DNA of 56,912 nt from a virus, in IMG/VR virus record IMGVR_UViG_3300044612_003613, positions 1 through 56,912 of that record; one strand, written 5' to 3'. The translations under genes and the position numbers were made by a program. Shown here piece by piece: positions 1 through 56,912 of the stretch. Each line of letters starts with the position of its first letter. Position 1 is the stretch's first letter. Under the pieces are notes generated by a model. It worked only from the letters and a program-made list of their open reading frames with translations. It searched no databases and was not told where the DNA came from.

Positions 1-327
1 ACTGGCGCCGAAGCTCCTGCAGAGACTTCGATGTTGCGCATAAAAAATACCTCACCTGAACCGGTGACTCTTGAGCCTACTGTCACAGAATCTACCCAGC
101 CATTATCGCCAAATAGGTTGAACTCTTCTTCTCTGTCGTCAATTTGGAAGGAAAGTTTAGTGACACCTGGCATATTGACGTAGTTCTGTCCCGTAGGCAG
201 GGTTGGCAGGGTGATCAAGCCTGCGCTATCCCTGGTTGCATATAAGCGATTGGGCAGGGTTAAGGGAACCACCCGTACCAGACTGCGGGTTGCTTTGTGG
301 ATGCTGGCGCCGATTGCAATTTCAGAC
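1..327 (-). CDS. Major tail tube protein (partial, C-terminus outside window)
   Basis: The ORF starts with ATG at 327 and is still open at position 1, so only the first 109 residues are visible. The sequence is rich in short beta-strand-like segments, with an acidic stretch IDDREEEFNLFGDNGW near residues 63-78, as is common in siphoviral tail tube subunits. It follows the tail-terminator-like gene, exactly where the tube gene lies in HK97/lambda-type late operons. Its expected role is to polymerise into the hollow tail tube around the tape measure. The family call rests mainly on gene order and general character, not on a diagnostic motif. Confidence 0.6.
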
Positions 328-355
328 ATTGTGCCTCAGTTGTGGGGTGGGGGGT

Positions 356-793
356 CTAAGTGAGTTGAATTGGTTGAATAGTAACGACATCCGGCAGCTC
401 CACATTCAGCTGCTCGTAGGTGTCGTCGGTGGCAGCACGGGGGCGCCGTAGCGCATCCGGGAAGGCCCGGAGGATCAACAGGTCGATTTCATCCAGGGTT
501 TGGGTCGAGTCGTAACACACAAATGTCAGCGACCAGATGCGGTTGGCGATGATCGTGCCGATGCCGCCGAGCGGCTGCCGAACGGGCCGGCGCTGCAGAA
601 CGGCCTCGATGCCGCGGATCCGCCAATCCGGTGGCACCCGATGCTGCCCCTTGCCGCCGCCGGTGATCCAAAAGGCCGGCTTGGTCGCCCCAGAGGGCAG
701 GATGTAGACGCCCAGCTGGGCGCCGACGAGATCCAGCAGCTGCTCTCGGATCTGGAGCAGGTTGGCGCCACGTTCGACCAGCTGGTCGCTCAT
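356..793 (-). CDS. Tail terminator / neck-type minor tail protein
   Basis: 145 residues. It begins with an ATGA overlap with the upstream gp10-like gene (790-793), which implies translational coupling. The sequence has an N-terminal helix (LLQIREQLLDLVGAQLG) followed by mixed strands, compatible with the alpha/beta fold of tail terminators such as lambda gpU. Its position between the gp10-like protein and the tail tube is the classical terminator position, and the expected role is to cap the finished tail and join it to the head. No signature residue is visible, so this is an inference from size and order. Confidence 0.55.
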   Translation of the reverse strand: MSDQLVERGANLLQIREQLLDLVGAQLGVYILPSGATKPAFWITGGGKGQHRVPPDWRIRGIEAVLQRRPVRQPLGGIGTIIANRIWSLTFVCYDSTQTLDEIDLLILRAFPDALRRPRAATDDTYEQLNVELPDVVTIQPIQLT

Positions 794-1215
794 GCCACCT
801 CCTCAGGCTCTTCCCCATCGCCCTGGCGCTGCATGGCCAAAGCAAAACGCCGCTCGAAGTACGTCTGCAGGGTGGTCCGGTCATACAGCACGGGCCGGGT
901 CCAGGGCCGGGCCGGCATCGTCAGGGCCTGCCCGTTGCTGCCGGTGCGCTTGAACACCGCACCGTCATGCACGGGAGCCGCAGGAGCTGCCCACTTAAAA
1001 CGAATCTCTATGCGGCTATCAACCGTTTCGGGCCCGACCACCCGTAGCGATTTGGCGAGGTTGCCGGTGTCCACGATGTCCCGGGGGGAGGGATCGGTGG
1101 GCCAGTTCCATTTGTCCTCCCGGATTTCGGCCGTAAAACGCCGGGCCAGGTAGGCCGCAAAATCGGCGAAGGTCTCATCGAGGGCACCATTAATCCGCAG
1201 GTCGACCATTGGCAT
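790..1215 (-). CDS. HK97 gp10-like head-tail/tail completion protein
   Basis: 141 residues, starting at an ATG in a TGATG overlap with the preceding gene. It has the usual gp10 layout: an N-terminal amphipathic helix (ALDETFADFAAYLARRF), a 'DTGNLAKSL' segment near residues 48-56 (the family typically has a D-T-G-x-L-x-x-S element), beta strands, then a C-terminal helix with R/P-rich residues (PARPWTRPVL). It is expected to help connect tail to head. The operon context between a putative stopper and a terminator supports this. Confidence 0.65.
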   Translation of the reverse strand: MPMVDLRINGALDETFADFAAYLARRFTAEIREDKWNWPTDPSPRDIVDTGNLAKSLRVVGPETVDSRIEIRFKWAAPAAPVHDGAVFKRTGSNGQALTMPARPWTRPVLYDRTTLQTYFERRFALAMQRQGDGEEPEEVA

Positions 1216-1613
1216 CAGGGGCTGCCTCCCACGATGGTGAATTTGCCCTGGATCGCTTGGCGGATGGCAGGCAGGGCCACCCGATTGATGCCGATGTCCG
1301 GCCGCAGCTCAAAGGTGCCGCTATAGCCATTGATGGTGGCCTTTGCCTGGGAGCCACTGGTGAGCCGTGGATCCAGGGTGGGGGGCTCCAGCAGCCGGCC
1401 CGAGCAGTTGTAGTCGGTCATGTCGATCCCCGGCCGGCCCTTCCAGTCGGGCTGTGCGATGCGCAGCGCTGCGGTGTAGGTGAGCGTTTCCGGCAGGGGC
1501 ACCGGATTGCCCGTCTCCGGGTCGTCCACCGTGGCCAGGCCGCTCACCGCAAATGTCAGGACGGCATTGGCGTGGGTGCCGTAGTTCGAATTCGGCAGCG
1601 ACGGAATGGACAT
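1215..1613 (-). CDS. Head-tail joining / stopper-like protein
   Basis: 132 residues, starting in a TGATG overlap with the DUF4054-like gene upstream. It has no transmembrane or enzymatic motif. It is beta-rich and contains an internal 'GRPGIDMTDYNCSGRLLEPP' stretch, followed by a segment (TINGYSGTFELRP) typical of small barrel-like stopper or neck proteins. It lies between the DUF4054-type adaptor and the gp10-like protein, where a stopper is expected. I do not recognise a specific family; the function is inferred from position. Confidence 0.5.
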   Translation of the reverse strand: MSIPSLPNSNYGTHANAVLTFAVSGLATVDDPETGNPVPLPETLTYTAALRIAQPDWKGRPGIDMTDYNCSGRLLEPPTLDPRLTSGSQAKATINGYSGTFELRPDIGINRVALPAIRQAIQGKFTIVGGSP

Positions 1614-1921
1614 CAGAAAACCATCCCCACGATGGGCAGCGTGGCGCGCAGCGCTTCGTATTGCTGGCCGTAGAAGGTGGCGTTCACCCCTGTGCCAGAG
1701 ATGCCCGTGACGGCCTGGCCGACCATGGCGCCGATCTCGCGGTTACGCAGATCAAGCAGATGGGCTGCGTAGTAGCCCACACCGCTGTCGTGCAGGTCGC
1801 CCCAAATTTCCGCAGCACACAGTTTTCCCGACACCAGCAGGGCATCTTCAATCACCGGCACCGGGTGAATGACCAGCTCCGGGAATCTCTCCAGGAATGC
1901 CTCCAGGGTCGGGACCGCCAT
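1613..1921 (-). CDS. DUF4054-type head-tail adaptor
   Basis: 102 residues. The opening 'PTLEAFLERFPEL' followed by a helix-rich body and the segment 'YYAAHLLDLRNREIGA' matches the DUF4054 adaptor family of phages with Mu-like or DUF2184-type heads. These all-helical proteins bind the portal and form the first neck ring. The gene sits two genes after the major capsid protein and overlaps the next gene by TGATG. Confidence 0.65.
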   Translation of the reverse strand: MAVPTLEAFLERFPELVIHPVPVIEDALLVSGKLCAAEIWGDLHDSGVGYYAAHLLDLRNREIGAMVGQAVTGISGTGVNATFYGQQYEALRATLPIVGMVF

Positions 1922-1923
1922 GA

Positions 1924-2481
1924 TCAGCTCTTCCCGTCCTTGAGCTGCTTGAGCTTGTTGATGATGTTGTTGCGCACCGGCGTGCGCTCTTCCATGGCCA
2001 GCCAGCCTTCCAGCTGCTTGGCATCACGCGACACATGCACCAGGCGCAGTGCCGTGGGCTGGTCGCACGTTTTGATCACCGTGACGCCAAAGGCGGGGGT
2101 GTCGTTGACGGTCGGGCCGCCCAGGTCGATCTCTTCAATCGCCCGCTGACCCAACAAATCTTTGACGCTGGAGCGCTCCTTGGCTTTTTCCCACAGCCCA
2201 GGATCAATGTCGAAATTCAGCCCGGGTTTGAGGATGAGGCGCTCTTCTTGGCCCACCCAACAGACGACAAAGTCGCCAGCGGGGATCGCAGCCGTTTGCG
2301 CCTCGATCACCTCAGGGGTGTAGGCAATGGCAAGACGGCGGTGGGCCGGGGCCCCAGCCTCCACAGCAGCGGCAGGGGCTGCGGAGGCTGGAGCGGCGGG
2401 CATGGCAGGGTCCGGCGCCTTAGCGGAATCAACCTCAGGCTTGGCAGAAGCTGTAGCGGGAGCAGTTGCAGTAGCAGCCAT
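1924..2481 (-). CDS. Hypothetical head-region protein with Ala/Pro-rich N-terminus
   Basis: 185 residues. The first roughly 50 residues are almost only Ala, Pro and a few charged residues, so probably a flexible arm. The remainder (from about residue 50) is a compact domain including 'GDFVVCWVGQEERLILKPGLNFDID'-like hydrophobic strands and a Lys-rich C-terminal helix. It lies directly downstream of the major capsid gene and upstream of the adaptor, so it is probably a virion or assembly protein. I do not recognise its family. The low-complexity N-terminus could be a packaging or interaction tail. Confidence 0.55.
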   Translation of the reverse strand: MAATATAPATASAKPEVDSAKAPDPAMPAAPASAAPAAAVEAGAPAHRRLAIAYTPEVIEAQTAAIPAGDFVVCWVGQEERLILKPGLNFDIDPGLWEKAKERSSVKDLLGQRAIEEIDLGGPTVNDTPAFGVTVIKTCDQPTALRLVHVSRDAKQLEGWLAMEERTPVRNNIINKLKQLKDGKS

Positions 2482-2523
2482 AAAACGGGAGGTAATTGGG
2501 TATGTGAGCCTGAATTAAGCTGA

Positions 2524-3456
2524 TCAGCCTTTATCGACGTAGGTAATCGATTTGGGGAAGAAAGCAGCAACGCCGGCAAATTTGGCTTCAGCTGGCACCT
2601 TGAAGGCCAGATTTACGGGCTGGGGCGGCAAAAACTTAAGAGCCATGGAAATCATGAATTTCACTTTTTCTTCGGAATATTTGTATAGCACCATCCGCTT
2701 GGCGCTGAGATTGCCGAACGATTTGCTTGGGTCCAACTCGTTGATTGCCATAACCCGCTTGATTTGCGGGTTACATTTCAAGAAAAAGTCAAGGACGGTC
2801 ATGGAATCGTTCGTCCCCATCTTTGTGGTAGCCACCTTGCGATGGTCGGTATAAGGCAACAACAAGGTGTCTGCGGCTTCCACCTGGTTCGACACGTTAC
2901 CTTGATATGTTATTGGTTCATTTAAGATTGCAACCATTTGGTCAGGGGTGATGTTTGCGGCATCAAACCAGCCATCGGTGGCACTGCCGGTGATCACCAG
3001 CCTGTCTACGGCTGGATGGTTAAAGAACCCTTTAAGACCGGTGCCGGCTTGTCCAAAAAGGGCAACTCGATTGGCACGCTCTTCATACGCCGATCGAGCG
3101 GCATCAGCCTTACGCTGATCCAAGCTAATATTAGCAAATTGAGCCTTCCGGATCTCTTCGGTAGTGTATCTAAAAGAAGTGCCATACTGGCGGATCTGGT
3201 TAATCACCTCACCTCGTTTAACATCTGAGGTGGGCAGATCATCACCGCTGTCGCTGATGAGATCCATCTCACCGACACGATCCCATAGATCGTAAGTATA
3301 AGTTTCCGCTCCTTCCGGAACCTCAAAGCTGACAGGCAAGATTTTGCTATAAACAATCTCGGGGTATTCTTTTTCATAGGCTCTAGCAAGTTTGTGCCGC
3401 AGTTCTTGTTGCAGAAAAGCTCCAGCTGCTGCCTGGGCGTCGTTGCGAATGGCCAT
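2524..3456 (-). CDS. Major capsid protein (DUF2184-like)
   Basis: 310 residues. The N-terminal segment with 'AYEKEYPEIVYSKILPV', then 'DLWDRVGEMDLISD' and 'TSFRYTTEEIRKAQF', and the later 'GFFNHPAVDR' are characteristic of DUF2184 major capsid proteins, which adopt the HK97 fold. It forms the icosahedral shell. It is preceded by the cement protein and the protease/scaffold gene in the order typical of this capsid lineage. Local base composition is a little more AT-rich than the neighbouring genes, which is common for highly expressed capsid genes. Confidence 0.85.
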   Translation of the reverse strand: MAIRNDAQAAAGAFLQQELRHKLARAYEKEYPEIVYSKILPVSFEVPEGAETYTYDLWDRVGEMDLISDSGDDLPTSDVKRGEVINQIRQYGTSFRYTTEEIRKAQFANISLDQRKADAARSAYEERANRVALFGQAGTGLKGFFNHPAVDRLVITGSATDGWFDAANITPDQMVAILNEPITYQGNVSNQVEAADTLLLPYTDHRKVATTKMGTNDSMTVLDFFLKCNPQIKRVMAINELDPSKSFGNLSAKRMVLYKYSEEKVKFMISMALKFLPPQPVNLAFKVPAEAKFAGVAAFFPKSITYVDKG

Positions 3457-3491
3457 GGTGATGATTGGCGAGGTTTGGGCTTGAACGGTGA

Positions 3492-4049
3492 TCAGTCGGC
3501 TGTGAAACTCATTGCCGCTGGGGTGTTGATTTCCAGAAGCAGGACGGTTCCTACGGCGCCTGCTTTTCGAATCGCCCAGTTACCAGGGGTCAGAAGCAGC
3601 GAATTGCCAGCGGATGCTGTCTTGCCCCACTTGCCGGCATTTGGCCCTGTTTTGAAGTACCGCAGGCTGTCGGTCAGTGCTACGGCTTCAATCACCTCCA
3701 GGTAGATGGGCCCGCGGGTGAGGATGTTGACGGCGGCACCAATCGGGATGCCATCGGCGTAGGCACCGGAGGGGCCATCGCGTTCGGCTACTGCAGTCCG
3801 GGCAGTGAGCCCCAAAATTGCGCCGGCGGCCGAGAGGGGAATACAGCTGTTGTTGAGAAGTCCAGAGCCGTTCAGCCTCACCGGAATCCCAAACGGGATC
3901 CGAGCTGCAGTTTCATTGGCCCCCGTACGAATCGTCGCCTCAGTTAGGTCGGCGATTTGGCCCGGGAGGCCGCGATCGGCAGCCAGAGGGTACGCAATCT
4001 GGGCCCCGTCATCAACGGAGCTTGCATTTGGAGTAACGATCAAGGCCAT
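3492..4049 (-). CDS. Phage structural cement / decoration protein
   Basis: 185 residues, beta-rich with few charged clusters. It follows the protease-scaffold gene and precedes the major capsid gene. The text 'ARIPFGIPVRLNGSG' and the repeated short hydrophobic strands resemble the structural cement protein family that binds the outside of DUF2184-type capsids. Its expected role is to stabilise the expanded shell. The start at 4049 (ATG) is preceded by a 36-base gap from the upstream gene. Confidence 0.7.
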   Translation of the reverse strand: MALIVTPNASSVDDGAQIAYPLAADRGLPGQIADLTEATIRTGANETAARIPFGIPVRLNGSGLLNNSCIPLSAAGAILGLTARTAVAERDGPSGAYADGIPIGAAVNILTRGPIYLEVIEAVALTDSLRYFKTGPNAGKWGKTASAGNSLLLTPGNWAIRKAGAVGTVLLLEINTPAAMSFTAD

Positions 4050-4085
4050 GGTCAGTTTGCGAGAGGACAGATAACTAAAGATGTG

Positions 4086-5414
4086 TCAGTTGCTGGCCAA
4101 CGGTTGTCGAGAAGCACTTTCAAGCCGTTGTTTATATCCTTCGCGGGGATCAGAAGTGGTCTCTCCCGAAGTTTTGCCAAGCAGGAGCTCCAGAGCGGAT
4201 GAGTGGTCCAAGCGGTTGGGGCTGGTGTTGGCATCGCAGTAGGTGTCGAATGCCGCGGCCACGTATTCGTCGGTTTTACTATCAAAGCGCTCGATCGCCA
4301 CACCCGATTTCTGCATTGCTTCCAGTTGCAGTTGTCGCGGCGATAGGCCGGAATGGTCGATTCGTTCACCGGCCAATTCATTGGCCCGCTCCAGCAGCTC
4401 CAGCTTTTCGGTGACCAGCGCATCGAGATCGATCTCGCTGGAATCGAGCCTGGTGTCCAGATCTTCTTCCAGTTCGGCGAGCCGTTCGCTGATCGCATCC
4501 ATCCGGCCGAGATCCGTCTGGTGTGCCCGCTTGCTGTCAGCCAGCGCGTTCACCACCCGCTCGTATTCCTGCCGTGACACCACGCTGTCACTACGGCGAC
4601 GCCTGGCCATCGGTTTTTTGGGCTTTTGCATTTCGTCGGGTTCCATGCCCTCCTCTTCAGAGGTTTCCTCGGGGTCGCCGTCGGGGTCATCTTCAGGATC
4701 CATATCCATCGTCATTTCCTGCATGGGCATGGAGCGTTGCTTGCCATCCGAGCGGCTTTGGCCCGCCAGGGCGGTGGCCAAGGTCGCGGTGGCGCTGGAC
4801 AGTGCTGCAACAGCCGTGGTCATTTCATGGGCCTCCAAGGGGGGGGGTGATGGCGGAGAGGGGGGTGGTGGATCGATCGAGAATGCGGAATCCATGTGCA
4901 GCCGGACCTCAGACCCAGATCGGCCTTCCCTGGTCACCGCCAAATGGTTTCCCACGATGCGTCGCTGGATCGCGTCGTAATGCTCACCTGTGGCCGTAAC
5001 CCCTGGTGTGCGATCGATCTGAACGCGATAGCCAATCGACAATTCCCTGGCATCGCCGCGTTCAACGGCGGCGATGAGTTCGGCGTCCGTGAGAATCACC
5101 ACGCCTTTGACAAAACCGTTGTCGTACTTGACTTCGGTTCCAGTCGATCCGCGTTGATACTGCCGAGTGTTGGCAGGGGTCAGCAGCTCTGGGGGATGCT
5201 CCAGAGTGACGGGCAATCCCCCAAGCGAAAGAATGGAGTCGCGATGGGCGACTTCACCTTCCGGGCGATATTCGACCTGGGTGCTGCCGTCTGCTCGCTT
5301 GTAGGAGAGACAACCGGTACGGCTGAAGGTTCCATGGACACGCAAGAACCCATCTGGGGTTTTCTCCCAGTTGGGGCTGATAGCGCCACGGTCAAACCTC
5401 CATTCCTCTTTCAC
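4086..5414 (-). CDS. DUF2213 prohead protease fused to scaffold-like C-terminal region
   Basis: 442 residues with a GTG start at 5414. Residues about 1-175 match the DUF2213 prohead protease family: 'SRTGCLSYKRADGS', 'VTLEHPPELLTP' (candidate catalytic His), 'ELSIGYR' (candidate catalytic Ser) and 'NHLAVTREGR'. This is followed by a Pro-rich linker (about 180-195), an acidic segment near 225-265 and a long charged coiled-coil region (about 275-345), as expected for a scaffold. Protease-scaffold fusions cleave themselves and other prohead proteins during maturation. It is the closest head gene to the giant modular proteins at 5963-14604, and so the obvious candidate to process them. Confidence 0.8.
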   Translation of the reverse strand: MKEEWRFDRGAISPNWEKTPDGFLRVHGTFSRTGCLSYKRADGSTQVEYRPEGEVAHRDSILSLGGLPVTLEHPPELLTPANTRQYQRGSTGTEVKYDNGFVKGVVILTDAELIAAVERGDARELSIGYRVQIDRTPGVTATGEHYDAIQRRIVGNHLAVTREGRSGSEVRLHMDSAFSIDPPPPSPPSPPPLEAHEMTTAVAALSSATATLATALAGQSRSDGKQRSMPMQEMTMDMDPEDDPDGDPEETSEEEGMEPDEMQKPKKPMARRRRSDSVVSRQEYERVVNALADSKRAHQTDLGRMDAISERLAELEEDLDTRLDSSEIDLDALVTEKLELLERANELAGERIDHSGLSPRQLQLEAMQKSGVAIERFDSKTDEYVAAAFDTYCDANTSPNRLDHSSALELLLGKTSGETTSDPREGYKQRLESASRQPLASN

Positions 5415-5428
5415 ACCACCCAGTTCGG

Positions 5429-5728
5429 ATGAGATACCAAACTGCGGATTTCCTTAGCCTGAATCGTGTTTTATTCCGCATCGGCATGTTTGAGGACCGC
5501 CCGTTTGTGGTCCCTCCTGCCCCGTACGTCCGGCGGGAGATGGGCGGCCGCATCCGAACCGCCCGCCACCGGCGGGGCCTCACCCAGGCCCAGCTGGCTG
5601 AATGCGCCGGTGTCGGCCAGCCCTGGATCGCCAAACTTGAGCTTGGCAGGGCCTCGGCATCCCCGGCGCAGATCAGGGTGATCTGCCAGGTGCTGCAGGT
5701 ATCGGCCGATGCCCTGCTGGCTCTTTAG
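5429..5728 (+). CDS. XRE-family helix-turn-helix regulator
   Basis: Up to 99 residues from ATG 5429; an internal ATG at 5486 would give 80. Residues about 38-95 form a full XRE/Cro helix-turn-helix: 'GGRIRTARHRRGLTQAQLAE' then 'VGQPWIAKLELGRA' then 'LQVSADALLAL'. It is a DNA-binding regulator with no extra domain. It sits on the strand opposite to the head operon, divergent from the protease gene and convergent with the small gene at 5725-5985 (4-base overlap). A lone regulator inside a late head operon is unusual and looks like a moron-type insertion. Confidence 0.8.
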   Translation: MRYQTADFLSLNRVLFRIGMFEDRPFVVPPAPYVRREMGGRIRTARHRRGLTQAQLAECAGVGQPWIAKLELGRASASPAQIRVICQVLQVSADALLAL

Positions 5729-5985
5729 TTCTTTCTGGGGTTCGGTGCCCTGGCGTCAAGGACCAGCATGGTTTCCACTTCGCTGGTGACGTTGGACCAG
5801 TTGATCGGCTCCTCATCGGCGACGACGGACTCTGATGGCTGCTCCGCATCGTTACGGGCCCCCTGCTCATCCGAGATGGCCAGGATCTGATCCTGCAGTA
5901 TGAGGCCGGTGGTCATGTCGCCCTTGTCAAAGGCATCCTGAGCGGATCGCATTAGTGCGCCCTTACGTGCTTCGGCTGTAGCCAT
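5725..5985 (-). CDS. Small acidic protein coupled to the giant polyvalent protein
   Basis: 86 residues. The ATG at 5985 lies inside the end of the giant upstream gene (23-base overlap). Its N-terminus (AQDAFDKGDMTTGLILQDQI) resembles the N-terminus of the giant itself (AAQDARDQGDTVTYMKLMNR), so the two appear to share a short helical segment. The C-terminal half is acidic (net negative). I do not recognise a family. Possible roles are a chaperone, packaging partner or inhibitor of the upstream protein; this is inference only. Confidence 0.6.
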   Translation of the reverse strand: MATAEARKGALMRSAQDAFDKGDMTTGLILQDQILAISDEQGARNDAEQPSESVVADEEPINWSNVTSEVETMLVLDARAPNPRKN

Positions 5986-8900
5986 AGCTCTCCCGCAGTC
6001 CTCTTTCGATCAGCGTATCAATGCCCTGGCGAAAAAACCGAAGATTCTTCTCTGTGAAGTCCGACCCTGCCGCTCGGGCCTTTGCGAGCTGCTCGGGGCT
6101 GAGTCGATTGTGGGGGATCGGGCCGCCACCTTCAGCCGCAGGCAACCTCAGGCCGCTCAGTTCACTTCGCTCCCACTGGTAGGTGCCGCCCGCGCTGTCC
6201 ATGACAGCCTTGATCGGGGCCATTTCCCGCCCGATTTGCTCAGCGAAGGGCACCTTCGCTCCGTCTTTGGAGATGAATGGCTTGCCGAGCATTTCGTAGC
6301 GGTAGACGGTTGCCAGCATTCGGGCCTCAGCCACCAAGCGCTCAGCAGGGGAGCCGGTAACGGCGCGGTCACAGCCGGCCCAGTCGATCATGCGGATCGA
6401 GTCGGAGCCCGGATCCCCACTGACAGACTCCCCGGGCTTGCTGCCGGTGTCAAGAAGGAAGTTGCCGCCGTGCATGTCGCCGTGCATCAGACCCGCATCA
6501 ACCACGGCCCGGATCTTGCTTACCATGGCCTGCGCGATTTTGCGGCGATAGCCGTCATCGCTCTCCATGCTTTTCTCGATGAACGTGTCAACAGTGTTGT
6601 AGGGCTTACCGTTCCCAAGCTCATAAGCGAAGGCCCACAGGTGGGTGCCCTCGACCTTGAACGGCTTCCCGATTGGTGCCGGAGCCGCTCCAACCTTGGA
6701 GGCGGCCAGCATGTTCTCGTACTCCCATTCGACGGCTTGCTTTGCCCGAGCGGCCTGGTCTTCGATTTCGGCACCAAAAATCATTCCCTGGTGCTCATGG
6801 GCGTAGGTGAGGTGATATTGGATTCCGTCCGCGATGGCAGGCTTCTGAACCTTGATCACCGCCGGCTTCCCTTCAATCTCAGCCTTAAAGGTGTGCCCGA
6901 AGCTCCCCGATCCGAGCAGGATCGCCTTTTTGCCTCCAACGGTCACGGTGACCTCTTCCACCTTTTCCACGGTGGAGGAAAGCGGGCTGGCGTACTTCTT
7001 GTTCTCATGCACCTTGTAGCTGATAGCTACCGCCGCTGCCGGCGTCGCAGCGGCTGCGGCGGCGCCTTCCTTATGACAGGTCAACGGCGCTGCAATGTGA
7101 CTTCCCCCGCAAGGCTTCCCGGTGCCTGGGCCGCCACCGCCACCGAACAAGTCCATCTGGCCAGGATTGGCCTTGCGGCGAGCATCAAGGCGCTTAACGC
7201 GGAGTTCAAGGGCTCTGAGGCTGTCGCCGCGGCCCACGCTGAAACTCCGCAGTCGTCCGTCCAGCAAGGCCATGAAACGATCAATTCGCACACTCTTTGC
7301 GTCTTGACGCTTTGGTGCGTCGGCAAAGTGCTCTGCGCGCACGGCGACCATCAGCCGATCAAAGGCTGGCGCCATTGCTGCGGATTGCTCAGCAGTCGGC
7401 CACAGCAGAGAGTCGGGGGTCTGCGTCAGATAGGTGTTCGCCCGGCCAAGGGCCTTCAGCTTGCGGTCAATGTGGGCTTCAAATGATCGAGCGAACATCT
7501 CTGGCCGCGAACGCCAGTAGTCCTCATTGAAGGCCATGGCCCTTTTCAGGCCCCTGGACTCCTTATCCACTTGATCCATGAAGCCCGATGTGACATGGGC
7601 CTCTTTCACGGCCTTCATCGCGTCGATCACGGGGGATGGGTTTTTGGGATCCTTCTCCCACGGTTTGCCTGAGTTGGTGAGGAAAACGTGGTCCGGGTGA
7701 ATTCTGTCGCTATTGGGGGCGCTGCTCGCCGCCACCCCTGCCTTCAGCCCCAGGTAGTTGTCGAGAGCGTGGCCCCATTCGTGGGAAAGGGTGCCGATGC
7801 CCCGTTTGCGGGTGAGGTTGATCACCTTGAGCTTTGGCTCGAAGTGAGCCAGCGCAGCACCTCGCCCTCTGGCGCCAATGGCCAGGCCCAGCGAACCCTT
7901 CAAGCCCATGGCTTCATCAGGCAGGCCGGTCACATCGGCCAAGTCGGCCAGGGCCTCGGCCGCCTTCTTCAGGTGGTGCTTGCGCTCGTCATCGCTGACG
8001 CTGTTGCCAAACTGCAGACCTCGGAACCCGGATCCCTTGAGGATGAAATCGGTGCCCTGCTCAATCGTCGAGCCACCGACGTTGCGGCCCCCTTGGCGAT
8101 TGGCCGGGGCCACGTAGAGATCCGCCGGATTGAAGCGCCGCTTGCCATTGGCGCCGACGGTCCCGAAGGCCTCGTTGAAGCTGCTGCCCTCCATGATCCG
8201 GGTCGCAATTTCCCTCGCCTTTTCCAAGGTGGTTTCGGCCGACCCAAAGTCGTTGCCCATGGCGGCTTTGAGCCGACGGGAGAAATCTTCCATCTTCCCG
8301 GGCACGGAGGTAGTCCCCCGACGGCCAATGCGCCGCGAAAAATCAATCAGACTGTTGGCTACAGGATTGTATGGGTCTTTTGCTGTTCCGATTGCATAAG
8401 ACGACGTGTCGCCTGTTTGCTGCCGTAACTCTCGAACCTTATCGTTAATCCATTTGAGAATGACTAAACGATTGGCATTAGGATCGGCATGTTTTTGTAG
8501 CGCATGAACCAGCCCATGGAGCTGCTGAAACGCATCGTGATATTGCTTCCGCAGGCCTTCCGGAGAAACAGCCATGGACTGCATCCCTGGCCGCGCCTGC
8601 CGTTCCATTGCCCGCTGGTAACCCGCCAGTTCCTTCTCGCTGTACGGCCGCGCCGGGAACGCCTGGAGCGTGAGGTAACCCTGAAGGCGGCTCAAGCTGT
8701 TGGCCGGGGTCATGCCGGCGATCAGGTCATGGGGTGTGGCCTTGAGCAGGTTGTCGCGGGTGAGGTTCTTTTCGGCGGTGCCGGCGGCTTCCTCCGCCGC
8801 CAACCCCGAGAACATGTTTCGCCGATGGCGGGCCGATAGGGCCAGGTCTTCCCCGGCGTTCGGGACCTCGGATTTTCGGGCGAATTCATAGTCACCAGAC

Positions 8901-10594
8901 TCAACCGCTCCGGTGGTTCCCTCCCGGGGGTCGGCAGGTGCTGTTGGGCGTCCTCCCTTCCGCCCTGCTGCCGGCTTGTCAGCTGGAGCTTCCTGGCCTT
9001 CCTGGCTTTCGCCTGTCTCCCCAGCCCCTTTGCGGCAGGTGAGATCCGCCGCAATGTGGCCATCCCCGCAGGGTTTGCCGGCCCGGCCGTTGCTGGCCGC
9101 CGCGGCCTTGCTGGCCCGGCCTACAGCTGCTGGCTTTTGGCCTTTGCTCTTGCTGGTGCCGCCCAGGGGGATCTCAGTTTGCGCTCCGCCGCCGCCAAGC
9201 AGGTCGAGCTGGCCGGGGGAGGCCTTGCGTCGGGCGTCAAGGCGCTTGAGTAGTGCGTCAAGACGGGCGTTGATGCCGGCAAGGCTGTCACTTCGATCAG
9301 TCGCAGTACCAGTGATCAAGTTTTGCCACTGATTTTGCATCGAATCAGCCTGCGGCGACTGAAGGCGCTCCCTCCTGATCCGCACGGCACGGAAGACGTT
9401 GTTTAGGCCCCAGACCCATGTGTCAAGGTCGCCCTGCTTAGGAATAATCCAGCCCTCAAAACGGGGATCCCGATACCGCTCGTTCCTTCGCTGGCGAGCA
9501 AGACTGGCATCGGTCAGTAGCCTTGACGCCGACATAAAGCGCCGGCCTGCGACGTAGCGATCTGCGTCCACTCCAGTCAGTTGCGCTCGCGCTGTCCAGC
9601 GATCTCCATCTGGTCCCCCAAACGTTTCTGGTCCTCCATAGCGGGAGATGTCGTCGTCAATGCTTGTCATCACATCATCGAAGTAACGCTTGCGCTCCGG
9701 ATTTGTCGATCGGTAAGCCTGTCGCTTGATCTGTTCGGTGGCCCAGTTCAGCTCATCGGTGCTCATCCGCTGGATGACAGCCGCTTCGAACAGGGTGCCG
9801 TTTAGCCCTGGCGCCTTCTTGGGCTGCGGATAGAGGATGTAACCATCATCCCCGAAGAACAAATAATCGTTATTGGCGGCCAATTTTTTCAGCCGGGTTG
9901 GTCGCGGTAGGCCTTTACCCTTCGGCTTGGTTGGTGGCTCCGGAAAAGACGGGTGCTTATTGCGGACTACCCGAGGTTCTCTGTTGTCCCCCTTGGCTTT
10001 CTCCCCTTGGTCGCCCCCTCTGCCCTCGCCGAGGTTGAACGGTTTGGCCCCGACGTAAGTGCCCTCGCTCATCCAGGCGCCACCCGGATACCAATGGCCA
10101 TCAGGCCCCGTCTCGCCTCCAGGTTTGGCGCGCCGCAGCTGCACGATCACCTTGGGCTTCTTCACTCCTGCTGCCACTGCCCCTTGCCCCTTCCGGCACT
10201 GCTTGGCCGCCGAGATGTGGGACTCCCCGCAGGGCTTGCCGTTGCTGTTGCCGGTAGCTGCGGCCTTGGCGGCCCGGCCTACCGCTGCTGGCTTGCGGCC
10301 CCCCTGGCCGGTGGTGCCGCCCAGGGGAAGTTCTGCTTGCGCTCCGCCACCGGTGAGCAGTTCCAGCTGGCCTGGTGCCGATCGCGCCCGGGCATCAAGC
10401 CGGGCCTTCAGGGCATCAATGCGATCCCAGGTGCTGTCAATTCGACCGCTGATCTCTGATCGTGGCTTGCGGCGGCCCATCACGATGGCCGCATGGCGGT
10501 TCATCAGTTTCATGTAGGTGACAGTGTCACCCTGATCCCTAGCGTCTTGGGCGGCCAGGCTAAATGTCAATCTTTCGGGGATGGCCAACCTCAT
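5963..10594 (-). CDS. Giant polyvalent protein: repeated Cys modules + LPD1-like zincin + protein-kinase-like domain
   Basis: 1543 residues. Order: N-terminal helix (about 1-45); module copy 1 (about 63-137); a region with 'DGHWYPGGAW' (about 165-180) and helical segments; module copy 2 (about 451-525); an LPD1-like region ending in a zincin motif HEWGHALDN (H938, H942) preceded by 'FRGLQFGN' and 'AIGARGRGAALAHFEP'; module copy 3 (about 1136-1177); and a kinase-like domain with G-loop GSGSFGHTF (about 1227-1235), Lys in VIKV (about 1245), catalytic loop HGDMHGGNF (from 1371) and IDWAG (about 1401). Polyvalent proteins with LPD domains are known from phages and conjugative elements and are thought to be delivered with DNA. 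It starts in an ATGA overlap with 10591-11751. Confidence 0.85.
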   Translation of the reverse strand: MRLAIPERLTFSLAAQDARDQGDTVTYMKLMNRHAAIVMGRRKPRSEISGRIDSTWDRIDALKARLDARARSAPGQLELLTGGGAQAELPLGGTTGQGGRKPAAVGRAAKAAATGNSNGKPCGESHISAAKQCRKGQGAVAAGVKKPKVIVQLRRAKPGGETGPDGHWYPGGAWMSEGTYVGAKPFNLGEGRGGDQGEKAKGDNREPRVVRNKHPSFPEPPTKPKGKGLPRPTRLKKLAANNDYLFFGDDGYILYPQPKKAPGLNGTLFEAAVIQRMSTDELNWATEQIKRQAYRSTNPERKRYFDDVMTSIDDDISRYGGPETFGGPDGDRWTARAQLTGVDADRYVAGRRFMSASRLLTDASLARQRRNERYRDPRFEGWIIPKQGDLDTWVWGLNNVFRAVRIRRERLQSPQADSMQNQWQNLITGTATDRSDSLAGINARLDALLKRLDARRKASPGQLDLLGGGGAQTEIPLGGTSKSKGQKPAAVGRASKAAAASNGRAGKPCGDGHIAADLTCRKGAGETGESQEGQEAPADKPAAGRKGGRPTAPADPREGTTGAVESGDYEFARKSEVPNAGEDLALSARHRRNMFSGLAAEEAAGTAEKNLTRDNLLKATPHDLIAGMTPANSLSRLQGYLTLQAFPARPYSEKELAGYQRAMERQARPGMQSMAVSPEGLRKQYHDAFQQLHGLVHALQKHADPNANRLVILKWINDKVRELRQQTGDTSSYAIGTAKDPYNPVANSLIDFSRRIGRRGTTSVPGKMEDFSRRLKAAMGNDFGSAETTLEKAREIATRIMEGSSFNEAFGTVGANGKRRFNPADLYVAPANRQGGRNVGGSTIEQGTDFILKGSGFRGLQFGNSVSDDERKHHLKKAAEALADLADVTGLPDEAMGLKGSLGLAIGARGRGAALAHFEPKLKVINLTRKRGIGTLSHEWGHALDNYLGLKAGVAASSAPNSDRIHPDHVFLTNSGKPWEKDPKNPSPVIDAMKAVKEAHVTSGFMDQVDKESRGLKRAMAFNEDYWRSRPEMFARSFEAHIDRKLKALGRANTYLTQTPDSLLWPTAEQSAAMAPAFDRLMVAVRAEHFADAPKRQDAKSVRIDRFMALLDGRLRSFSVGRGDSLRALELRVKRLDARRKANPGQMDLFGGGGGPGTGKPCGGSHIAAPLTCHKEGAAAAAATPAAAVAISYKVHENKKYASPLSSTVEKVEEVTVTVGGKKAILLGSGSFGHTFKAEIEGKPAVIKVQKPAIADGIQYHLTYAHEHQGMIFGAEIEDQAARAKQAVEWEYENMLAASKVGAAPAPIGKPFKVEGTHLWAFAYELGNGKPYNTVDTFIEKSMESDDGYRRKIAQAMVSKIRAVVDAGLMHGDMHGGNFLLDTGSKPGESVSGDPGSDSIRMIDWAGCDRAVTGSPAERLVAEARMLATVYRYEMLGKPFISKDGAKVPFAEQIGREMAPIKAVMDSAGGTYQWERSELSGLRLPAAEGGGPIPHNRLSPEQLAKARAAGSDFTEKNLRFFRQGIDTLIERGLRESYGYSRST
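7065..7190 (-). repeat. Module copy 3 in the giant gene (short form)
   Basis: Encodes RLDARRKANPGQMDLF followed directly by GKPCGGSHIAAPLTCHKE. The KPAAVGRA segment is missing. It separates the zincin region from the kinase-like domain. Confidence 0.75.
9020..9245 (-). repeat. Module copy 2 in the giant gene
   Basis: Encodes RLDARRKASPGQLDLL, KPAAVGRASKAAA and GKPCGDGHIAADLTCRKG. It separates the N-terminal region from the LPD1-like zincin region. Confidence 0.75.
10189..10408 (-). repeat. Module copy 1 in the giant gene
   Basis: Encodes RLDARARSAPGQLELL, KPAAVGRAAKAAA and GKPCGESHISAAKQCRKG. DNA similarity to the copies at 9020-9245 and 12330-12550 is visible by eye (for example GCGGCCTTGGCGGCCCGGCC). 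Confidence 0.75.
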
Positions 10595-11751
10595 ACCTGA
10601 TCCAACTGTTTGAGCAGCAGATCCACTTTGCGGCGGAAGGCTCGATGGCCACGGGGCCCGTAAATATCATCGCGGCGCTTGTCGGCTTCTTTCCGATCGG
10701 CGGCAGTGATCTTGCCGTCCAAACCAACTTCCGCTTGTGCATCGCTAAACGTCCAACCTGGTTTCTCTTTGTTGGCTCTGTGAATGGCATTGGCCTTTAT
10801 CATTGCCTGTCTGATTTGGTCGCTTGGGATCTGGGGCAGTTCAAGGAAACGCTCGGCCCTGAGATCGGTGATGAAATCTTTTGATGCCCTCTCGCCGTCG
10901 TAAAGACTCTTCTGTGCCTTATCAGCAACTTTACTGATGGCGTTGCCAGTCCGGCCGCCGTTTTTTTCCATCCCTTGTCGATCTCCGGCCCAGGTAGAAA
11001 GCATGTAAAGCATTGTGGTCTCCTGAAAGAAGTTTCCTTTTGGGCCCCTGCTGCTCATTCCCCAGTCAAGCAGTTTTGGGGTGCCGTCCTCCTGAATCAG
11101 TAAGTTGGCGCCATGGAAATCGTCATGGGTGAGGCCTGCGTCGCCTAGCTTCCTGCTGATTTCTACCGCACCATAGAGATAGCGCCGCATATTCTCCGGT
11201 TTGCCCAGAATTCGTTGCGCATCTGCGGTTGGGTCATAGCTGTGGTGGTTTTCCTGAAACGGGGTGCCGGGGGTGAACTCATAGGCAAAAGCAAACCTCC
11301 CATCGGGCAGCTTTTGCATTTCACTGAGCAATTTGGGGGAGACCCCAAGTTCGCCAGCCAGTTTGGCGCTTGCCACTTCGTTTTCGACCATCAGCCTGCG
11401 GGCCTTAATCCGATCTTCGGGCGATGGGTCGGGATGACCGTCGCGGGGGTCGCGGTTGCTTATCCGATCAACCTTCACCACGGCTTTACCGCCGCCGGCC
11501 AGGGGAAAAAGAAATGTGTCGCCGAAGAATCCTTTGCCGATCTGCTTCTCAGGCGGCCGTCCATCTAACAGGATGCCGCCATCGGCCGCCTGGGTAAGCA
11601 CTGGGGCATTTTTGGTGCTTTGATTTGGACCTTTTTCCTTGTGACAACGGTAGGTCGAAACGATGAAGCTCTTGCCACACGGCTTACCGCGGGCTGCATC
11701 TACGCGGGCCATGCGCGTTTCAAGCAGCGCCAGCCGGCCGTCGGTTGCCAT
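10591..11751 (-). CDS. Protein-kinase-like (APH/RIO-type) protein with N-terminal Cys module
   Basis: 386 residues. Residues about 15-42 carry a shortened module (GKPCG...FI...CHKEKG). A kinase-like domain follows: glycine loop GKGFFGDTF (72-80), Lys in 'AVVKV', hinge-like 'FAFAYEFTPGTPF', catalytic loop THDDFHGANL (about 206-215) and metal-binding LLDWG (about 226-230). All canonical catalytic residues appear present, so it may be active. It is homologous in layout to the C-terminal domain of the next gene (5963-10594), with which it overlaps by ATGA. Phage kinases usually phosphorylate host proteins; the substrate here is unknown. Confidence 0.8.
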   Translation of the reverse strand: MATDGRLALLETRMARVDAARGKPCGKSFIVSTYRCHKEKGPNQSTKNAPVLTQAADGGILLDGRPPEKQIGKGFFGDTFLFPLAGGGKAVVKVDRISNRDPRDGHPDPSPEDRIKARRLMVENEVASAKLAGELGVSPKLLSEMQKLPDGRFAFAYEFTPGTPFQENHHSYDPTADAQRILGKPENMRRYLYGAVEISRKLGDAGLTHDDFHGANLLIQEDGTPKLLDWGMSSRGPKGNFFQETTMLYMLSTWAGDRQGMEKNGGRTGNAISKVADKAQKSLYDGERASKDFITDLRAERFLELPQIPSDQIRQAMIKANAIHRANKEKPGWTFSDAQAEVGLDGKITAADRKEADKRRDDIYGPRGHRAFRRKVDLLLKQLDQV

Positions 11752-11754
11752 TGC

Positions 11755-11892
11755 TTATTTCCCCTTTGGCAGTGCCCGTCGAGTGGCCCCTGGCATTTCA
11801 CCTTGCGAGGGTTCATCCAGGTCCATCGTCCTGCGGCGCAGCTCAAAGATCTTTTCCCCCAGCTTTGCCATCCGCTCGTCAGACGCTTTCAT
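11755..11892 (-). CDS. 45-residue basic/charged small protein between modular genes
   Basis: ATG at 11892, stop TAA at 11755, 45 residues (MKASDERMAKLGEKIFEL..., ending LPKGK). A GAGG sequence lies a few bases upstream of the ATG. It is packed 12 bases after the ParB-like polyvalent gene and 3 bases before the kinase-like gene, as expected of a translated operon member. It is mostly one charged helix with a basic tail. There is no family match that I recognise. It could be a partner or immunity-like peptide for a flanking large protein. Confidence 0.5.
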   Translation of the reverse strand: MKASDERMAKLGEKIFELRRRTMDLDEPSQGEMPGATRRALPKGK

Positions 11893-11904
11893 CGCCTCAG
11901 TCAG

Positions 11905-14604
11905 CTATCGCATGCGTTGGGACAGCTTCATCGGCGCGCCACTGCCTGCCGGTTGAGTTTGCTGAGCCTGCCGCTGGCGCTGGGCTCGCGCCTCCTGCAG
12001 TTGTTGGCCGAACTCTTGGATGTAGGCCTGTTGGGCGGCAGCTTTGGTCATGCCCTTCCATTTGCCTTTGCGCTCCAGGCTCCATTCGGATTCGAACAGC
12101 TGGTTGGCCAGCATCGACGCCTGCCGAACGTCTGCCGCCTTCATCTGCTGGATTGCCTGGCGCATGGCATCGGCCAGCGGGGATTTGCTGGCCGTTGGGC
12201 TTGCTGGTGTTTCCTGGCGAGGGGGGATCTTGAACAACGGCGCGGCGTTCGGCTTGGCATCAACAAACCGGCTGCCGTCATCACTTTCACCGGCGTAGAC
12301 CATGGCCCCATTGCCGGCCCCTGCACCTCCTTTGTGGCAGGTGAGGGCTGCAGAGATGTGACCATCCCCGCAGGGCTTGCCGGCTTTGCTGTTGCCGGTA
12401 GCTGCGGCCTTGGCGGCCCGGCCCACTGCCGGCGGCTTGCGTCCACCCTGGCTGGTGGTGGTGCCACGCTGCATGCCCAGATCGAGTTGGGCGCCACCGG
12501 CCATCAAGGGCAGCTGGCCCGGGGTGGTTCGGGCGCGAGCATCCAGGCGGATGATCCGGCTGATGAGGCTGTCGAACATGCTGGCCGTGGGTGCCTCGTT
12601 GGCGAGGTTCTTCGGTTTGCGCAAGCCGGCCCGTTCCAGCTCCAGCTGCATGGCGGCGATCACCTGCTCCTCCAGCTCCTTCTTCACTTGGGCGGCCGGG
12701 TCGCCCTTCATCATGCGGTTGGCGGCGCTGTTGAGGGCGGTGGCGATCGGGCCGGCCTTGTCCTTCAGCCCCTTGAACACCCTCAGCACCTGATCGGCCT
12801 CGGCGGCAACTCCGGCGCTTTCCCGTTGGTTGATCTTGTTGCCGGCCTTCTGCTGGAGGGCCTCGGCCGCGCGGCTTTTGCTGACGGTGGCAAAGAGCGA
12901 TTTTTCCCGGGCCAGCTTGCGCCGCAGGTTGTTGGCGAGCTCCGCCCGCGCCAGGCCGTTGTCGACCGTTTCTTGCCCCCCGAAGATGTCCAGGGCCCCC
13001 TGCGGGCTGGCCTCGCTGACGGCCAGGTTTTCGACGTACTCCGCCAGGGTGCCATCGGAGATGTTTTTGCGCTGCCGCAACAGCTTGCCGATTTCGCCCT
13101 GTTTGGCCTTGCTCAGCCCTGAATTGCCGATGATCGCGCCACGGCTGATTGAAAGCTCGCCATCAATGACCGCACGGAACATCGACTCGGGCAGCCGGGC
13201 CAGCCCCAGGCCCTGGGCGGCCTTGCCGGATTGGAGGGGGAGGCCGGCGCGTTCAACGGCCGCCTGATCGGTGATGCCGGTATCCCGGAAGAATTTCGCC
13301 GCATCGACGCTGCTGCCCTGGCCCTGGGCGATGTTCTGCATGGCCCCGATCGCCCGGGCCTCGTTGGCATTGGCGGCCTTGAGGTACCGGATCGTCACCG
13401 ACTCTGCCGCCATCCGTTTGGCCAATGCGAGGCGGTTGTGCCCGTTTACGACATAGGTCTTGCCATCGGCCGGGTCTTGCCACACCGATATCACCCCGGC
13501 GAGGTTGTCGTCCCATTTTTTGATGCCGGCGAGGGAGCCAACCTCTCCGCTGGCAGATGAGTTGAGCTTGAACTGGAAGCGCTTGGGATCCACCGCGATG
13601 GAGTCCGGCGCCACGACCGCCACGGTCCCTGCCAGGCTCCCCGGGCCGGGCCCCCCCAGGCCGGGGCCGGGCGCCGCGGCCGTTGCTGCGGGCACCTTGC
13701 CGCTGCGGACCATCTGGGCAACCGCCGGATCACGCAGCATTGCCCGCAACCGCTGCACTTGCCGGCCCTCCTGCAGGCCTTTGGCCTTTTGATTGCGCCC
13801 TGCCTGCACGGCCGCCCGCACCTTCCCTGCATTTGGGTCGCCCTGGCTGACTAGCTCCTGCAGCCGCCGCAACCGCTCCTTGCCGATGGCGCTGGCGGCC
13901 CTGATGACGCACTCCTTGTTGACTGAGATGCAGGTGGCCCCGCAGCCGTAGCCAGTGGTGCACCGCCGCTTGCTGGCGCTCTTGCCTTTGGCTCGGGTAT
14001 CACGGAAATCGAGGCGGTGGCCCCGGGCCGCCAGAAAACCTTCAGACCTCGCCGCCCAGGTTGCATCAGTCTCGACATTCCAGGCTGGGCGGAACCGCAC
14101 GGCTTCGCCATCGACGCGAAACTGGTAAACCAGCCCAGCTGCCGCCACTCGCCCGGTAAGGCTTTGGCCCTGAGGGGCGTGCTGCCGGTCCCAGCTCAAA
14201 ACGGCTGCCCCAGGCAGCGATGCGGCCAGCACCGCCGTCAGTGGCGCCGTAATCGGATCAATCGCCGCCATGGCGGCAGTCGCACCGTCCAGCCGCGCCA
14301 TGCGGGTTTCGAGCCGCCTGAATCCAGGATGCCCCCTGGGCACCGTTTTGCTTTCAGTGCCCCGCTTGGCGTCAGCACGTCCAGCTGAGTTGTCACGGAC
14401 AGGCGAATAAGTAACGTTATCGCCTTGAATTCTGTAGTTGTAGACCAATTGGCCAGCACGAAAGGTGCCAGTAGTTTCACCAGTGGCGACAGATGTATTG
14501 AGAGTCAGCAGATGCACGCTGTCGTGAATCAGCTCGTCAATGATTGATTTGACGAGCGACGCTGTTTCCTGCCTGACATCCACTGGTGTTTCTCTTGGTG
14601 TCAA
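11905..14604 (-). CDS. Polyvalent protein with duplicated N-terminal domain, Cys4 motif, DdrB-like ParB domain and Cys module
   Basis: 899 residues with a TTG start at 14604, preceded by AAGG. Two copies of a beta-rich domain lie at about 1-70 and 120-190 (pattern T-G-x-[FV]-R-[AV]-G-x-V-Y-x-[YF]-R). A motif C-T-T-G-Y-G-C-G-A-T-C-I-S (about 214-226) is followed by another Cys. A ParB-like domain of the DdrB type occupies about 329-485, with 'VVNGHNRLALAKR' and 'MQNIAQGQGSSVDAAKFFRD'. Residues about 686-758 are a long-form module (RLDAR...PGQ, KPPAVGRAAKAAA, GKPCGDGHIS...CHKG). The C-terminus is helical and Gln/Ala-rich. DdrB-like ParB domains are known components of phage polyvalent proteins. 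It lies in the head operon. Confidence 0.75.
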   Translation of the reverse strand: MTPRETPVDVRQETASLVKSIIDELIHDSVHLLTLNTSVATGETTGTFRAGQLVYNYRIQGDNVTYSPVRDNSAGRADAKRGTESKTVPRGHPGFRRLETRMARLDGATAAMAAIDPITAPLTAVLAASLPGAAVLSWDRQHAPQGQSLTGRVAAAGLVYQFRVDGEAVRFRPAWNVETDATWAARSEGFLAARGHRLDFRDTRAKGKSASKRRCTTGYGCGATCISVNKECVIRAASAIGKERLRRLQELVSQGDPNAGKVRAAVQAGRNQKAKGLQEGRQVQRLRAMLRDPAVAQMVRSGKVPAATAAAPGPGLGGPGPGSLAGTVAVVAPDSIAVDPKRFQFKLNSSASGEVGSLAGIKKWDDNLAGVISVWQDPADGKTYVVNGHNRLALAKRMAAESVTIRYLKAANANEARAIGAMQNIAQGQGSSVDAAKFFRDTGITDQAAVERAGLPLQSGKAAQGLGLARLPESMFRAVIDGELSISRGAIIGNSGLSKAKQGEIGKLLRQRKNISDGTLAEYVENLAVSEASPQGALDIFGGQETVDNGLARAELANNLRRKLAREKSLFATVSKSRAAEALQQKAGNKINQRESAGVAAEADQVLRVFKGLKDKAGPIATALNSAANRMMKGDPAAQVKKELEEQVIAAMQLELERAGLRKPKNLANEAPTASMFDSLISRIIRLDARARTTPGQLPLMAGGAQLDLGMQRGTTTSQGGRKPPAVGRAAKAAATGNSKAGKPCGDGHISAALTCHKGGAGAGNGAMVYAGESDDGSRFVDAKPNAAPLFKIPPRQETPASPTASKSPLADAMRQAIQQMKAADVRQASMLANQLFESEWSLERKGKWKGMTKAAAQQAYIQEFGQQLQEARAQRQRQAQQTQPAGSGAPMKLSQRMR
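12330..12550 (-). repeat. Module copy 4 in the ParB-like polyvalent gene
   Basis: Encodes RLDARARTTPGQLPLM, KPPAVGRAAKAAA and GKPCGDGHISAALTCHKG. It is the closest DNA match to copy 1. Confidence 0.75.
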
Positions 14605-14622
14605 TGAACCTTGATTAACATG

Positions 14623-14943
14623 TTACGGATTTTTCTTGTCAGGCTTTGCCTCTTTCGCTTGCGGTGACTGGGTTTGTGGAGGCTTTACCTCGTCAGGATC
14701 TTGCTCCGGATCTTGCTCCGGATTTGGCACTGGAGCAAGCTGATCAGTTGTAACCCCACTTGGGGTGGGCTCATTGCGAAGGCGTTCTCCCTCCTCTAAC
14801 AACACGGCCGCCAGGCCATCGCTATCAATATCTGCTTGCTGGGCCGCTTGATTGGCAAATGCCAATGCGGTTCTGACCTGATGAATCCCGTTTGCGTGAA
14901 CCCAAGTGGCGAGTGCATTCAGAGCAAATTGTTCTTCGATCAT
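14623..14943 (-). CDS. Hypothetical protein with acidic Pro/Gln/Lys-rich tail
   Basis: 106 residues from ATG 14943. The frame stays open to 15186, but the upstream part would cover the divergent control region and the operator at 15026-15043, so the shorter form is preferred. The N-terminal half is helical (EEQFALNALATWVHANGI...); the C-terminal third is disordered (PEQDPEQDPDEV, PPQTQSPQAKEAKPDKKNP). It is the first leftward gene after the plus-strand cassette and precedes the ParB-like polyvalent gene. I do not recognise it. Confidence 0.5.
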   Translation of the reverse strand: MIEEQFALNALATWVHANGIHQVRTALAFANQAAQQADIDSDGLAAVLLEEGERLRNEPTPSGVTTDQLAPVPNPEQDPEQDPDEVKPPQTQSPQAKEAKPDKKNP

Positions 14944-15025
14944 GCGAATCAGTTGGTGTCTGGTCAAGCTAAGGCGATCGGCCAGGGCACGGCTGCCGCC
15001 AGCGGCAGGACGCGCCCTTCCATGC

Positions 15026-15043
15026 CATCCAAGATCCTGTATG
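15026..15043. promoter_or_regulatory. Operator palindrome copy 1
   Basis: CATCCAAGATCCTGTATG is an 18-bp imperfect inverted repeat. Over 20 bp including the flanking c on each side it is identical to copy 4 at 39838. It lies between the leftward gene starting at 14943 and the rightward membrane-protein gene starting at 15078 (34 bases downstream). Copies 2 and 3 are at 25329 and 30311. Confidence 0.7.
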
Positions 15044-15077
15044 CTGAACAAGTCCAGACCGATTACTGATTGGACCC

Positions 15078-15386
15078 ATGCCAGATCCCAACACCGCGTT
15101 GGCTGAGAGCCGGCGGCTGCGTCGTTGCAAAACCAGCGAAAATGCTGAATCACTCCAAAGTGAAAAGTTTCGCCTGCCGGCAACAAGACGCCAATCCAGA
15201 AGGCGCCAATTCGAAGGAATCGATTCCTTTATCGTGGCGTTTATCTTGTTGCTTGGAAATCACTTAATGCTTTGGAGTTTGCTAATAGGTGGGGCCATCC
15301 TGTTCCCCCATGTCATGAAGATGCGGGACGCTGCACAGATCTTGCAGTATCAAAGAGGTGTCGCCCCGAGTCTGCGCCAGGACTGA
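15078..15386 (+). CDS. Small membrane protein, first gene of the inserted early cassette
   Basis: 102 residues. The first roughly 48 residues are Arg/Ser-rich and polar. Residues about 50-79 are strongly hydrophobic (FIVAFILLLGNHLMLW, then LLIGGAILF), forming one or two membrane segments. The short remainder is polar. There is no recognised family. It is the first gene downstream of operator copy 1, so it is probably expressed early or controlled by the phage repressor system. A role in exclusion or host-membrane modification is possible but unproven. Confidence 0.5.
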   Translation: MPDPNTALAESRRLRRCKTSENAESLQSEKFRLPATRRQSRRRQFEGIDSFIVAFILLLGNHLMLWSLLIGGAILFPHVMKMRDAAQILQYQRGVAPSLRQD

Positions 15387-15391
15387 GTTTT

Positions 15392-15595
15392 ATGGAAATG
15401 GAACGCTATTTTGTGCGCTTAGTGACGCCAAAAGGAGTTATGCCTCATTACTTGGCCTGGAATCGATTTGACCCAGGCTTTTGGCAATTATGCGAATTCC
15501 CGTTTCAGTTGACTCGGCTGGATGCCGAGCGATTGAGGGCTTACGCTGCTCAAGCCCTTGGCGCCCTCGTTCAAGTGGTGGGTGTCTCAGGCTGA
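15392..15595 (+). CDS. Hypothetical 67-residue protein
   Basis: ATG at 15392 with AGGA about nine bases upstream; 67 residues (MEMERYFVRLVTPKG...). The frame is open further upstream, to 15272, but that part reads as non-coding overlap with the preceding membrane gene. It is a compact sequence with aromatic residues (WNRFDPGFWQ) and a C-terminal helix (LDAERLRAYAAQALG). It lies 5 bases after the membrane-protein gene, so probably in the same transcript. I do not recognise it. Confidence 0.5.
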   Translation: MEMERYFVRLVTPKGVMPHYLAWNRFDPGFWQLCEFPFQLTRLDAERLRAYAAQALGALVQVVGVSG

Positions 15596-15654
15596 TTTTT
15601 TCTTTTTTCCCATGGCGCGAAGGGAAGCCTTGGCGCCCTTATTTTTTTGTACCA

Positions 15655-16281
15655 ATGCTGATTCAACTGCACAAAAAGAACGGCTGCATCATTGAGTTTG
15701 AATGCGATCTCACTGACGCCGAAGCGCGCCAAATCGTTCTTGACGCCGATCGCGCCAATCAAAACGTTGGGGACTTTGCCCTGCAGCTGGCCACACAGCG
15801 ACGAGGCCTGAGCCCAGCCCAGTCGGGCTGGCTTCGCTATCTGGCCATGGAAATTAGTGGCCGGTTACGGCCTCAGATACTGGCTGGGCCCTGGGCCTGG
15901 TTGTTGTCGCAGCCAACTTACGAAACTGTGCACATTCGAGTCACAACCCCCCCAGAGTTTGAAGTGGCTCCTGGTGAGCCAGCTCAGCTGCATGCTGTTT
16001 GCCGTTGGGTGTTTGTCAAGCGTCGTTCCGAAGACGCGGTAAGCGTTAATCCAGTGGGCATAGGCGGAATGAAGGATAGACAGCCATGGCAGTATGTGGG
16101 CTTGATAGATAGCAATGGAGGCTTTTATTTCTCCAAGCATCTCACAGCGCTTATCAGCGGAGAAGGTCGCCAGTCCATGGCTGTTATCTTTCCTAAAGAA
16201 GAACAACAATTACAGGATGAGGCCAAGTGGTTGCAGTGGCGAACCGATCAGTTGTTGGAGGCACTAAAGCGGCATTCCTGA
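15655..16281 (+). CDS. Hypothetical 208-residue protein of the early cassette
   Basis: ATG at 15655 (MLIQLHKKNGCIIEFE...). The frame extends upstream to 15481, but that part lacks protein character. The N-terminal third contains a helical segment (ARQIVLDADRANQNVGDFALQLA) and 'SPAQSGWLRYLAMEI'; the middle is beta-rich; the C-terminus is a Gln/Lys-rich helix. It is soluble and shows no catalytic motif. It lies between the small gene at 15392 and the LexA-like regulator, in the same direction. Function unknown. Confidence 0.55.
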   Translation: MLIQLHKKNGCIIEFECDLTDAEARQIVLDADRANQNVGDFALQLATQRRGLSPAQSGWLRYLAMEISGRLRPQILAGPWAWLLSQPTYETVHIRVTTPPEFEVAPGEPAQLHAVCRWVFVKRRSEDAVSVNPVGIGGMKDRQPWQYVGLIDSNGGFYFSKHLTALISGEGRQSMAVIFPKEEQQLQDEAKWLQWRTDQLLEALKRHS

Positions 16282-16313
16282 CTTTATTTTTTGCTCTTCT
16301 TGTCTGATTCACA

Positions 16314-16571
16314 ATGGCACTACAGCAACCAACCCGACGCCAGCACGATGTCGCCTTGGCAATCCTCAAACACCAGAATCTCCACGGGCAGTCTCCAACT
16401 CTAAAAGAGCTTGCGCAGGCTCTTGAAATTGCCACCGTGAGTAGCATTTACCAGCATTTGACTCAGCTGAAGAAAAAGGGCTGGGTGACCTGGCAACCCC
16501 ATGGTCACCGATCGCTGCGATTTACGGAACACGGTGCAGCAGAAGCTGTAATTGACCTGGGCAACTCATGA
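16314..16571 (+). CDS. LexA-type winged-helix DNA-binding protein lacking the protease domain
   Basis: 85 residues. The whole protein aligns in pattern with the LexA N-terminal domain: 'TRRQHDVALAILKHQ', 'GQSPTLKELAQALEI', 'SSIYQHLTQLKKKGWV', then an R-S-L-R-F wing strand. The C-terminal S24 autopeptidase domain of LexA is absent, so this protein cannot self-cleave in the SOS response. It probably acts as a transcription regulator and is a candidate binder of the 18-bp palindromes. It overlaps the next gene by ATGA (16568-16571). Confidence 0.75.
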   Translation: MALQQPTRRQHDVALAILKHQNLHGQSPTLKELAQALEIATVSSIYQHLTQLKKKGWVTWQPHGHRSLRFTEHGAAEAVIDLGNS

Positions 16572-16870
16572 TCGTACCCATCGCCAACTACCCAACATCC
16601 AGGGATTATCGCCAGCTCTGGACGTTGGCCCAAACCGCAGCGATTGTCTGCATTGTTGACTTTCAACCCGACAAGCCCCGCACTTGTCGCGACATAGCCA
16701 GCACCATTCATTCCCCGGAGTATTTGCCTGAGCTAGTCCAAGTCAGCTCTCGTGGTATTGGCCACATCTGGGCTGAATCAGTCGAGAGTTTCATCGCTCA
16801 ATGCGAGCACTGCAAACTGGAGTGGCTGGTGCCGCCAGCGGCCCCATTGCCCTTAAAAGAGGCCCCATGA
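16568..16870 (+). CDS. Hypothetical protein, paralogue of 25381-25959
   Basis: 100 residues, starting in an ATGA overlap with the LexA-like gene. Its pattern is shared with the gene at 25381: 'YRQLWTLAQTAAIVCIVDF' versus 'YELLFHLAKRQSVVCEVDF', and the C-terminal 'ESFIAQCEHCKLEWLVPP' versus 'EEFSALCKHNNLQWVVPP'. Both lie in plus-strand cassettes downstream of copies of the same operator. The fold and function are unknown; a small alpha/beta domain is likely. Confidence 0.6.
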   Translation: MIVPIANYPTSRDYRQLWTLAQTAAIVCIVDFQPDKPRTCRDIASTIHSPEYLPELVQVSSRGIGHIWAESVESFIAQCEHCKLEWLVPPAAPLPLKEAP

Positions 16871-17058
16871 TTGAACCCGCTGACAATGTTGACTCTCACG
16901 AGCAAGGCAATGAAGAGCGCTGCCTTGATGCTGCTATCGCCCATGGCCTATTAGTTCGCGGGATCAATCCAATTAAAGACGGCTGCGACGACGGAGAGCA
17001 CGGCTGCCCGTTATGCCCGTGGGCAGGGTTGGTCCAATCTCCCAACGAGGCCCAATGA
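16867..17058 (+). CDS. Small acidic protein with CPLCPW motif
   Basis: 63 residues, starting in an ATGA overlap with the previous gene and ending at TGA 17056-17058. The composition is acidic with several Cys, including 'DGEHGCPLCPW', which could bind zinc together with C at about residue 19. It is the fifth gene of the 15078-17232 cassette. In the same frame after the stop the sequence continues to look protein-coding (see 17055-17232). No family recognised. Confidence 0.5.
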   Translation: MIEPADNVDSHEQGNEERCLDAAIAHGLLVRGINPIKDGCDDGEHGCPLCPWAGLVQSPNEAQ

Positions 17059-17232
17059 CACCCGATTCCTCACCTGCGTGAACAACTGGACCTTACCGAT
17101 AGGCTACTTGAAAACCGCGAACAAGTTCTCAGGGCTATACCAGAGTGCCCAATTCACGGCTCAGGTTGCGTATCACATGCACTGGGATGGATTGAGCGAG
17201 CTAAGGCTGCTCTTCAAGCGATAGGTACTTGA
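17055..17232 (+). pseudogene. Possible broken small ORF (frameshift after ATG 17055)
   Basis: ATG at 17055 overlaps the previous stop (ATGA), but its frame ends after eight codons. From 17074 to the TGA at 17230-17232 another frame reads like a genuine small protein (LREQLDLTDRLLENREQVL..., containing ECPIHGSGC). It lacks a good start codon and is in the same frame as the upstream gene. Either a one-base indel separated start and body, or the upstream TGA is read through. It ends 11 bases before the convergent MuF gene. Confidence 0.3.
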
Positions 17233-17243
17233 CGGGTACTTGA

Positions 17244-18674
17244 TCAAACCGATCTCAAAATTGCCTCATAGGCCGCCCTGGCCTGCTGGTCCAGCCAACC
17301 TCGCCGCGGGCACCACACCGGGTCACCAGCTGGCCAATCGCGCGCGGCCTGGTTCAGAGGGTCATCTGGGCTCAAGGCTTTCCTTGCCACGCTTTGCGGC
17401 AGGCCTTTGCGCTCCATCAGGGGGTAGTCAGCAGACTTGCCCCGCATGTCCCCGGGCCCACCGACCGGACGGGGCACCGCATCGGCGCCGGCGGCCGCCC
17501 GGAAATAGGCCATGGTGGCCGCCGCATGGGCCTGGAACTCGGCCTCCCAGGTCTGATCCGGCGATTTCGCCATGCTGTTCTGGATCACCAGCGATTCCAA
17601 GGTGATCGGGCTCTCGCCGCAGCGGCAGTTCGGATGGATCGGGGTTTTCACCCCACCAATCCAGTAGATGCAGCCGGATCGGGGCGCACAGAACTCGCAG
17701 GTGCGGTCATCAAGCGTCGCCAGGTACTGCACAAAGCCAACCCGCAGCCGGCGGTAGATCCGCTCTTGGGCCTCGCCAGATGCCATCAAGGTTTCGGTGC
17801 GGGCGATCGTTTCCGCCCGGTTTTTGAAGGCCTCGTTGATGGTTGGGATCCTCTCCCGCAGCTTGGCCTTCAGCGCCCGGGGATCGGGGCCCTGGGCCAT
17901 CTGGCGCGCCGTCTCAAACGACACCGACTCCCCCCATTCAGCCCACCACTTGGCGTAGTAACTCTTTGACGCCCTGACGTGCTCATCGGAGGCCGCATCA
18001 CGCTCTTTGGCGTAGTTCTCGGACAGGCTCTTGAAATCGCGTTCCGCCGCGATCACCGCACCGCTGAGATCGAAGAGCCGGCTCAGCCGTTGCCCACCCT
18101 GGTACCCCCGATCTGGCGCCGATGGCATGTCGATCGGTGCGGGGCCCTGCTGGCCGGGCAACAGCGGCGGGCCGTCGCCCGGCCCCTGGCCCTGGCCCTG
18201 GCCTGGCAGCTGCTCGATCTGCCCCTCTGGGGAGAGCGCCGCCAGGGAGGGCTCGAGTTCTGCCCCGGTGATCTGGAGGGCATATTCGCTGCCCAGTCCC
18301 TGGGCCCGATCGAACAGGGCTTTCAGTTCGCTCTCCAGCCGCTCCATCCGTTGGGGGGAGAGCTGCATCGAGTCGATGATCTGGCGCAGATCTTGGAGCA
18401 GCTGCCCCTGCAGGATCAGCTGGGCTTGATTCTTCAAAACCGGATCGATGGATACCTGCCCCTCGGGGGTGGATCCCAAAAACGCCCCTGGGGTGGTCTT
18501 TGGGTCATAGGCGGGTTGGGCGGCGATGCCATCGAGCTGCGCAAAAATGCGTGCGACCGTTTCCCGCAGGGCCCCCTCGAAGACGCGACCGATCCGCCCG
18601 ATCGCTTCATCCTCCAGGCCCCGCAGTTCGTCGCTTAGCCGCTGCTGGAGCTCCAGCCGACGGTCAATGCTCAT
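17244..18674 (-). CDS. MuF/SPP1 gp7-type minor head (head morphogenesis) protein
   Basis: 476 residues, starting in an ATGA overlap with the portal gene. Residues about 330-355 carry the family signature C-E-F-C ... GCIYWIGG ... HPNCRC, a zinc-binding-like motif of the Mu gpF/SPP1 gp7 domain, preceded by 'ARTETLMASGEAQ'. The N-terminal region is helical (QQRLSDELRGLEDEAIGR). These proteins associate with the portal inside the head and are often ejected with DNA. The gene follows the portal in the usual order and is followed, after the inserted cassette, by the polyvalent genes. Confidence 0.85.
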   Translation of the reverse strand: MSIDRRLELQQRLSDELRGLEDEAIGRIGRVFEGALRETVARIFAQLDGIAAQPAYDPKTTPGAFLGSTPEGQVSIDPVLKNQAQLILQGQLLQDLRQIIDSMQLSPQRMERLESELKALFDRAQGLGSEYALQITGAELEPSLAALSPEGQIEQLPGQGQGQGPGDGPPLLPGQQGPAPIDMPSAPDRGYQGGQRLSRLFDLSGAVIAAERDFKSLSENYAKERDAASDEHVRASKSYYAKWWAEWGESVSFETARQMAQGPDPRALKAKLRERIPTINEAFKNRAETIARTETLMASGEAQERIYRRLRVGFVQYLATLDDRTCEFCAPRSGCIYWIGGVKTPIHPNCRCGESPITLESLVIQNSMAKSPDQTWEAEFQAHAAATMAYFRAAAGADAVPRPVGGPGDMRGKSADYPLMERKGLPQSVARKALSPDDPLNQAARDWPAGDPVWCPRRGWLDQQARAAYEAILRSV

Positions 18675-20695
18675 GGCTCATAGCTGTCGCATCGGACCCC
18701 CATCGCCAGCAAGTCCAGGCCATCGAGGCGGCGCACCCGGGCACCCGGGCCGGCGGCGGCCACCACCATGGCCTGGTCCTTCACTCCCAACACGGCGGTC
18801 CATTGACCGGCCGGGCTCAGCACCTCCCATATCCCGGTGGGGTCAGGGCCCACTGCCGCTTCCAGAGCCAGGGCCTGCCCGTAGGGTCCGACCAGGGTGG
18901 CGCTGCCATCGATGCGGACGTCAACTGGCACGCCGGCCACCACCCGCCGACCGGTCACCCGGCTGCCGTCCGCCCGTACCCCGGGGCGCCGGCCGCGGCC
19001 CTTGCGGCGCTTGCCCTGCGCGATCGCCCTGGCGATGGCCCTGGCGATGGCCTCGGCGGCCGCCGCTTGCTGGAGAGGGAAGCCCTCCATCTGCAACGAC
19101 CCCTCCAGCTGGTCATCGGCCTGCTGCTGGCCGTCGACGGCGCCGTCGTTGCAGGTGGCGGGCTTCCCCCTGGCGGTGGCGGCGTCGCAGGGGCTGCAGC
19201 AACCGTCGTCGCGTTCGTCCCCGCTGTCCCCCCGGGGGGCCTGCTGCTGGCCCTGGCCCTGGCCCTGGCCCTGGCCCTGGCCAATGGCCTCACCGGGCAG
19301 AGTGGCGAGGTCACCACCAAAGGTGGGTGGTGGCAGGTTTTGGGGATCCTGTTTGATTGCGCCATTCTTCTCGCGGTCCAGCAGGGTGGTCTCCATCGAG
19401 AACTTGGCCCCGCCAAAACGCGCCACGGCCACTTCGTTGGGCTGCAACACACCTGACTGGATGTTCTGGCTGTCGGCCGTTGCCACCTTGCCCCGTAGCT
19501 CGGCCTCTTCCAGGTCGGAAAGGGTGAAGGTGCTGTGAAAATCAATCTGCCAATCCTCTGGCAGTTTCATTGCTGCCTTGTTGGTGGAGCAAGCGGCCAG
19601 CGTTTCGTAGAACTGGCGCAACTGCCGATCAATGTGGTCTTCCTGGATCATGTGCACCTCTTGTGCAAAATCCGCCTTCTCTGAATGGCCAGTGGCCCCC
19701 AACCCCGATGGGGAGCTGCCCCAGAGCTTGGTGTGGGGGATCCGGCTTGCCCCCTGAACTTCGTCCTTGAGTTTTTCGATGATCGACTCGACCCCTGCGG
19801 CCGAACGGGTCAGAAATGAGGCCTCTTCACCATCAGCGTCGAGGGCGATGCCGCCGATCACCGAACGCATCATCGCGTTCAAAGCCAGCCGATTAGTGAT
19901 CAGGTCGCCATTGCCTCGCTCCACCATGCCTTTTAAACCCTTGACTTTCTGCACATATAGGCTGAAGTCGTTGAGGATGTTGGCGGCTGATGCTTGGCCT
20001 GTTTCGTAGCGCTTGAATACACTCCAGACGGACTGCAATACGGATACACCCCACCATCTAAAGTGACTTTTGTAACTGTAAGGAACCGAGTCTCCTTCAA
20101 AACGCAGCAGCCTGGAGCGATGGATAGGCACATGCAGTAATTGATCTTTTATGCCAATACGGCGCAAATCTTCATCTCGATTGATTTGCATTTGATAAAG
20201 CTCAGGTTCGCCTACACCGCTCCAGCCCGCTGCCGGCCAAATCCGTTGGCAATCCATGGCATGCAGCCCCTTGATGGCCCGTAGCCTCTTGAGGTTGACA
20301 GGCTCATTGATGGGAGTGTTGTCATCAAGGATCATGATTATCGCCGCGCCGCCATGAAGGCGAGACTGCTTCATGGCTTCCTTGACATGAGTGCGGATCC
20401 CCATGTCTTCGCCAGTCGCAACCAGCCGATCAAACCGCTTCTTCTCAGCATCGGTGGTTTCCGGGCCCAGGGTCAGGGCCCAGCCCGCCCTGGTGCACTC
20501 CTGCGGGATGGTGTCGACGATGCGCCGGCAGAGCCAGTTGTTTATGTATAAAGCGTCCAGGTCAGCGGGTTGCAGTATTTCCGGCGCTGCAACACCGGTG
20601 TATCGCTCCTTGTCCTGACTGGTGCCCATTTTGGTCAGGGTGTTGACCAATACCCCGTCAAACCGTTTCTCAAAAGCGATTTCGTCGGTATCCAA
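18671..20695 (-). CDS. Portal protein (DUF1073-like) with long C-terminal extension
   Basis: 674 residues with a TTG start at 20695 and AGGG upstream. Residues about 20-430 match the DUF1073 portal family ('INNWLCRRIVDTIPQE', 'LHGGAAIIMI', 'FRWWGVSVLQSVW'). The portal forms the dodecameric DNA channel at the packaging vertex. Residues about 475-490 are a Gly-Gln repeat encoded by a GGCCCT tandem repeat (19247-19284). After it come a Cys-rich patch (DDGCCSPCDAA) and about 130 residues that include a basic RRKGRGRRPG segment and a beta-rich domain not typical of portals. This is the first gene of the leftward head operon. Confidence 0.85.
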   Translation of the reverse strand: MDTDEIAFEKRFDGVLVNTLTKMGTSQDKERYTGVAAPEILQPADLDALYINNWLCRRIVDTIPQECTRAGWALTLGPETTDAEKKRFDRLVATGEDMGIRTHVKEAMKQSRLHGGAAIIMILDDNTPINEPVNLKRLRAIKGLHAMDCQRIWPAAGWSGVGEPELYQMQINRDEDLRRIGIKDQLLHVPIHRSRLLRFEGDSVPYSYKSHFRWWGVSVLQSVWSVFKRYETGQASAANILNDFSLYVQKVKGLKGMVERGNGDLITNRLALNAMMRSVIGGIALDADGEEASFLTRSAAGVESIIEKLKDEVQGASRIPHTKLWGSSPSGLGATGHSEKADFAQEVHMIQEDHIDRQLRQFYETLAACSTNKAAMKLPEDWQIDFHSTFTLSDLEEAELRGKVATADSQNIQSGVLQPNEVAVARFGGAKFSMETTLLDREKNGAIKQDPQNLPPPTFGGDLATLPGEAIGQGQGQGQGQGQQQAPRGDSGDERDDGCCSPCDAATARGKPATCNDGAVDGQQQADDQLEGSLQMEGFPLQQAAAAEAIARAIARAIAQGKRRKGRGRRPGVRADGSRVTGRRVVAGVPVDVRIDGSATLVGPYGQALALEAAVGPDPTGIWEVLSPAGQWTAVLGVKDQAMVVAAAGPGARVRRLDGLDLLAMGVRCDSYEP
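19247..19284. repeat. GGCCCT hexanucleotide tandem repeat in the portal gene
   Basis: Six or so consecutive GGCCCT units encode a Gly-Gln repeat (GQGQGQGQGQ) in the portal C-terminal extension. A shorter version of the same hexamer occurs at 18182-18205 in the MuF gene. Such repeats can change length by slippage without a frame change. Confidence 0.7.
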
Positions 20696-20723
20696 AATCC
20701 CTGCTCTTTTACGAAAGGCGCTC

Positions 20724-20734
20724 GATCAGGTTAA
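20724..20734 (-). promoter_or_regulatory. TTAACCTGATC motif upstream of the portal gene (copy 1)
   Basis: Read on the minus strand the sequence is TTAACCTGATC, 28 bases before the portal start. The same element lies before two other leftward structural/lysis genes (51521-51531 as TTAACCTGAGC; 52278-52288 as TTAACCTGATC). It is a candidate late-gene control element. Confidence 0.35.
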
Positions 20735-20861
20735 TGCCGCCCGTCCTTTCTCCTGAATGCCAGGGCGCTTCATCGCCAATGCTGGATGCAATGGACGGTA
20801 GGCTTGCGGCGACCATCGGCGATGCGGGGCCATGGCCAGCAGGTCAGGCGAGAGATCATCA

Positions 20862-21728
20862 ATGGTCGGCGCCATGCTGGCCGATTTCGGCCGGTATCCG
20901 ATCCCAAACAAGACCGAGCAGCTGCTCAGGGGCCAGCAGGTTCGAGCGTGGCTGGATTGGCCTGGCGGCCCTGACGCGGCGCCGGGGGCAATACGGCGAG
21001 CAGGCAAGCGGGCACGAGACCGGTTGGTGACAGGAAACATGCGGATGTGCGTCACCGTCGCCAAAAAGTATTGCCGGATGGGCCTCCCCCTTGAGGATCT
21101 GATCCAGGAGGGGGCAATCGGCTTGCAGCGCGGGGTCGAGATGTTCGATCCCACCAAGGGTTATACCCTGGGCACTTATGCCTATTGGTGGGTGCGACAG
21201 GCGATGTATCGCGCCCTTGCGGAAACTGCAGATACGATTCGCATTCCGACCAATGTGCTGGAGGTGTTGTTCAAGGTCGAGCGCCATATCGCATCCAGTC
21301 CAAATCGGCTTACGGATGCTGAGTTGCTGGAGATTTCAGGGCTAAAAAGTATGGAACAGTTGGAACGCATTCGGATAGGGGCTCGCGCCAAAAAATGCGG
21401 CAGCACATCAGTCCTGTTGCCTGATGAGAAGCACTGCCTAGAAGAGGTCTTGCCATGCCCCAAAAGCCGCGTCGATATTGAGGAAGATCGGCTGGAAAAT
21501 GCTCTTCAGCTTGAGAGGCTGGCGGCAATGCTCCCGTTTCTATCAGATGAAGAAACCGAAATAATTGAGCTGTTGTATCTAAATGAATTGCCTAAAACAG
21601 AAATCGCCAGGATGCTTGATACAACTGCTGATCGGGTTTCCAACATCGTCAACAAGGCAATGGGCAAGCTGCGTCGCCTGGCCATGATCGACGATGGGGA
21701 GCAAGTCATTCAGGAATCATTATTTTAG
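20862..21728 (+). CDS. Phage-encoded sigma-70-family RNA polymerase sigma factor
   Basis: 288 residues from ATG 20862 (ATG 20874 is an alternative). Region 2 is clear: '[20 protein letters not shown]', '[19 protein letters not shown]', then the -10 recognition helix '[20 protein letters not shown]'. Region 3 follows. Region 4 carries the -35 helix-turn-helix '[20 protein letters not shown]'. It resembles cyanobacterial group 2/3 sigma factors. It is transcribed divergently from the portal/head operon and probably redirects host RNA polymerase to phage promoters. It ends in a 4-base convergent overlap with the HNH gene. Confidence 0.85.
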
Positions 21729-22021
21729 GTTTGCTTTACGTTTTGGATGCGTGCCAGCGCTCGCTTTTGCAGCCGGCGCCTTTCTCCGTCATAGCGCAGG
21801 TGGCAGGGTGCGCACAGGGCCACCAGGTTCTCGGGCCGGCAGTCGTGCTCGATGTGGTTGATGTGAGCGACCGTGAGTGTCAGCCGGTGGGTTTCAAACG
21901 GCTCCCCGGGGCGCCGGCACTGGGTTTTGCAGCCTTCGCAGGCCCAGTCCGATTGGCGCTTCACATTGAGGGCGATCTCTTTCCAGTCGTCTGGATATTT
22001 GCTCCAATCCACTGGTGCCAT
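21725..22021 (-). CDS. HNH endonuclease
   Basis: 98 residues. It has zinc-binding CEGC (about residues 28-31) and CAPCH (about 71-75), and the HNH core '[19 protein letters not shown]' with the central Asn and final His in 'CHLRYD'. HNH proteins next to terminase are required for specific cleavage in HK97-like phages with cohesive ends. Here the gene is 850 bases from the terminase genes but on the opposite strand. Confidence 0.85.
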
Positions 22022-22027
22022 GGCGTC

Positions 22028-22351
22028 CTAGCCGCCTGATTGAGGTTTGGCCTTGGCCGCTGGCACCCAGCCCCACCACCCCAGCCACTGGCGCAGGGCG
22101 TCGCCGTGGGGGGTGCCGGCGGCCAGCTTGGCCGCCTTGAGCACCTCGGCAGGGCCATCGACAAACCGGCTGCCGCCATGATCGAGCACCACCCATTTGC
22201 CTTCTGTGGTGCGGGCTGCCATGAATGCGTCCGCACCGGCAAACGCCACAGGCCGCCCTTCGGGGGGCACTTCGATGGCCAACGCTTTGATCACTGCAGC
22301 CACCGTGGGATCGAAAGCGATGGCCGCAAACTGGCGCCAGTTGGGGTTCAT
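22028..22351 (-). CDS. Hypothetical protein near terminase
   Basis: 107 residues. The N-terminus is helical (WRQFAAIAFDPTVAAVIKAL); the middle has a beta segment (KWVVLDHGGSRFVDGP); the C-terminus is rich in Trp and Lys. It lies 6 bases upstream of the HNH start in the same direction, suggesting a two- or three-gene transcript with 22352-22732. There is no recognised domain. Confidence 0.5.
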   Translation of the reverse strand: MNPNWRQFAAIAFDPTVAAVIKALAIEVPPEGRPVAFAGADAFMAARTTEGKWVVLDHGGSRFVDGPAEVLKAAKLAAGTPHGDALRQWLGWWGWVPAAKAKPQSGG

Positions 22352-22732
22352 TTAGAATTGGTGGGCAAGTTGATTTAGTATCTGGCAAGGCAGCGGTCTT
22401 GAGTATTTACACTGATCATTTATTTGCTGCAAAAAGGCTCTTTTTGCTCCATACACTTTGCAACCAGTTGTGAGCAAGATATTCAGCGCTGCATAGCGCT
22501 CGCTGTCAAACGGGACAGCATGATCCACGACCACCTCTGAGTAATTGAATCTGCGTCCCCTCGTGTTGCGCACTGTAAGCCATGACAATGGGCGCACCTC
22601 CAGGTCATCACGCCCCAACTTTGCCGCTAGGGCCTTTGGGTAGAACAAGTTGCTATTTAGCCACACAAAAACCGCGCCGGGTGGGGCAGCATTCATTTGT
22701 GCGGTGGTTCTGCCTGTCTGTCGGTCTGACAT
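22352..22732 (-). CDS. Hypothetical protein (TGRTT...GAVFVW type)
   Basis: About 126 residues from ATG 22732 (MSDRQTGRTTAQMN); an earlier start at 22771 is possible. The sequence 'PPGAVFVWLNSNLFYPKALA' and 'VRPLSWL' resembles small uncharacterised phage proteins in which a nucleotide-binding-like RTT motif precedes an F-V-W strand. I cannot assign a function. It is divergent from the terminase small subunit. Confidence 0.45.
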   Translation of the reverse strand: MSDRQTGRTTAQMNAAPPGAVFVWLNSNLFYPKALAAKLGRDDLEVRPLSWLTVRNTRGRRFNYSEVVVDHAVPFDSERYAALNILLTTGCKVYGAKRAFLQQINDQCKYSRPLPCQILNQLAHQF

Positions 22733-22844
22733 CCTTTTGCTTTGGCCGCAAGCGCGACAACTGCTCCCCAATCCTAACGGGCAGCCTTTGATTTAGCTGC
22801 ACTTAGCCCAACCAACTTGGTTTTGTTCTCGTCATTATTGGGTA

Positions 22845-22859
22845 ACATGACGAACATGT
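22845..22859. promoter_or_regulatory. ACATG-N5-CATGT inverted repeat upstream of terminase
   Basis: A perfect 5-bp inverted repeat with a 5-base spacer lies in the divergent region, 11 bases before the terminase small-subunit start at 22871. It could be a regulator or TerS binding site (packaging signal). It does not match the 18-bp operator. Confidence 0.3.
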
Positions 22860-22870
22860 CTGCTTGACGA

Positions 22871-23308
22871 GTGGCAGGAGCAGCAGAAAAAAAACCTGCC
22901 GGAGCCAAAAAGCCCAGGAAAAAAGCAACGCGATTAGAGAAACTATTCCGTGTGCGGGAGTTGCAAACCCTTTGTATTAACGGCTATTCCGCCCTTGATC
23001 TAGAGGGCCATTGCATCCAGAAATGGGGGCTGAGCCTGCCAAATGCTCGTCTTTATATCAATGAAGCGATTGGCGGTATGGTCGAGTCGCTGACAGAAAC
23101 CGATAAGAGGCGAATAGCCTTGATTATTTTTCATCGCTATGAGAATTCTTACAAGCTGGCGAGAACGCTGAAAAATCCTGGCGCAATGATCCAGGCGTGC
23201 GACTCGATGGCTCGCTATTTCATGGAAAAGGCGCCTGATGCCGACATTGTGGCCAACCAGGCAACCAGGGAAGCTGCGGCCCATGATCCTCGCGAGGATT
23301 TTGAGTAA
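22871..23308 (+). CDS. terS: Terminase small subunit (probable)
   Basis: 145 residues, GTG start at 22871. It has a Lys-rich N-terminus and a helical body ('GYSALDLEGHCIQKWGLSLP' resembles a DNA-binding helix-turn-helix, then 'RRIALIIFHRYENSYKLART'). It is located 3 bases before the large terminase subunit, the standard position. It would bind the packaging site and load the motor. There is no strict family motif; the call depends on context and helix-turn-helix character. Confidence 0.7.
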   Translation: MAGAAEKKPAGAKKPRKKATRLEKLFRVRELQTLCINGYSALDLEGHCIQKWGLSLPNARLYINEAIGGMVESLTETDKRRIALIIFHRYENSYKLARTLKNPGAMIQACDSMARYFMEKAPDADIVANQATREAAAHDPREDFE

Positions 23309-23311
23309 GGC

Positions 23312-24802
23312 ATGGTTCAGATAATTGTAAAGCCACCTTCAATAGTTGATTGGTATTCACCTATCCCAATTCTGGGCACGTCTGAAAAGGCTGCCGCCCC
23401 ATGGGACACGCTTCCTCCTGCCTGGCCAGACTTCGCAGAACAGACGTTAATCGCTTCAAGTGGCAAGTACATGCCATTCGTGCCTTACTTATATCAACGT
23501 GATTTAATCAAAGTAATTCGCAGGGTGAAAAATGTTTATGTGCTGAAAAGCCGTCAGGTAGGCGCATCTGAAACGATCATTTCGTACAAGCTCTGTCAAT
23601 CCATTCGTAAAACGGCATGGACAGGTGTCGTTTTTTCGAAAACCGGCGAAGACGCCAGCGAGCTGGCCGCTCGAATCAAGGGCCAGGCCAGCAGCCTGCG
23701 GGAACGCTGCCCCAAGTTCGCAAAGGATTCAATGCGGAAGCTGGTTTTCAACGGCTTCGGCAGCCTGCATTTTCTGCCGCCCACCGAACGAGCTGCCCGG
23801 GGCATCCCCTCGGCGTCGATGTTGCTGTTCGATGAAGCGGCCTTCATTGAGAAGCTCAAGGGGATTGAGCAGGGCGCCCTGCCGACTACCAGCATGCTGG
23901 GTGACGCGGCGCGGCACGTGTGGGTTACAACCCCCAAAGGCCGATCCGGGGCGTTTTCTGATCACTGGCACGAAGATCACGGCGAAGTGGTTGTCGATCC
24001 CACGCCGATGGGGGCCAATGGCATCCCGCGGCTGCGAATCAGCCCGGACAACCAGTACGCCAAGATTTGCATTCATTACACCCAGCATCCGGTCTACAAC
24101 CAGGATCCAGAGTGGCCCGAAAAACATAGACGCGCGCTGCAGATCACCAAGGCTCAGTGGCAAAGTGAATTCGAGCTTGATTTCACCGCCAGCGACTCTG
24201 AGGTTTACTCCCACGATCTGATCGAGCTGGCCGAGTCTCGCGGTGGCTGGGAATCGCCCTATCGGCAGAACGTCTACGTGCTGGGTATTGATCCCAATGG
24301 CGGCGGCGGCGACGGCTTCTGCGGCATCGTCCTCGATGTGACCCGCAGCCCGTGGCGGGTGGTGGCCGGTTTCAACGTGAGCGGCCAAAGCCGGGACTAC
24401 GGCCTGCGGCGTTGCGCACGGCTCATTGACGAATATGCGCCGGTGCTGGTGGCAGTCGAAAACAATGGTGTTGGCGCAGCGGTTGCTGAAGCTCTTTGCT
24501 TGCTGCGCCCATCAATCGAAATCACCGAAATCCATACTGGCGGGCCCTCAAAATTGCTGATGACCGATCGGATCGTGCTGTTGTTGGAGCAGGAGGAGCT
24601 GGTCATTCCCAAGGGCCCATTCCCGGACGGTGAAGAGCGCGAGGGCCTCGGCCATCAGCTGCGGAACTTCCGCCAGGACGAAAAAGGCGGGCGCGCCGCC
24701 GCCCCAGGCCACCACGATGATGCCGTGATGGCCCTGGCCATGGCGGGCCAAGCTGGGGCCACAGCCCGGCCCATGGACACCAGCTGGATCACGATGCTTT
24801 GA
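23312..24802 (+). CDS. terL: Terminase large subunit (ATPase-nuclease)
   Basis: 496 residues. The ATPase domain has a Walker A-type KSRQVGAS (about 80-87), Walker B LLFDEAA (about 171-177) and a downstream 'VWVTTPKGRSG' coupling motif. The RNase H-fold nuclease domain has acidic residues in GIDPNGGG (about 325), AVENNG (about 381) and HHDDAV (about 468). It translocates DNA into the prohead through the portal and cuts the concatemer. The length is normal for the family. It ends in a 14-base convergent overlap with the small membrane gene. Confidence 0.93.
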   Translation: MVQIIVKPPSIVDWYSPIPILGTSEKAAAPWDTLPPAWPDFAEQTLIASSGKYMPFVPYLYQRDLIKVIRRVKNVYVLKSRQVGASETIISYKLCQSIRKTAWTGVVFSKTGEDASELAARIKGQASSLRERCPKFAKDSMRKLVFNGFGSLHFLPPTERAARGIPSASMLLFDEAAFIEKLKGIEQGALPTTSMLGDAARHVWVTTPKGRSGAFSDHWHEDHGEVVVDPTPMGANGIPRLRISPDNQYAKICIHYTQHPVYNQDPEWPEKHRRALQITKAQWQSEFELDFTASDSEVYSHDLIELAESRGGWESPYRQNVYVLGIDPNGGGGDGFCGIVLDVTRSPWRVVAGFNVSGQSRDYGLRRCARLIDEYAPVLVAVENNGVGAAVAEALCLLRPSIEITEIHTGGPSKLLMTDRIVLLLEQEELVIPKGPFPDGEEREGLGHQLRNFRQDEKGGRAAAPGHHDDAVMALAMAGQAGATARPMDTSWITML

Positions 24803-25277
24803 AGCCCCGGGGCCGGCGCTGGCGCGAGCCCGAGCGATCGGATGGAGGATAGGTGGGCTTGGGGTTGTAGCTGCTTCCACCGCTTTCAATGGACTTAATG
24901 GCTGCTACTTGGTAGGGCTGTGGTTGCCTTGGTTCACCCAGCACTTGTTGAATCTCCGCCGCCTGCATCCCACCGGCCGCCAGAAAATCTGCAGCTGGGA
25001 AGCTGATGGGTCCGGGCGTCGAGAGAATCACATATCGGGTAGCAACAGAACCGTCTTCTGTGCCCGGGTCAATGCCAAGGACCAAGCTGGGCGCCTTCGG
25101 ACGCAACAGCCAGAACAGTGGCTCAGCCCGAAGGCGCATCATTAGGGCCCTGGTGGCCATTCCGGCCACATAAAAGGCAGCCGTTGCTGCGATTACCCAG
25201 CTGAGGTGCCCCTCCTTGTAGGACAGCTTGAGGTTTTGGCCCCAATCAGCTCTCGTGATGCCTGCCAGCGTTGTCAT
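24789..25277 (-). CDS. Small membrane-anchored protein
   Basis: 162 residues from ATG 25277 (MTTLAGITRADWGQN); the open frame to 25382 would cross the operator. One hydrophobic segment lies at about residues 26-42 (WVIAATAAFYVAGMATRA) and a second short one follows near 'PLFWLLRP'. The C-terminal half is soluble and ends in a basic, Ser/Pro-rich tail (RSGSRQRRPRG). It is divergent from the early plus-strand operon and probably controlled by operator copy 2. Function unknown. Confidence 0.5.
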   Translation of the reverse strand: MTTLAGITRADWGQNLKLSYKEGHLSWVIAATAAFYVAGMATRALMMRLRAEPLFWLLRPKAPSLVLGIDPGTEDGSVATRYVILSTPGPISFPAADFLAAGGMQAAEIQQVLGEPRQPQPYQVAAIKSIESGGSSYNPKPTYPPSDRSGSRQRRPRGFKAS

Positions 25278-25328
25278 GATTTTTGATGGCCAGCCGGATG
25301 AAGAGCGTCGGCGGGCCAACGATGGCAG

Positions 25329-25346
25329 CATACAGGATCTTGTATG
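25329..25346. promoter_or_regulatory. Operator palindrome copy 2
   Basis: CATACAGGATCTTGTATG has perfect 6-bp arms (CATACA/TGTATG) around a GATC centre, and is the most symmetric of the four copies. It lies between divergent starts at 25277 (minus) and 25381 (plus; 34 bases to the start). Confidence 0.75.
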
Positions 25347-25380
25347 GGTAGTAGGATACGCAGGCCCACCCGTCGCCGGC

Positions 25381-25959
25381 ATGTCACCGTTTATGGACCA
25401 AGATCAACCACCCGAAGCCGTTGGTAGCCTTCATGGCTATATCACATCTACGAATTATGAGTTGCTTTTCCATCTAGCAAAGCGTCAGTCTGTTGTTTGT
25501 GAGGTCGATTTTGTTTATGACCTTCGGGACATAGATGAAGTTCCGCAAAGAGACATATGCAAAACCCGGTACAGCACCCACCTTAATGAACATCACGTAG
25601 TGGCTCGGGGCAATACTTATCTGTTTGCAAACAGTTTGGAAGAGTTCTCTGCATTGTGCAAACACAATAATTTGCAGTGGGTGGTGCCCCCCTTCTTGCT
25701 AAGGGGCGTCAACAGTCTTGGCGACAACAGCCTTGACCTTGACATTGAGCGATTAGATGCCGAAGGCTTGCAGGCCGAATTGCAAAAAGGTTGGGAGCTT
25801 CGATTAGAAGAAGCCAACTTGGCCGCTGCTGATGGTGGTCCTGCAGACGGTGGTCTTCCAAGGATTGATCACAGCACAAGTGCAGCTGTTCACCCTGTGG
25901 TCAACGGCATTCCGTCAATTCTCCTGGACGATATCGCCGATCCCTGGATGCAACCATGA
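25381..25959 (+). CDS. Early hypothetical protein, paralogue of 16568-16870
   Basis: 192 residues from ATG 25381 (MSPFMDQDQPPEAVG); upstream in-frame ATGs would place coding sequence across the operator and are less likely. Residues about 20-105 share their pattern with the 100-residue protein at 16568 (VCEVDF; EEFSALCKHNNLQWVVPP). The C-terminal half is additional and Ala/Asp/Gly-rich. It is the first gene of the 25.4-28.5 kb early operon and overlaps the ASCH gene by ATGA. Function unknown. Confidence 0.55.
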   Translation: MSPFMDQDQPPEAVGSLHGYITSTNYELLFHLAKRQSVVCEVDFVYDLRDIDEVPQRDICKTRYSTHLNEHHVVARGNTYLFANSLEEFSALCKHNNLQWVVPPFLLRGVNSLGDNSLDLDIERLDAEGLQAELQKGWELRLEEANLAAADGGPADGGLPRIDHSTSAAVHPVVNGIPSILLDDIADPWMQP

Positions 25960-26366
25960 CCTTAGCTTTGAGTATTAGGCAGCCATTTGCCTCGCTAATC
26001 CTGATACCACTAAAGGATGTAGAAAACCGCGACTGGTGGACAGGCTTGCGTGGGCCGTTCCTGGTTCATGCCGCTAAGGGCATGACACGAGCTGAATATG
26101 CAGACGCTATGAACTTTGCCAAGCGCATTTGCTCTCTCTCCCAGCCAGAACTGCTACCTCTTTTGGAAAGCGAAAGCTTTGCTTTCGAAAACCTCCCTCG
26201 CGGTGGCATTATTGGCAGCGCTGTTTTGCGCGCCTGCGTTAAACGCTGTGGATCCCCCTGGTTTCGGGGGAAATATGGGTTTCTCCTGGGAGATCAAAGG
26301 AAACTGCCCTTTGCCCCGTACAAGGGAGAGCGCGGCTTCTTTGATGTTCCGGGGGTGTTGCCATGA
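25956..26366 (+). CDS. ASCH-domain protein
   Basis: 136 residues. The opening 'ALSIRQPFASLIL', then 'DVENRDWWTGLRGPFLVHAAKG' and 'GGIIGSAVL' with the closing 'GFFDVPGVLP', are the ASCH fold signature (PUA-like). ASCH proteins bind RNA or modified nucleotides, and some are nucleases or amidohydrolases acting on modified cytidines. In phages they often sit in early operons near nucleases, as here. It starts and ends in ATGA overlaps. Confidence 0.8.
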   Translation: MTLALSIRQPFASLILIPLKDVENRDWWTGLRGPFLVHAAKGMTRAEYADAMNFAKRICSLSQPELLPLLESESFAFENLPRGGIIGSAVLRACVKRCGSPWFRGKYGFLLGDQRKLPFAPYKGERGFFDVPGVLP

Positions 26367-26431
26367 CCCTCGCACTAAGCATTGCCAGCCAACTGCCTCA
26401 CCAGAAATGCCTTTTTCAGCCCCAACCTTAG
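26363..26431 (+). pseudogene. Truncated copy of the ASCH gene start
   Basis: ATG 26363 opens a 22-codon frame whose first seven residues (MTLALSI) repeat the start of the ASCH gene. The following bases (GCCAGCCAACTGCCTCA) match GGCAGCCATTTGCCTCG of the ASCH gene after a one-base deletion. It looks like a duplicated or recombined 5' fragment now out of frame, and it overlaps the start of 26407-26673. Confidence 0.4.
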
Positions 26432-26673
26432 AACAATTATTTGCCGCCATCCGCGGCCCAGCCACCAGCATGGATGACTTGACCCACATGGTTGGCCCCT
26501 CGCCTGAGGAGCAATCATGTCACGAAACAGTTATGTCCCAGATTGAACAGCTTTGGACGAGAGCTGAGCGTGAACAATTGGGGAATAATCCCCAGTCGTG
26601 GCCCTGTCTATTGAAAGACCGGTATAACAGACTCACTGCTCAGTCTCAAGCTTTTGAGAACCGGTACTGCTAA
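26407..26673 (+). CDS. Hypothetical 88-residue protein
   Basis: ATG at 26407 (MPFSAPTLEQLFAAIRG...), stop at 26673. It is mostly helical, with one Cys-His pair (SCHET) in the middle and a Trp-containing helix (QIEQLWTRAEREQLG). The same frame is open upstream through the ASCH-like fragment, so the original gene may have begun at 26363 before a frameshift. There is no recognised family. It is part of the early operon. Confidence 0.45.
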   Translation: MPFSAPTLEQLFAAIRGPATSMDDLTHMVGPSPEEQSCHETVMSQIEQLWTRAEREQLGNNPQSWPCLLKDRYNRLTAQSQAFENRYC

Positions 26674-26711
26674 TAGCCCCGACGAGGCATTCCAACACCC
26701 CCCAAAAACTA

Positions 26712-27437
26712 ATGCTTGATCCAGGCCATCTCCTAATCGTCGACGTCGAGACAACGGGGATCAACTTTGAAGAAAACGCGCCAATCGAGATTGGGGCCAT
26801 TCTTTTTGATGTGAAGCACCGGGCCGTCACGCACCAATTCTCGGCCCTGCTGCCGAGCGTGGTGCCCAACGGCGCCGAAGCTGTCAACGGGATCCCCGAT
26901 GCCCTGCTGGCTTTGGCAGAAGTCCAACGGCTTTGCGAACCATCCATCTGCTATCTGCAGCAGCTTTACAACTCCGCCGACGCGGTGCTTGCGCACAACG
27001 TTGATTTTGATCACCCTTGGCTGGCGCCGCTGCTTTCCAGCAAGCCGACGCCTTGGATCTGCACCCTGCGTGACTTCAGGTGGCACCGGCCCGGTTTGCG
27101 CGCCACGCCATCGGTAATCGATCTGGCTCTGGCCCATGGTGTGCCGGTGTGGGCCGCCCACCGGGCCCTCACCGACTGCACTTACCTGGCCCAGGTGCTC
27201 GCCACCCGGGAGGACCTGGCGGAGCTGCTGCTGGATGCCCAGACGCCCCAGCTGCTTTATGCAGCCCTGGTCTCATACGACGATCGACACCTGGCCAAGG
27301 AGGCCGGCTTCCAGTGGCAAGGCCACGGTTGGATGAAGACCTGGACCCGTTACCTCAGGGAAGACGAGGCAGCAGCTCTGCCCTTCCAAGTGTTTGCAAT
27401 CGTCCCCCCGGACGAGCTCAAGCTGGAAGCAATATGA
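26712..27437 (+). CDS. DnaQ-like 3'-5' exonuclease (DEDDh)
   Basis: 241 residues. Exo I: 'IVDVETTG' (about residues 9-16); Exo II: 'AHNVDFDHPWLAP' (about 94-106); Exo III: 'AAHRALTDCTYLAQV' (about 149-163), giving the D-E-D-D-h set. The C-terminal segment (about 185-241; DRHLAKEAGFQWQGHGWMKT) is an added domain often seen in phage exonucleases of this type. It probably degrades or proofreads DNA, or processes host DNA early in infection. It overlaps the next gene by ATGA. Confidence 0.85.
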   Translation: MLDPGHLLIVDVETTGINFEENAPIEIGAILFDVKHRAVTHQFSALLPSVVPNGAEAVNGIPDALLALAEVQRLCEPSICYLQQLYNSADAVLAHNVDFDHPWLAPLLSSKPTPWICTLRDFRWHRPGLRATPSVIDLALAHGVPVWAAHRALTDCTYLAQVLATREDLAELLLDAQTPQLLYAALVSYDDRHLAKEAGFQWQGHGWMKTWTRYLREDEAAALPFQVFAIVPPDELKLEAI

Positions 27438-27694
27438 CCACCTCCTACTGGCGAAAGCAGGCGGCCCCGTTGATTGCCCAGGTGATCAAGGACGTCGGCA
27501 CCAGCGACCTGCCGGCGCTGCGGCGGGCCCTTTCCGATGCTTTTCCCTGGGAGCCCAAGAGTGGACACCCCTACAAGATCTGGTTGAGCGAGATCAAGCG
27601 CCAGCTGGCTCCAAAGGTCTACCAGCCCCCGCCCTGGTCGAAGCGTCGATCACCAGAACCTGCTCCCGGTCAACTCCTCCTCGAAATGCCATGA
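27434..27694 (+). CDS. Small basic protein (FPW..PKSGHPYKIWL motif)
   Basis: 86 residues, starting in an ATGA overlap with the exonuclease. The central motif 'DAFPWEPKSGHPYKIWLSEI' is compact and aromatic. The C-terminus is Pro/Lys-rich. Similar small proteins with a H-P-Y-K-I-W motif occur in other phage and cyanobacterial early regions, but no function is established to my knowledge. Translational coupling suggests cooperation with the exonuclease. Confidence 0.55.
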   Translation: MTTSYWRKQAAPLIAQVIKDVGTSDLPALRRALSDAFPWEPKSGHPYKIWLSEIKRQLAPKVYQPPPWSKRRSPEPAPGQLLLEMP

Positions 27695-28512
27695 CAGCCC
27701 CCAGCTCCCCCGGCCCACGCGACTCAGGACCCGGCGCCCCGCAAGCGCCGGAGGATTTGGCCACTGATCAGCTGATGGCGGCAAACCTAAGCGCCCTGCT
27801 AATCAAGGAATGTGGCCTTCATTCGCCAGGGTCATCGGCCCACGATCTTCTGCAGCGGGCCGCCGCAATGCTGGTCAACTACGGTCTGCCCGCCACCCCG
27901 CCAGCGCCGGAGCCAGGGGAGGTGGATGAACTGATTCATTGCTTGCGAATACGAGAGCAATCCCTTGGTTCAGAAGACACAAATTTGGTTCAACTCCGCG
28001 ACGCTGCATTTTTTGGCCGGGCCGCCACCAGGCTGGAGCAGCAGGAGTCCGAGCTTGCCGCCCTGGTTCAGCAGTTGGCCGAACCCGCCAAAGCATTGGT
28101 GGTGCCCGTCAACGAACAGCCATGGAACCGCCTTGGCTGGTGTGATGCCGAGGGCCGGTGCTGGCTTTGCAATTCGTACTCCATGGGCCGCTGGAACTAC
28201 GACACCCCGCCCGATCCAGCACAGGACTGGGGACGCCTTGGCACGGTGACCCACTCCGCTCCGCACTGGGCCATTCCTCGCCCTGGGAGGATGCCAGAGT
28301 TACCAAGCCTGAGCGTCTATTCGTATGACGCGGGTGAGTCGGTGAGGATAAGTCGCATGGGAGAGTCCAATTGCTGGTGCATAATCGCAAGTGGTTTAAT
28401 CCCAGACTGGTGGTTCAATCTGGAAATGCACTACGATTTTGCTTCGGCTGGGGCTGCCCTTGCTGCCATCAGATTGGCACAACAAACGGCCAAGAAATCT
28501 GAGGAGACTTAA
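27691..28512 (+). CDS. Hypothetical 273-residue early protein
   Basis: Starts in an ATGA overlap at 27691. The N-terminus is Pro/Gly-rich. Residues about 60-140 are helical (EVDELIHCLRIREQSLGSED, then TRLEQQESELAALVQQLA). The C-terminal half is rich in Trp, Cys and aromatic residues (GWCDAEGRCWLCNSYSMGRW, and NCWCIIASGLIPDWWF), suggesting a compact beta domain. It is the last long gene of the early plus operon. I do not recognise its function. Confidence 0.5.
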   Translation: MTAPSSPGPRDSGPGAPQAPEDLATDQLMAANLSALLIKECGLHSPGSSAHDLLQRAAAMLVNYGLPATPPAPEPGEVDELIHCLRIREQSLGSEDTNLVQLRDAAFFGRAATRLEQQESELAALVQQLAEPAKALVVPVNEQPWNRLGWCDAEGRCWLCNSYSMGRWNYDTPPDPAQDWGRLGTVTHSAPHWAIPRPGRMPELPSLSVYSYDAGESVRISRMGESNCWCIIASGLIPDWWFNLEMHYDFASAGAALAAIRLAQQTAKKSEET

Positions 28513-28605
28513 AGCGGCCAATTTGCTTATCGTCTTTTTAGATCACGGATTATTTGTAGCTTTTTGGCTAATTCTTTAATCTCCTAAGCTTTTTGGGGGT
28601 CTAAC

Positions 28606-28743
28606 ATGGCACTTGTGAACGTAGTGGTAATTGTATTTGCCATCTTTTGGGCTTCTGTTCCGACTGCCGCCATAAGCTTAGTGAGTGCCTGCTGCTCTGC
28701 TGCAGATAATTGGGGTCTGTTCATGATTGGGTTTTGCGATTAA
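28606..28743 (+). CDS. 45-residue putative membrane peptide/lipoprotein
   Basis: ATG at 28606 after a GGGGG tract, TAA at 28741-28743. The N-terminal 25 residues are hydrophobic (VVVIVFAIFWASVPTAA), followed by 'LVSAC', which fits a lipobox. The mature part would be only about 16 residues. The 3' end overlaps the convergent gene at 28721 by 23 bases. Coding status is uncertain. Confidence 0.3.
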   Translation: MALVNVVVIVFAIFWASVPTAAISLVSACCSAADNWGLFMIGFCD

Positions 28744-28951
28744 CTCGAAAGGCTGCTTGCCTGAAGGCTAGATCGGCCCTGCCTTCTTCTGTTATGCACA
28801 GCCAGCATTTGGCGCAGAACGGGTCATGGGCGCCGGTGTGAGGCCTGGAGCAGTTGGAGCAGGTGAACAACTCCGCGGGCGGCAGCCGGCCGGCCTGGCG
28901 CGCTCGATACCGTCGCATTCGCTCGGCGGCGGTTGGGTCAGGCATGGGCAT
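28721..28951 (-). CDS. Small zinc-binding, basic DNA-binding-like protein
   Basis: 76 residues (MPMPDPTAAERMRRYRARQAG...). A basic helix comes first; two C-x2-C pairs (CSNC and CAKC, about residues 31-51) could form a zinc ribbon. The same 'MPDPT' opening occurs in the next upstream gene (28938-29114), with which it overlaps by 14 bases. It is probably a small nucleic-acid-binding protein; there is no direct evidence for its target. Confidence 0.5.
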   Translation of the reverse strand: MPMPDPTAAERMRRYRARQAGRLPPAELFTCSNCSRPHTGAHDPFCAKCWLCITEEGRADLAFRQAAFRVNRKTQS

Positions 28952-29114
28952 TTCTTTCCGGCACGAGCTGCAGCATGGCCCACCATTGCCAGGAGCACTG
29001 AGCCTCCCAGCACACCTGGCAAACGGTGCCAGTGGAGGCGGATGGCCAGCGTTCGGCTGGATCGGGGATCTGGTCTCCGCAATCGGAGCATGCCGGGACG
29101 GTGGGGTCAGGCAT
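28938..29114 (-). CDS. 58-residue zinc-ribbon-like protein
   Basis: ATG at 29114 (MPDPTVPACSDCGDQIPD...). It has CSDC and CQVC pairs, spaced as in a small zinc ribbon, then a Trp-rich C-terminus (EAQCSWQWWAML). It overlaps the upstream 52-residue gene by 8 bases and the downstream 76-residue gene by 14 bases, forming a tight cluster of small proteins. Function unknown. Confidence 0.45.
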   Translation of the reverse strand: MPDPTVPACSDCGDQIPDPAERWPSASTGTVCQVCWEAQCSWQWWAMLQLVPERNAHA

Positions 29115-29265
29115 GTAATTTATTGAAAGTAACTTCAACCGCGACTTTGTTGATTTGATTGTCAGACCAGTTGGGGTGGCGTTCCTTAATGTCAGCAAAA
29201 AGCCGTTGCCATCCCTGATAAAGATCATTAAGTGCGTTAGCTTTTTCTTGGCGAGTCATTGTCAT
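29107..29265 (-). CDS. 52-residue helical protein
   Basis: ATG at 29265 (an ATG at 29259 is also possible), stop TGA at 29107. The sequence MTMTRQEKANALNDLYQGWQ followed by 'FADIKERHPNWSDNQINK' is amphipathic and fully helical. It overlaps the start of the zinc-ribbon gene by 8 bases, consistent with an operon. No family recognised. Confidence 0.4.
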   Translation of the reverse strand: MTMTRQEKANALNDLYQGWQRLFADIKERHPNWSDNQINKVAVEVTFNKLHA

Positions 29266-29323
29266 GGCTGGCTAAAGAATGACGGGGATTGGATTGTCGC
29301 AGGGAATCCCGGCGTGCTGGATA

Positions 29324-29701
29324 TCAGTCATCGCCCCAGGAGAGAATTCCCATGCCCATTATGGGTTGAGCCCAGTTTCCTGGGTCATGGCCCGCTGGCC
29401 ATCCTGGGAAAGCACTTTCAAGTGCTTGGATCTGGACGTAAAGCTTCTCCAACTGAGGAAAAGTTTTTTTGATGGTTCTGGGATTGTTCTTGTCCTCCCA
29501 TGGATAGAAAATTGTCCCCACCCCATAGGAGTAAACGGAAGAAGAGGGGCTATAGTCTTCTGCCCCTGGCGCAAGATTCTTCAGGATATCTTCTTTTTTT
29601 TGATAGAGATCAGCTAAGGCCAATCTCCACTCACGGATCGCTGTCGACGGGGCAGAACTGGCGGCGCAAATGAGCGAAGCGGCTGTTGTTGTGGCGGCCA
29701 T
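29324..29701 (-). CDS. Hypothetical 125-residue protein
   Basis: The N-terminal roughly 20 residues are Ala/Ser/Thr-rich and mildly hydrophobic. Then a helix (REWRLALADLYQKKEDILKNLA), an aromatic segment (YSYGVGTIFYPWED), and a Pro/Gly/Trp-rich end. It lies between cyAbrB (terminated at 29802) and the small-protein cluster, in the same direction. There is no known domain. Confidence 0.4.
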   Translation of the reverse strand: MAATTTAASLICAASSAPSTAIREWRLALADLYQKKEDILKNLAPGAEDYSPSSSVYSYGVGTIFYPWEDKNNPRTIKKTFPQLEKLYVQIQALESAFPGWPAGHDPGNWAQPIMGMGILSWGDD

Positions 29702-29801
29702 GGTTGTGTTGCAATGTGGCGGCTTGAGGGGATCCCTCCCCTACCTTCATAGCGTAACACGTCCGTAACGGTGTGGCGACCCAATCGGCCCTCCAGCACA
29801 C

Positions 29802-29827
29802 AAAAAAGCCCTGGCGCAAACCAGGGC
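29802..29827 (-). terminator. Rho-independent terminator downstream of cyAbrB
   Basis: On the minus strand, GCCCTGG-TTTGCG-CCAGGGC forms a perfect 7-bp GC-rich stem with a 6-base loop, immediately followed by TTTTTT. It lies 41 bases after the cyAbrB stop. Confidence 0.8.
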
Positions 29828-29868
29828 CCCCTTCGCTGCGCTTGCCGACCAGGGGCCGGCCGCAACCA

Positions 29869-30252
29869 TCAATCCTGATCTTCTGCTGCCTCGCTGTCAC
29901 CCTTCGGCAGGAGGCGAATCGATTTTCGCCCGAGCTTGATTTCGAACTCGTCGCCGGGCTTCAGATCGAGCAAGGCCGTGTAGGCCTTGCCAATCATGAG
30001 GTTGCCATTGAACTGAACCTTGGTCTCGAAGCTGAGCTTGCGGCCTGGGGATTTGCCGCCAGCGGCCTTGCCACCACCGCCACCAAAGTCCACACCCTTG
30101 GCATTGAGGAGGGCCTCGTAGAACGCCGTGAAGTTGAGGCGCTCGGAACCATCGGCCTTGGTGGAGACGTAGCCACAAGCCCGAACAAGATCGGACTTGC
30201 TGACATCCCCCATCTCCTTGACCTTGGCCATCAAATCAGAACCGACAAGCAT
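29869..30252 (-). CDS. Cyanobacterial-type AbrB transcription regulator (cyAbrB)
   Basis: 127 residues from ATG 30252 (MLVGSDLMAKVKEMG...). The N-terminal half matches the cyAbrB-specific domain (SKSDLVRACGYVS, FTAFYEALLNAKGVDF). The C-terminal half is the AbrB swapped-hairpin DNA-binding domain (VQFNGNLMIGKAYTALLDLK, PGDEFEIKLGRKSIRLL). Cyanobacterial cyAbrB proteins are global regulators of nitrogen/carbon status and of cell and phage physiology. A phage copy could take over or buffer host control. Operator copy 3 lies 59 bases upstream of the start, and a strong terminator follows. Confidence 0.85.
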   Translation of the reverse strand: MLVGSDLMAKVKEMGDVSKSDLVRACGYVSTKADGSERLNFTAFYEALLNAKGVDFGGGGGKAAGGKSPGRKLSFETKVQFNGNLMIGKAYTALLDLKPGDEFEIKLGRKSIRLLPKGDSEAAEDQD

Positions 30253-30310
30253 CTGGATGCAGTGCAATGACCATTTAAGTATCACTTGGTGCTATAGCCC
30301 TATGCAAGCA

Positions 30311-30328
30311 AATACAGAATCCTGTACG
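30311..30328. promoter_or_regulatory. Operator palindrome copy 3 (divergent variant)
   Basis: AATACAGAATCCTGTACG keeps the TACA-N6-TGTA core of the other three copies. It is located upstream of the leftward cyAbrB gene. Confidence 0.55.
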
Positions 30329-30367
30329 GCAATCCGCCCTTTATGGCCTTGTTTGGGCTTTTAACGG

Positions 30368-30535
30368 TCAGCCGAGGTGGGAATCAGGGTCCCAATCAGG
30401 CATCCCTTCCGACTCTTGTGCGTACTTGGCCTGCTCTTCTGCCGTCAGCGCTGGCAGCGTTGCATCAAGTTGCTCGTCTGCAGCGGTGTCGCCTCCAATT
30501 GATGCGCTGGGATCCTGTCTGGTGCTGCTGGTCAT
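30368..30535 (-). CDS. 55-residue acidic protein coupled to the zeta-type protein
   Basis: ATG at 30535 overlaps the upstream stop (ATGA), TGA at 30368. The sequence is very acidic and probably unfolded (DTAADEQLDATLPALTAEEQ, then 'GMPDWDPDSHLG'). It may be the partner or antitoxin of the zeta-type P-loop kinase encoded just upstream, but it does not resemble epsilon antitoxin. This is a coupling-based inference. Confidence 0.5.
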   Translation of the reverse strand: MTSSTRQDPSASIGGDTAADEQLDATLPALTAEEQAKYAQESEGMPDWDPDSHLG

Positions 30536-32787
30536 CGCGGCGCTTTGCCTCCAAAAAACTGCTGTTTGTAGGCGCGTGATTTTGATTGGTCCTCTTCAAC
30601 GATACGCCCCTTCTCCCACCGTTGGATGGTGCTCATTGATCGGGCCCCCAGGCGATCGGGCTCGGCATCGGCCAGCACCGCCGAATCAGCCAACCGGGCC
30701 ACTGGCTCGAAGTTGTGCGGGATCACCTCATAGGCCTGGCGGATGAAATCCAAGGGAACAAAGCGTCCCGATCGATGGGCGCGCTTTTCAGCGGCCATCA
30801 CGCCCTCCGCAACGGAGATGTGGGGCATGATCACCCGGACCTCATAGCCCCGTTCCTTGAGGCGTTGCACCATCGCCAGATACTTCTTGCCGTTTTTGCC
30901 CGTTCCATCGAGCATGACGTTGTAGCCGCCCTCAATTGCCCGCTCCTTGATCTTCTCGGCGATGGCGGTGCTGGATTCCTCGTGGGCTCTCGCCGCGGCC
31001 AGCTTGTCGGAATTGGCGACTGCCAAGGCAAACTCGGGCAGCCGATCCTTCACTTCATCAGGATCGACCTTCACATAGCCGGTGGTGTCAGCCATCACCT
31101 TGGCCAGGAGGCTTGATTTGCCCGAAGCGGGCCCCCCCATCATGACGATGGCCACCTTGCGGCCGCCGGCCCCCTTGCCGGCGGTTGTGCCCTTGGCGAG
31201 GGCCTCCTGGATCAGCTGCTCGCGGTAGAGCTTGCGCCCGGGGCTGTCGGGCATCGCAGGGAAACCGGTGCGGCCGTCTTCGAGGCCCGGGGTGCCCTTC
31301 TGCCAGCGGCGGTGGTTGGGGTTTTCGCCTGAGGCCTCGTGCAATTCACGGTCCACCTCTCGGATGCGGCGGCCCAGGGTGCTGATTGCTCGCATCGCCT
31401 CTGGGGTGGGAAATTCCATGAGGGTGCCGTTGCCGTCGTCGCGGCGGCGGGCCAACAGGTCACGGCCTTCGGCCAGGAGGGCATCACGCCGCTGGAGCAG
31501 CTGGGCCGGGCGATCATTGGGCCCATGGAGCTTGCGCCCCAACCTGGTGACGGCCTGGCCCTGGCCGCCGGTGACGAGGGCCCCCAGGCGGCCCAGGGCT
31601 TGGGCATTGCCGGTGAGTTCGCACCGTTTGCTGCGGGAGATGCAGGTGCTGCCGCAGCGATAGCCGGTGGCGCAGCGGCGCTGCCCGGGCCTGGGGCTGT
31701 CCATCCGCGCAGCTGTAACTAGAAACGCCTGCAACCGCGCTGGGCTCCAACCCCTGATGGCGTCCTGCCGCTCCGGCGCCGAACCCCGGGGCCCCGCCAG
31801 CTCGGCGCCGATGGGCTGATAGCTGACCCGCTCCCCCTTGATCTGATAGCCGAAGACCATTTGGCCACTGCGAAAGCGACCGGTGACCGCACCGGTGGCC
31901 CTGGAGCTGTTGAGGGAGAGCAGCTGGATTGGTTGGCGGAATTGGCGCTCGAGTTCTGCCGTGACGATCGAAGCGATTTCAGCTCGAACCGGATCGGCAC
32001 TGTCCTTGCGACCAAAGAGGGGCAGCGACTGGTCGTAATCGGTGGCCCCGAAGAGTCCCGTTTGCCTTTGGCGCTTGCCGGCCATGGCCGCCCCCAGGCG
32101 GCGGCGTTGGAGGTCCCGCTGCAAATCAGCCCAGGCCTGCTCGCCCGTGGTGTCGCCAGCGCTGCGGGCCGCAGCCCGCTGCTGTTTGGCAAATGCCAGC
32201 TGGTCGGCCGAACTCTTCACCTCGGCGGAGGTCATCAGTTCTTTGCCCTGGGGCTTGGTCTTGGCGGCGGCAGGTGGTCTGGATTGTTGCCCGGGCAATG
32301 GTTGGGCCTTGGTGGTGGTGCCCACCCCGGCGGCGGCGGCGGCGGCAAAGCGCTGCAGCTTGTCCTTCCACCCGCTTTCGTCCTGCCACCAATCGGGCCC
32401 GCCAAGCTTTTCCCTGGCCTGGCTGATTAAGCCGACAAAGTCGGTGTCAGGCTTCACGCCGCGGTCGATCATTGCCAGCCGCCTGGCCTTGTCGCTCCGC
32501 AACTTCTTGTCGGCCAGCACGGTGAGGGCAACGGCCTCATCGGCAGAGAAGGTGTCGCCGATCCCTGGCCCCTGGGGCTTGGGGCTGCCTTCTGCTCCCT
32601 TGTGGCAGGTCAGGGGGGCGGCAATGTGGCCATCCCCGCAGGGCTTGCCCGGGCGCCCGCCGGCGGGGGCGGCCGGCCCTAGGGGGGACGCACCAAAAAG
32701 GCCCATTTGGCCCGGTGCTGCTTGCTGCTTCGCTCTGGCATCAAGGCGTGCAAGCCGCTGTTCCAGTTCCAAAAGGCCTTGCGGCAC
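30532..32787 (-). CDS. Modular protein with zeta-toxin-like P-loop kinase domain
   Basis: 751 residues, GTG start. Residues about 14-65: the repeated module (RLDAR...PGQM, GKPCGDGHIA...CHKG). A helical region with Gly/Pro/Gln linkers follows (to about 260). About 260-320: the same beta-rich domain as in 11905-14604 (TGRFRSGQMVFGYQI). About 370-385: CATGYRCGSTCIS. About 548-740: zeta-toxin-like kinase with Walker A GGPASGKSS, 'KVDPDEVKDRLPEF', 'ARAHEESS' and 'MLDGTGKNG'. Zeta toxins phosphorylate UDP-sugars; other members act on RNA or proteins. It overlaps the small acidic gene at 30535 and follows a ParB-like gene. Confidence 0.8.
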   Translation of the reverse strand: MPQGLLELEQRLARLDARAKQQAAPGQMGLFGASPLGPAAPAGGRPGKPCGDGHIAAPLTCHKGAEGSPKPQGPGIGDTFSADEAVALTVLADKKLRSDKARRLAMIDRGVKPDTDFVGLISQAREKLGGPDWWQDESGWKDKLQRFAAAAAAGVGTTTKAQPLPGQQSRPPAAAKTKPQGKELMTSAEVKSSADQLAFAKQQRAAARSAGDTTGEQAWADLQRDLQRRRLGAAMAGKRQRQTGLFGATDYDQSLPLFGRKDSADPVRAEIASIVTAELERQFRQPIQLLSLNSSRATGAVTGRFRSGQMVFGYQIKGERVSYQPIGAELAGPRGSAPERQDAIRGWSPARLQAFLVTAARMDSPRPGQRRCATGYRCGSTCISRSKRCELTGNAQALGRLGALVTGGQGQAVTRLGRKLHGPNDRPAQLLQRRDALLAEGRDLLARRRDDGNGTLMEFPTPEAMRAISTLGRRIREVDRELHEASGENPNHRRWQKGTPGLEDGRTGFPAMPDSPGRKLYREQLIQEALAKGTTAGKGAGGRKVAIVMMGGPASGKSSLLAKVMADTTGYVKVDPDEVKDRLPEFALAVANSDKLAAARAHEESSTAIAEKIKERAIEGGYNVMLDGTGKNGKKYLAMVQRLKERGYEVRVIMPHISVAEGVMAAEKRAHRSGRFVPLDFIRQAYEVIPHNFEPVARLADSAVLADAEPDRLGARSMSTIQRWEKGRIVEEDQSKSRAYKQQFFGGKAPR
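32590..32750 (-). repeat. Module copy 5 in the zeta-type kinase gene
   Basis: Encodes RLDARAKQQAAPGQMGLF and GKPCGDGHIAAPLTCHKG at the N-terminus of the 751-residue protein, more than 18 kb from the other copies. A reduced sixth copy (GKPCG...CHKEKG) lies at about 11625-11705. Confidence 0.7.
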
Positions 32788-32889
32788 AGCGTTATTGCCA
32801 GTTGCTCATTCTGCCGGGTTGGGGCTGACGCCACACCACTCGGAGGGCCTGCAGGTGGTGCTCAAATCTGCAGGGCCTGCAGGCGGACC

Positions 32890-33588
32890 TCAGCCTCGCC
32901 GGTCTCGCCGGTTGAGGTGCTCCTCGATCACCAGAGCCAGCCGCTCCGATAGCTCGTCCAGCTCCGGCAGGCTCGCGGCCAGCTGGACCAGCAGCGACCC
33001 AAAGCGGTCAAAGGCCTCCTGATCGTCGAAAGCGATCGTGATCTGCAGGCCTGACTTTGCCGCCGGCTCCTCGGGAGGGAGGGGCTCCACCTCATCAGCC
33101 TGCAGCAGGGCCGAGAACTCGTCTTCGGTGAACCAGGGGCTGATGTCGAGCATCTGGTCGGACTCCATCAGCTCGGCCAGCATCCGCCCGGAAAACTCCG
33201 AAGTGTCGCTGCTGCGGTTGTCCGCCAGGGCAAGGCCTGTTTTTGCGGTTGGGCTCAGATCGGTCCGCTGCACCGCCACCAGGGTGTTGCCGTCAGTCGG
33301 AATCACAAGCACCCGGTTGATGCCGTGGATGGCCGCGGCCTCCACCGTGCCGTTGCCACAAAGCACCACCCCGTTCTCATCGACCACGATCGAGCGGGCT
33401 GCACCGAAATCGGAGATTGACCGGGACAGCATCCCGTGGGAGCGCTCCGTGCGCCGCCGGGCGTTCTTTGGGTCTGGCGTCAGCTCGGCCAGGGTGACAA
33501 CTCGCGCTCTGGGACTGGTTTCTGCGTCCTCCACCGGCCTAGCAATGGGAGCCAGCTGACCAGCGGCGGCAGGGCGTTTGGCGGCCAT
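32890..33588 (-). CDS. ParB/sulfiredoxin-fold domain protein
   Basis: 232 residues from ATG 33588 (MAAKRPAAAGQ). Residues about 30-125 show the ParB-like nuclease fold: 'ELTPDPKNARRRTERSHGML', 'SISDFGAARSIVVDENG', 'VLCGNGTVEAA'. A C-terminal region (about 165-232) has the 'ITIAFDDQEAFDRFGSLL' strand-helix pattern. Phage ParB-like proteins of this size commonly accompany DNA methyltransferase or packaging modules and may be nucleases. The neighbouring gene (30532-32787) carries the zeta-type domain. Confidence 0.75.
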   Translation of the reverse strand: MAAKRPAAAGQLAPIARPVEDAETSPRARVVTLAELTPDPKNARRRTERSHGMLSRSISDFGAARSIVVDENGVVLCGNGTVEAAAIHGINRVLVIPTDGNTLVAVQRTDLSPTAKTGLALADNRSSDTSEFSGRMLAELMESDQMLDISPWFTEDEFSALLQADEVEPLPPEEPAAKSGLQITIAFDDQEAFDRFGSLLVQLAASLPELDELSERLALVIEEHLNRRDRRG

Positions 33589-33689
33589 TTTGAAAAGCTT
33601 CTCTGTGTAATCTGTTAACCAGTTTACCCAGTTGGGTCCAGGCGCAGACTGGTGTTTGACGCCGTACAAGGAAGGATCCTTATTGGCCG

Positions 33690-34556
33690 ATGCGACGAGT
33701 ACCGTTTGGTTTTAGCTACAGCAACGGACGGATACAGCGCTGCGAATCCAACTGGCGCCATGCAAGGCTGTTGGTTGAATTGGCAATTCAGTCCGAACTC
33801 ACGTATTCAGCAATTACAAGGGCTTTGCCGATTGCATTTCCTTGGATACCGACACGAAAAGGGTTTAGCAGATGGATTACGAACCCAACCCTTCGTGGTG
33901 GCAACGGGCATCGAGTGCATCGTTCCCTTCAATGGGCCACGGTTGAATGGGGCCATGGCCCGTGCTTGATCTCGCAATCAGAATGGCGCATCCTCAAGCG
34001 GTTGCTTTACATCCGCGGACATCAGCCACGCCGAGATGAATGCCGCCTTTTCTCTCGGCTGATTGTGTGCAGCGGCTGCTCAAGCCAGTTCCGCTGGGAC
34101 AGCCGGGCGCGCAACTACAAATGCAGCCGCGTCGGCTGCCCGTGCCATGGGGCCCAGCTGGAAGAGGAGTCGTTGCGCACGGCAACGATCGCAGCGCTGA
34201 CCCGTCGAGCGGCCCCTCGCATGGCACAGCTGGCCAAGGAATGGGCTGTGCAGCAAACCGACAGCGACTGCTACAAGTTGCAGGTGTGCCGAGATCAGCT
34301 AGCCCGGCTAGAGGCCCTGCAAACCGAGGGGGTTGTTGCCCTGGGGGTGGCGATCTGCCAACTGCGTGATCAGATTGTTGCCTTGACGCCCAGTGCCTCC
34401 AGCGATGCGTCGACGGTTTACGACTGCCTGCTTCGGGATCCGGCCACTTTGGAAGCTTGCAGCGACGATGCCCTACGCAAGATTCTGCTGGAATTCTCCG
34501 TCGAAATCCATTATGTGGGCGAAGGGTTCCGCGTCAGCATCGGGCTCCTCGATTAA
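33690..34556 (+). CDS. XisF-like large serine recombinase lacking the catalytic N-terminal domain
   Basis: 288 residues. It begins directly in the recombinase domain: 'PFGFSYSNGRI', 'LLVELAIQSELTYSAITRAL', 'GFSRWITNPTLRGG'. A zinc-ribbon segment follows (SRLIVCSGCSSQF, then CSRVGCPCHG) and a C-terminal helical region, as in cyanobacterial XisF-type recombinases. The resolvase domain with the catalytic Ser (about 140 residues) is missing; an in-frame stop lies just upstream and the ParB gene occupies the adjacent DNA. It is either a decayed remnant or a domesticated DNA-binding protein. Confidence 0.7.
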   Translation: MRRVPFGFSYSNGRIQRCESNWRHARLLVELAIQSELTYSAITRALPIAFPWIPTRKGFSRWITNPTLRGGNGHRVHRSLQWATVEWGHGPCLISQSEWRILKRLLYIRGHQPRRDECRLFSRLIVCSGCSSQFRWDSRARNYKCSRVGCPCHGAQLEEESLRTATIAALTRRAAPRMAQLAKEWAVQQTDSDCYKLQVCRDQLARLEALQTEGVVALGVAICQLRDQIVALTPSASSDASTVYDCLLRDPATLEACSDDALRKILLEFSVEIHYVGEGFRVSIGLLD

Positions 34557-34667
34557 TTGGCGGTGCAGCTGCTGCTGAGATGCCAGGAACAATGCCTGCC
34601 CTGCCGTCAGGATCGGTGGGATGATGGGTTCGGGCCGTTTGTAGGGCATCCAATTCAGTAGATCCAC
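34473..34667 (-). CDS. Possible 64-residue ORF after the endolysin
   Basis: ATG at 34667 overlaps the end of the endolysin gene by 13 bases. The sequence (MDLLNWMPYKRPEPIIPPIL...) is Pro-rich at first, then helical and acidic. The last 84 bases are antisense to the recombinase remnant. It could be an accessory lysis gene, but coding status is doubtful. Confidence 0.3.
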   Translation of the reverse strand: MDLLNWMPYKRPEPIIPPILTAGQALFLASQQQLHRQLIEEPDADAEPFAHIMDFDGEFQQNLA

Positions 34668-35401
34668 TCAGCCGCCGGCCGCCGGCCACCGCCGGGTGCA
34701 AATCCACCACCGTTGCGGGTGTCGAAGTGGAGAAAGCCCCGATCTCGGCCATCGCCCAGGCCGCCAGTCCAGCGAACGCAAGCCCATTGGAAGAATTCCT
34801 CCAAGCTGCGGCCGATGGGGTAGATGTCAAATGCGTTGCCGGGGATGTGGTGACTGTTCCGAACCCCTCCAACTTGAGCGTTGATCGGCTCAGGTCGGTA
34901 GAAACTGGTCACGCCCAGCGGTGTCCCCCAGGCAAGCCTGAGGGGCTCAAAGCCTTTGCGTGCAGTGTGGATGATGCGGGGGATGTCCCCGCTGGAAGGT
35001 GATGGCCGCCGACGGGGATCAAACTGCAGCACCTCCCCAACGCTGAGATGATTGGAAACCGCTGCGCCCATGTCGCGCCAATCAATCAGGCCTCTCACGA
35101 TGGGGCTGGTGGGAGGCTCTGAGAACCCTCTCCAGTGGGGCTGCCAGATCACCCAGGTGCCGCCGCCTTCGGCAAGATCCACCTCCACATGGGCCGTGCG
35201 GGGGATTTCCCGTACGGCCACCAAACCGTGAATGGCTCCTGCCTTCACTGGCTTCCTTTGGTCTGAGCTGAGGTCACTCGCTGGGACTGGCTTCTGCTTG
35301 AGCCAGGAATCCTGTAAAGCAGTGATGGTGAGGATGGTTTTGACCGCTTCAGGCTTCTTGTCGGCAATTCGTCCAGTCATCGTGATGCCAAGGCTGTCCA
35401 T
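34655..35401 (-). CDS. Peptidase M15-family endolysin
   Basis: 248 residues. The C-terminal half has the M15A zinc-binding signature: 'RNSHHIPGNAFDIYP' (about residues 181-195, His and Asp ligands) and 'FLHFDTR' (about 223-229, third ligand). The N-terminal half (about 20-100) is a beta-rich wall-binding or SH3-like domain (EIPRTAHVEVDLAEGG, WVIWQPHW). M15A enzymes cleave peptidoglycan cross-links. There is no signal peptide, so release should need a holin. It is the last main gene of the leftward early/middle run. Confidence 0.8.
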   Translation of the reverse strand: MDSLGITMTGRIADKKPEAVKTILTITALQDSWLKQKPVPASDLSSDQRKPVKAGAIHGLVAVREIPRTAHVEVDLAEGGGTWVIWQPHWRGFSEPPTSPIVRGLIDWRDMGAAVSNHLSVGEVLQFDPRRRPSPSSGDIPRIIHTARKGFEPLRLAWGTPLGVTSFYRPEPINAQVGGVRNSHHIPGNAFDIYPIGRSLEEFFQWACVRWTGGLGDGRDRGFLHFDTRNGGGFAPGGGRRPAAEWIY

Positions 35402-35413
35402 CCATTCTGCCGA

Positions 35414-36025
35414 TTACTGCAAAGCGAATCGCTCGACAACGATGGTGTCGCCTACATGGTTGAACTCTTCCACAAAAACGATGGCATCGAGGCTGTCTCG
35501 GTAAACAATCGCAGTGGGTTTGAACACCCTGGCAGGGTCGTCGTAATGAAAGGTGCGGCGGCACCAACCATCAGCCGTGAAACGGGGGACAGCTGTAGCG
35601 ATCAGTGCTTTATCACGGCACCATTGATTTTCAGTACAAGGCCTTTCCAAGCGGAGCAACAAGGTTCCCACTGGGAATCGCAGCGTGACAGATTTTGCAG
35701 GGGTTTCTCGGTTTGGGTTGATGATGAGGCCCCCTGTTGGTAAGGTTAACTTTCTGTGATTTGATCCTGTTGCATTGGGGTTGTCAGACAATTTAACTGT
35801 ATAGAGTATAAAAGGCAAACATTCTCCTGGTAAGTCGACGGCAACAGAGCGAATGTTATAGGCTTCTTCTGCCAACACATCTTTAACACTGGCTTTTGCT
35901 GGCTTACAGAATGTCCCAGGCGGCAGAAATTTGCGTGGCTGACCAGTCTGCAGCTCCACAATCGCACTGGAATCCAGGGTTCTGCCCCACAGAGAGAGCC
36001 AAAAGCCTTGCGTTTCAATAGCCAT
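35414..36025 (-). CDS. Hypothetical 203-residue protein
   Basis: ATG at 36025 overlaps the preceding stop (TGATG). The sequence is beta-rich (LWGRTLDSSAIVELQTG, SVTLRFPVGTLLLRLE, TAIVYRDSLDAIVFVEEF) without a signal peptide or catalytic motif. It sits between the nuclease and the endolysin. Local AT content is higher than in the neighbouring genes. I do not recognise it. Confidence 0.5.
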   Translation of the reverse strand: MAIETQGFWLSLWGRTLDSSAIVELQTGQPRKFLPPGTFCKPAKASVKDVLAEEAYNIRSVAVDLPGECLPFILYTVKLSDNPNATGSNHRKLTLPTGGLIINPNRETPAKSVTLRFPVGTLLLRLERPCTENQWCRDKALIATAVPRFTADGWCRRTFHYDDPARVFKPTAIVYRDSLDAIVFVEEFNHVGDTIVVERFALQ

Positions 36026-36525
36026 CAGCATTGCATCATCAGGTTTTCAACAGATTGCTTTATGGCGATCTCACGCATTGCTGCTTTTGATGCGGTTCGA
36101 ACGACAATAAATGATGCCAGTTTCGGCAGCCATATCTTCTCGCCATTGCGAGTCAACATCTTGTCAGTTAGGCAGATCAGCGCCCAACCGCTGACTTGAG
36201 CTGTAAGGCTTTTGATGGCGTCGCGCTCAATGCCTGGCCCAGTCGAATGGCCGCCAACGACAAAAGTGCCGCCTTGAACCTCCACAACTACACACGCTTG
36301 AGGCCAAGCAAAATCAGCCTTGAACGGAACCCGTCTGGTAACAAGGCCCAGTTGTTTTTTTTCTTCGGCCCATGCCCGCCAGCCAGGAATCACATATTCA
36401 CGTTCAAAAGGCAAATGAGGGTAATCGCGCAGCCATTTAGCGCTAAAAATATTCTCCAAGCGACTTCGTTTCTTGGTTGATACATTTGCTGATAAGTTTG
36501 TTTTGGGCCTTTTGCCTGTGCTCAT
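36025..36525 (-). CDS. PD-(D/E)XK-type nuclease (Vsr/DUF559-like)
   Basis: 166 residues from ATG 36525, in an ATGA overlap with the upstream gene. Residues about 58-80 show 'VPFKADFAWPQACVVVEVQG', the D...E-x-[QK] core of PD-(D/E)XK nucleases, followed by 'GGHSTGPGIERDAIKSL' and 'SGWALICLT', a typical Vsr/DUF559 arrangement. It lies beside SSB- and ERF-like recombination genes and may act as a recombination or Holliday-junction nuclease. Confidence 0.7.
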   Translation of the reverse strand: MSTGKRPKTNLSANVSTKKRSRLENIFSAKWLRDYPHLPFEREYVIPGWRAWAEEKKQLGLVTRRVPFKADFAWPQACVVVEVQGGTFVVGGHSTGPGIERDAIKSLTAQVSGWALICLTDKMLTRNGEKIWLPKLASFIVVRTASKAAMREIAIKQSVENLMMQC

Positions 36526-37130
36526 CCCAACAACCCATCGAGCATGTCCGCGACCTGGGAGCTGCCACCGTGGCGTTCGCGTAGTTCCTTGGCCAGCTCT
36601 GCGGCAACTGCAGCGCTCATTTGTCTGCAGACAGCACAATACCCATCAGTCTTTAAGGCTATGGCTTCACAAATGCCACTGCCCTTACACGCAGCGGCCG
36701 CCAATCGGTTGGCTAAAGAGAGTGGCGCTTGCGGCAACTCACGAGTTGTTTGCTCGGTTATTTGTGGTTCAAGCGGTTCAATTGGATCAAAAACATTAAG
36801 CTCCCCCTGTGATGGCATCAAATAGACAAAATCATAATTTCCAAAAGAGGGTGGCATGCCTGGATAGGGCTGCCATCGCTGGAGTTGCTTTTGCAATACC
36901 ATCTGTTCTAAAACAAGGCACAACATGTCTTTACCATCGCCGTCTGTTAATCGCTCCGCATAGGAAGCCAGCTCTGTCCTGAGCTGCGCTTCAGTAATGA
37001 CAAAGTGTCTAAGCAGGATCTCACCAATCTTGGTTTTGATCCATCTGACTTGATTGTCTTGATTTACTTTTTTGCACAACAAGGGGAACACTTGTTCCTC
37101 TGTGGCATGGCCTTGTGTTGCATGATTCAT
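36522..37130 (-). CDS. Hypothetical recombination-region protein with C-terminal Cys cluster
   Basis: 202 residues, with ATGA overlaps at both ends (SSB-like upstream, nuclease downstream). The middle is helical (EEQVFPLLCKKVNQDNQVRW, then 'GKDMLCLVLEQMVLQKQ'). The C-terminal quarter has four Cys (CKGSGIC and CAVC) that could bind zinc. The tight coupling suggests it works with the SSB-like protein and the nuclease. No family recognised. Confidence 0.5.
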   Translation of the reverse strand: MNHATQGHATEEQVFPLLCKKVNQDNQVRWIKTKIGEILLRHFVITEAQLRTELASYAERLTDGDGKDMLCLVLEQMVLQKQLQRWQPYPGMPPSFGNYDFVYLMPSQGELNVFDPIEPLEPQITEQTTRELPQAPLSLANRLAAAACKGSGICEAIALKTDGYCAVCRQMSAAVAAELAKELRERHGGSSQVADMLDGLLG

Positions 37131-37516
37131 GCGAGTGACCCTCCAGGCCGCTTAGCGCTAGTGAGATATTGTTCAATTTGGCGTCCCACGCTGGGTTTTG
37201 CCTCATCTTGATGGACAATTGACAGGCGATCTTTAAAATCTTCTAGCAAATGCACAGATGTTGCACATAGGACCAGTGTCCTATAGGTTACTTTTGTGGC
37301 TGGGTTGGGCCAGTGCATAGATTTCATAGAGCCTGTAATGGCCACCAACGATTCCTTTTTGATGTTTGCCATCAGTTTTTGGTGCCTCTTGACGGAAACC
37401 TTGAACCAGATTGGCCTTGGATCTTGATTGTCGAAGGAAGCAAGCTCCATTCTCGTAATATCTCCGTCCATTTCCGGTTCGCGAGTGACCTTGCCAATGA
37501 CTTGAATTGTGTTCAT
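37127..37516 (-). CDS. SSB-like single-stranded DNA-binding protein
   Basis: 129 residues. The N-terminal roughly 95 residues fit an OB-fold: 'NTIQVIGKVTREPEM', 'RMELASFDNQDPRPIWFKVS', 'LVAITGSMKSMHW', 'LVLCATSVHLL'. The C-terminal tail is short and lacks the acidic tip of cellular SSB. It probably covers single-stranded DNA for the ERF annealing protein encoded upstream on the same strand. Confidence 0.75.
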   Translation of the reverse strand: MNTIQVIGKVTREPEMDGDITRMELASFDNQDPRPIWFKVSVKRHQKLMANIKKESLVAITGSMKSMHWPNPATKVTYRTLVLCATSVHLLEDFKDRLSIVHQDEAKPSVGRQIEQYLTSAKRPGGSLA

Positions 37517-37536
37517 GGGAGAAGATGAAATAGGAA

Positions 37537-38196
37537 TCAGGCTTTGTTGACCAAATCGTGAGCAGATCGGTCGTGCTCGATGGCCTTATCAGGGTCAGAG
37601 GTGCGCCAATCAGGCCACGTGCGGCCTTCGTTCTTGATTTGCTTGGCGACCAGGGCTTCCACGATCTGCTCGGGACTGGCGCCAGTTCTATTGGCCCCGT
37701 CAAAACCCAAGATGATTACGTCGATCCATTCGGAAAGGGGACCATCCTCGGCTTCGATCTCAACCAGCTCTTTGCGGATATGGTCGCAGATCCCATTGAC
37801 TCGACGGTCGGGCCCAAATGTCTGAAGGCTGAAGATGCGGTTCCGGGTCAGAAAAGCCAGCAAGTCAAAACCTTCCGTGGGGTCAAAAAGAAAGCTGGCG
37901 TCAAGTTCAACAGCCGGAAGATTAAGCTGATTAGCGCCGAGTAGCTCAAGCGTCCGACGTGCGCTTGGTTTCCAATCGGGAAGATAAGCGACGATATTGC
38001 ATCCAGCCATTGCGCGCAGACTGTCTGCAGCAAGGCTCTCATCGTTCTCCATGTCATCGTGCTCGATTTCGGTTGCGCTAACTACTACGTAGCCCTTGGA
38101 CCGCAGTGCTGCCGCATAGGCGGCGAAAGCGGGGCGGTTGAGATCTGGTAATCCCAGCATGGGGCCGGTCAAGAAAACAAGTTTTCGTTCGTTCAT
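37537..38196 (-). CDS. DUF4406-DUF550 fusion (nucleotide metabolism)
   Basis: 219 residues. Residues about 5-95 match DUF4406, a deoxyribosyltransferase-like fold: 'VFLTGPMLGLPDLNRPAF' and 'LPDWKPSARRTLELLGA'. Residues about 125-219 match the DUF550/MazG-like dNTP pyrophosphohydrolase family: 'FGPDRRVNGICDHIRKELVE' and 'SEWIDVIILGFDGA', supplying the E and D metal ligands. The fusion suggests removal or remodelling of deoxynucleotides in the host pool. It lies just before the SSB-like gene. Confidence 0.75.
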   Translation of the reverse strand: MNERKLVFLTGPMLGLPDLNRPAFAAYAAALRSKGYVVVSATEIEHDDMENDESLAADSLRAMAGCNIVAYLPDWKPSARRTLELLGANQLNLPAVELDASFLFDPTEGFDLLAFLTRNRIFSLQTFGPDRRVNGICDHIRKELVEIEAEDGPLSEWIDVIILGFDGANRTGASPEQIVEALVAKQIKNEGRTWPDWRTSDPDKAIEHDRSAHDLVNKA

Positions 38197-38235
38197 GGCG
38201 GGAGGATGAGTTTTTGGATTAGTTGTAAGTTTGCT

Positions 38236-38721
38236 TCAGGAATTTTTAGATTTAGTCAAAGCTGCTTTTAGCTTACTGTTCTCCTTCTTGACATTTTCAA
38301 TGGCTTCTTGAAGTTCTTCTATGCGAACCTGCACTTTCTTGTACGGCATGAGGCTTACGATGTGGGCCTGGGCCCAGGCAAGGCAAGCTATGGGCAGGGT
38401 TTCCAGGCTCAAGCTTTTTTCTTGCAACAGAAGCATGGCTTCTGTGTGTTCCAACAAAGTCGCCGTTTCATCTTCATCCCAAGTAAGGCTTCGGCATTTC
38501 GTGTCAATCTCGCTCCATTCGCCATACATACCGGACATGCCGGCTGACCATTCCTCAGGCCGGTGCAAGCGAACCAGCGTGCCATTGGCACACAGGCCTA
38601 AGGTGCCACATCGAGCAATCAAACTCAATGGCGCTAGATTGCTCTGTTTTGGGGGGATGAGATAACCGGCGTCCTCATGAAAGAAGACATCAGGCTCAGC
38701 TGTTCGGAAATTTCGTGACAT
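38236..38721 (-). CDS. Hypothetical 161-residue protein with C-terminal coiled coil
   Basis: The N-terminal part is beta-rich with a Cys pair (IARCGTLGLCANG). The middle is acidic (TWDEDETATLLEHTEAM). The last 40 residues form a coiled coil (VRIEELQEAIENVKKENSKL). It starts 25 bases inside the 3' end of the 67-residue gene upstream. No function is recognised. Confidence 0.5.
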   Translation of the reverse strand: MSRNFRTAEPDVFFHEDAGYLIPPKQSNLAPLSLIARCGTLGLCANGTLVRLHRPEEWSAGMSGMYGEWSEIDTKCRSLTWDEDETATLLEHTEAMLLLQEKSLSLETLPIACLAWAQAHIVSLMPYKKVQVRIEELQEAIENVKKENSKLKAALTKSKNS

Positions 38722-38899
38722 GGTCCTTAGATGCTTTGGTTGGAGGATAAATCAGATGGACTGACAACTGGTTGCGTGCCATCGCTTGAAATGTCTCGCG
38801 CCATTGAGGATCATGGGTTGAGAAACTCAAACAACGCCATTGAGAATTGACTCGCCAGCGCAATAGCAAAAAGGATGGCTTGATGGCAAGGGTCATCAT
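38696..38899 (-). CDS. 67-residue basic protein coupled to ERF
   Basis: Starts in an ATGA overlap with the ERF gene (38896-38899). It is a short, Arg/Trp-rich sequence (SFLLLRWRVNSQWRCLSFST, then 'PQWRETFQAMARNQLS'). The base composition is similar to its neighbours. Its coupling to the annealing protein suggests a recombination accessory, but this is unproven. Confidence 0.45.
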   Translation of the reverse strand: MMTLAIKPSFLLLRWRVNSQWRCLSFSTHDPQWRETFQAMARNQLSVHLIYPPTKASKDHVTKFPNS

Positions 38900-39798
38900 G
38901 CGGGCACATAGCCGGCCGTTGCTGTGGTTGGAATCGGTGCTTCCGCTTGCCCAGGCCCCGCCCCTACGGCAGCAGGTTTGGAAGTTGGGATGCGCTTTAT
39001 GTTCGCTTCAGGCAATGGCGGTGGTTTTTCTCCCAGTCTGGTGGAGGAGCCCGAACTCGCACCCACAGTTCGTATTGATCGGCCGCGGCCATTTGCCTGG
39101 CCCTCTGGCTGGCGCAGATTGCCATCATCATCGGTGTCGCTTGGCATGATGCCTAAGACCGAAAGGAGTCCTAGTCGCCTTGCCGAAGTGTTAGCCACTG
39201 ACCACACTTGCATAGGACTAAGTAATTTATTTTCCCTCGTCAAAAGTGGCACGTCTGAGTAAATAAAGCCACCGCCCTTATGTAACAAATAAGTTCTAAT
39301 GACACTATAATCGGAAAGAACAACTTCTCGATGAAAATGCGCTAGCCCAAATTCTCCTGCTGTCCGTGCCAGCGAGGAAATTTCTCCTGGTGTCGCATAA
39401 GAATAATTTACATCTTTCCCCCCTCCTCCTCCTTCATTGTGCTCTTTGGTTTTGAAACTGGCCCGGGCTGATTTCTCAACCTCAGGGGCGCCGTGCTGCC
39501 ACTGCGCCAAGGCCTCAAACAGCTGGATTAGCTGCTCAACTGAAGGCCTGTAACCCATCACCACGTCAACAGCCGCGGCCTGCTGTTGAGTTTGTAATGC
39601 TGCCTGATGAGAAGCGAGGTCAGCAGCAATCAGGTCTTGTTTTTCTTGTAGTCCTTTGAACCCTTCCTGGGCAGATAAGGCCCAGTCGCCTAATTTTGCG
39701 AGCCTTTTTTCAAGAACTTGTAAGCGAAGGTTTTCCGGTTGATGAGCCGGTTTTTCATCCGTGAGCGTGGGCTCGGTGCCCTGTTGGGGAACATCCAC
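38896..39798 (-). CDS. ERF-family single-strand annealing protein
   Basis: 300 residues. The N-terminus (about 25-75) is coiled-coil-like. The ERF core (about 95-220) has 'ARASFKTKEHN', 'YSYATPGEISSLARTAGEFG', 'VIRTYLLHKGGGFI', 'SVANTSARRLGLLSVLGI' and the D-D-D-G signature near 222. The C-terminal tail is Gly/Pro/Ser-rich. ERF proteins anneal complementary strands in phage recombination. It is the first gene of the leftward 39.8-34.6 kb run, 40 bases downstream of operator copy 4. Confidence 0.85.
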   Translation of the reverse strand: MDVPQQGTEPTLTDEKPAHQPENLRLQVLEKRLAKLGDWALSAQEGFKGLQEKQDLIAADLASHQAALQTQQQAAAVDVVMGYRPSVEQLIQLFEALAQWQHGAPEVEKSARASFKTKEHNEGGGGGKDVNYSYATPGEISSLARTAGEFGLAHFHREVVLSDYSVIRTYLLHKGGGFIYSDVPLLTRENKLLSPMQVWSVANTSARRLGLLSVLGIMPSDTDDDGNLRQPEGQANGRGRSIRTVGASSGSSTRLGEKPPPLPEANIKRIPTSKPAAVGAGPGQAEAPIPTTATAGYVPA

Positions 39799-39837
39799 AA
39801 ATCAGTATGGTGGGCTGGACAGCCAAAGGATAGCACC

Positions 39838-39855
39838 CATCCAAGATCCTGTATG
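39838..39855. promoter_or_regulatory. Operator palindrome copy 4
   Basis: CATCCAAGATCCTGTATG is identical to copy 1, and both are flanked by a c on each side. It lies between the ERF gene start (39798, minus) and the rightward gene starting at 39859. Confidence 0.75.
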
Positions 39856-39858
39856 CCG

Positions 39859-40113
39859 ATGCCCATTGCTTTGCCCGTGACGGTTCCAGCGCTGATTTTT
39901 GCGGTTACAGGTTCGGATCTGACATGTGAGACCAGCTCGGCAGAAGCTGCCGACAAGGTTTGGCGGGCTCGCTCGCAATGGTTGTTGCTCTGGCCTGTGG
40001 ACCGGCTGGTGTTGCGCTGGCGGTGCCCGGAGAGCAATGAGCAGGTGGAGCTGGCGTACGAACGTGGGAGCAGTGGGACCGCCGCGGCCCCGTCAGCCCT
40101 GCCCCTGGGTTGA
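39859..40113 (+). CDS. Hypothetical 84-residue protein divergent from ERF
   Basis: ATG at 39859 (another ATG at 39853 lies within the operator). The N-terminus is hydrophobic (ALPVTVPALIFAVTG); the rest contains 'WRARSQWLLLWPVDRLVLRW' and an acidic end. The 3' end overlaps the convergent gene by 21 bases. It might be a membrane-associated early protein. Coding support is moderate. Confidence 0.4.
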   Translation: MPIALPVTVPALIFAVTGSDLTCETSSAEAADKVWRARSQWLLLWPVDRLVLRWRCPESNEQVELAYERGSSGTAAAPSALPLG

Positions 40114-41010
40114 TGCCTGGGATCCCTCAATTGCGGGTGCAGCGGTTGCTGAGGCATCGCTGAGCTGCGGCCGATTGCGGCTGGCCAGGCGGACCAGGGC
40201 GATGGCTACGGCGGCCTCCTCGTCGCGCACCTGATCCGCTGACCAGGCACCAAGGCCAAGGGCGACCTCGCGAATGCGGGCCAGTCGCTCAGGGTTTGAT
40301 GTGGGGTAACAGGAGAGGAACTGGCTCCAGTCGTCGATCAGATCAAGTTTGCAGGCCTGAATGCCTTCACGAATTTTCTTGGCTACGGCTGCGCTAATGG
40401 ATCGAGCTTCCTGATCGTTCACCACCGGTTCAACGATTTCCGGGGACAAGTTGCCTAGATAAACGCTGAAAAATTCTTCGGCGCCGTAGAGGCCCTGTTC
40501 GTCGGTGATCGTTACAGCGCTGTTGATATGCCGAGCTAGCACCTCTGATTTGGGTGCTGGCAGTTTGCCGGTCTGGACGGCCTCAATGTATTTGTTGAGC
40601 AGCCCGTAGCTGTCAAAAATCACCGGCGATACCTGCTTGAGCAGTTGGCGTTGCAGGTTGTTGATCTGGGAGGCAAAAATCCTGCGCACGGTGGCGACCC
40701 GTTCCCAGTCTTCTGATTCCTGATTCAGTTTGGGGATGGTGGTGTTGCTGCCAATGCCATCCCTCTTGGCGCGCCAGACGTGGCCATTGGCAACGGCGAG
40801 GTCATCCTTGTCATAAGGGCCCTGCCCCATGCCGGGGATGCCGTTCGCCTCCAGGGCGACAACGGCGGCTTCGGCCAGGTCGGCCATGGTGGCATAGCTC
40901 CAGCCCGAGCGCGCCATCCAACTGCGAGTCAACGCGGCGAAGGTCTCTTGCCCGCGCGCAAAGCGCTGCAGTTCTGGCGGGATGGCTTTGGGCAATGACC
41001 GTGTCCGCAT
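40093..41010 (-). CDS. Hypothetical 305-residue protein next to the replication gene
   Basis: ATG at 41010 (MRTRSLPKAIPPELQRF...); an upstream ATG at 41073 is possible. The protein is predominantly helical, with 'SQINNLQRQLLKQVSPVIFD' and 'SISAAVAKKIREGIQACKLD'. The C-terminal region is Ala/Ser-rich. It shows no catalytic motif. It is divergent from the replication initiator (start 41243), with a hairpin in between. Its role is unknown; a regulatory or replication-accessory function is conceivable. Confidence 0.5.
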   Translation of the reverse strand: MRTRSLPKAIPPELQRFARGQETFAALTRSWMARSGWSYATMADLAEAAVVALEANGIPGMGQGPYDKDDLAVANGHVWRAKRDGIGSNTTIPKLNQESEDWERVATVRRIFASQINNLQRQLLKQVSPVIFDSYGLLNKYIEAVQTGKLPAPKSEVLARHINSAVTITDEQGLYGAEEFFSVYLGNLSPEIVEPVVNDQEARSISAAVAKKIREGIQACKLDLIDDWSQFLSCYPTSNPERLARIREVALGLGAWSADQVRDEEAAVAIALVRLASRNRPQLSDASATAAPAIEGSQASTQGQG

Positions 41011-41114
41011 GGAGAAGGGTGGCTCTTGCATTCTGCCCGATTCCCGCCCATCAGTTGTTCGGGACGCCAGCAAGCCCCTATCCTGTTTCGTGGATGGCCT
41101 ATGTCTGCATCCAC

Positions 41115-41146
41115 AAAGAAACCCCGGGGCCGAACCGGGGTTCTTT
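41115..41146. promoter_or_regulatory. Strong hairpin upstream of the replication gene
   Basis: AAAGAaACCCCGG-(7 nt)-CCGGGGTTCTTT forms a 12-bp stem with one bulge, with an A-rich left and T-rich right arm. It therefore looks like a bidirectional terminator or attenuator. It is placed in the divergent region 97 bases before the rep start and could attenuate rep transcription or isolate the two promoters. Confidence 0.5.
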
Positions 41147-41242
41147 GCAGAACGTGTGCTTACAGCCGCTCCCCAGCGATCCGTAAGGCGTCGAGCCCAG
41201 TCAGGCCAGGCCCTCTTCCATCACATTCAACATCTGAATTCT

Positions 41243-42400
41243 ATGCCATCACAGCCAGATCAGTCAACCCTTAAGCGTACTGATTTTGTCATTGTCCCTA
41301 AGCAGTTGCTGCGGAGTTGTAAAGACAGAAAAGGCACTTTGTTTGTTTACGCCTGGCTATGGGACTATGCGGGGACCAGAGACAATGCCTTCCCAGCGGT
41401 AGAAACTCAGGCTTTCGAGTGCCGCATGAAGGAAGAGGCGGTCCGGGAAGCGCGCCGGTGGCTTGAAGCGGAGGGCTGGATCGCCCGAGAGGATCGCCCG
41501 GGCTTCACCACCAATTTTCATGTGCGGACAGAGCCGGCTGCAACAGGCAGAACCTTAATGAACACTGGGGATACCCCGAAAAGGGGATCCCCCAAAAGGG
41601 GGACTCCCCCAAAAGGGGGATCCCCCAAAAGGGGGAGTACACCCCTCCCCCTTTCGGGGGAGTACACCCCTCCCCCGAAAGGGGGAGACGAACAAGAAGT
41701 ACTTAACAAGAAGAAAGAAGAACAGCCTTTAGAACCCCCTGTATCCCCCACTGCGCTGCGCGCACCGGGGGACGAACCCGCCAGCGTGGTCGAGGTGACG
41801 GAGGTGATCAGCCTTGATCCGGTTGAACCGACCCAGCCGGATGCTCCCGGTGACCCGGCACCAGTGGCCGCGGCCACCAGTCCAAACACCGCCGAACCCG
41901 TTGACGCAGCTGCAGCGGCAAGCAAACCCAAAGCCCAACCGAAGGCCGCGGCCACCGCCAAAAGCCGTTCGGCGCAGGCCTGCCCCTTGCCGGGCGATGC
42001 CCCGGAGTTGGAGCCCGATCTGCTGGATCTGCTGGCGACCTGGTGGCAGCGCCGCTGCCGCGTCCATCCCCGGGCCGATCGGCTGCAGTTGGGAACCCGG
42101 ACCTTGAACGCGATTCGCCTGGCGGTTGAGCACGGCGTGCTGGATGGCTACCTCGAACAGGCAGCCGAAGCCGGCTGGCAGTCCCTGGGCCACGAGGGAC
42201 ACCGCCGGGTGATTGCAGGCTTGGCGGAGGCAGCGACAACAAGCGATTTTCCGCTTGCCCTCGCTCATACAGAATTCAGGATGCTACGATCTGGCAAACC
42301 GAATTTTGACCCTTCCGACCTGCGCCAGCAGAAGCGGGATGCGATGAATCGGGCGATCAACCACGAGGTACGGAGGGCCCATGACGATCAGTTCCGATGA
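41243..42400 (+). CDS. Replication initiator-like protein (winged-helix N-terminus, internal origin repeats)
   Basis: 385 residues from ATG 41243. The N-terminal roughly 100 residues are a winged-helix DNA-binding domain: 'FVIVPKQLLRSCKDRKGTLFV', 'NAFPAVETQAFECRMKEEAV', 'ARRWLEAEGWI'. Residues about 111-148 are a low-complexity region of P-K-R-G and P-P-K-G-G units encoded by a hairpin array (41574-41685). An Ala/Pro linker and a C-terminal helical domain (about 255-385) follow. The layout parallels lambda O-type proteins, whose gene contains the origin. Confidence 0.75.
   Translation: MPSQPDQSTLKRTDFVIVPKQLLRSCKDRKGTLFVYAWLWDYAGTRDNAFPAVETQAFECRMKEEAVREARRWLEAEGWIAREDRPGFTTNFHVRTEPAATGRTLMNTGDTPKRGSPKRGTPPKGGSPKRGSTPLPLSGEYTPPPKGGDEQEVLNKKKEEQPLEPPVSPTALRAPGDEPASVVEVTEVISLDPVEPTQPDAPGDPAPVAAATSPNTAEPVDAAAAASKPKAQPKAAATAKSRSAQACPLPGDAPELEPDLLDLLATWWQRRCRVHPRADRLQLGTRTLNAIRLAVEHGVLDGYLEQAAEAGWQSLGHEGHRRVIAGLAEAATTSDFPLALAHTEFRMLRSGKPNFDPSDLRQQKRDAMNRAINHEVRRAHDDQFR
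41574..41685. repeat. Six-unit GC-rich hairpin array, candidate replication origin
   Basis: Inverted repeats CCCC(C)-[AAAA/GAAAA/TTTC/GAAA]-(G)GGGG occur at 41574-41586, 41589-41602, 41606-41619, 41622-41635, 41647-41660 and 41672-41685. Starts are spaced 15-17 bases for the first four and 25 bases for the last two. The array lies inside the replication gene, as lambda iterons lie in O. Confidence 0.6.
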
Positions 42401-42887
42401 CCTGTTTGACGTGCTGGAGAGCCTTTCGTTCCTCCAGCGCTTTGCCAAGAAGCTCACTGGCGATGATCACACGTTTGCATTTTTGACCTTTCCGCAGCAG
42501 GCGCGGCAAGAGCTGAACAAGGCTCATTTGATTTTTGCGGCACAACAGCTGTTGCTGGATCCTGAGCCCGTGCCAGACATGGCTTTGCACATGGCCTTGC
42601 TTCGGTATCTCTATCCCTGCCAGGGGATTTCCCCGTGTGTGGGTCGCGGGCTGCGGAGTGATCTGCCCCAGCGGCTGGCCGCTGCGGGGACTTTCACCCC
42701 TCTGCAGCCGGTGCCTGCGGAGCACCGGGCTTTTGCCCTGCCTCCTGCCCAGGCGATCCAGCCGCCACCGAAGACCAGGGCCGAGCGCATCGAGTCCCTG
42801 TTGGCCCTGGCCGCGGCTACTGGCGTGGTCAATCCGCTTGAGCCTGCAATGGCCGCGGCCCCCGAACCCCAGCTGGCTGAGGCGTGA
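42381..42887 (+). CDS. Hypothetical replication-region protein
   Basis: 168 residues, starting 20 bases inside the end of the initiator gene. The N-terminus is helical (SSDDLFDVLESLSFLQRFAK); the middle contains a 'YPCQGISPCVGRG' segment; the C-terminus is Pro/Ala-rich. In lambda-like modules this position is that of a helicase loader, but there is no AAA+ motif, so that role is not supported by the sequence. Function unknown. Confidence 0.5.
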   Translation: MTISSDDLFDVLESLSFLQRFAKKLTGDDHTFAFLTFPQQARQELNKAHLIFAAQQLLLDPEPVPDMALHMALLRYLYPCQGISPCVGRGLRSDLPQRLAAAGTFTPLQPVPAEHRAFALPPAQAIQPPPKTRAERIESLLALAAATGVVNPLEPAMAAAPEPQLAEA

Positions 42888-43282
42888 TGGAATCACCCAC
42901 GACCATGGATGATCTGGTCGCTTCAGTGGCCACAGTTGACATCTCCGCAGTCTCCGTTGGCGAAGGAGTGGTTACGCGCTCTCGGCTTGAGAGGGGCGTT
43001 ACGAACTGGGGCCAGCGAGCGGCTATGGGTGTTTTGGATGGTTACTGGACCCTGGAGCAGCTTGATCTATGCCATCAACCCGGCACCGGAGCCCAATGCT
43101 CGCGTTGTGCAGCCAATGCCTGGCGATCGCGCCAAGGGCTGCCCCCAATCGAGCATTGCAATTCCGCCCGCGAGTGGATTGCAGCGCACCCCGAGCAATG
43201 GGAAGCGCTGCTTCGAGCAAAGCTCCGCGATGAGATTGCGACACCCGATCTCCCCCCGGCAGTCGGTGAAGGTTTTGGTTAG
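42884..43282 (+). CDS. Hypothetical protein with Cys motif
   Basis: Up to 132 residues from ATG 42884 in an ATGA overlap; ATG 42905 is another choice. The central segment 'LCHQPGTGAQCSRCAANAW' has three Cys and one His (C-x-H-x8-C-x2-C) and may bind zinc. The C-terminal half is helical (SAREWIAAHPEQWEALLRAK). It is part of the 41.2-45.1 kb plus operon. No family recognised. Confidence 0.5.
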   Translation: MMESPTTMDDLVASVATVDISAVSVGEGVVTRSRLERGVTNWGQRAAMGVLDGYWTLEQLDLCHQPGTGAQCSRCAANAWRSRQGLPPIEHCNSAREWIAAHPEQWEALLRAKLRDEIATPDLPPAVGEGFG

Positions 43283-43346
43283 CTCCGCTTCCATCATCCA
43301 CGCCTGACAACCCGCAACTTTTTTCCCACATTCGACTTTTCCCATT

Positions 43347-44252
43347 ATGGCCAGCTCTGATCAAATTGTTCGTGCTGCTTCTCCAAGCAATGGTAATAGG
43401 ACTGAAGCCGATGCAGTCGCTGAAATTGCCCAATTAGCTTGCAGGCCGCTTGAGGTTGAGCCTGGAAAGATTTACTGGGCCCATACCGGCAACGGCTCTA
43501 TGGATGTCCTTGATCTGACGGGAGATCGCAGCCGTTTTGATATCGGTTTGCCACCATTAAGGCCGTCAGGCACTTTCAGATTTCATCAATTAGATGGATT
43601 TATTGATTATATCTGTAGTCACATCCATCCTGGCCCACGGGCTGAACTATGGGCTGATTGCAACAAGCACACAATCACGGCCATATTGGATGGCCATTGC
43701 CGCAACATCCCTTTGGATGTTAAAGAGCAAGAACCTGGCTGGGGCGCTCATCGAGCGATTTTAGAATTCCAGATCACTGCAGCGTGGTCCGAATGGTTTG
43801 AATTCTGCAAGAAAAACCATCCTCAAGATGAATTCGCCGATTTCTTGGAAGACCACCTGTCTGACATTGTGAAACCAGACGCGGCAGACTTGTTGGAGAT
43901 TGCCTCCAGTCTTTCTGTTGCTTCTGGAGTAAAATTCCAGCAGGCATTAAGGCTGGCTTCCGGTGAAGTAAGTTTTCAATATACCGAAGAGCACAACGCC
44001 AGTGCCGGCAGGCAGAACCAGCTGAAAATTCCCAAAAGCATCACCTTGGCCTTGGCGCCTTTCGAAGGATCGGATCCCTTCAAAGTCCCAGCACGATTTA
44101 GGTATTCATTGCGCGACCAAAGATTAACCCTGCGGCTGCTGCTGGATAGGCCGGATGAAATCTTGCGATCCTCAATTAACGATGCCATCAAGGTGATTGA
44201 AAAACAAACCGACCTAGTTGTCTACCACGGCATTCCGGCTGGTCCGCTGTGA
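43347..44252 (+). CDS. YfdQ-like (DUF2303) protein
   Basis: 301 residues. The pattern fits the DUF2303/YfdQ family: an N-terminal alpha/beta part with 'FIDYICSHIHPGPRAELWAD' and 'AILDGHCRNIPLDVKEQEPG', 'WGAHRAILEFQITAAWSEW', then 'DEFADFLEDHLSDI' and a beta-rich C-terminal domain. The family is common in prophage replication/recombination operons, with no settled biochemical role. It ends in a GTGA overlap with the micro-membrane gene. Confidence 0.75.
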   Translation: MASSDQIVRAASPSNGNRTEADAVAEIAQLACRPLEVEPGKIYWAHTGNGSMDVLDLTGDRSRFDIGLPPLRPSGTFRFHQLDGFIDYICSHIHPGPRAELWADCNKHTITAILDGHCRNIPLDVKEQEPGWGAHRAILEFQITAAWSEWFEFCKKNHPQDEFADFLEDHLSDIVKPDAADLLEIASSLSVASGVKFQQALRLASGEVSFQYTEEHNASAGRQNQLKIPKSITLALAPFEGSDPFKVPARFRYSLRDQRLTLRLLLDRPDEILRSSINDAIKVIEKQTDLVVYHGIPAGPL

Positions 44253-44341
44253 CAGATCAAGGCCTCATTTGCATTGCTCTTTTTGCCATTTTGCTTCAGT
44301 ACATCAGCTTTTTCTTCCTCTTTCATAAAAGCTCAAAATGA
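44249..44341 (+). CDS. 30-residue single-pass membrane micro-protein
   Basis: GTG start at 44249 in the previous stop (GTGA), TGA at 44339-44341 overlapping the next ATG (ATGA). The peptide is almost entirely hydrophobic (GLICIALFAILLQYISFFFL) with a basic end (HKSSK). Coupling on both sides strongly suggests translation. Its role is unknown; size and topology would fit a small membrane effector or a holin-like helper. Confidence 0.5.
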   Translation: MTDQGLICIALFAILLQYISFFFLFHKSSK

Positions 44342-44760
44342 CTTACGAACCCCCAGGTTTACCAGCCACCGATGACGCCGCGGCCAACGGCGAGACCGCA
44401 AACTTGCAAGCCTTTTCGGCCTGGCTGTTTCTCCAGCGCCAGGGCGCCTTGCACGGCGAGCTCACCGTGGCCCTGGCCGAGCTCACCCAGGCGGTGATGG
44501 CCACCGACAAGGCCGGCAGCCTCACCCTCACCATCAAGGTCAAAAAGGCTGGCCGCGGCATTCAGATGCTTGTCGAAGACAAGGTGGTTCTTCGCAAGCC
44601 GACGGCTGAAGTGGATCCATCGTTCTTCTTCTTCGATGAAGAATCGGGGTCACTGAGCCGCAACGATCCTTTCCAGCCTGATCTGCCGTTGCAGTCCCTG
44701 CCGGCGCGGCGCACGATCCACGAGTTGAAAGAGGCCAGTGGCGTCCAGCTCACCAACTGA
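44338..44760 (+). CDS. Hypothetical 140-residue protein
   Basis: Starts in an ATGA overlap. It has a helix (SAWLFLQRQGALHGELTVAL), a beta strand pair (SLTLTIKVKKAGRGIQMLVE) and a C-terminal part 'FFFFDEESGSLSRNDPFQPD'. Similar F-F-D-E-E-x-G-x-L-S-R-x-D-P-F proteins occur in prophage operons beside YfdQ-like genes. There is no known enzymatic function. Confidence 0.55.
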   Translation: MTYEPPGLPATDDAAANGETANLQAFSAWLFLQRQGALHGELTVALAELTQAVMATDKAGSLTLTIKVKKAGRGIQMLVEDKVVLRKPTAEVDPSFFFFDEESGSLSRNDPFQPDLPLQSLPARRTIHELKEASGVQLTN

Positions 44761-44764
44761 AGCC

Positions 44765-45064
44765 ATGGGCGATGCTGCAGCCGAGGCGATTAACAGGCGC
44801 CTCGACGAGATTGCAGCGCAGCTGGACAGGCTTTTGGCCAGTTTCCAGCTGCATGCCAGGCCGACCAGCCCCAAAAGCCTTTGGCTGCCACTGCCCGCGG
44901 CCGCCGGGGTTTTGCAGTTCTCCAGTGCCAAAGCGCTGCGTGGGGCCATTGACCGGGGAACCATCCCTCCCAAGTTCGTCAGGGATACCAATGAGGACAG
45001 CACCAAGCGGCGGCGGCTGCTGGTGGATGTGGAGGGCTATGCCTCACATCTGCGCCACAAGTGA
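44765..45064 (+). CDS. Excisionase-like DNA-binding protein (candidate recombination directionality factor)
   Basis: About 99 residues from ATG 44765 (ATG 44738 is an alternative). A coiled-coil-like N-terminus (INRRLDEIAAQLDRLLASF) is followed by a winged-helix of the MerR/excisionase kind: 'WLPLPAAAGVLQFSSAKALR', 'GAIDRGTIPPKFVRD', 'RRRLLVDVEGYASHLR'. It is convergent with, and overlaps by 21 bases, the integrase gene. Gene position and fold favour an Xis role, not shown directly. Confidence 0.6.
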   Translation: MGDAAAEAINRRLDEIAAQLDRLLASFQLHARPTSPKSLWLPLPAAAGVLQFSSAKALRGAIDRGTIPPKFVRDTNEDSTKRRRLLVDVEGYASHLRHK

Positions 45065-46150
45065 TGCCATTGAGTCATTGTCGAAATAACGCTGGTACAG
45101 CGTGGTGTGGACCATCAAGGAATGGCCCAGGCTCTTGGCTGCCAGCGATGGGCTGATCTGCGGGTTGGAGATGGCCCGCACGGCCCAGGCATGGCGAAGG
45201 TCGTACGGCTGAAACGGCACTTGGAACCGGCGAAAGGCCACCGCCAGCTGCGCCCCCACGGTTCGGCTGTCCCTTTCGAAATTGATTGCCGGCAGCCGTT
45301 GCTCATCGAGGTTCCATCGCTCGATCCAGGCCTTCGGCAGCGGCAGGCTCTTTCGAGCACCAGTTTTTCCCGCCCTGATCACCGCCAGACCATTGCGTTC
45401 GACAGAGGCCATCAGCAGGGCCTCGTGGGGGCGGGTGCCATAGGTGGCGCAGATGCCGGCGACCCACTGCCAATTGGCGGGCATTGCATCGATCGCATCG
45501 ATGATCACCTGGTCATCGGGCAAGCTGCGAGGCCGCGCCTTCGAGGGGCTGTAGCCCTTCCCGAGATCCCGCAGCTCTTGCACAGCCTCCATGCCCATTG
45601 CCAGGGCCTGCGCCACAGCCGTCGCTGCCAATGCCGCCTTGCGCCTTGCGCACCCACCAACAGGCTTGCTTGCCACCAGGGCTCGCAGAATGTTGAGCGT
45701 CACATCCTGCTGCTGCAGCAGTGGCCGCAGCGGCCCCCCGTAGGCAGTCGCCCAGCTCACCGCCGATTTCGGGCCACGCTGGCGCCGCTCATGCCACCAG
45801 ATCTCGGTTCGCCGAATCGCTTCATGCCCGCTGATGCTTTCCCGGGCAGCACAGTTGCTTGATCCGGCACCAGCCTGGGCCCAGCGGTCAAAAGGGAACG
45901 GCTGAAGGCCGCGGCGATGCAGCTCGATGTCCTGGCCCAGCTGCTCAGCCAGCTCCCGGGCTTGGTCAATCCCAGCGGGATAGGGAAAGGCGGTAACGAT
46001 CCGGCGTTGCTTCCAGGTGCCATCTGCCATTGGCAGGGTGGCCCGCAACCGCAGCCGGCCGCCTGACGGGGAAACCTCAATCGACACGCTGGCCCCAAGT
46101 GCACGGAGAGCCCGGTTGACGCGGGCGAGATACGGGTCCTTGGGTGGCAT
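45044..46150 (-). CDS. int: Tyrosine-family integrase
   Basis: 368 residues. The C-terminal catalytic domain carries R in YGTRPHEAL (about R240), the basic 'GKTGARKSLPLP' loop, H-x-x-R in 'YDLRHAWAVR' (R near 318), 'SLGHSLMVHTTLYQRYF' with the nucleophile Tyr near 352, and a short end. The N-terminal half has an arm-type/core-binding domain. Its start lies 130 bases from the tRNA-derived attachment core at 46280-46325, as expected for site-specific integration into a tRNA gene. Confidence 0.9.
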   Translation of the reverse strand: MPPKDPYLARVNRALRALGASVSIEVSPSGGRLRLRATLPMADGTWKQRRIVTAFPYPAGIDQARELAEQLGQDIELHRRGLQPFPFDRWAQAGAGSSNCAARESISGHEAIRRTEIWWHERRQRGPKSAVSWATAYGGPLRPLLQQQDVTLNILRALVASKPVGGCARRKAALAATAVAQALAMGMEAVQELRDLGKGYSPSKARPRSLPDDQVIIDAIDAMPANWQWVAGICATYGTRPHEALLMASVERNGLAVIRAGKTGARKSLPLPKAWIERWNLDEQRLPAINFERDSRTVGAQLAVAFRRFQVPFQPYDLRHAWAVRAISNPQISPSLAAKSLGHSLMVHTTLYQRYFDNDSMASLVAQM

Positions 46151-46279
46151 CGGCCGTGCCTAAAAGCGTGCCTACTTTGGCCCCTTATGGGCCTTTTCAG
46201 GCCTTTTTGTGCCTTCTGAAGGCCCGGCTGAATGGCCACAGCTGGATGAGATCCCCTGTCCTGACTATGGTTTTTGGGA

Positions 46280-46325
46280 TGGGGGTCCCGAGGATCGAAC
46301 TCGGCTAAGGCGAATTATGAGTTTG
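46280..46325 (-). other. attP: attP core carrying the 3' half of a CAU tRNA gene
   Basis: Read on the minus strand: anticodon loop CTCATAA, anticodon-stem 3' strand TTCGC, variable loop CTTAG, T-arm CCGAG-TTCGATC-CTCGG, acceptor strand GACCCCC and discriminator A. The 5' half does not pair and is not tRNA-like, so this is not a complete tRNA gene. It is what a phage integrating into the 3' end of a tRNA-Met/Ile(CAU) gene would carry. The 46151-46600 stretch has no other gene that I can see. Confidence 0.75.
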
Positions 46326-46600
46326 AGCAACAGCTAGGCCTGGCAACGGGTTTGGCCTGGCCGGTGCCTAGTTCGTGACTTGCTCGGTCCGCTTGAGCCT
46401 CAACCTCAATCAGATGGCCCATCGGGGTCTTGGTTTTCTAAATGAATGGGCTGCCGTTGCGTCCCTGGCAGGAAGATTCCCGGCTCAGTTGGGTCGGAGT
46501 CGGTAAAATGCTGTAGACCTGGCCGCCGTTAAAACCGGCGTCACCACCAGTAACGCCGCTAGGTCCGCCTTGATCCAGCCGCTAAACACAAGAGATTAAA

Positions 46601-47038
46601 ATGTCCAAATCGAATGCCTTTGAAAACGCCTGGTTGCGGCAAGTGTTCCTAAATGAACCCATCGCCAATATCGGTGACGCGACCGGATTGCGGGGGTCAG
46701 TAACGGCGGGGCAGCTGTTCTTTTCATTGCACACGGCAGATCCCGGTGAGGTAGGCACGCAGGCCACCAATGAGGTGTCCTACACCGGCTATGCCCGCGT
46801 CGGCTGTGCGCGATCCAGCGCCGGGTTCACGGTGACGGACAACTCGGTGTCACCTGCAGCACATGTCGATTTTCCAAACTGTACGGTGGGCACTGGGAAT
46901 GCCACGCATTTTGCGATTGGGGTTGCATCTTCAGGCGCGGCCTTGGTGCTCTACAAAGGAACGCTCACCCCGCCCATTGCCATAGCTCCTGGCGTTACTC
47001 CTCGCATACTTTCGACCAGCACAGTTACTGAGGAATGA
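46601..47038 (+). CDS. Tail-fibre-associated protein (Gp80-like family)
   Basis: 145 residues. The pattern 'SNAFENAWLRQVF', 'GQLFFSLHTADPGE', 'YTGYARVGCARSSAGFTVTD', 'VDFPNCTVGTGNATHFAIGV' and 'SGAALVLYKGTLTP' is that of a widespread small phage protein found near fibre genes, beta-rich and probably a virion component. It is the first gene of the rightward 46.6-51.1 kb cassette, opposite to the other tail genes. Confidence 0.7.
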   Translation: MSKSNAFENAWLRQVFLNEPIANIGDATGLRGSVTAGQLFFSLHTADPGEVGTQATNEVSYTGYARVGCARSSAGFTVTDNSVSPAAHVDFPNCTVGTGNATHFAIGVASSGAALVLYKGTLTPPIAIAPGVTPRILSTSTVTEE

Positions 47039-47101
47039 TGATTATTTCTATCTCGCAGCACATGCCTAGCCGAGTGCGAAATGTGCCTATCGGGGTGAGA
47101 A

Positions 47102-47776
47102 ATGGCGACGTTGAGTGAACGCCTGCAACAATCAGACATGACCGGGCTGGATGCTGCGCAGGTTGTGGCCGCGTTAAACGCCCCGGACCCGTCCCTGCCC
47201 GCTGTTCGTGTGCCCTTCTCGTGTCCAGAGATTGCGGTACCGGCGGCGCTATCCGGCGAGCTTGCCACACTGAGGATCGTGGCGGCACGAGGGGAGATAC
47301 CGGAGGATATGGCGCCAGGCGGCACGGCAATCAAATTATCGACTCAAGCGATTGCCGTCATATTGACCATGCTTGACGCTGTAGATCGAAACCAGAAGGT
47401 TTCCCCAGAGATGGATGATGGCCAAATTGCAGCGATGTTTGATAACGTCGAAGCGATGGGATTGCTTTCACCAGCAACGAAAACGGCAATCCTTTCCCAG
47501 ACCTTCCGATCTCCGTCCTGGGCCGAGGCACACGGGGTGAAGGTAACACTGGAATCCGTCGGCTTGGCGCGGGCCGTTTTGCAATCCGTCACATTGCTGG
47601 GATGGGTCTACGCTGGTCCCGGACCGGGTGGTGGCGTGATGGAGCAAGCACGGATTCGGCTGCCAGACGGGACGGAATCTGCCCCGATATTTAAGCTGCC
47701 GATCGCCGAAAATGAAATGTTGCGTACCGCCGCACTAAATCAATGGCTAAGCAACAATGCAGACATTCTTTATTGA
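47102..47776 (+). CDS. Hypothetical tail-region protein
   Basis: 224 residues. The first half is helical with Ala/Pro repeats (LDAAQVVAALNAPDPSLPAV); the central part 'AVILTMLDAVDRNQKVSPEM' and the last part 'GPGGGVMEQARIRLPDGTES' are more structured. Similar proteins are often encoded between small fibre genes in siphophages of Proteobacteria. It overlaps the next gene by 20 bases. The exact role is unknown. Confidence 0.5.
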   Translation: MATLSERLQQSDMTGLDAAQVVAALNAPDPSLPAVRVPFSCPEIAVPAALSGELATLRIVAARGEIPEDMAPGGTAIKLSTQAIAVILTMLDAVDRNQKVSPEMDDGQIAAMFDNVEAMGLLSPATKTAILSQTFRSPSWAEAHGVKVTLESVGLARAVLQSVTLLGWVYAGPGPGGGVMEQARIRLPDGTESAPIFKLPIAENEMLRTAALNQWLSNNADILY

Positions 47777-49742
47777 TCCGGTCGGCGGGAACGACGCCCT
47801 CGACGGCCTGTCGTTTGCCAACCGCTGGAAGACCATCAACGGCGGGCCAACGGCGGCGCGGGTGGCACCGGGCGATGAAATCCGTTTCATCGAAAGCCCC
47901 GCCCCGACCCTGATCGGCAACTGCACCTGGCCCACCGGGGGTAGCGCGCGGTCAATCACGGTTCCGGCAGGCACCGTCAAGCTGATCGACGCGCTTGCGG
48001 TGAACACGGGCTGGGTCGCGGCGGCGAACGTGACACTCAATGCAACGTCCGGCACAAGGCTGATCGGCGCGGGTGCGGTCAATTTTGCGGTTGGTGCGGC
48101 CTTCACGATCGGCAAGCTGGCGCATAAGCCGCTGACGATGGACCTGAGCGCGTTTCGGCAGGTCAACGTGTGGTTCCGCACATCGGTTGCCTTCGCGGCG
48201 GGGACTGTGTTTCTGGACCTGTGTTCGGATGCGACCGGCGACGTGCCGATTGTCTCGGTTCCGTTCACGGACTCCGGCGGCGGGGCCGCATGGTTTGCGG
48301 GCCTGATCGCCCATACCGGCAGCATCGGCACGATCAATTCCATTGCCCTGCGCGCCACGGCAGACCCCGGCACTCCGACCATCACCATCAACAACCTTTG
48401 GGCATCCAAGGCCCCCGGCAGTGCCGATGAAATCACGCTGGCAACGATGGTCAGCAAGACCGCCTACACCACGGCCCCGCCGCTGCGCGGCACCGGCACC
48501 GGCGATGAGCCGCTGCTGGGGGTCATGGGTGTCACGTCGGACACAACCGTTGTCCTGAACCGCACCGGCATCCAAGACAACAGTGTTGAGAACAGTGGCC
48601 GGGGGCTTGACGTTGCGGCGGGGACGGTGGCCACCTATGCCCACCAGTGTTTCCCGTTTACCGAACCCCGCATCTGGTCGCCCAACGAGGCCGGGACCGC
48701 CGCAGATCAAACCGTCTGGACGGGCGGCTGGTCGGCAGCAGACATGGCGACGCGGACGGGCATGACGCGGTACATGCTGTCAACCCGCGCCTATTCGGCG
48801 GGGGGGTTTGGGTTCCACACGTTCCGGAACTTCATGATGAACACGTCGCTCGCCGGGAACACTTTACCCGGCAGTGACGGGTGCCGCGTGGAAAACAGCC
48901 TCCTTACCTCCTGCGGCTTTGCAGCCAACGGCTTCGCCCAAAGTGGACTGAGTGCTGCCGATGTCTGCTATTCGGCGGGCGGTGGCCCTTCGCTCGGCGG
49001 ATTGAACCAGCCGAACGGCATCGTTATGGAAAACATCTACGCATACCTGACCGTGTTGAGTTATAACGGGGGCCGCAATTTTGGGCGGGGCCTCACCATC
49101 CGGAACGGCGGTGGGTACGGCCTTAACTTCAACGGCAACCCCGGAAACGAGTACATCTGTGCGGATGATGTGGTGACGCTGAACAACCAGTCGGGCGGAA
49201 TATTCGCTGCGCAAGGGGTCAATGCGCTCCTTCGCAACGCGGACCTGAGAGAGGCGAGCGACATCTTCTTCGTCTCCAACGGCAATGACGGGCTGCTGTC
49301 GGTCGAAAGTCTGGGCAAGATCTCGGGCAATGACACGCTGCGGCACCCGTATGGCCGGATGACCCGGCAGACCGCAGTGGTGGACACGCAAGCGTCATCC
49401 TGGCGCGTCCAAGTCACAAGCAGCAACGCCGTGGCCCGTGGCCCGCTGCGCCTGCCTCTGGGGAAGTTCGAGGTCACGTGCGGGGTGACGACAACGATTG
49501 CCATGCGGATGCGGCGCGACAATACCGGGTTGTCGCTGGGCTTGGGCTACATGCCCACCGAGGGATTACCTGGGATCACGACCGAACGGCGGGCGTTGAT
49601 GGCGGCGGCGGCGAACACATGGGAGACAGTGAGCCTTTCGCTGTCCCCCACGGGCAGCGGGACGCAGATCGTCAGCCTTGACATAGTCGCCTGGGGCGGC
49701 ACCACCTACAACGGATACCTCGAAGCCATCACGGTGACCTGA
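47757..49742 (+). CDS. Tail fibre/spike with right-handed beta-helix
   Basis: 661 residues. The opening 'FFIDPVGGNDALDGLSFANR' followed by 'WKTINGG' is the start pattern of DUF1565-type beta-helix proteins. It continues with many short strands, Asn/Gly turns and a central run with 'LNFNGNPGNEYICADD'. The C-terminal about 130 residues look like a beta-sandwich receptor-binding tip. Such proteins bind or cut surface polysaccharide. Codon style and GC richness differ from the 51-53 kb tail genes, suggesting transfer. It overlaps the next gene by ATGA-type coupling. Confidence 0.7.
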   Translation: MQTFFIDPVGGNDALDGLSFANRWKTINGGPTAARVAPGDEIRFIESPAPTLIGNCTWPTGGSARSITVPAGTVKLIDALAVNTGWVAAANVTLNATSGTRLIGAGAVNFAVGAAFTIGKLAHKPLTMDLSAFRQVNVWFRTSVAFAAGTVFLDLCSDATGDVPIVSVPFTDSGGGAAWFAGLIAHTGSIGTINSIALRATADPGTPTITINNLWASKAPGSADEITLATMVSKTAYTTAPPLRGTGTGDEPLLGVMGVTSDTTVVLNRTGIQDNSVENSGRGLDVAAGTVATYAHQCFPFTEPRIWSPNEAGTAADQTVWTGGWSAADMATRTGMTRYMLSTRAYSAGGFGFHTFRNFMMNTSLAGNTLPGSDGCRVENSLLTSCGFAANGFAQSGLSAADVCYSAGGGPSLGGLNQPNGIVMENIYAYLTVLSYNGGRNFGRGLTIRNGGGYGLNFNGNPGNEYICADDVVTLNNQSGGIFAAQGVNALLRNADLREASDIFFVSNGNDGLLSVESLGKISGNDTLRHPYGRMTRQTAVVDTQASSWRVQVTSSNAVARGPLRLPLGKFEVTCGVTTTIAMRMRRDNTGLSLGLGYMPTEGLPGITTERRALMAAAANTWETVSLSLSPTGSGTQIVSLDIVAWGGTTYNGYLEAITVT

Positions 49743-50761
49743 TGACGCTGGCAGCCCAGAAAGGCTACGGCGGGCGGGTTTTTGTTTCAACCCTGACCGG
49801 CACGCTGACAGCCCAGAAGGGGTTTGGCGGAAGGGTTGCGATCTGGTCGCCTGTGGTTTCGGGCGGTGGCGGGATCATCAGTGCTGCTGGTTCTTCAGCG
49901 GGCACTGCCACCGCTCTGGCACAGAGCGAGTCTTTCGCATCTGCGACCGGATCGTCAGCAGGTAGTGCCACAGCATCCGGGCAAGGCCAGGCCATCGCCG
50001 CCTCCACTGGATCGGCCGCGGGTTTTGCAGAGACAAGTGGTATTGGCGGATCGGTGGCATCCGCTCCAGGGTTGTCGGCAGGTGTCGCAACAACATCCGG
50101 GCAAGGCCAGGCCATTGCCGCTGCAACTGGATCGGCGTCCAGCACGGCAACGGTGCTCGGCGATGGCTCGGTTGCAGGCTCGGTGGCAGCCGGAGCTGGG
50201 GCTTCAAACGGCGCTGCAACCGTGTCCGGCCAGGGCCAGTCCAGCGCTGCCGCCACTGGGTCTTCGGCAAGTGTGGCAACTGCAAGTGGGCAGGGCGCGG
50301 CCATAGCCGCCGCCGCTGGATCGGCGGCAGGCGCGGCCACGGCGGCGGGCCAAAGCCCGTCGGGCGGTGGAATTGTTGCGGGTGCAGGATCGGTCGCCGG
50401 TTTGGCCACGGCGCAGGCCCAGGGCGCGCTGATTCTGGCTTTTGCCGGAGCGTCCTCTGGCGCGGCCACAGCATCGGGGCAGGGCGCGGCCATCGCCGCC
50501 GCCGCTGGATCGGCGGCAGGCGCGGCCACGGTGCAGGCCCAGGTGGCGCTGATTCTGTCCGTTGCCGGCGTTGCCTTTGGAGCGGCCACAGCATCGGGGC
50601 ATGGCGCGTCGACCGCCAGTGCTGCGGGCACAGCGATGGGGGTGGCCACGGTGATTGGGTACGGGCCATCCATGATTTCCACCCGCTTTGCCTTTCCTGG
50701 CGATCGAGCAAATGGCGGTAAACTAGCTATATCACGCCGTGGCGGGCGCATTGTAATCTGA
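49742..50761 (+). CDS. Ala/Gly/Ser repeat protein (fibre-like)
   Basis: 339 residues. After about 40 residues the protein consists of roughly 10-11 degenerate repeats of 24-28 residues (pattern A-T-A-S-G-Q-G-x-A-I-A-A-A-x-G-S-A-A-G). At least two units are nearly identical at DNA level (around 50291-50341 and 50478-50529). The C-terminus (PSMISTRFAFPGDRANGGKL) is non-repetitive. The structure is probably a long, thin, low-complexity shaft. Repeats make it prone to length change, a common feature of adhesins and fibres. Confidence 0.6.
   Translation: MTLAAQKGYGGRVFVSTLTGTLTAQKGFGGRVAIWSPVVSGGGGIISAAGSSAGTATALAQSESFASATGSSAGSATASGQGQAIAASTGSAAGFAETSGIGGSVASAPGLSAGVATTSGQGQAIAAATGSASSTATVLGDGSVAGSVAAGAGASNGAATVSGQGQSSAAATGSSASVATASGQGAAIAAAAGSAAGAATAAGQSPSGGGIVAGAGSVAGLATAQAQGALILAFAGASSGAATASGQGAAIAAAAGSAAGAATVQAQVALILSVAGVAFGAATASGHGASTASAAGTAMGVATVIGYGPSMISTRFAFPGDRANGGKLAISRRGGRIVI
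50291..50529 (+). repeat. Near-identical long units within the Ala/Gly repeat gene
   Basis: A stretch starting GGGCGCGGCCAT and ending GGCGCGGCCAC occurs at about 50292-50341 and again at about 50479-50529, with very few differences. This implies a recent internal duplication. Confidence 0.6.
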
Positions 50762-50768
50762 GGTTCCG

Positions 50769-51089
50769 ATGGATACGTTTTACATAAAGGAGGGCAACAC
50801 ATCGCCCGCCATTCGATATGAGCTATACCCGCCAACGGTGGATCTGACGGGGGCAACAGTGCTGTTTCAAATGCGCGAGCTACTCTCGCGTGGTGGGGCT
50901 ACGTTGATTAATGATTCTGCCGTGGTCGTGATCGAAAAGGATACGCCAACGGTGGAATATTCATGGCAAACAGGGAACTTAAGTGGCATTTATGAAGCCG
51001 AATTTGATGTGACCTATGCCGATGGCAGAACTGAAACCTTCCCAAACGATGAGTTTATTCTAATCAAAGTATCGAAAAAGATCCAATGA
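50769..51089 (+). CDS. BppU N-terminal-like baseplate/fibre protein
   Basis: 106 residues. 'TFYIKEGNTSPAIRYELYPP', 'VDLTGATVLFQMRE', 'PTVEYSWQTGNLSGIYEAEF' and 'DVTYADGRTETFPND' match the small beta-sandwich domain seen at the N-terminus of BppU and related baseplate proteins. It may anchor a fibre at the tail tip. It is the last gene of the reversed cassette; the next genes are on the other strand. Confidence 0.65.
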   Translation: MDTFYIKEGNTSPAIRYELYPPTVDLTGATVLFQMRELLSRGGATLINDSAVVVIEKDTPTVEYSWQTGNLSGIYEAEFDVTYADGRTETFPNDEFILIKVSKKIQ

Positions 51090-51094
51090 ATATC

Positions 51095-51292
51095 TTATTC
51101 CCCTTTAAACGCAATTCCTTGAAAGGCGTTTGCGACCAGACTCCAACCAGCTACGGCATCTGACTGAAAGGATCTGCAAGCCAGTCCCCCCTGACTTTGT
51201 GTGCAACGTAACCAGCCCACAGAGGCGTGGGTTGCGCCAATCGCCAGGAATAACCCCACAAATGCTAAACACACGATCTGATAACGTTTCAT
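51095..51292 (-). CDS. Small secreted/membrane protein, possible spanin-like lysis protein
   Basis: 65 residues (MKRYQIVCLAFVGLFLAIGA...). It has a clear signal-peptide-like N-terminus (about 1-22, with basic start and hydrophobic core), then a short soluble part with Cys at 30 and 39. It overlaps the holin-like gene by 4 bases (51289-51292). The position next to a holin-like gene and small size suggest a lysis accessory, although the lipobox is not perfect. Confidence 0.45.
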   Translation of the reverse strand: MKRYQIVCLAFVGLFLAIGATHASVGWLRCTQSQGGLACRSFQSDAVAGWSLVANAFQGIAFKGE

Positions 51293-51504
51293 CTAACCTT
51301 ATCCTCTACATGTCGAAATCGTTCGTCTAGACTCGCCAATTCTTTATCATGGCGGTTCAATATTTCAAGAATTTTTCCTTCAAAGGCCCCTAAGCCTCTG
51401 GAGATGCTCCACAAAGCCTCAATTGCTGATTTCACCCCTGCCCCAAGCATTCCTACGCCCGTAAGTCCTACGGCAACCAGGGCAATTGTTTCGCCGACGC
51501 CCAT
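51289..51504 (-). CDS. Holin-like small membrane protein with coiled-coil tail
   Basis: 71 residues. One transmembrane segment (about 5-28; TIALVAVGLTGVGMLGAGVK) is followed by a helix and a charged coiled coil (ILEILNRHDKELASLDERFR). This topology fits a class of small phage holins or anchored lysis regulators. It is translated before the spanin-like gene, and a TTAACCTGAGC motif lies 16 bases upstream. The endolysin is encoded elsewhere (34655). Confidence 0.5.
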   Translation of the reverse strand: MGVGETIALVAVGLTGVGMLGAGVKSAIEALWSISRGLGAFEGKILEILNRHDKELASLDERFRHVEDKVR

Positions 51505-51520
51505 TGCATGACTTGTGTTT

Positions 51521-51531
51521 GCTCAGGTTAA
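51521..51531 (-). promoter_or_regulatory. TTAACCTGAGC motif (copy 2)
   Basis: One base differs from the copies at 20724 and 52278 (G for T). It lies 16 bases before the start of the holin-like gene on the minus strand. Confidence 0.35.
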
Positions 51532-51547
51532 GCAAATCTGGGAATCA

Positions 51548-52261
51548 TCACGACCAGTCAGCTGCCCGGGTTTGGATTGGGGCAATTCGCATGAAGGACC
51601 CGGCACCGGTGGTGTACGCGCCACCCGGGGCCGCCGAGAGCAGGTACTGGGGGGTAAAAGTGCCGGGAGTGCTGATGGCGACAGTCCCTCGGATCAAGCC
51701 GTGGTGGCTGGCGCTGGCGCTGCTGAGGGATCCGGAAATCACCGCAGGGGTGGCAGTCTGCAGCCAGGTCGTGAAGGCCGGGCTAAGAGCCGCAGGCGGG
51801 AAGGTACCGCCATCTTGTGATCGATAAACCAGCTGGTACGCAATGCTGCTCAGCAGGGCCGTGCCACCAAAGCCGATTGCCACAGTGTGTGCCGTGGTGC
51901 CTGCCGTCTTCAGCAGGCTGAACAGGATCTCAAATTCGTAGGTGCCAACGGCCAACGTGACACCTGCTCCCAGTAGATTCTGGGCAGTGTTGGTATTGGC
52001 CCCAGCAAGCGCTGTATTCAGGCGATACCAAAATGGGTATCCATTGCTATTGAGTATTCCTTTGACTAACCATTCTGTGTCGGTGCTGTTTCGTTGCATC
52101 ATTAGGCCTGATCCCATATCAGGCCAAGTCATGAATGGATAAGTAATAGCAGGTGGTAAACTGCCAGAGTTTTGCGTTACTAGCGCCTCCAACGCCAATT
52201 GAACATCCTCCCGAAGGGCCAAAGCGGAGGAGTTGCTAATTTCGAAATCGTGTTGGGCCAT
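51548..52261 (-). CDS. Cyanophage-type tail fibre/adhesin-like protein
   Basis: 237 residues. The opening 'DFEISNSSALALREDVQLAL' and 'PAITYPFMTWPDMGSGLMMQ' are typical of a family of virion proteins in cyanophages that start M-A-Q-H-D-F. A beta-rich body with a Gly/Ala-rich end follows. Likely part of the distal tail. It is the last long gene of the leftward J cluster. Confidence 0.6.
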   Translation of the reverse strand: MAQHDFEISNSSALALREDVQLALEALVTQNSGSLPPAITYPFMTWPDMGSGLMMQRNSTDTEWLVKGILNSNGYPFWYRLNTALAGANTNTAQNLLGAGVTLAVGTYEFEILFSLLKTAGTTAHTVAIGFGGTALLSSIAYQLVYRSQDGGTFPPAALSPAFTTWLQTATPAVISGSLSSASASHHGLIRGTVAISTPGTFTPQYLLSAAPGGAYTTGAGSFMRIAPIQTRAADWS

Positions 52262-52277
52262 GTCAATGCTGAAACTT

Positions 52278-52288
52278 GATCAGGTTAA
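52278..52288 (-). promoter_or_regulatory. TTAACCTGATC motif (copy 3)
   Basis: Identical to the copy upstream of the portal gene. It lies 17 bases before the start at 52261 on the minus strand. Confidence 0.35.
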
Positions 52289-52328
52289 GTGATTTGGCAA
52301 GTGGTATGCAATAGCCTCTCTTTGTTAT

Positions 52329-52607
52329 TCAGCTTATTCCTACTGGCCAAATCCAGCCAGTCGATGACAGCACAACTTGCAATGCTGCTACCACCACCGG
52401 GTCAAATCCAGGGGAAACACTGGCGATTCCTCCCGGAGTCCCGATGGCAGGAGTGGTCGGATTGACGCCACCGATCGAAACGGTAAAGCCCGCCGGGGAC
52501 ACTGTTGACGGTGGGCCAAGCCCCTGGAGGGCGACAATGGTTCCGCCGACGCCGCCACTACTGGTCCATGGTCCACCTGAGATACTTTGAGCCGTGGTGA
52601 GTGTCAT
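52329..52607 (-). CDS. Small Gly/Pro-rich tail protein
   Basis: 92 residues. The ATG overlaps the preceding stop (TAATG). The sequence is low in charge with Gly, Ser, Pro and Val (SISGGPWTSSGGVGGTIVAL, then 'AIGTPGGIASVSPGF'), likely a beta-rich or extended virion peptide. No known family. Coupling to the fibre-like gene upstream suggests joint function at the tail tip. Confidence 0.5.
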   Translation of the reverse strand: MTLTTAQSISGGPWTSSGGVGGTIVALQGLGPPSTVSPAGFTVSIGGVNPTTPAIGTPGGIASVSPGFDPVVVAALQVVLSSTGWIWPVGIS

Positions 52608-53590
52608 TAGACCGTGCGAAACAGAAACGCTGGATTTGAGGTTATTCCGTTAACAACTCCGCTGTTGGAGAACGCACCTATCTTGTATTCTTCCGTGCCA
52701 TCACTAACGTTCGCATTATCCTGAATAGCCAAAAGATCACTAATTTTAATCGACCCAATACCAAAGTCGGCAGGCATGTCTGCCGCGTGTACGCTTGTGA
52801 GGCGAATGCTGTGGTAGACGGGATTGAAGTTTTGCCCCGCGCTTGGATTGGCCGCCGTCGTCCAACCGGGAAGCACAAATCCTTCATCGGGAAAGCCCAA
52901 AAAGGCGGTGGAGCTACCAAAGTTTACGGGGATGCAAAAATTGAGAACCGGCGCAGCGGTGGCAGGGCTAGCAGAGCTAATGCCTGCATTAAGACTCGAC
53001 CCAAGAAAAAGTTCGCGTCGATTTCTGTGCAAAGACAGTATTCTTACTCTTCTATTTGTCGCATCTACGCTATAAATTCCGCTATGATAACCTAGCTCAA
53101 GATTGTAAAACGACTTAAACGTAGTGCCGGCCGGGTCTATTGTAAACGTCCTATAAGTGGTGCCTGTCCTAAACAGGAAAAAGCTTCTGCCGCCAGAGGT
53201 GTAACGTGTAACCGTAAAGTTAATTGTACTTTGTATAGCGAAAAGTTGATGAGCAAAATTTAGGGCAGTTGTATCAGTGTCGCCCCAGTCTACGTACTGC
53301 GTACCCGCGACTCCAGGGCCGCTAGGGATGTTCGTTGAGGTATTCCAGCCCGTACTGGTTCGGACGTGAATTGCCGTGGAACTAACAGTAAACCAATAAT
53401 ACGTTTTGCCGTATGCCTTGGCCGGGTCATAGATGATCTCCAGCACCCGATGCTCTCTGCCGCCGGACGCAAAGGCGGCAAACCAAGTCGTCATCAACCC
53501 GGCATCGGTGAATGCGCTTTGAAGGCGAGAGCAAACATCAGCAACCGCCCAGGGTGCAGTCGCTGCGTAAGTCTGCTCAACAACGGCCAT
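52607..53590 (-). CDS. Tail fibre-like structural protein
   Basis: 327 residues, beta-rich with many aromatic residues. It has an N-terminal helix (APWAVADVCSRLQSAFTDAG), then strands such as 'TYYWFTVSSTAIHVRTSTGW' and 'YTSGGRSFFLFRTGTTYRTF'. The C-terminal 'YKIGAFSNSGVVNGITSNPA' is strand-loop. It follows the J-like gene cluster and likely belongs to the tail tip or fibre. The family is not firmly identified. Base composition is more AT-rich than in the reversed cassette. Confidence 0.55.
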   Translation of the reverse strand: MAVVEQTYAATAPWAVADVCSRLQSAFTDAGLMTTWFAAFASGGREHRVLEIIYDPAKAYGKTYYWFTVSSTAIHVRTSTGWNTSTNIPSGPGVAGTQYVDWGDTDTTALNFAHQLFAIQSTINFTVTRYTSGGRSFFLFRTGTTYRTFTIDPAGTTFKSFYNLELGYHSGIYSVDATNRRVRILSLHRNRRELFLGSSLNAGISSASPATAAPVLNFCIPVNFGSSTAFLGFPDEGFVLPGWTTAANPSAGQNFNPVYHSIRLTSVHAADMPADFGIGSIKISDLLAIQDNANVSDGTEEYKIGAFSNSGVVNGITSNPAFLFRTV

Positions 53591-53595
53591 GGCAA

Positions 53596-55098
53596 TTAAC
53601 TTTCCAACGGAACACTTGTTGTTACTATAGTGACTGGGGCCGTCCCCACGCTTTGTTTGATCAGTCTTATATGCACAAAGCCAGCGGAGTCCCCCAGCAG
53701 CGAAGGGATCCCACTTGGGATAAGCGTTTCCAAGGCAAAAGTAGTTACACCTTCTCCATAGGGCTTTTTGTCTTGTAGATTAATCATTGTCTGAATGTTG
53801 CCGCCTGGAGATGTTCGTGGATCCGATGCTCTCTGTTCGCTAGATCTGTAGAATCTAATCCACGATGGCTCAGAGATCTGAACAGCCTTAAGCATCGAAA
53901 GCTTGCCCAGTTCCATTGCAAAATCTGCAGCTTCGTTCTGAGCCAGCGCCGCTGTTGTGTACGTGGTTTGTGCTGCATTGCTGTTAAGGCTTGCGGCTAC
54001 AGCAACTTGAACAGCAAGTGAAGTAACCACAACGTCTTGGTTTATATCAGCAACCGAGAGCAACGCTCGAAACCGAACCGATCGAGCTCGGACAATGCTG
54101 CGCGTCAAAGGCTTCCAGCCTGACCAACTGCCTGCCAGGCCGGAATTTAGGGCATCGTTTGAATCTTGATATTCCAACTGGACAATGCCGCTTTCTGCAG
54201 TTGCATTGTCAATGCTCAAAATTTCATCAACTGGGCCCAGGAATGAATCCCAAGACGTGGCAACCAATCTGGAGCGAGATCGGATTATGCGGCTCAGCTG
54301 CAAATCTTTCACAGCGCCAGCATCAAAATCATTTGCAAAGTAATAAGTTGCCCTTTTGCTGTCAAACCCGTAGTCGTCAATCGGGCCTGGCAACCCATCA
54401 AAGTTGCCATCTTGCGCCAAATCATCCCATGTATTTGTGTCTATCCTTGGTGCGCCATACTCATCAATTGGCCCTGGCAACGCATCAAAATCACCATCCA
54501 ACGCCAGGTCGTCCCAGTATTCATCGTTTAATCGAAGGGCCTGAATCGAGGCATCGAAGGCACAATTTCTTTTGACACCAGTGAATCCTGTTGCTGCTTC
54601 ATCAATGGTGGCAATTACCTCTACCGCAGATTCCGGGACATGGAATACAACTGGGGTCGTTAATGAAACAGCACCGCTGCCATTTTGGTGGCGAAATAGG
54701 TAGGTCCCCGTCAACGCCGGCAGCAGCATCTGACCTTCGGCGTTGGGAGTCTCCCCTCTGACCAGAGGGTTGCTGGTTGACCAAGTGGCGCCTGATATGT
54801 CCGGCGAATGCCGAATTGCCACGCTCAGCGAATCGTTGTCGACCTGGGCCCAGCTGGCCTGCACCACCCATTTGCCTAGCGCCACCACGGCCGCATCCAT
54901 CACCCGCTCGACGCTGCCATCAATGCCGATGACGCCGGTAGCCGATCGATCTACCTCTTGGGTGGGGGGCACAAAGGGATCGGAGCGGTTGCCAAAGGCA
55001 TCGATCGCCACCACCTGGATCTCGTATCTCCCATCGGCCACCCCTGGGAGCACGATCGATGGCGTGGAGGTTGTGTAGGTCTGCCAGTTGCTGCTCAT
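53596..55098 (-). CDS. C-terminal part of the J-like tail-tip protein (second reading frame)
   Basis: 500 residues from ATG 55098 in an ATGA overlap with the J-like gene. It begins in the middle of a fibronectin-type domain (VADGRYEIQVVAIDAFGNRS, the later strands), whose earlier strands lie at the end of the upstream gene. The remainder is beta-rich with further domains (TYLFRHQNGSGAVSLTTPVV; repeated 'ALPGPIDEYG' and 'GLPGPIDDYG' segments). It is either translated separately or fused to J by a -1 frameshift. In lambda-type phages the equivalent is one protein. Confidence 0.65.
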   Translation of the reverse strand: MSSNWQTYTTSTPSIVLPGVADGRYEIQVVAIDAFGNRSDPFVPPTQEVDRSATGVIGIDGSVERVMDAAVVALGKWVVQASWAQVDNDSLSVAIRHSPDISGATWSTSNPLVRGETPNAEGQMLLPALTGTYLFRHQNGSGAVSLTTPVVFHVPESAVEVIATIDEAATGFTGVKRNCAFDASIQALRLNDEYWDDLALDGDFDALPGPIDEYGAPRIDTNTWDDLAQDGNFDGLPGPIDDYGFDSKRATYYFANDFDAGAVKDLQLSRIIRSRSRLVATSWDSFLGPVDEILSIDNATAESGIVQLEYQDSNDALNSGLAGSWSGWKPLTRSIVRARSVRFRALLSVADINQDVVVTSLAVQVAVAASLNSNAAQTTYTTAALAQNEAADFAMELGKLSMLKAVQISEPSWIRFYRSSEQRASDPRTSPGGNIQTMINLQDKKPYGEGVTTFALETLIPSGIPSLLGDSAGFVHIRLIKQSVGTAPVTIVTTSVPLES

Positions 55099-56912
55099 AC
55101 GGTGCGCACCGCCACCTCATACTCGACTGCCCCAGGGATGGCCTCCCAGGAGAGGTGCATATCGGTTTGCCGTGTGGCTGGATTCACCACGGCGATGGCT
55201 GTTGCGCTGGAGGGTGCCGCCGGTGGCTTGATTTCAAGGGGGGCAAACACTTGCAGATCTAATGGAATATCACGCTCGATGTAGTCATATTTGGTTGGAT
55301 TATGGCGCAATGCAGAAACCATATATTTAGTCCGACTGCTTTCGGTAATGCCAATAGCCGTCCATAGGCTTGTGCGCATGGCGTTGTTGTCAATTGACCA
55401 AGTGCCACCAATCAATGGCGCTGCCGAAAATGGCAGGGCTGGTGTAACAACCACACCGCTGATAGAACCAATGAATCGTGTCTCCAGATTTCCATCCACC
55501 AGCTTGGCGGTGATCGTTGCATCTGCCTGGGTTGGCAGATCAGTCTGGGTTGCATCATCAACAGTGAGGCTGGTTGTTGTGCCTGCAATGGTTTTGCCAG
55601 CTCGCCTTACGCCGCTTTTGAGACGATCAGCTGCTCTGAACCGCAGGCCCGGCCGAAGTTCCACCCCCAGAGCCACGGTGCCCTCAAACATCACAACTTC
55701 TGATTCGTATTGTTCGGTGTAAAGCAGCCATTCCCCTGCGCGATGGGCTTGCCCAGGTGATGTGCAGGCAAAAGCGTCGATATTGGCGACCGTTGCCCCA
55801 TATAACTGAATTGCCTTTTTATCTTGTACCGTTACAAAATCATAGTCTTGTTTCTCGTTGTTGAAATACCGCACAACGGCGACGGTATGGCGCTCCCGCA
55901 GGCTAGAGCCGACATAGCGAAAGCCTTCTGGCGATATGTCTGCATTTGATACGGTGACGATTGCATCGCCAGGGGCATCTTGCGTAACAGTTACCGAGCC
56001 TTTGCCCCAATGGGGCATGCCTCGAAAGACACTGGCCATCTGATTGATCATTTTGTATGCGTCTTCGCTGCTCTGGATGTTGATTGAACAGGCAAAACGC
56101 GGCTCAAAACCGCCCCTGCCATCAGACACAAGTTCTGCGCAGTATTTAGATATCGAATACAGAGCAAACTTATCGACGGTTTCAGGCGGGCAGCGATGGC
56201 CGAATCCATAGCGTGGATGGGTGACCTGGTCGAAAAAATGCCAGGCAGGATCGGTCGTCCATTGAGCTTCGGCAAAGTTGCCCGTCCAAATGCCGGAGTA
56301 AATCAACCGGCCGGTGGTTTGCTCGACGGTTGCATTGTCAGGAATCGGAATTTTGACACCTAACCGGTCTACGGATACTTGCGGCCAGGAACTGAAATAC
56401 TTGGCGTCAAGTTGCAACGCCAACAACGCTGAATATGGGTATCTAAGCTTTGCATAGATTAATTCTGTATAGTCACTCCAAACCATTGTGTCATTGACTT
56501 TGGAGTTGTTTGAATCTGGGGTGATTCGCACCATTCGCACGCTTACGGGGAAGGGGCCATAGATCTCGACTTCATGGCTGCGTTGAAACAGATCGCCAGA
56601 ACGGCCTTTCACAGATGTGTCAACCACGGTTTTGAAACTGCCACCGGCGGTTGCCACTTGGATCTGATATTTGACCTCCACCGCAATGACATCGCCCTCC
56701 TGCGGTGACTTGACGCCACCTTTCAAGATGCTGGAAGTCAGCGATTTTGATACCTTATTCTTGGGATCGTAATACTGCTGTAGGGCTTGCCAGCTAAGTG
56801 TGATTCTGAGTGCATTGACAGCAGAATCTGTAATCGTGCGTGTCAGCGGCGTCGCTGCTGTTACCGGCAGCCCAACCCCTCGCTGGGATTCGGTTGCATT
56901 GAAACCTTTGAT
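55095..56912 (-). CDS. Lambda J-like tail-tip host-specificity protein (N-terminus outside window)
   Basis: The frame is open to 56912, so the N-terminus is missing; the first internal ATG is at 56726. It matches lambda J: 'EGDVIAVEVKYQIQVATAGG', 'VVDTSVKGRSGDLFQRSHEV', 'NDTMVWSDYTELIYAKLRYP', 'TDPAWHFFDQVTHPRYGFGH', 'KFALYSISKYCAELV' and 'MASVFRGMPHWGKGSV'. J forms the tail tip that contacts the receptor. The last part starts a fibronectin-type domain (MHLSWEAIPGAVEYEVAVRT), continued in 53596-55098. It marks the distal end of the leftward tail genes. Confidence 0.88.
   Translation of the reverse strand: MKGFNATESQRGVGLPVTAATPLTRTITDSAVNALRITLSWQALQQYYDPKNKVSKSLTSSILKGGVKSPQEGDVIAVEVKYQIQVATAGGSFKTVVDTSVKGRSGDLFQRSHEVEIYGPFPVSVRMVRITPDSNNSKVNDTMVWSDYTELIYAKLRYPYSALLALQLDAKYFSSWPQVSVDRLGVKIPIPDNATVEQTTGRLIYSGIWTGNFAEAQWTTDPAWHFFDQVTHPRYGFGHRCPPETVDKFALYSISKYCAELVSDGRGGFEPRFACSINIQSSEDAYKMINQMASVFRGMPHWGKGSVTVTQDAPGDAIVTVSNADISPEGFRYVGSSLRERHTVAVVRYFNNEKQDYDFVTVQDKKAIQLYGATVANIDAFACTSPGQAHRAGEWLLYTEQYESEVVMFEGTVALGVELRPGLRFRAADRLKSGVRRAGKTIAGTTTSLTVDDATQTDLPTQADATITAKLVDGNLETRFIGSISGVVVTPALPFSAAPLIGGTWSIDNNAMRTSLWTAIGITESSRTKYMVSALRHNPTKYDYIERDIPLDLQVFAPLEIKPPAAPSSATAIAVVNPATRQTDMHLSWEAIPGAVEYEVAVRTV

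Follow-up and report, generated by a model that had tools for sequence, protein, structure and literature searches.

Intact prophages are reported to be absent from marine Synechococcus and Prochlorococcus, and attempts to isolate lysogens to have failed (PMC8776855). P-SS2, a siphovirus of Prochlorococcus (GQ334450), encodes a tyrosine integrase and carries beside its gene a putative attP of 53 bp that includes a portion of a CAU tRNA; the attB suggested for it, a non-coding copy, lies in a host island, and the phage has not been observed in integrated form (PMC2784084). The T7-like phages P-SSP7 and S-TIP37 possess an integrase and an attP with the same sequence as a segment of the host tRNA-Leu gene, and their integration, detected by PCR, is transient, with no lysogens found (PMC8776855). 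For S-LBS1, a siphovirus of freshwater Synechococcus (34.6 kb) that also encodes an integrase, 14-bp motifs within genes were put forward as att sites, and integration was not detected (PMC6157547). In heterobivalent systems of the lambda type, the core is flanked on either side by repeated arm sites, and the integrase has an excisionase-like partner.

Here we analyze a locus in a stretch of viral DNA of 56,912 nucleotides (hereafter the window). This locus is very probably the attP of a temperate tailed phage with a genome of ~69 kb, whose hosts are freshwater picocyanobacteria of the Synechococcus/Cyanobium type. Like P-SS2, the window belongs to a tailed cyanophage with a tyrosine integrase and an attP, located beside the integrase gene, that includes a part of a CAU tRNA. 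However, the 36-bp tRNA match of P-SS2 corresponds to an initiator-type tRNA and not to the tRNA gene of the window, which rules out that the two sites are the same. P-SS2 is the only phage in the searched collection matched by the integrase of the window (26% identity over 43% of the query), and the two enzymes are just distantly related. Like P-SSP7 and S-TIP37, the phage of the window combines an integrase with an attP that repeats a stretch of a host tRNA gene exactly, but those phages use tRNA-Leu, whereas the group of the window includes assembled integrated genomes with both host flanks. With S-LBS1 it shares the freshwater habitat, the Synechococcus host and the presence of an integrase, but the genome of S-LBS1 is half the size and has no tRNA att site, and S-LBS1 was not among the matches of the window integrase. 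The lambda-type anatomy recurs here, with the differences that the excisionase candidate is convergent with the integrase gene, that Tyr replaces His in the HxxR box of the integrase, and that the arm sites are predicted.

The mechanism is already well known and ordinary; the hosts are the interesting part. What is new is the full set of att sites for one freshwater picocyanobacterial phage group, together with predicted arm sites and a candidate excisionase, and a cassette common to a phage and a BREX island. Earlier attP proposals (P-SS2, S-LBS1) were made without an observed integrated form, whereas here attP, attL and attR are available together with a nearly identical empty site. Intact integrated viruses are rarely seen in picocyanobacteria, and the relative described below sits exactly at the tRNA gene. 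The exact 46-bp target, the predicted arm sites and the candidate excisionase make lysogeny in freshwater picocyanobacteria testable by junction PCR, and the system may provide an integration vector for these hosts.

The attP core and its tRNA gene

The core occupies positions 46278-46323 (minus strand, 46 bp, AACTCATAATTCGCCTTAGCCGAGTTCGATCCTCGGGACCCCCATC) and is the same as the attB of an integrated relative, G001 (IMGVR_UViG_3300027763_000065, 60,785 bp). Both of its edges follow from the comparison of the two host sides of G001 with the window, which leaves an identical stretch of precisely 46 bp. The search for cyanobacterial tRNA genes with the same ending, proposed in the preliminary description, revealed that 46280-46323 (minus strand, AACTCATAATTCGCCTTAGCCGAGTTCGATCCTCGGGACCCCCA) matches a tRNA(CAU) gene of the Synechococcus/Cyanobium type at 44 out of 44 bases, and a perfect match of this length to a conserved gene goes well past what coincidence would produce. 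On its 5' side this segment comprises two 5' anticodon-stem bases, the anticodon loop (CTCATAA) and the 3' anticodon stem, and on its 3' side the variable loop, the T arm, the 3' acceptor strand and the discriminator A, which is the complement of window base 46280. The preliminary description had assigned 46280-46325 to the region from the anticodon loop to the discriminator; the left end is retained, but the right end has to be moved, because the identity to the tRNA stops at 46323, after which the window sequence, CTCAAA, departs from the GCGAA of the tRNA.

A 34-base kernel of the core occurs once in the window's own record, in 12 stretches among viral contigs and in 19 stretches in the prokaryote genome collection. 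Each of the latter lies within a complete tRNA gene of the Synechococcus/Cyanobium type; 18 carry cyanobacterial titles, and the remaining one is a mislabelled contig of a metagenome-assembled genome (MAG). This contig (L004, CALPNT020000134.1), titled Bifidobacterium breve MAG, has the picocyanobacterial tRNA(CAU) and an integrase 72% identical to that of the window, and its title evidently reflects a binning or naming error that concerns a stray contig.

The 5' half of the gene was described as unrelated, and indeed ARAGORN reports no complete tRNA in the window, the tRNA 5' half is absent from the whole record, and the Rfam scan of the window at gathering thresholds returned nothing. A matching 5' half close by in the full contig, suggested earlier as the proof of an integrated prophage boundary, was thus searched for and is absent, and a prophage boundary within the window is ruled out for this reason.

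ARAGORN labels every CAU tRNA as Met, and the preliminary description left the choice between tRNA-Met and tRNA-Ile. The three host genomes examined contain three CAU tRNAs each, i.e. the initiator, one with the TTCATAA loop (elongator) and the target tRNA. All three encode TilS above the cut-off, and no tRNA-like pattern match with UAU was found in them, therefore one of the CAU tRNAs must read AUA. No TilS was found in a fourth genome (G011), perhaps because that genome is incomplete. The AA-CTCATAA-TT segment of the target presumably resembles plastid trnI-CAU. The elimination among these genes suggests that the target is probably tRNA-Ile2(CAU) rather than tRNA-Met. One viral contig (L030, positions 5305-5379) carries tRNA-Lys, tRNA-Gly and a tRNA(CAU) that has the D, anticodon and T arms of the host gene and a different acceptor stem.

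Integrase, arm-type repeats and candidate excisionase

The tyrosine integrase (368 aa, 45044..46150, minus strand) begins 130 bp beyond the tRNA-like segment. It matches phrog_1 (E-value 7.6e-8) and, in the profile search, the solved structure of a XerC-like protein (4a8e, E-value 3.3e-4), and scores under the cut-off of the Pfam integrase family. Residues R240, K262, R319, H343 and Y352 are invariant across 12 aligned integrases, all of which have Tyr in place of His in the HxxR box (Y316-x-x-R319). Hence the catalytic set R-K-HxxR-H-Y is present with the sole exception of the His of HxxR, replaced by Tyr316. The structural model of the integrase is poor (pLDDT 51), and the fold search with the full model gave no useful match. 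Residues 1–90, where a lambda-type integrase would have its arm-binding domain, are modelled as α-β-β-β-α (pLDDT ~65–86), also with no useful match in the PDB.

The heptamer TAGGCAC occurs 7 times in the window, 3 of them within 360 bp around the core, where 0.04 would be expected at the window's own rate. One copy lies in the left (P) arm (46364..46370, minus strand), at the same distance from the core as in five attP-bearing relatives and in the attR of G001, while two copies 12 bp apart lie in the integrase-side (P') arm (46168..46174 and 46156..46162, minus strand), whose array is kept beside integrases down to 63% identity. All three exact copies are found at the same distances in the five other attP relatives. 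The P' arm contains also a degenerate repeat, AAGGCAC (46209..46215, minus strand), and related islands have a full TAGGCAC pair at the matching place. In Cyanobiaceae chromosomes with related integrases (62–72%) a four-copy TAGGCAC array of conserved spacing follows tRNA(CAU) and tRNA-Leu(UAA), with one copy changed to TAGGCAT at one such locus, and beside tRNA-Arg(CCU), where the integrase is 49% identical, the variant TAGGCAA appears.

The repeats are absent downstream of tRNA copies with no element, which rules out that they are a constant feature behind this tRNA. Among the tRNA copies compared, arm repeats are present downstream only in L004 (with an integrase), L017 (with a 36-aa integrase remnant) and L013 (no integrase found), the last two being likely scars of past elements. 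Thus the repeats stand on both sides of the core, as in the lambda-type heterobivalent systems, and are element-specific and conserved. Arm-type sites of an integrase would be arranged in just this way, and we predict that the TAGGCAC array is bound by the integrase.

A small ORF (108 aa, 44738..45064, plus strand) is convergent with the integrase gene, whose 3' end it overlaps by 21 bp. The model of its product has a winged helix (β-α-α-β-β-α) in the C-terminal half, and the top fold match in the PDB is a DNA-binding protein of phage P2 (4lhf; Foldseek probability 0.96, with an E-value of 0.3 that is weak), which we take to be Cox, the P2 excisionase. Pfam and PHROGs gave no informative match, and the sequence search of the PDB returned just designed coiled coils that match the N-terminal helix. 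Among related elements whose integrase is ~47% identical or more, most have a homolog of this ORF next to the integrase gene; the homolog lies farther from it in G076 and G155, is reduced to a divergent stretch in two attP-bearing viral contigs (L021 and L022) and was not found in L026. Judging from the modelled fold and this position, the Cox-like protein is a likely candidate for the excisionase (recombination directionality factor).

Integrated and circular forms

The preliminary description called for a search for integrated relatives at the tRNA, and G001 proved to be inserted exactly there. It carries the 34-base kernel twice: at its right end (attL) the kernel lies inside a complete tRNA followed by the integrase-side arm of the window, and at its left end (attR) the other arm of the window is followed by the bare core and then by host DNA. 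The DNA between them is collinear with the window (about 90–96% identity in aligned blocks), and the host flanks agree with L020, a cyanobacterial MAG from Lake Pavin, at 94.2–97.8% upstream of the tRNA and 95.9% downstream. Two further contigs contain the same attR junction as G001 (L031) and an attL (L026), and six other viral contigs contain the attP junction (L021, L022, L024, L027, L029 and L032). The integrated form is thus known from the relative G001 and not from the window's own strain. The two phage arms that lie 60.2 kb apart in G001 meet at one core in the window, which therefore corresponds to attP, as had been claimed, and the comparison of sequences confirms a site of the kind used by tRNA-targeting tyrosine integrases. 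The tRNA at attL is complete, therefore integration keeps the tRNA gene complete.

Several junctions at the same tRNA differ from this arrangement. L020 contains two complete copies of the target tRNA ~2 kb apart (positions 3605-5660), with toxin-antitoxin-like ORFs between and beside them; the doubling was possibly left by earlier integrations. In L038 (IMGVR_UViG_3300032242_004041, 15,148 bp) the attL with the tRNA and the integrase is followed by a DnaB-like fragment within ~2 kb and then by the tail module; this layout looks like a deletion of the head and replication genes and would fit either a defective prophage or a chimeric assembly. IMGVR_UViG_3300034062_008862 (L025/L037) has, at an attR-like junction, an element that is otherwise unrelated; this element brings its own two TAGGCA repeats, and the adjoining host flank resembles that of G001.

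Another relative, G002 (IMGVR_UViG_3300046007_014300, 69,291 bp), has the gene order of the window, opens at window position ~29.1–29.7 kb and is a collinear circular permutation of it. Its first and last 102 bases agree at 101 positions, with the very last base alone differing, and this 101-bp terminal repeat implies a unique circle of 69,189 bp, while the IMG/VR class of the record is linear. Compared to G002, the window is devoid of a stretch of ~12.4 kb (30188-42613 of G002), which encodes a tape-measure-like protein and minor tail proteins. Since this part is missing and the window ends show no terminal overlap, the window cannot be a complete circle and is an incomplete fragment of the genome. 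The claim of structural genes at both window ends agrees with what was found: the gene of a J-like tail tip protein (phrog_31; 55095..56912, minus strand) is cut in its 5' part by the window edge and continues in the relative, and an ORF with no family match (3..329, minus strand), cut at base 3, runs into the tail module in the relative. The different break points, the one circular order and the presence of attP in both the window and G002 support the circular or circularly permuted, non-integrated source molecule that was proposed from the window alone.

The window encodes the large terminase subunit (23312..24802, plus strand), the portal protein (18671..20695, minus strand) and the major head protein (2524..3456, minus strand); with the tail genes and the integration module this is the gene set of a temperate tailed phage, the missing tail genes being present in the relative. 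These head, packaging and tail proteins rule out a genomic island or a tycheposon-like element that lacks the full set of virion genes. A Cro/CI-type HTH protein (5429..5728, plus strand) and a protein with a LexA-type DNA-binding domain (16314..16571, plus strand) are possible regulators, the former of lysogeny, and their domain types suggest that the phage repressor may be among them.

Taken together, these features suggest the following mechanism. The phage carries a copy of the host tRNA(CAU) gene from the anticodon loop to the discriminator, and the integrase encoded 130 bp away would bind the TAGGCAC arm sites on both sides of it. Strand exchange would take place inside the 46 bp common to both sites, with the region of the anticodon loop as the likeliest place, so that the phage copy of the 3' half joins the host 5' half at attL and the displaced host 3' half remains as attR. 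For excision, the small Cox-like protein would set the direction. The window would then represent the extrachromosomal form, either circular or circularly permuted and packaged, minus the ~12.4 kb with tail genes.

The most serious challenge to stable lysogeny comes from cyanophages such as S-TIP37, i.e. our phage might be essentially lytic and integrate just transiently. T7-like marine cyanophages do integrate at tRNA-Leu by means of an integrase and attP but do not become stable lysogens (PMC8776855), unicellular cyanobacteria are described as seldom lysogenic (PMC6157547), and an integrated contig in a metagenome could represent transient integration. Yet integrated forms with host flanks were assembled in at least three metagenome contigs, an excisionase-like gene accompanies the integrase, and DNA-binding proteins of the Cro/CI and LexA types are encoded by the phage, while in the T7-like phages no repressor homologs were found (PMC8776855); we therefore regard this scenario as unlikely. 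The junction itself could be read in another way. In lambdoid polylysogens tandem integration produces an arm-core-arm junction of just this kind and makes the assembly graph circular, and the junction in the window might be the inner border of tandem prophages with no free molecule. As none of the seven contigs with attP (the window and six others) has host flank in addition to it, and G001 reveals a single-copy integration, such an origin is very improbable. Hardly credible at all is that the tRNA piece is a relic of recombination that no longer serves as an attachment site: old scars do exist at tRNA(CAU), such as the integrase remnant in L017, but the core is preserved letter for letter in the seven attP contigs, the integrase is intact, and the expected junctions occur in relatives. 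A functional attP of a temperate phage is thus the interpretation we favor.

Distribution of the integration cassette

The survey of the integrase family in 400 Cyanobiaceae genomes revealed close relatives (63–73% by the scoring of the search) ~97–135 bp from tRNA(CAU), a group at 66–67% located 86–134 bp from tRNA-Leu(UAA), a group at 51% beside tRNA-Arg(CCU), and single integrases beside tRNA-Ser(UGA) (49%) and tRNA-Leu (43%). The same cassette, with the integrase 48–73% identical, is found at tRNA-Leu, -Arg and -Ser besides tRNA(CAU). On the tree of 27 integrases the target labels require 7 changes compared to 13.3 in shuffles, a clustering that near-copies inflate.

The cassette is present also in an island of 58.5 kb at the same tRNA (G194:C1, ~324703-383250; L085–L087), bounded by the direct repeat of the tRNA 3' part. 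Its integrase is about 71% identical to that of the window and its excisionase candidate 55%, and the arm array is retained. The island contains BrxA, BrxB, two PglX proteins, PglZ and BrxL, which make up a BREX set. Thus, as a tRNA-associated tyrosine-recombinase island, it shares with the window the cassette, the tRNA and a direct repeat 58.5 kb away, but it has BREX genes and no match to the TerL, portal, head or J proteins of the window, which belongs to a tailed phage. The cassette on a BREX island ties phage integration and anti-phage defence to one tRNA gene. With somewhat better than even confidence, we propose that the integrase, the convergent Cox-like excisionase and the TAGGCA arm array circulate in picocyanobacteria as one unit, which would switch between tRNA(CAU), -Leu, -Arg and -Ser while keeping its arm sites, and would move temperate phages and BREX islands into the same tRNA gene, so that a phage and an anti-phage island compete for one site.

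Another locus of the survey, G155, encodes DUF2303, ERF and DUF4055 proteins, which suggests a distinct prophage. More distant homologs of the integrase (about 30–37% identity) are present in 377 of the 400 Cyanobiaceae genomes, often in a single copy and, in the few cases checked, with no tRNA adjoining; they look like a resident, perhaps domesticated recombinase.
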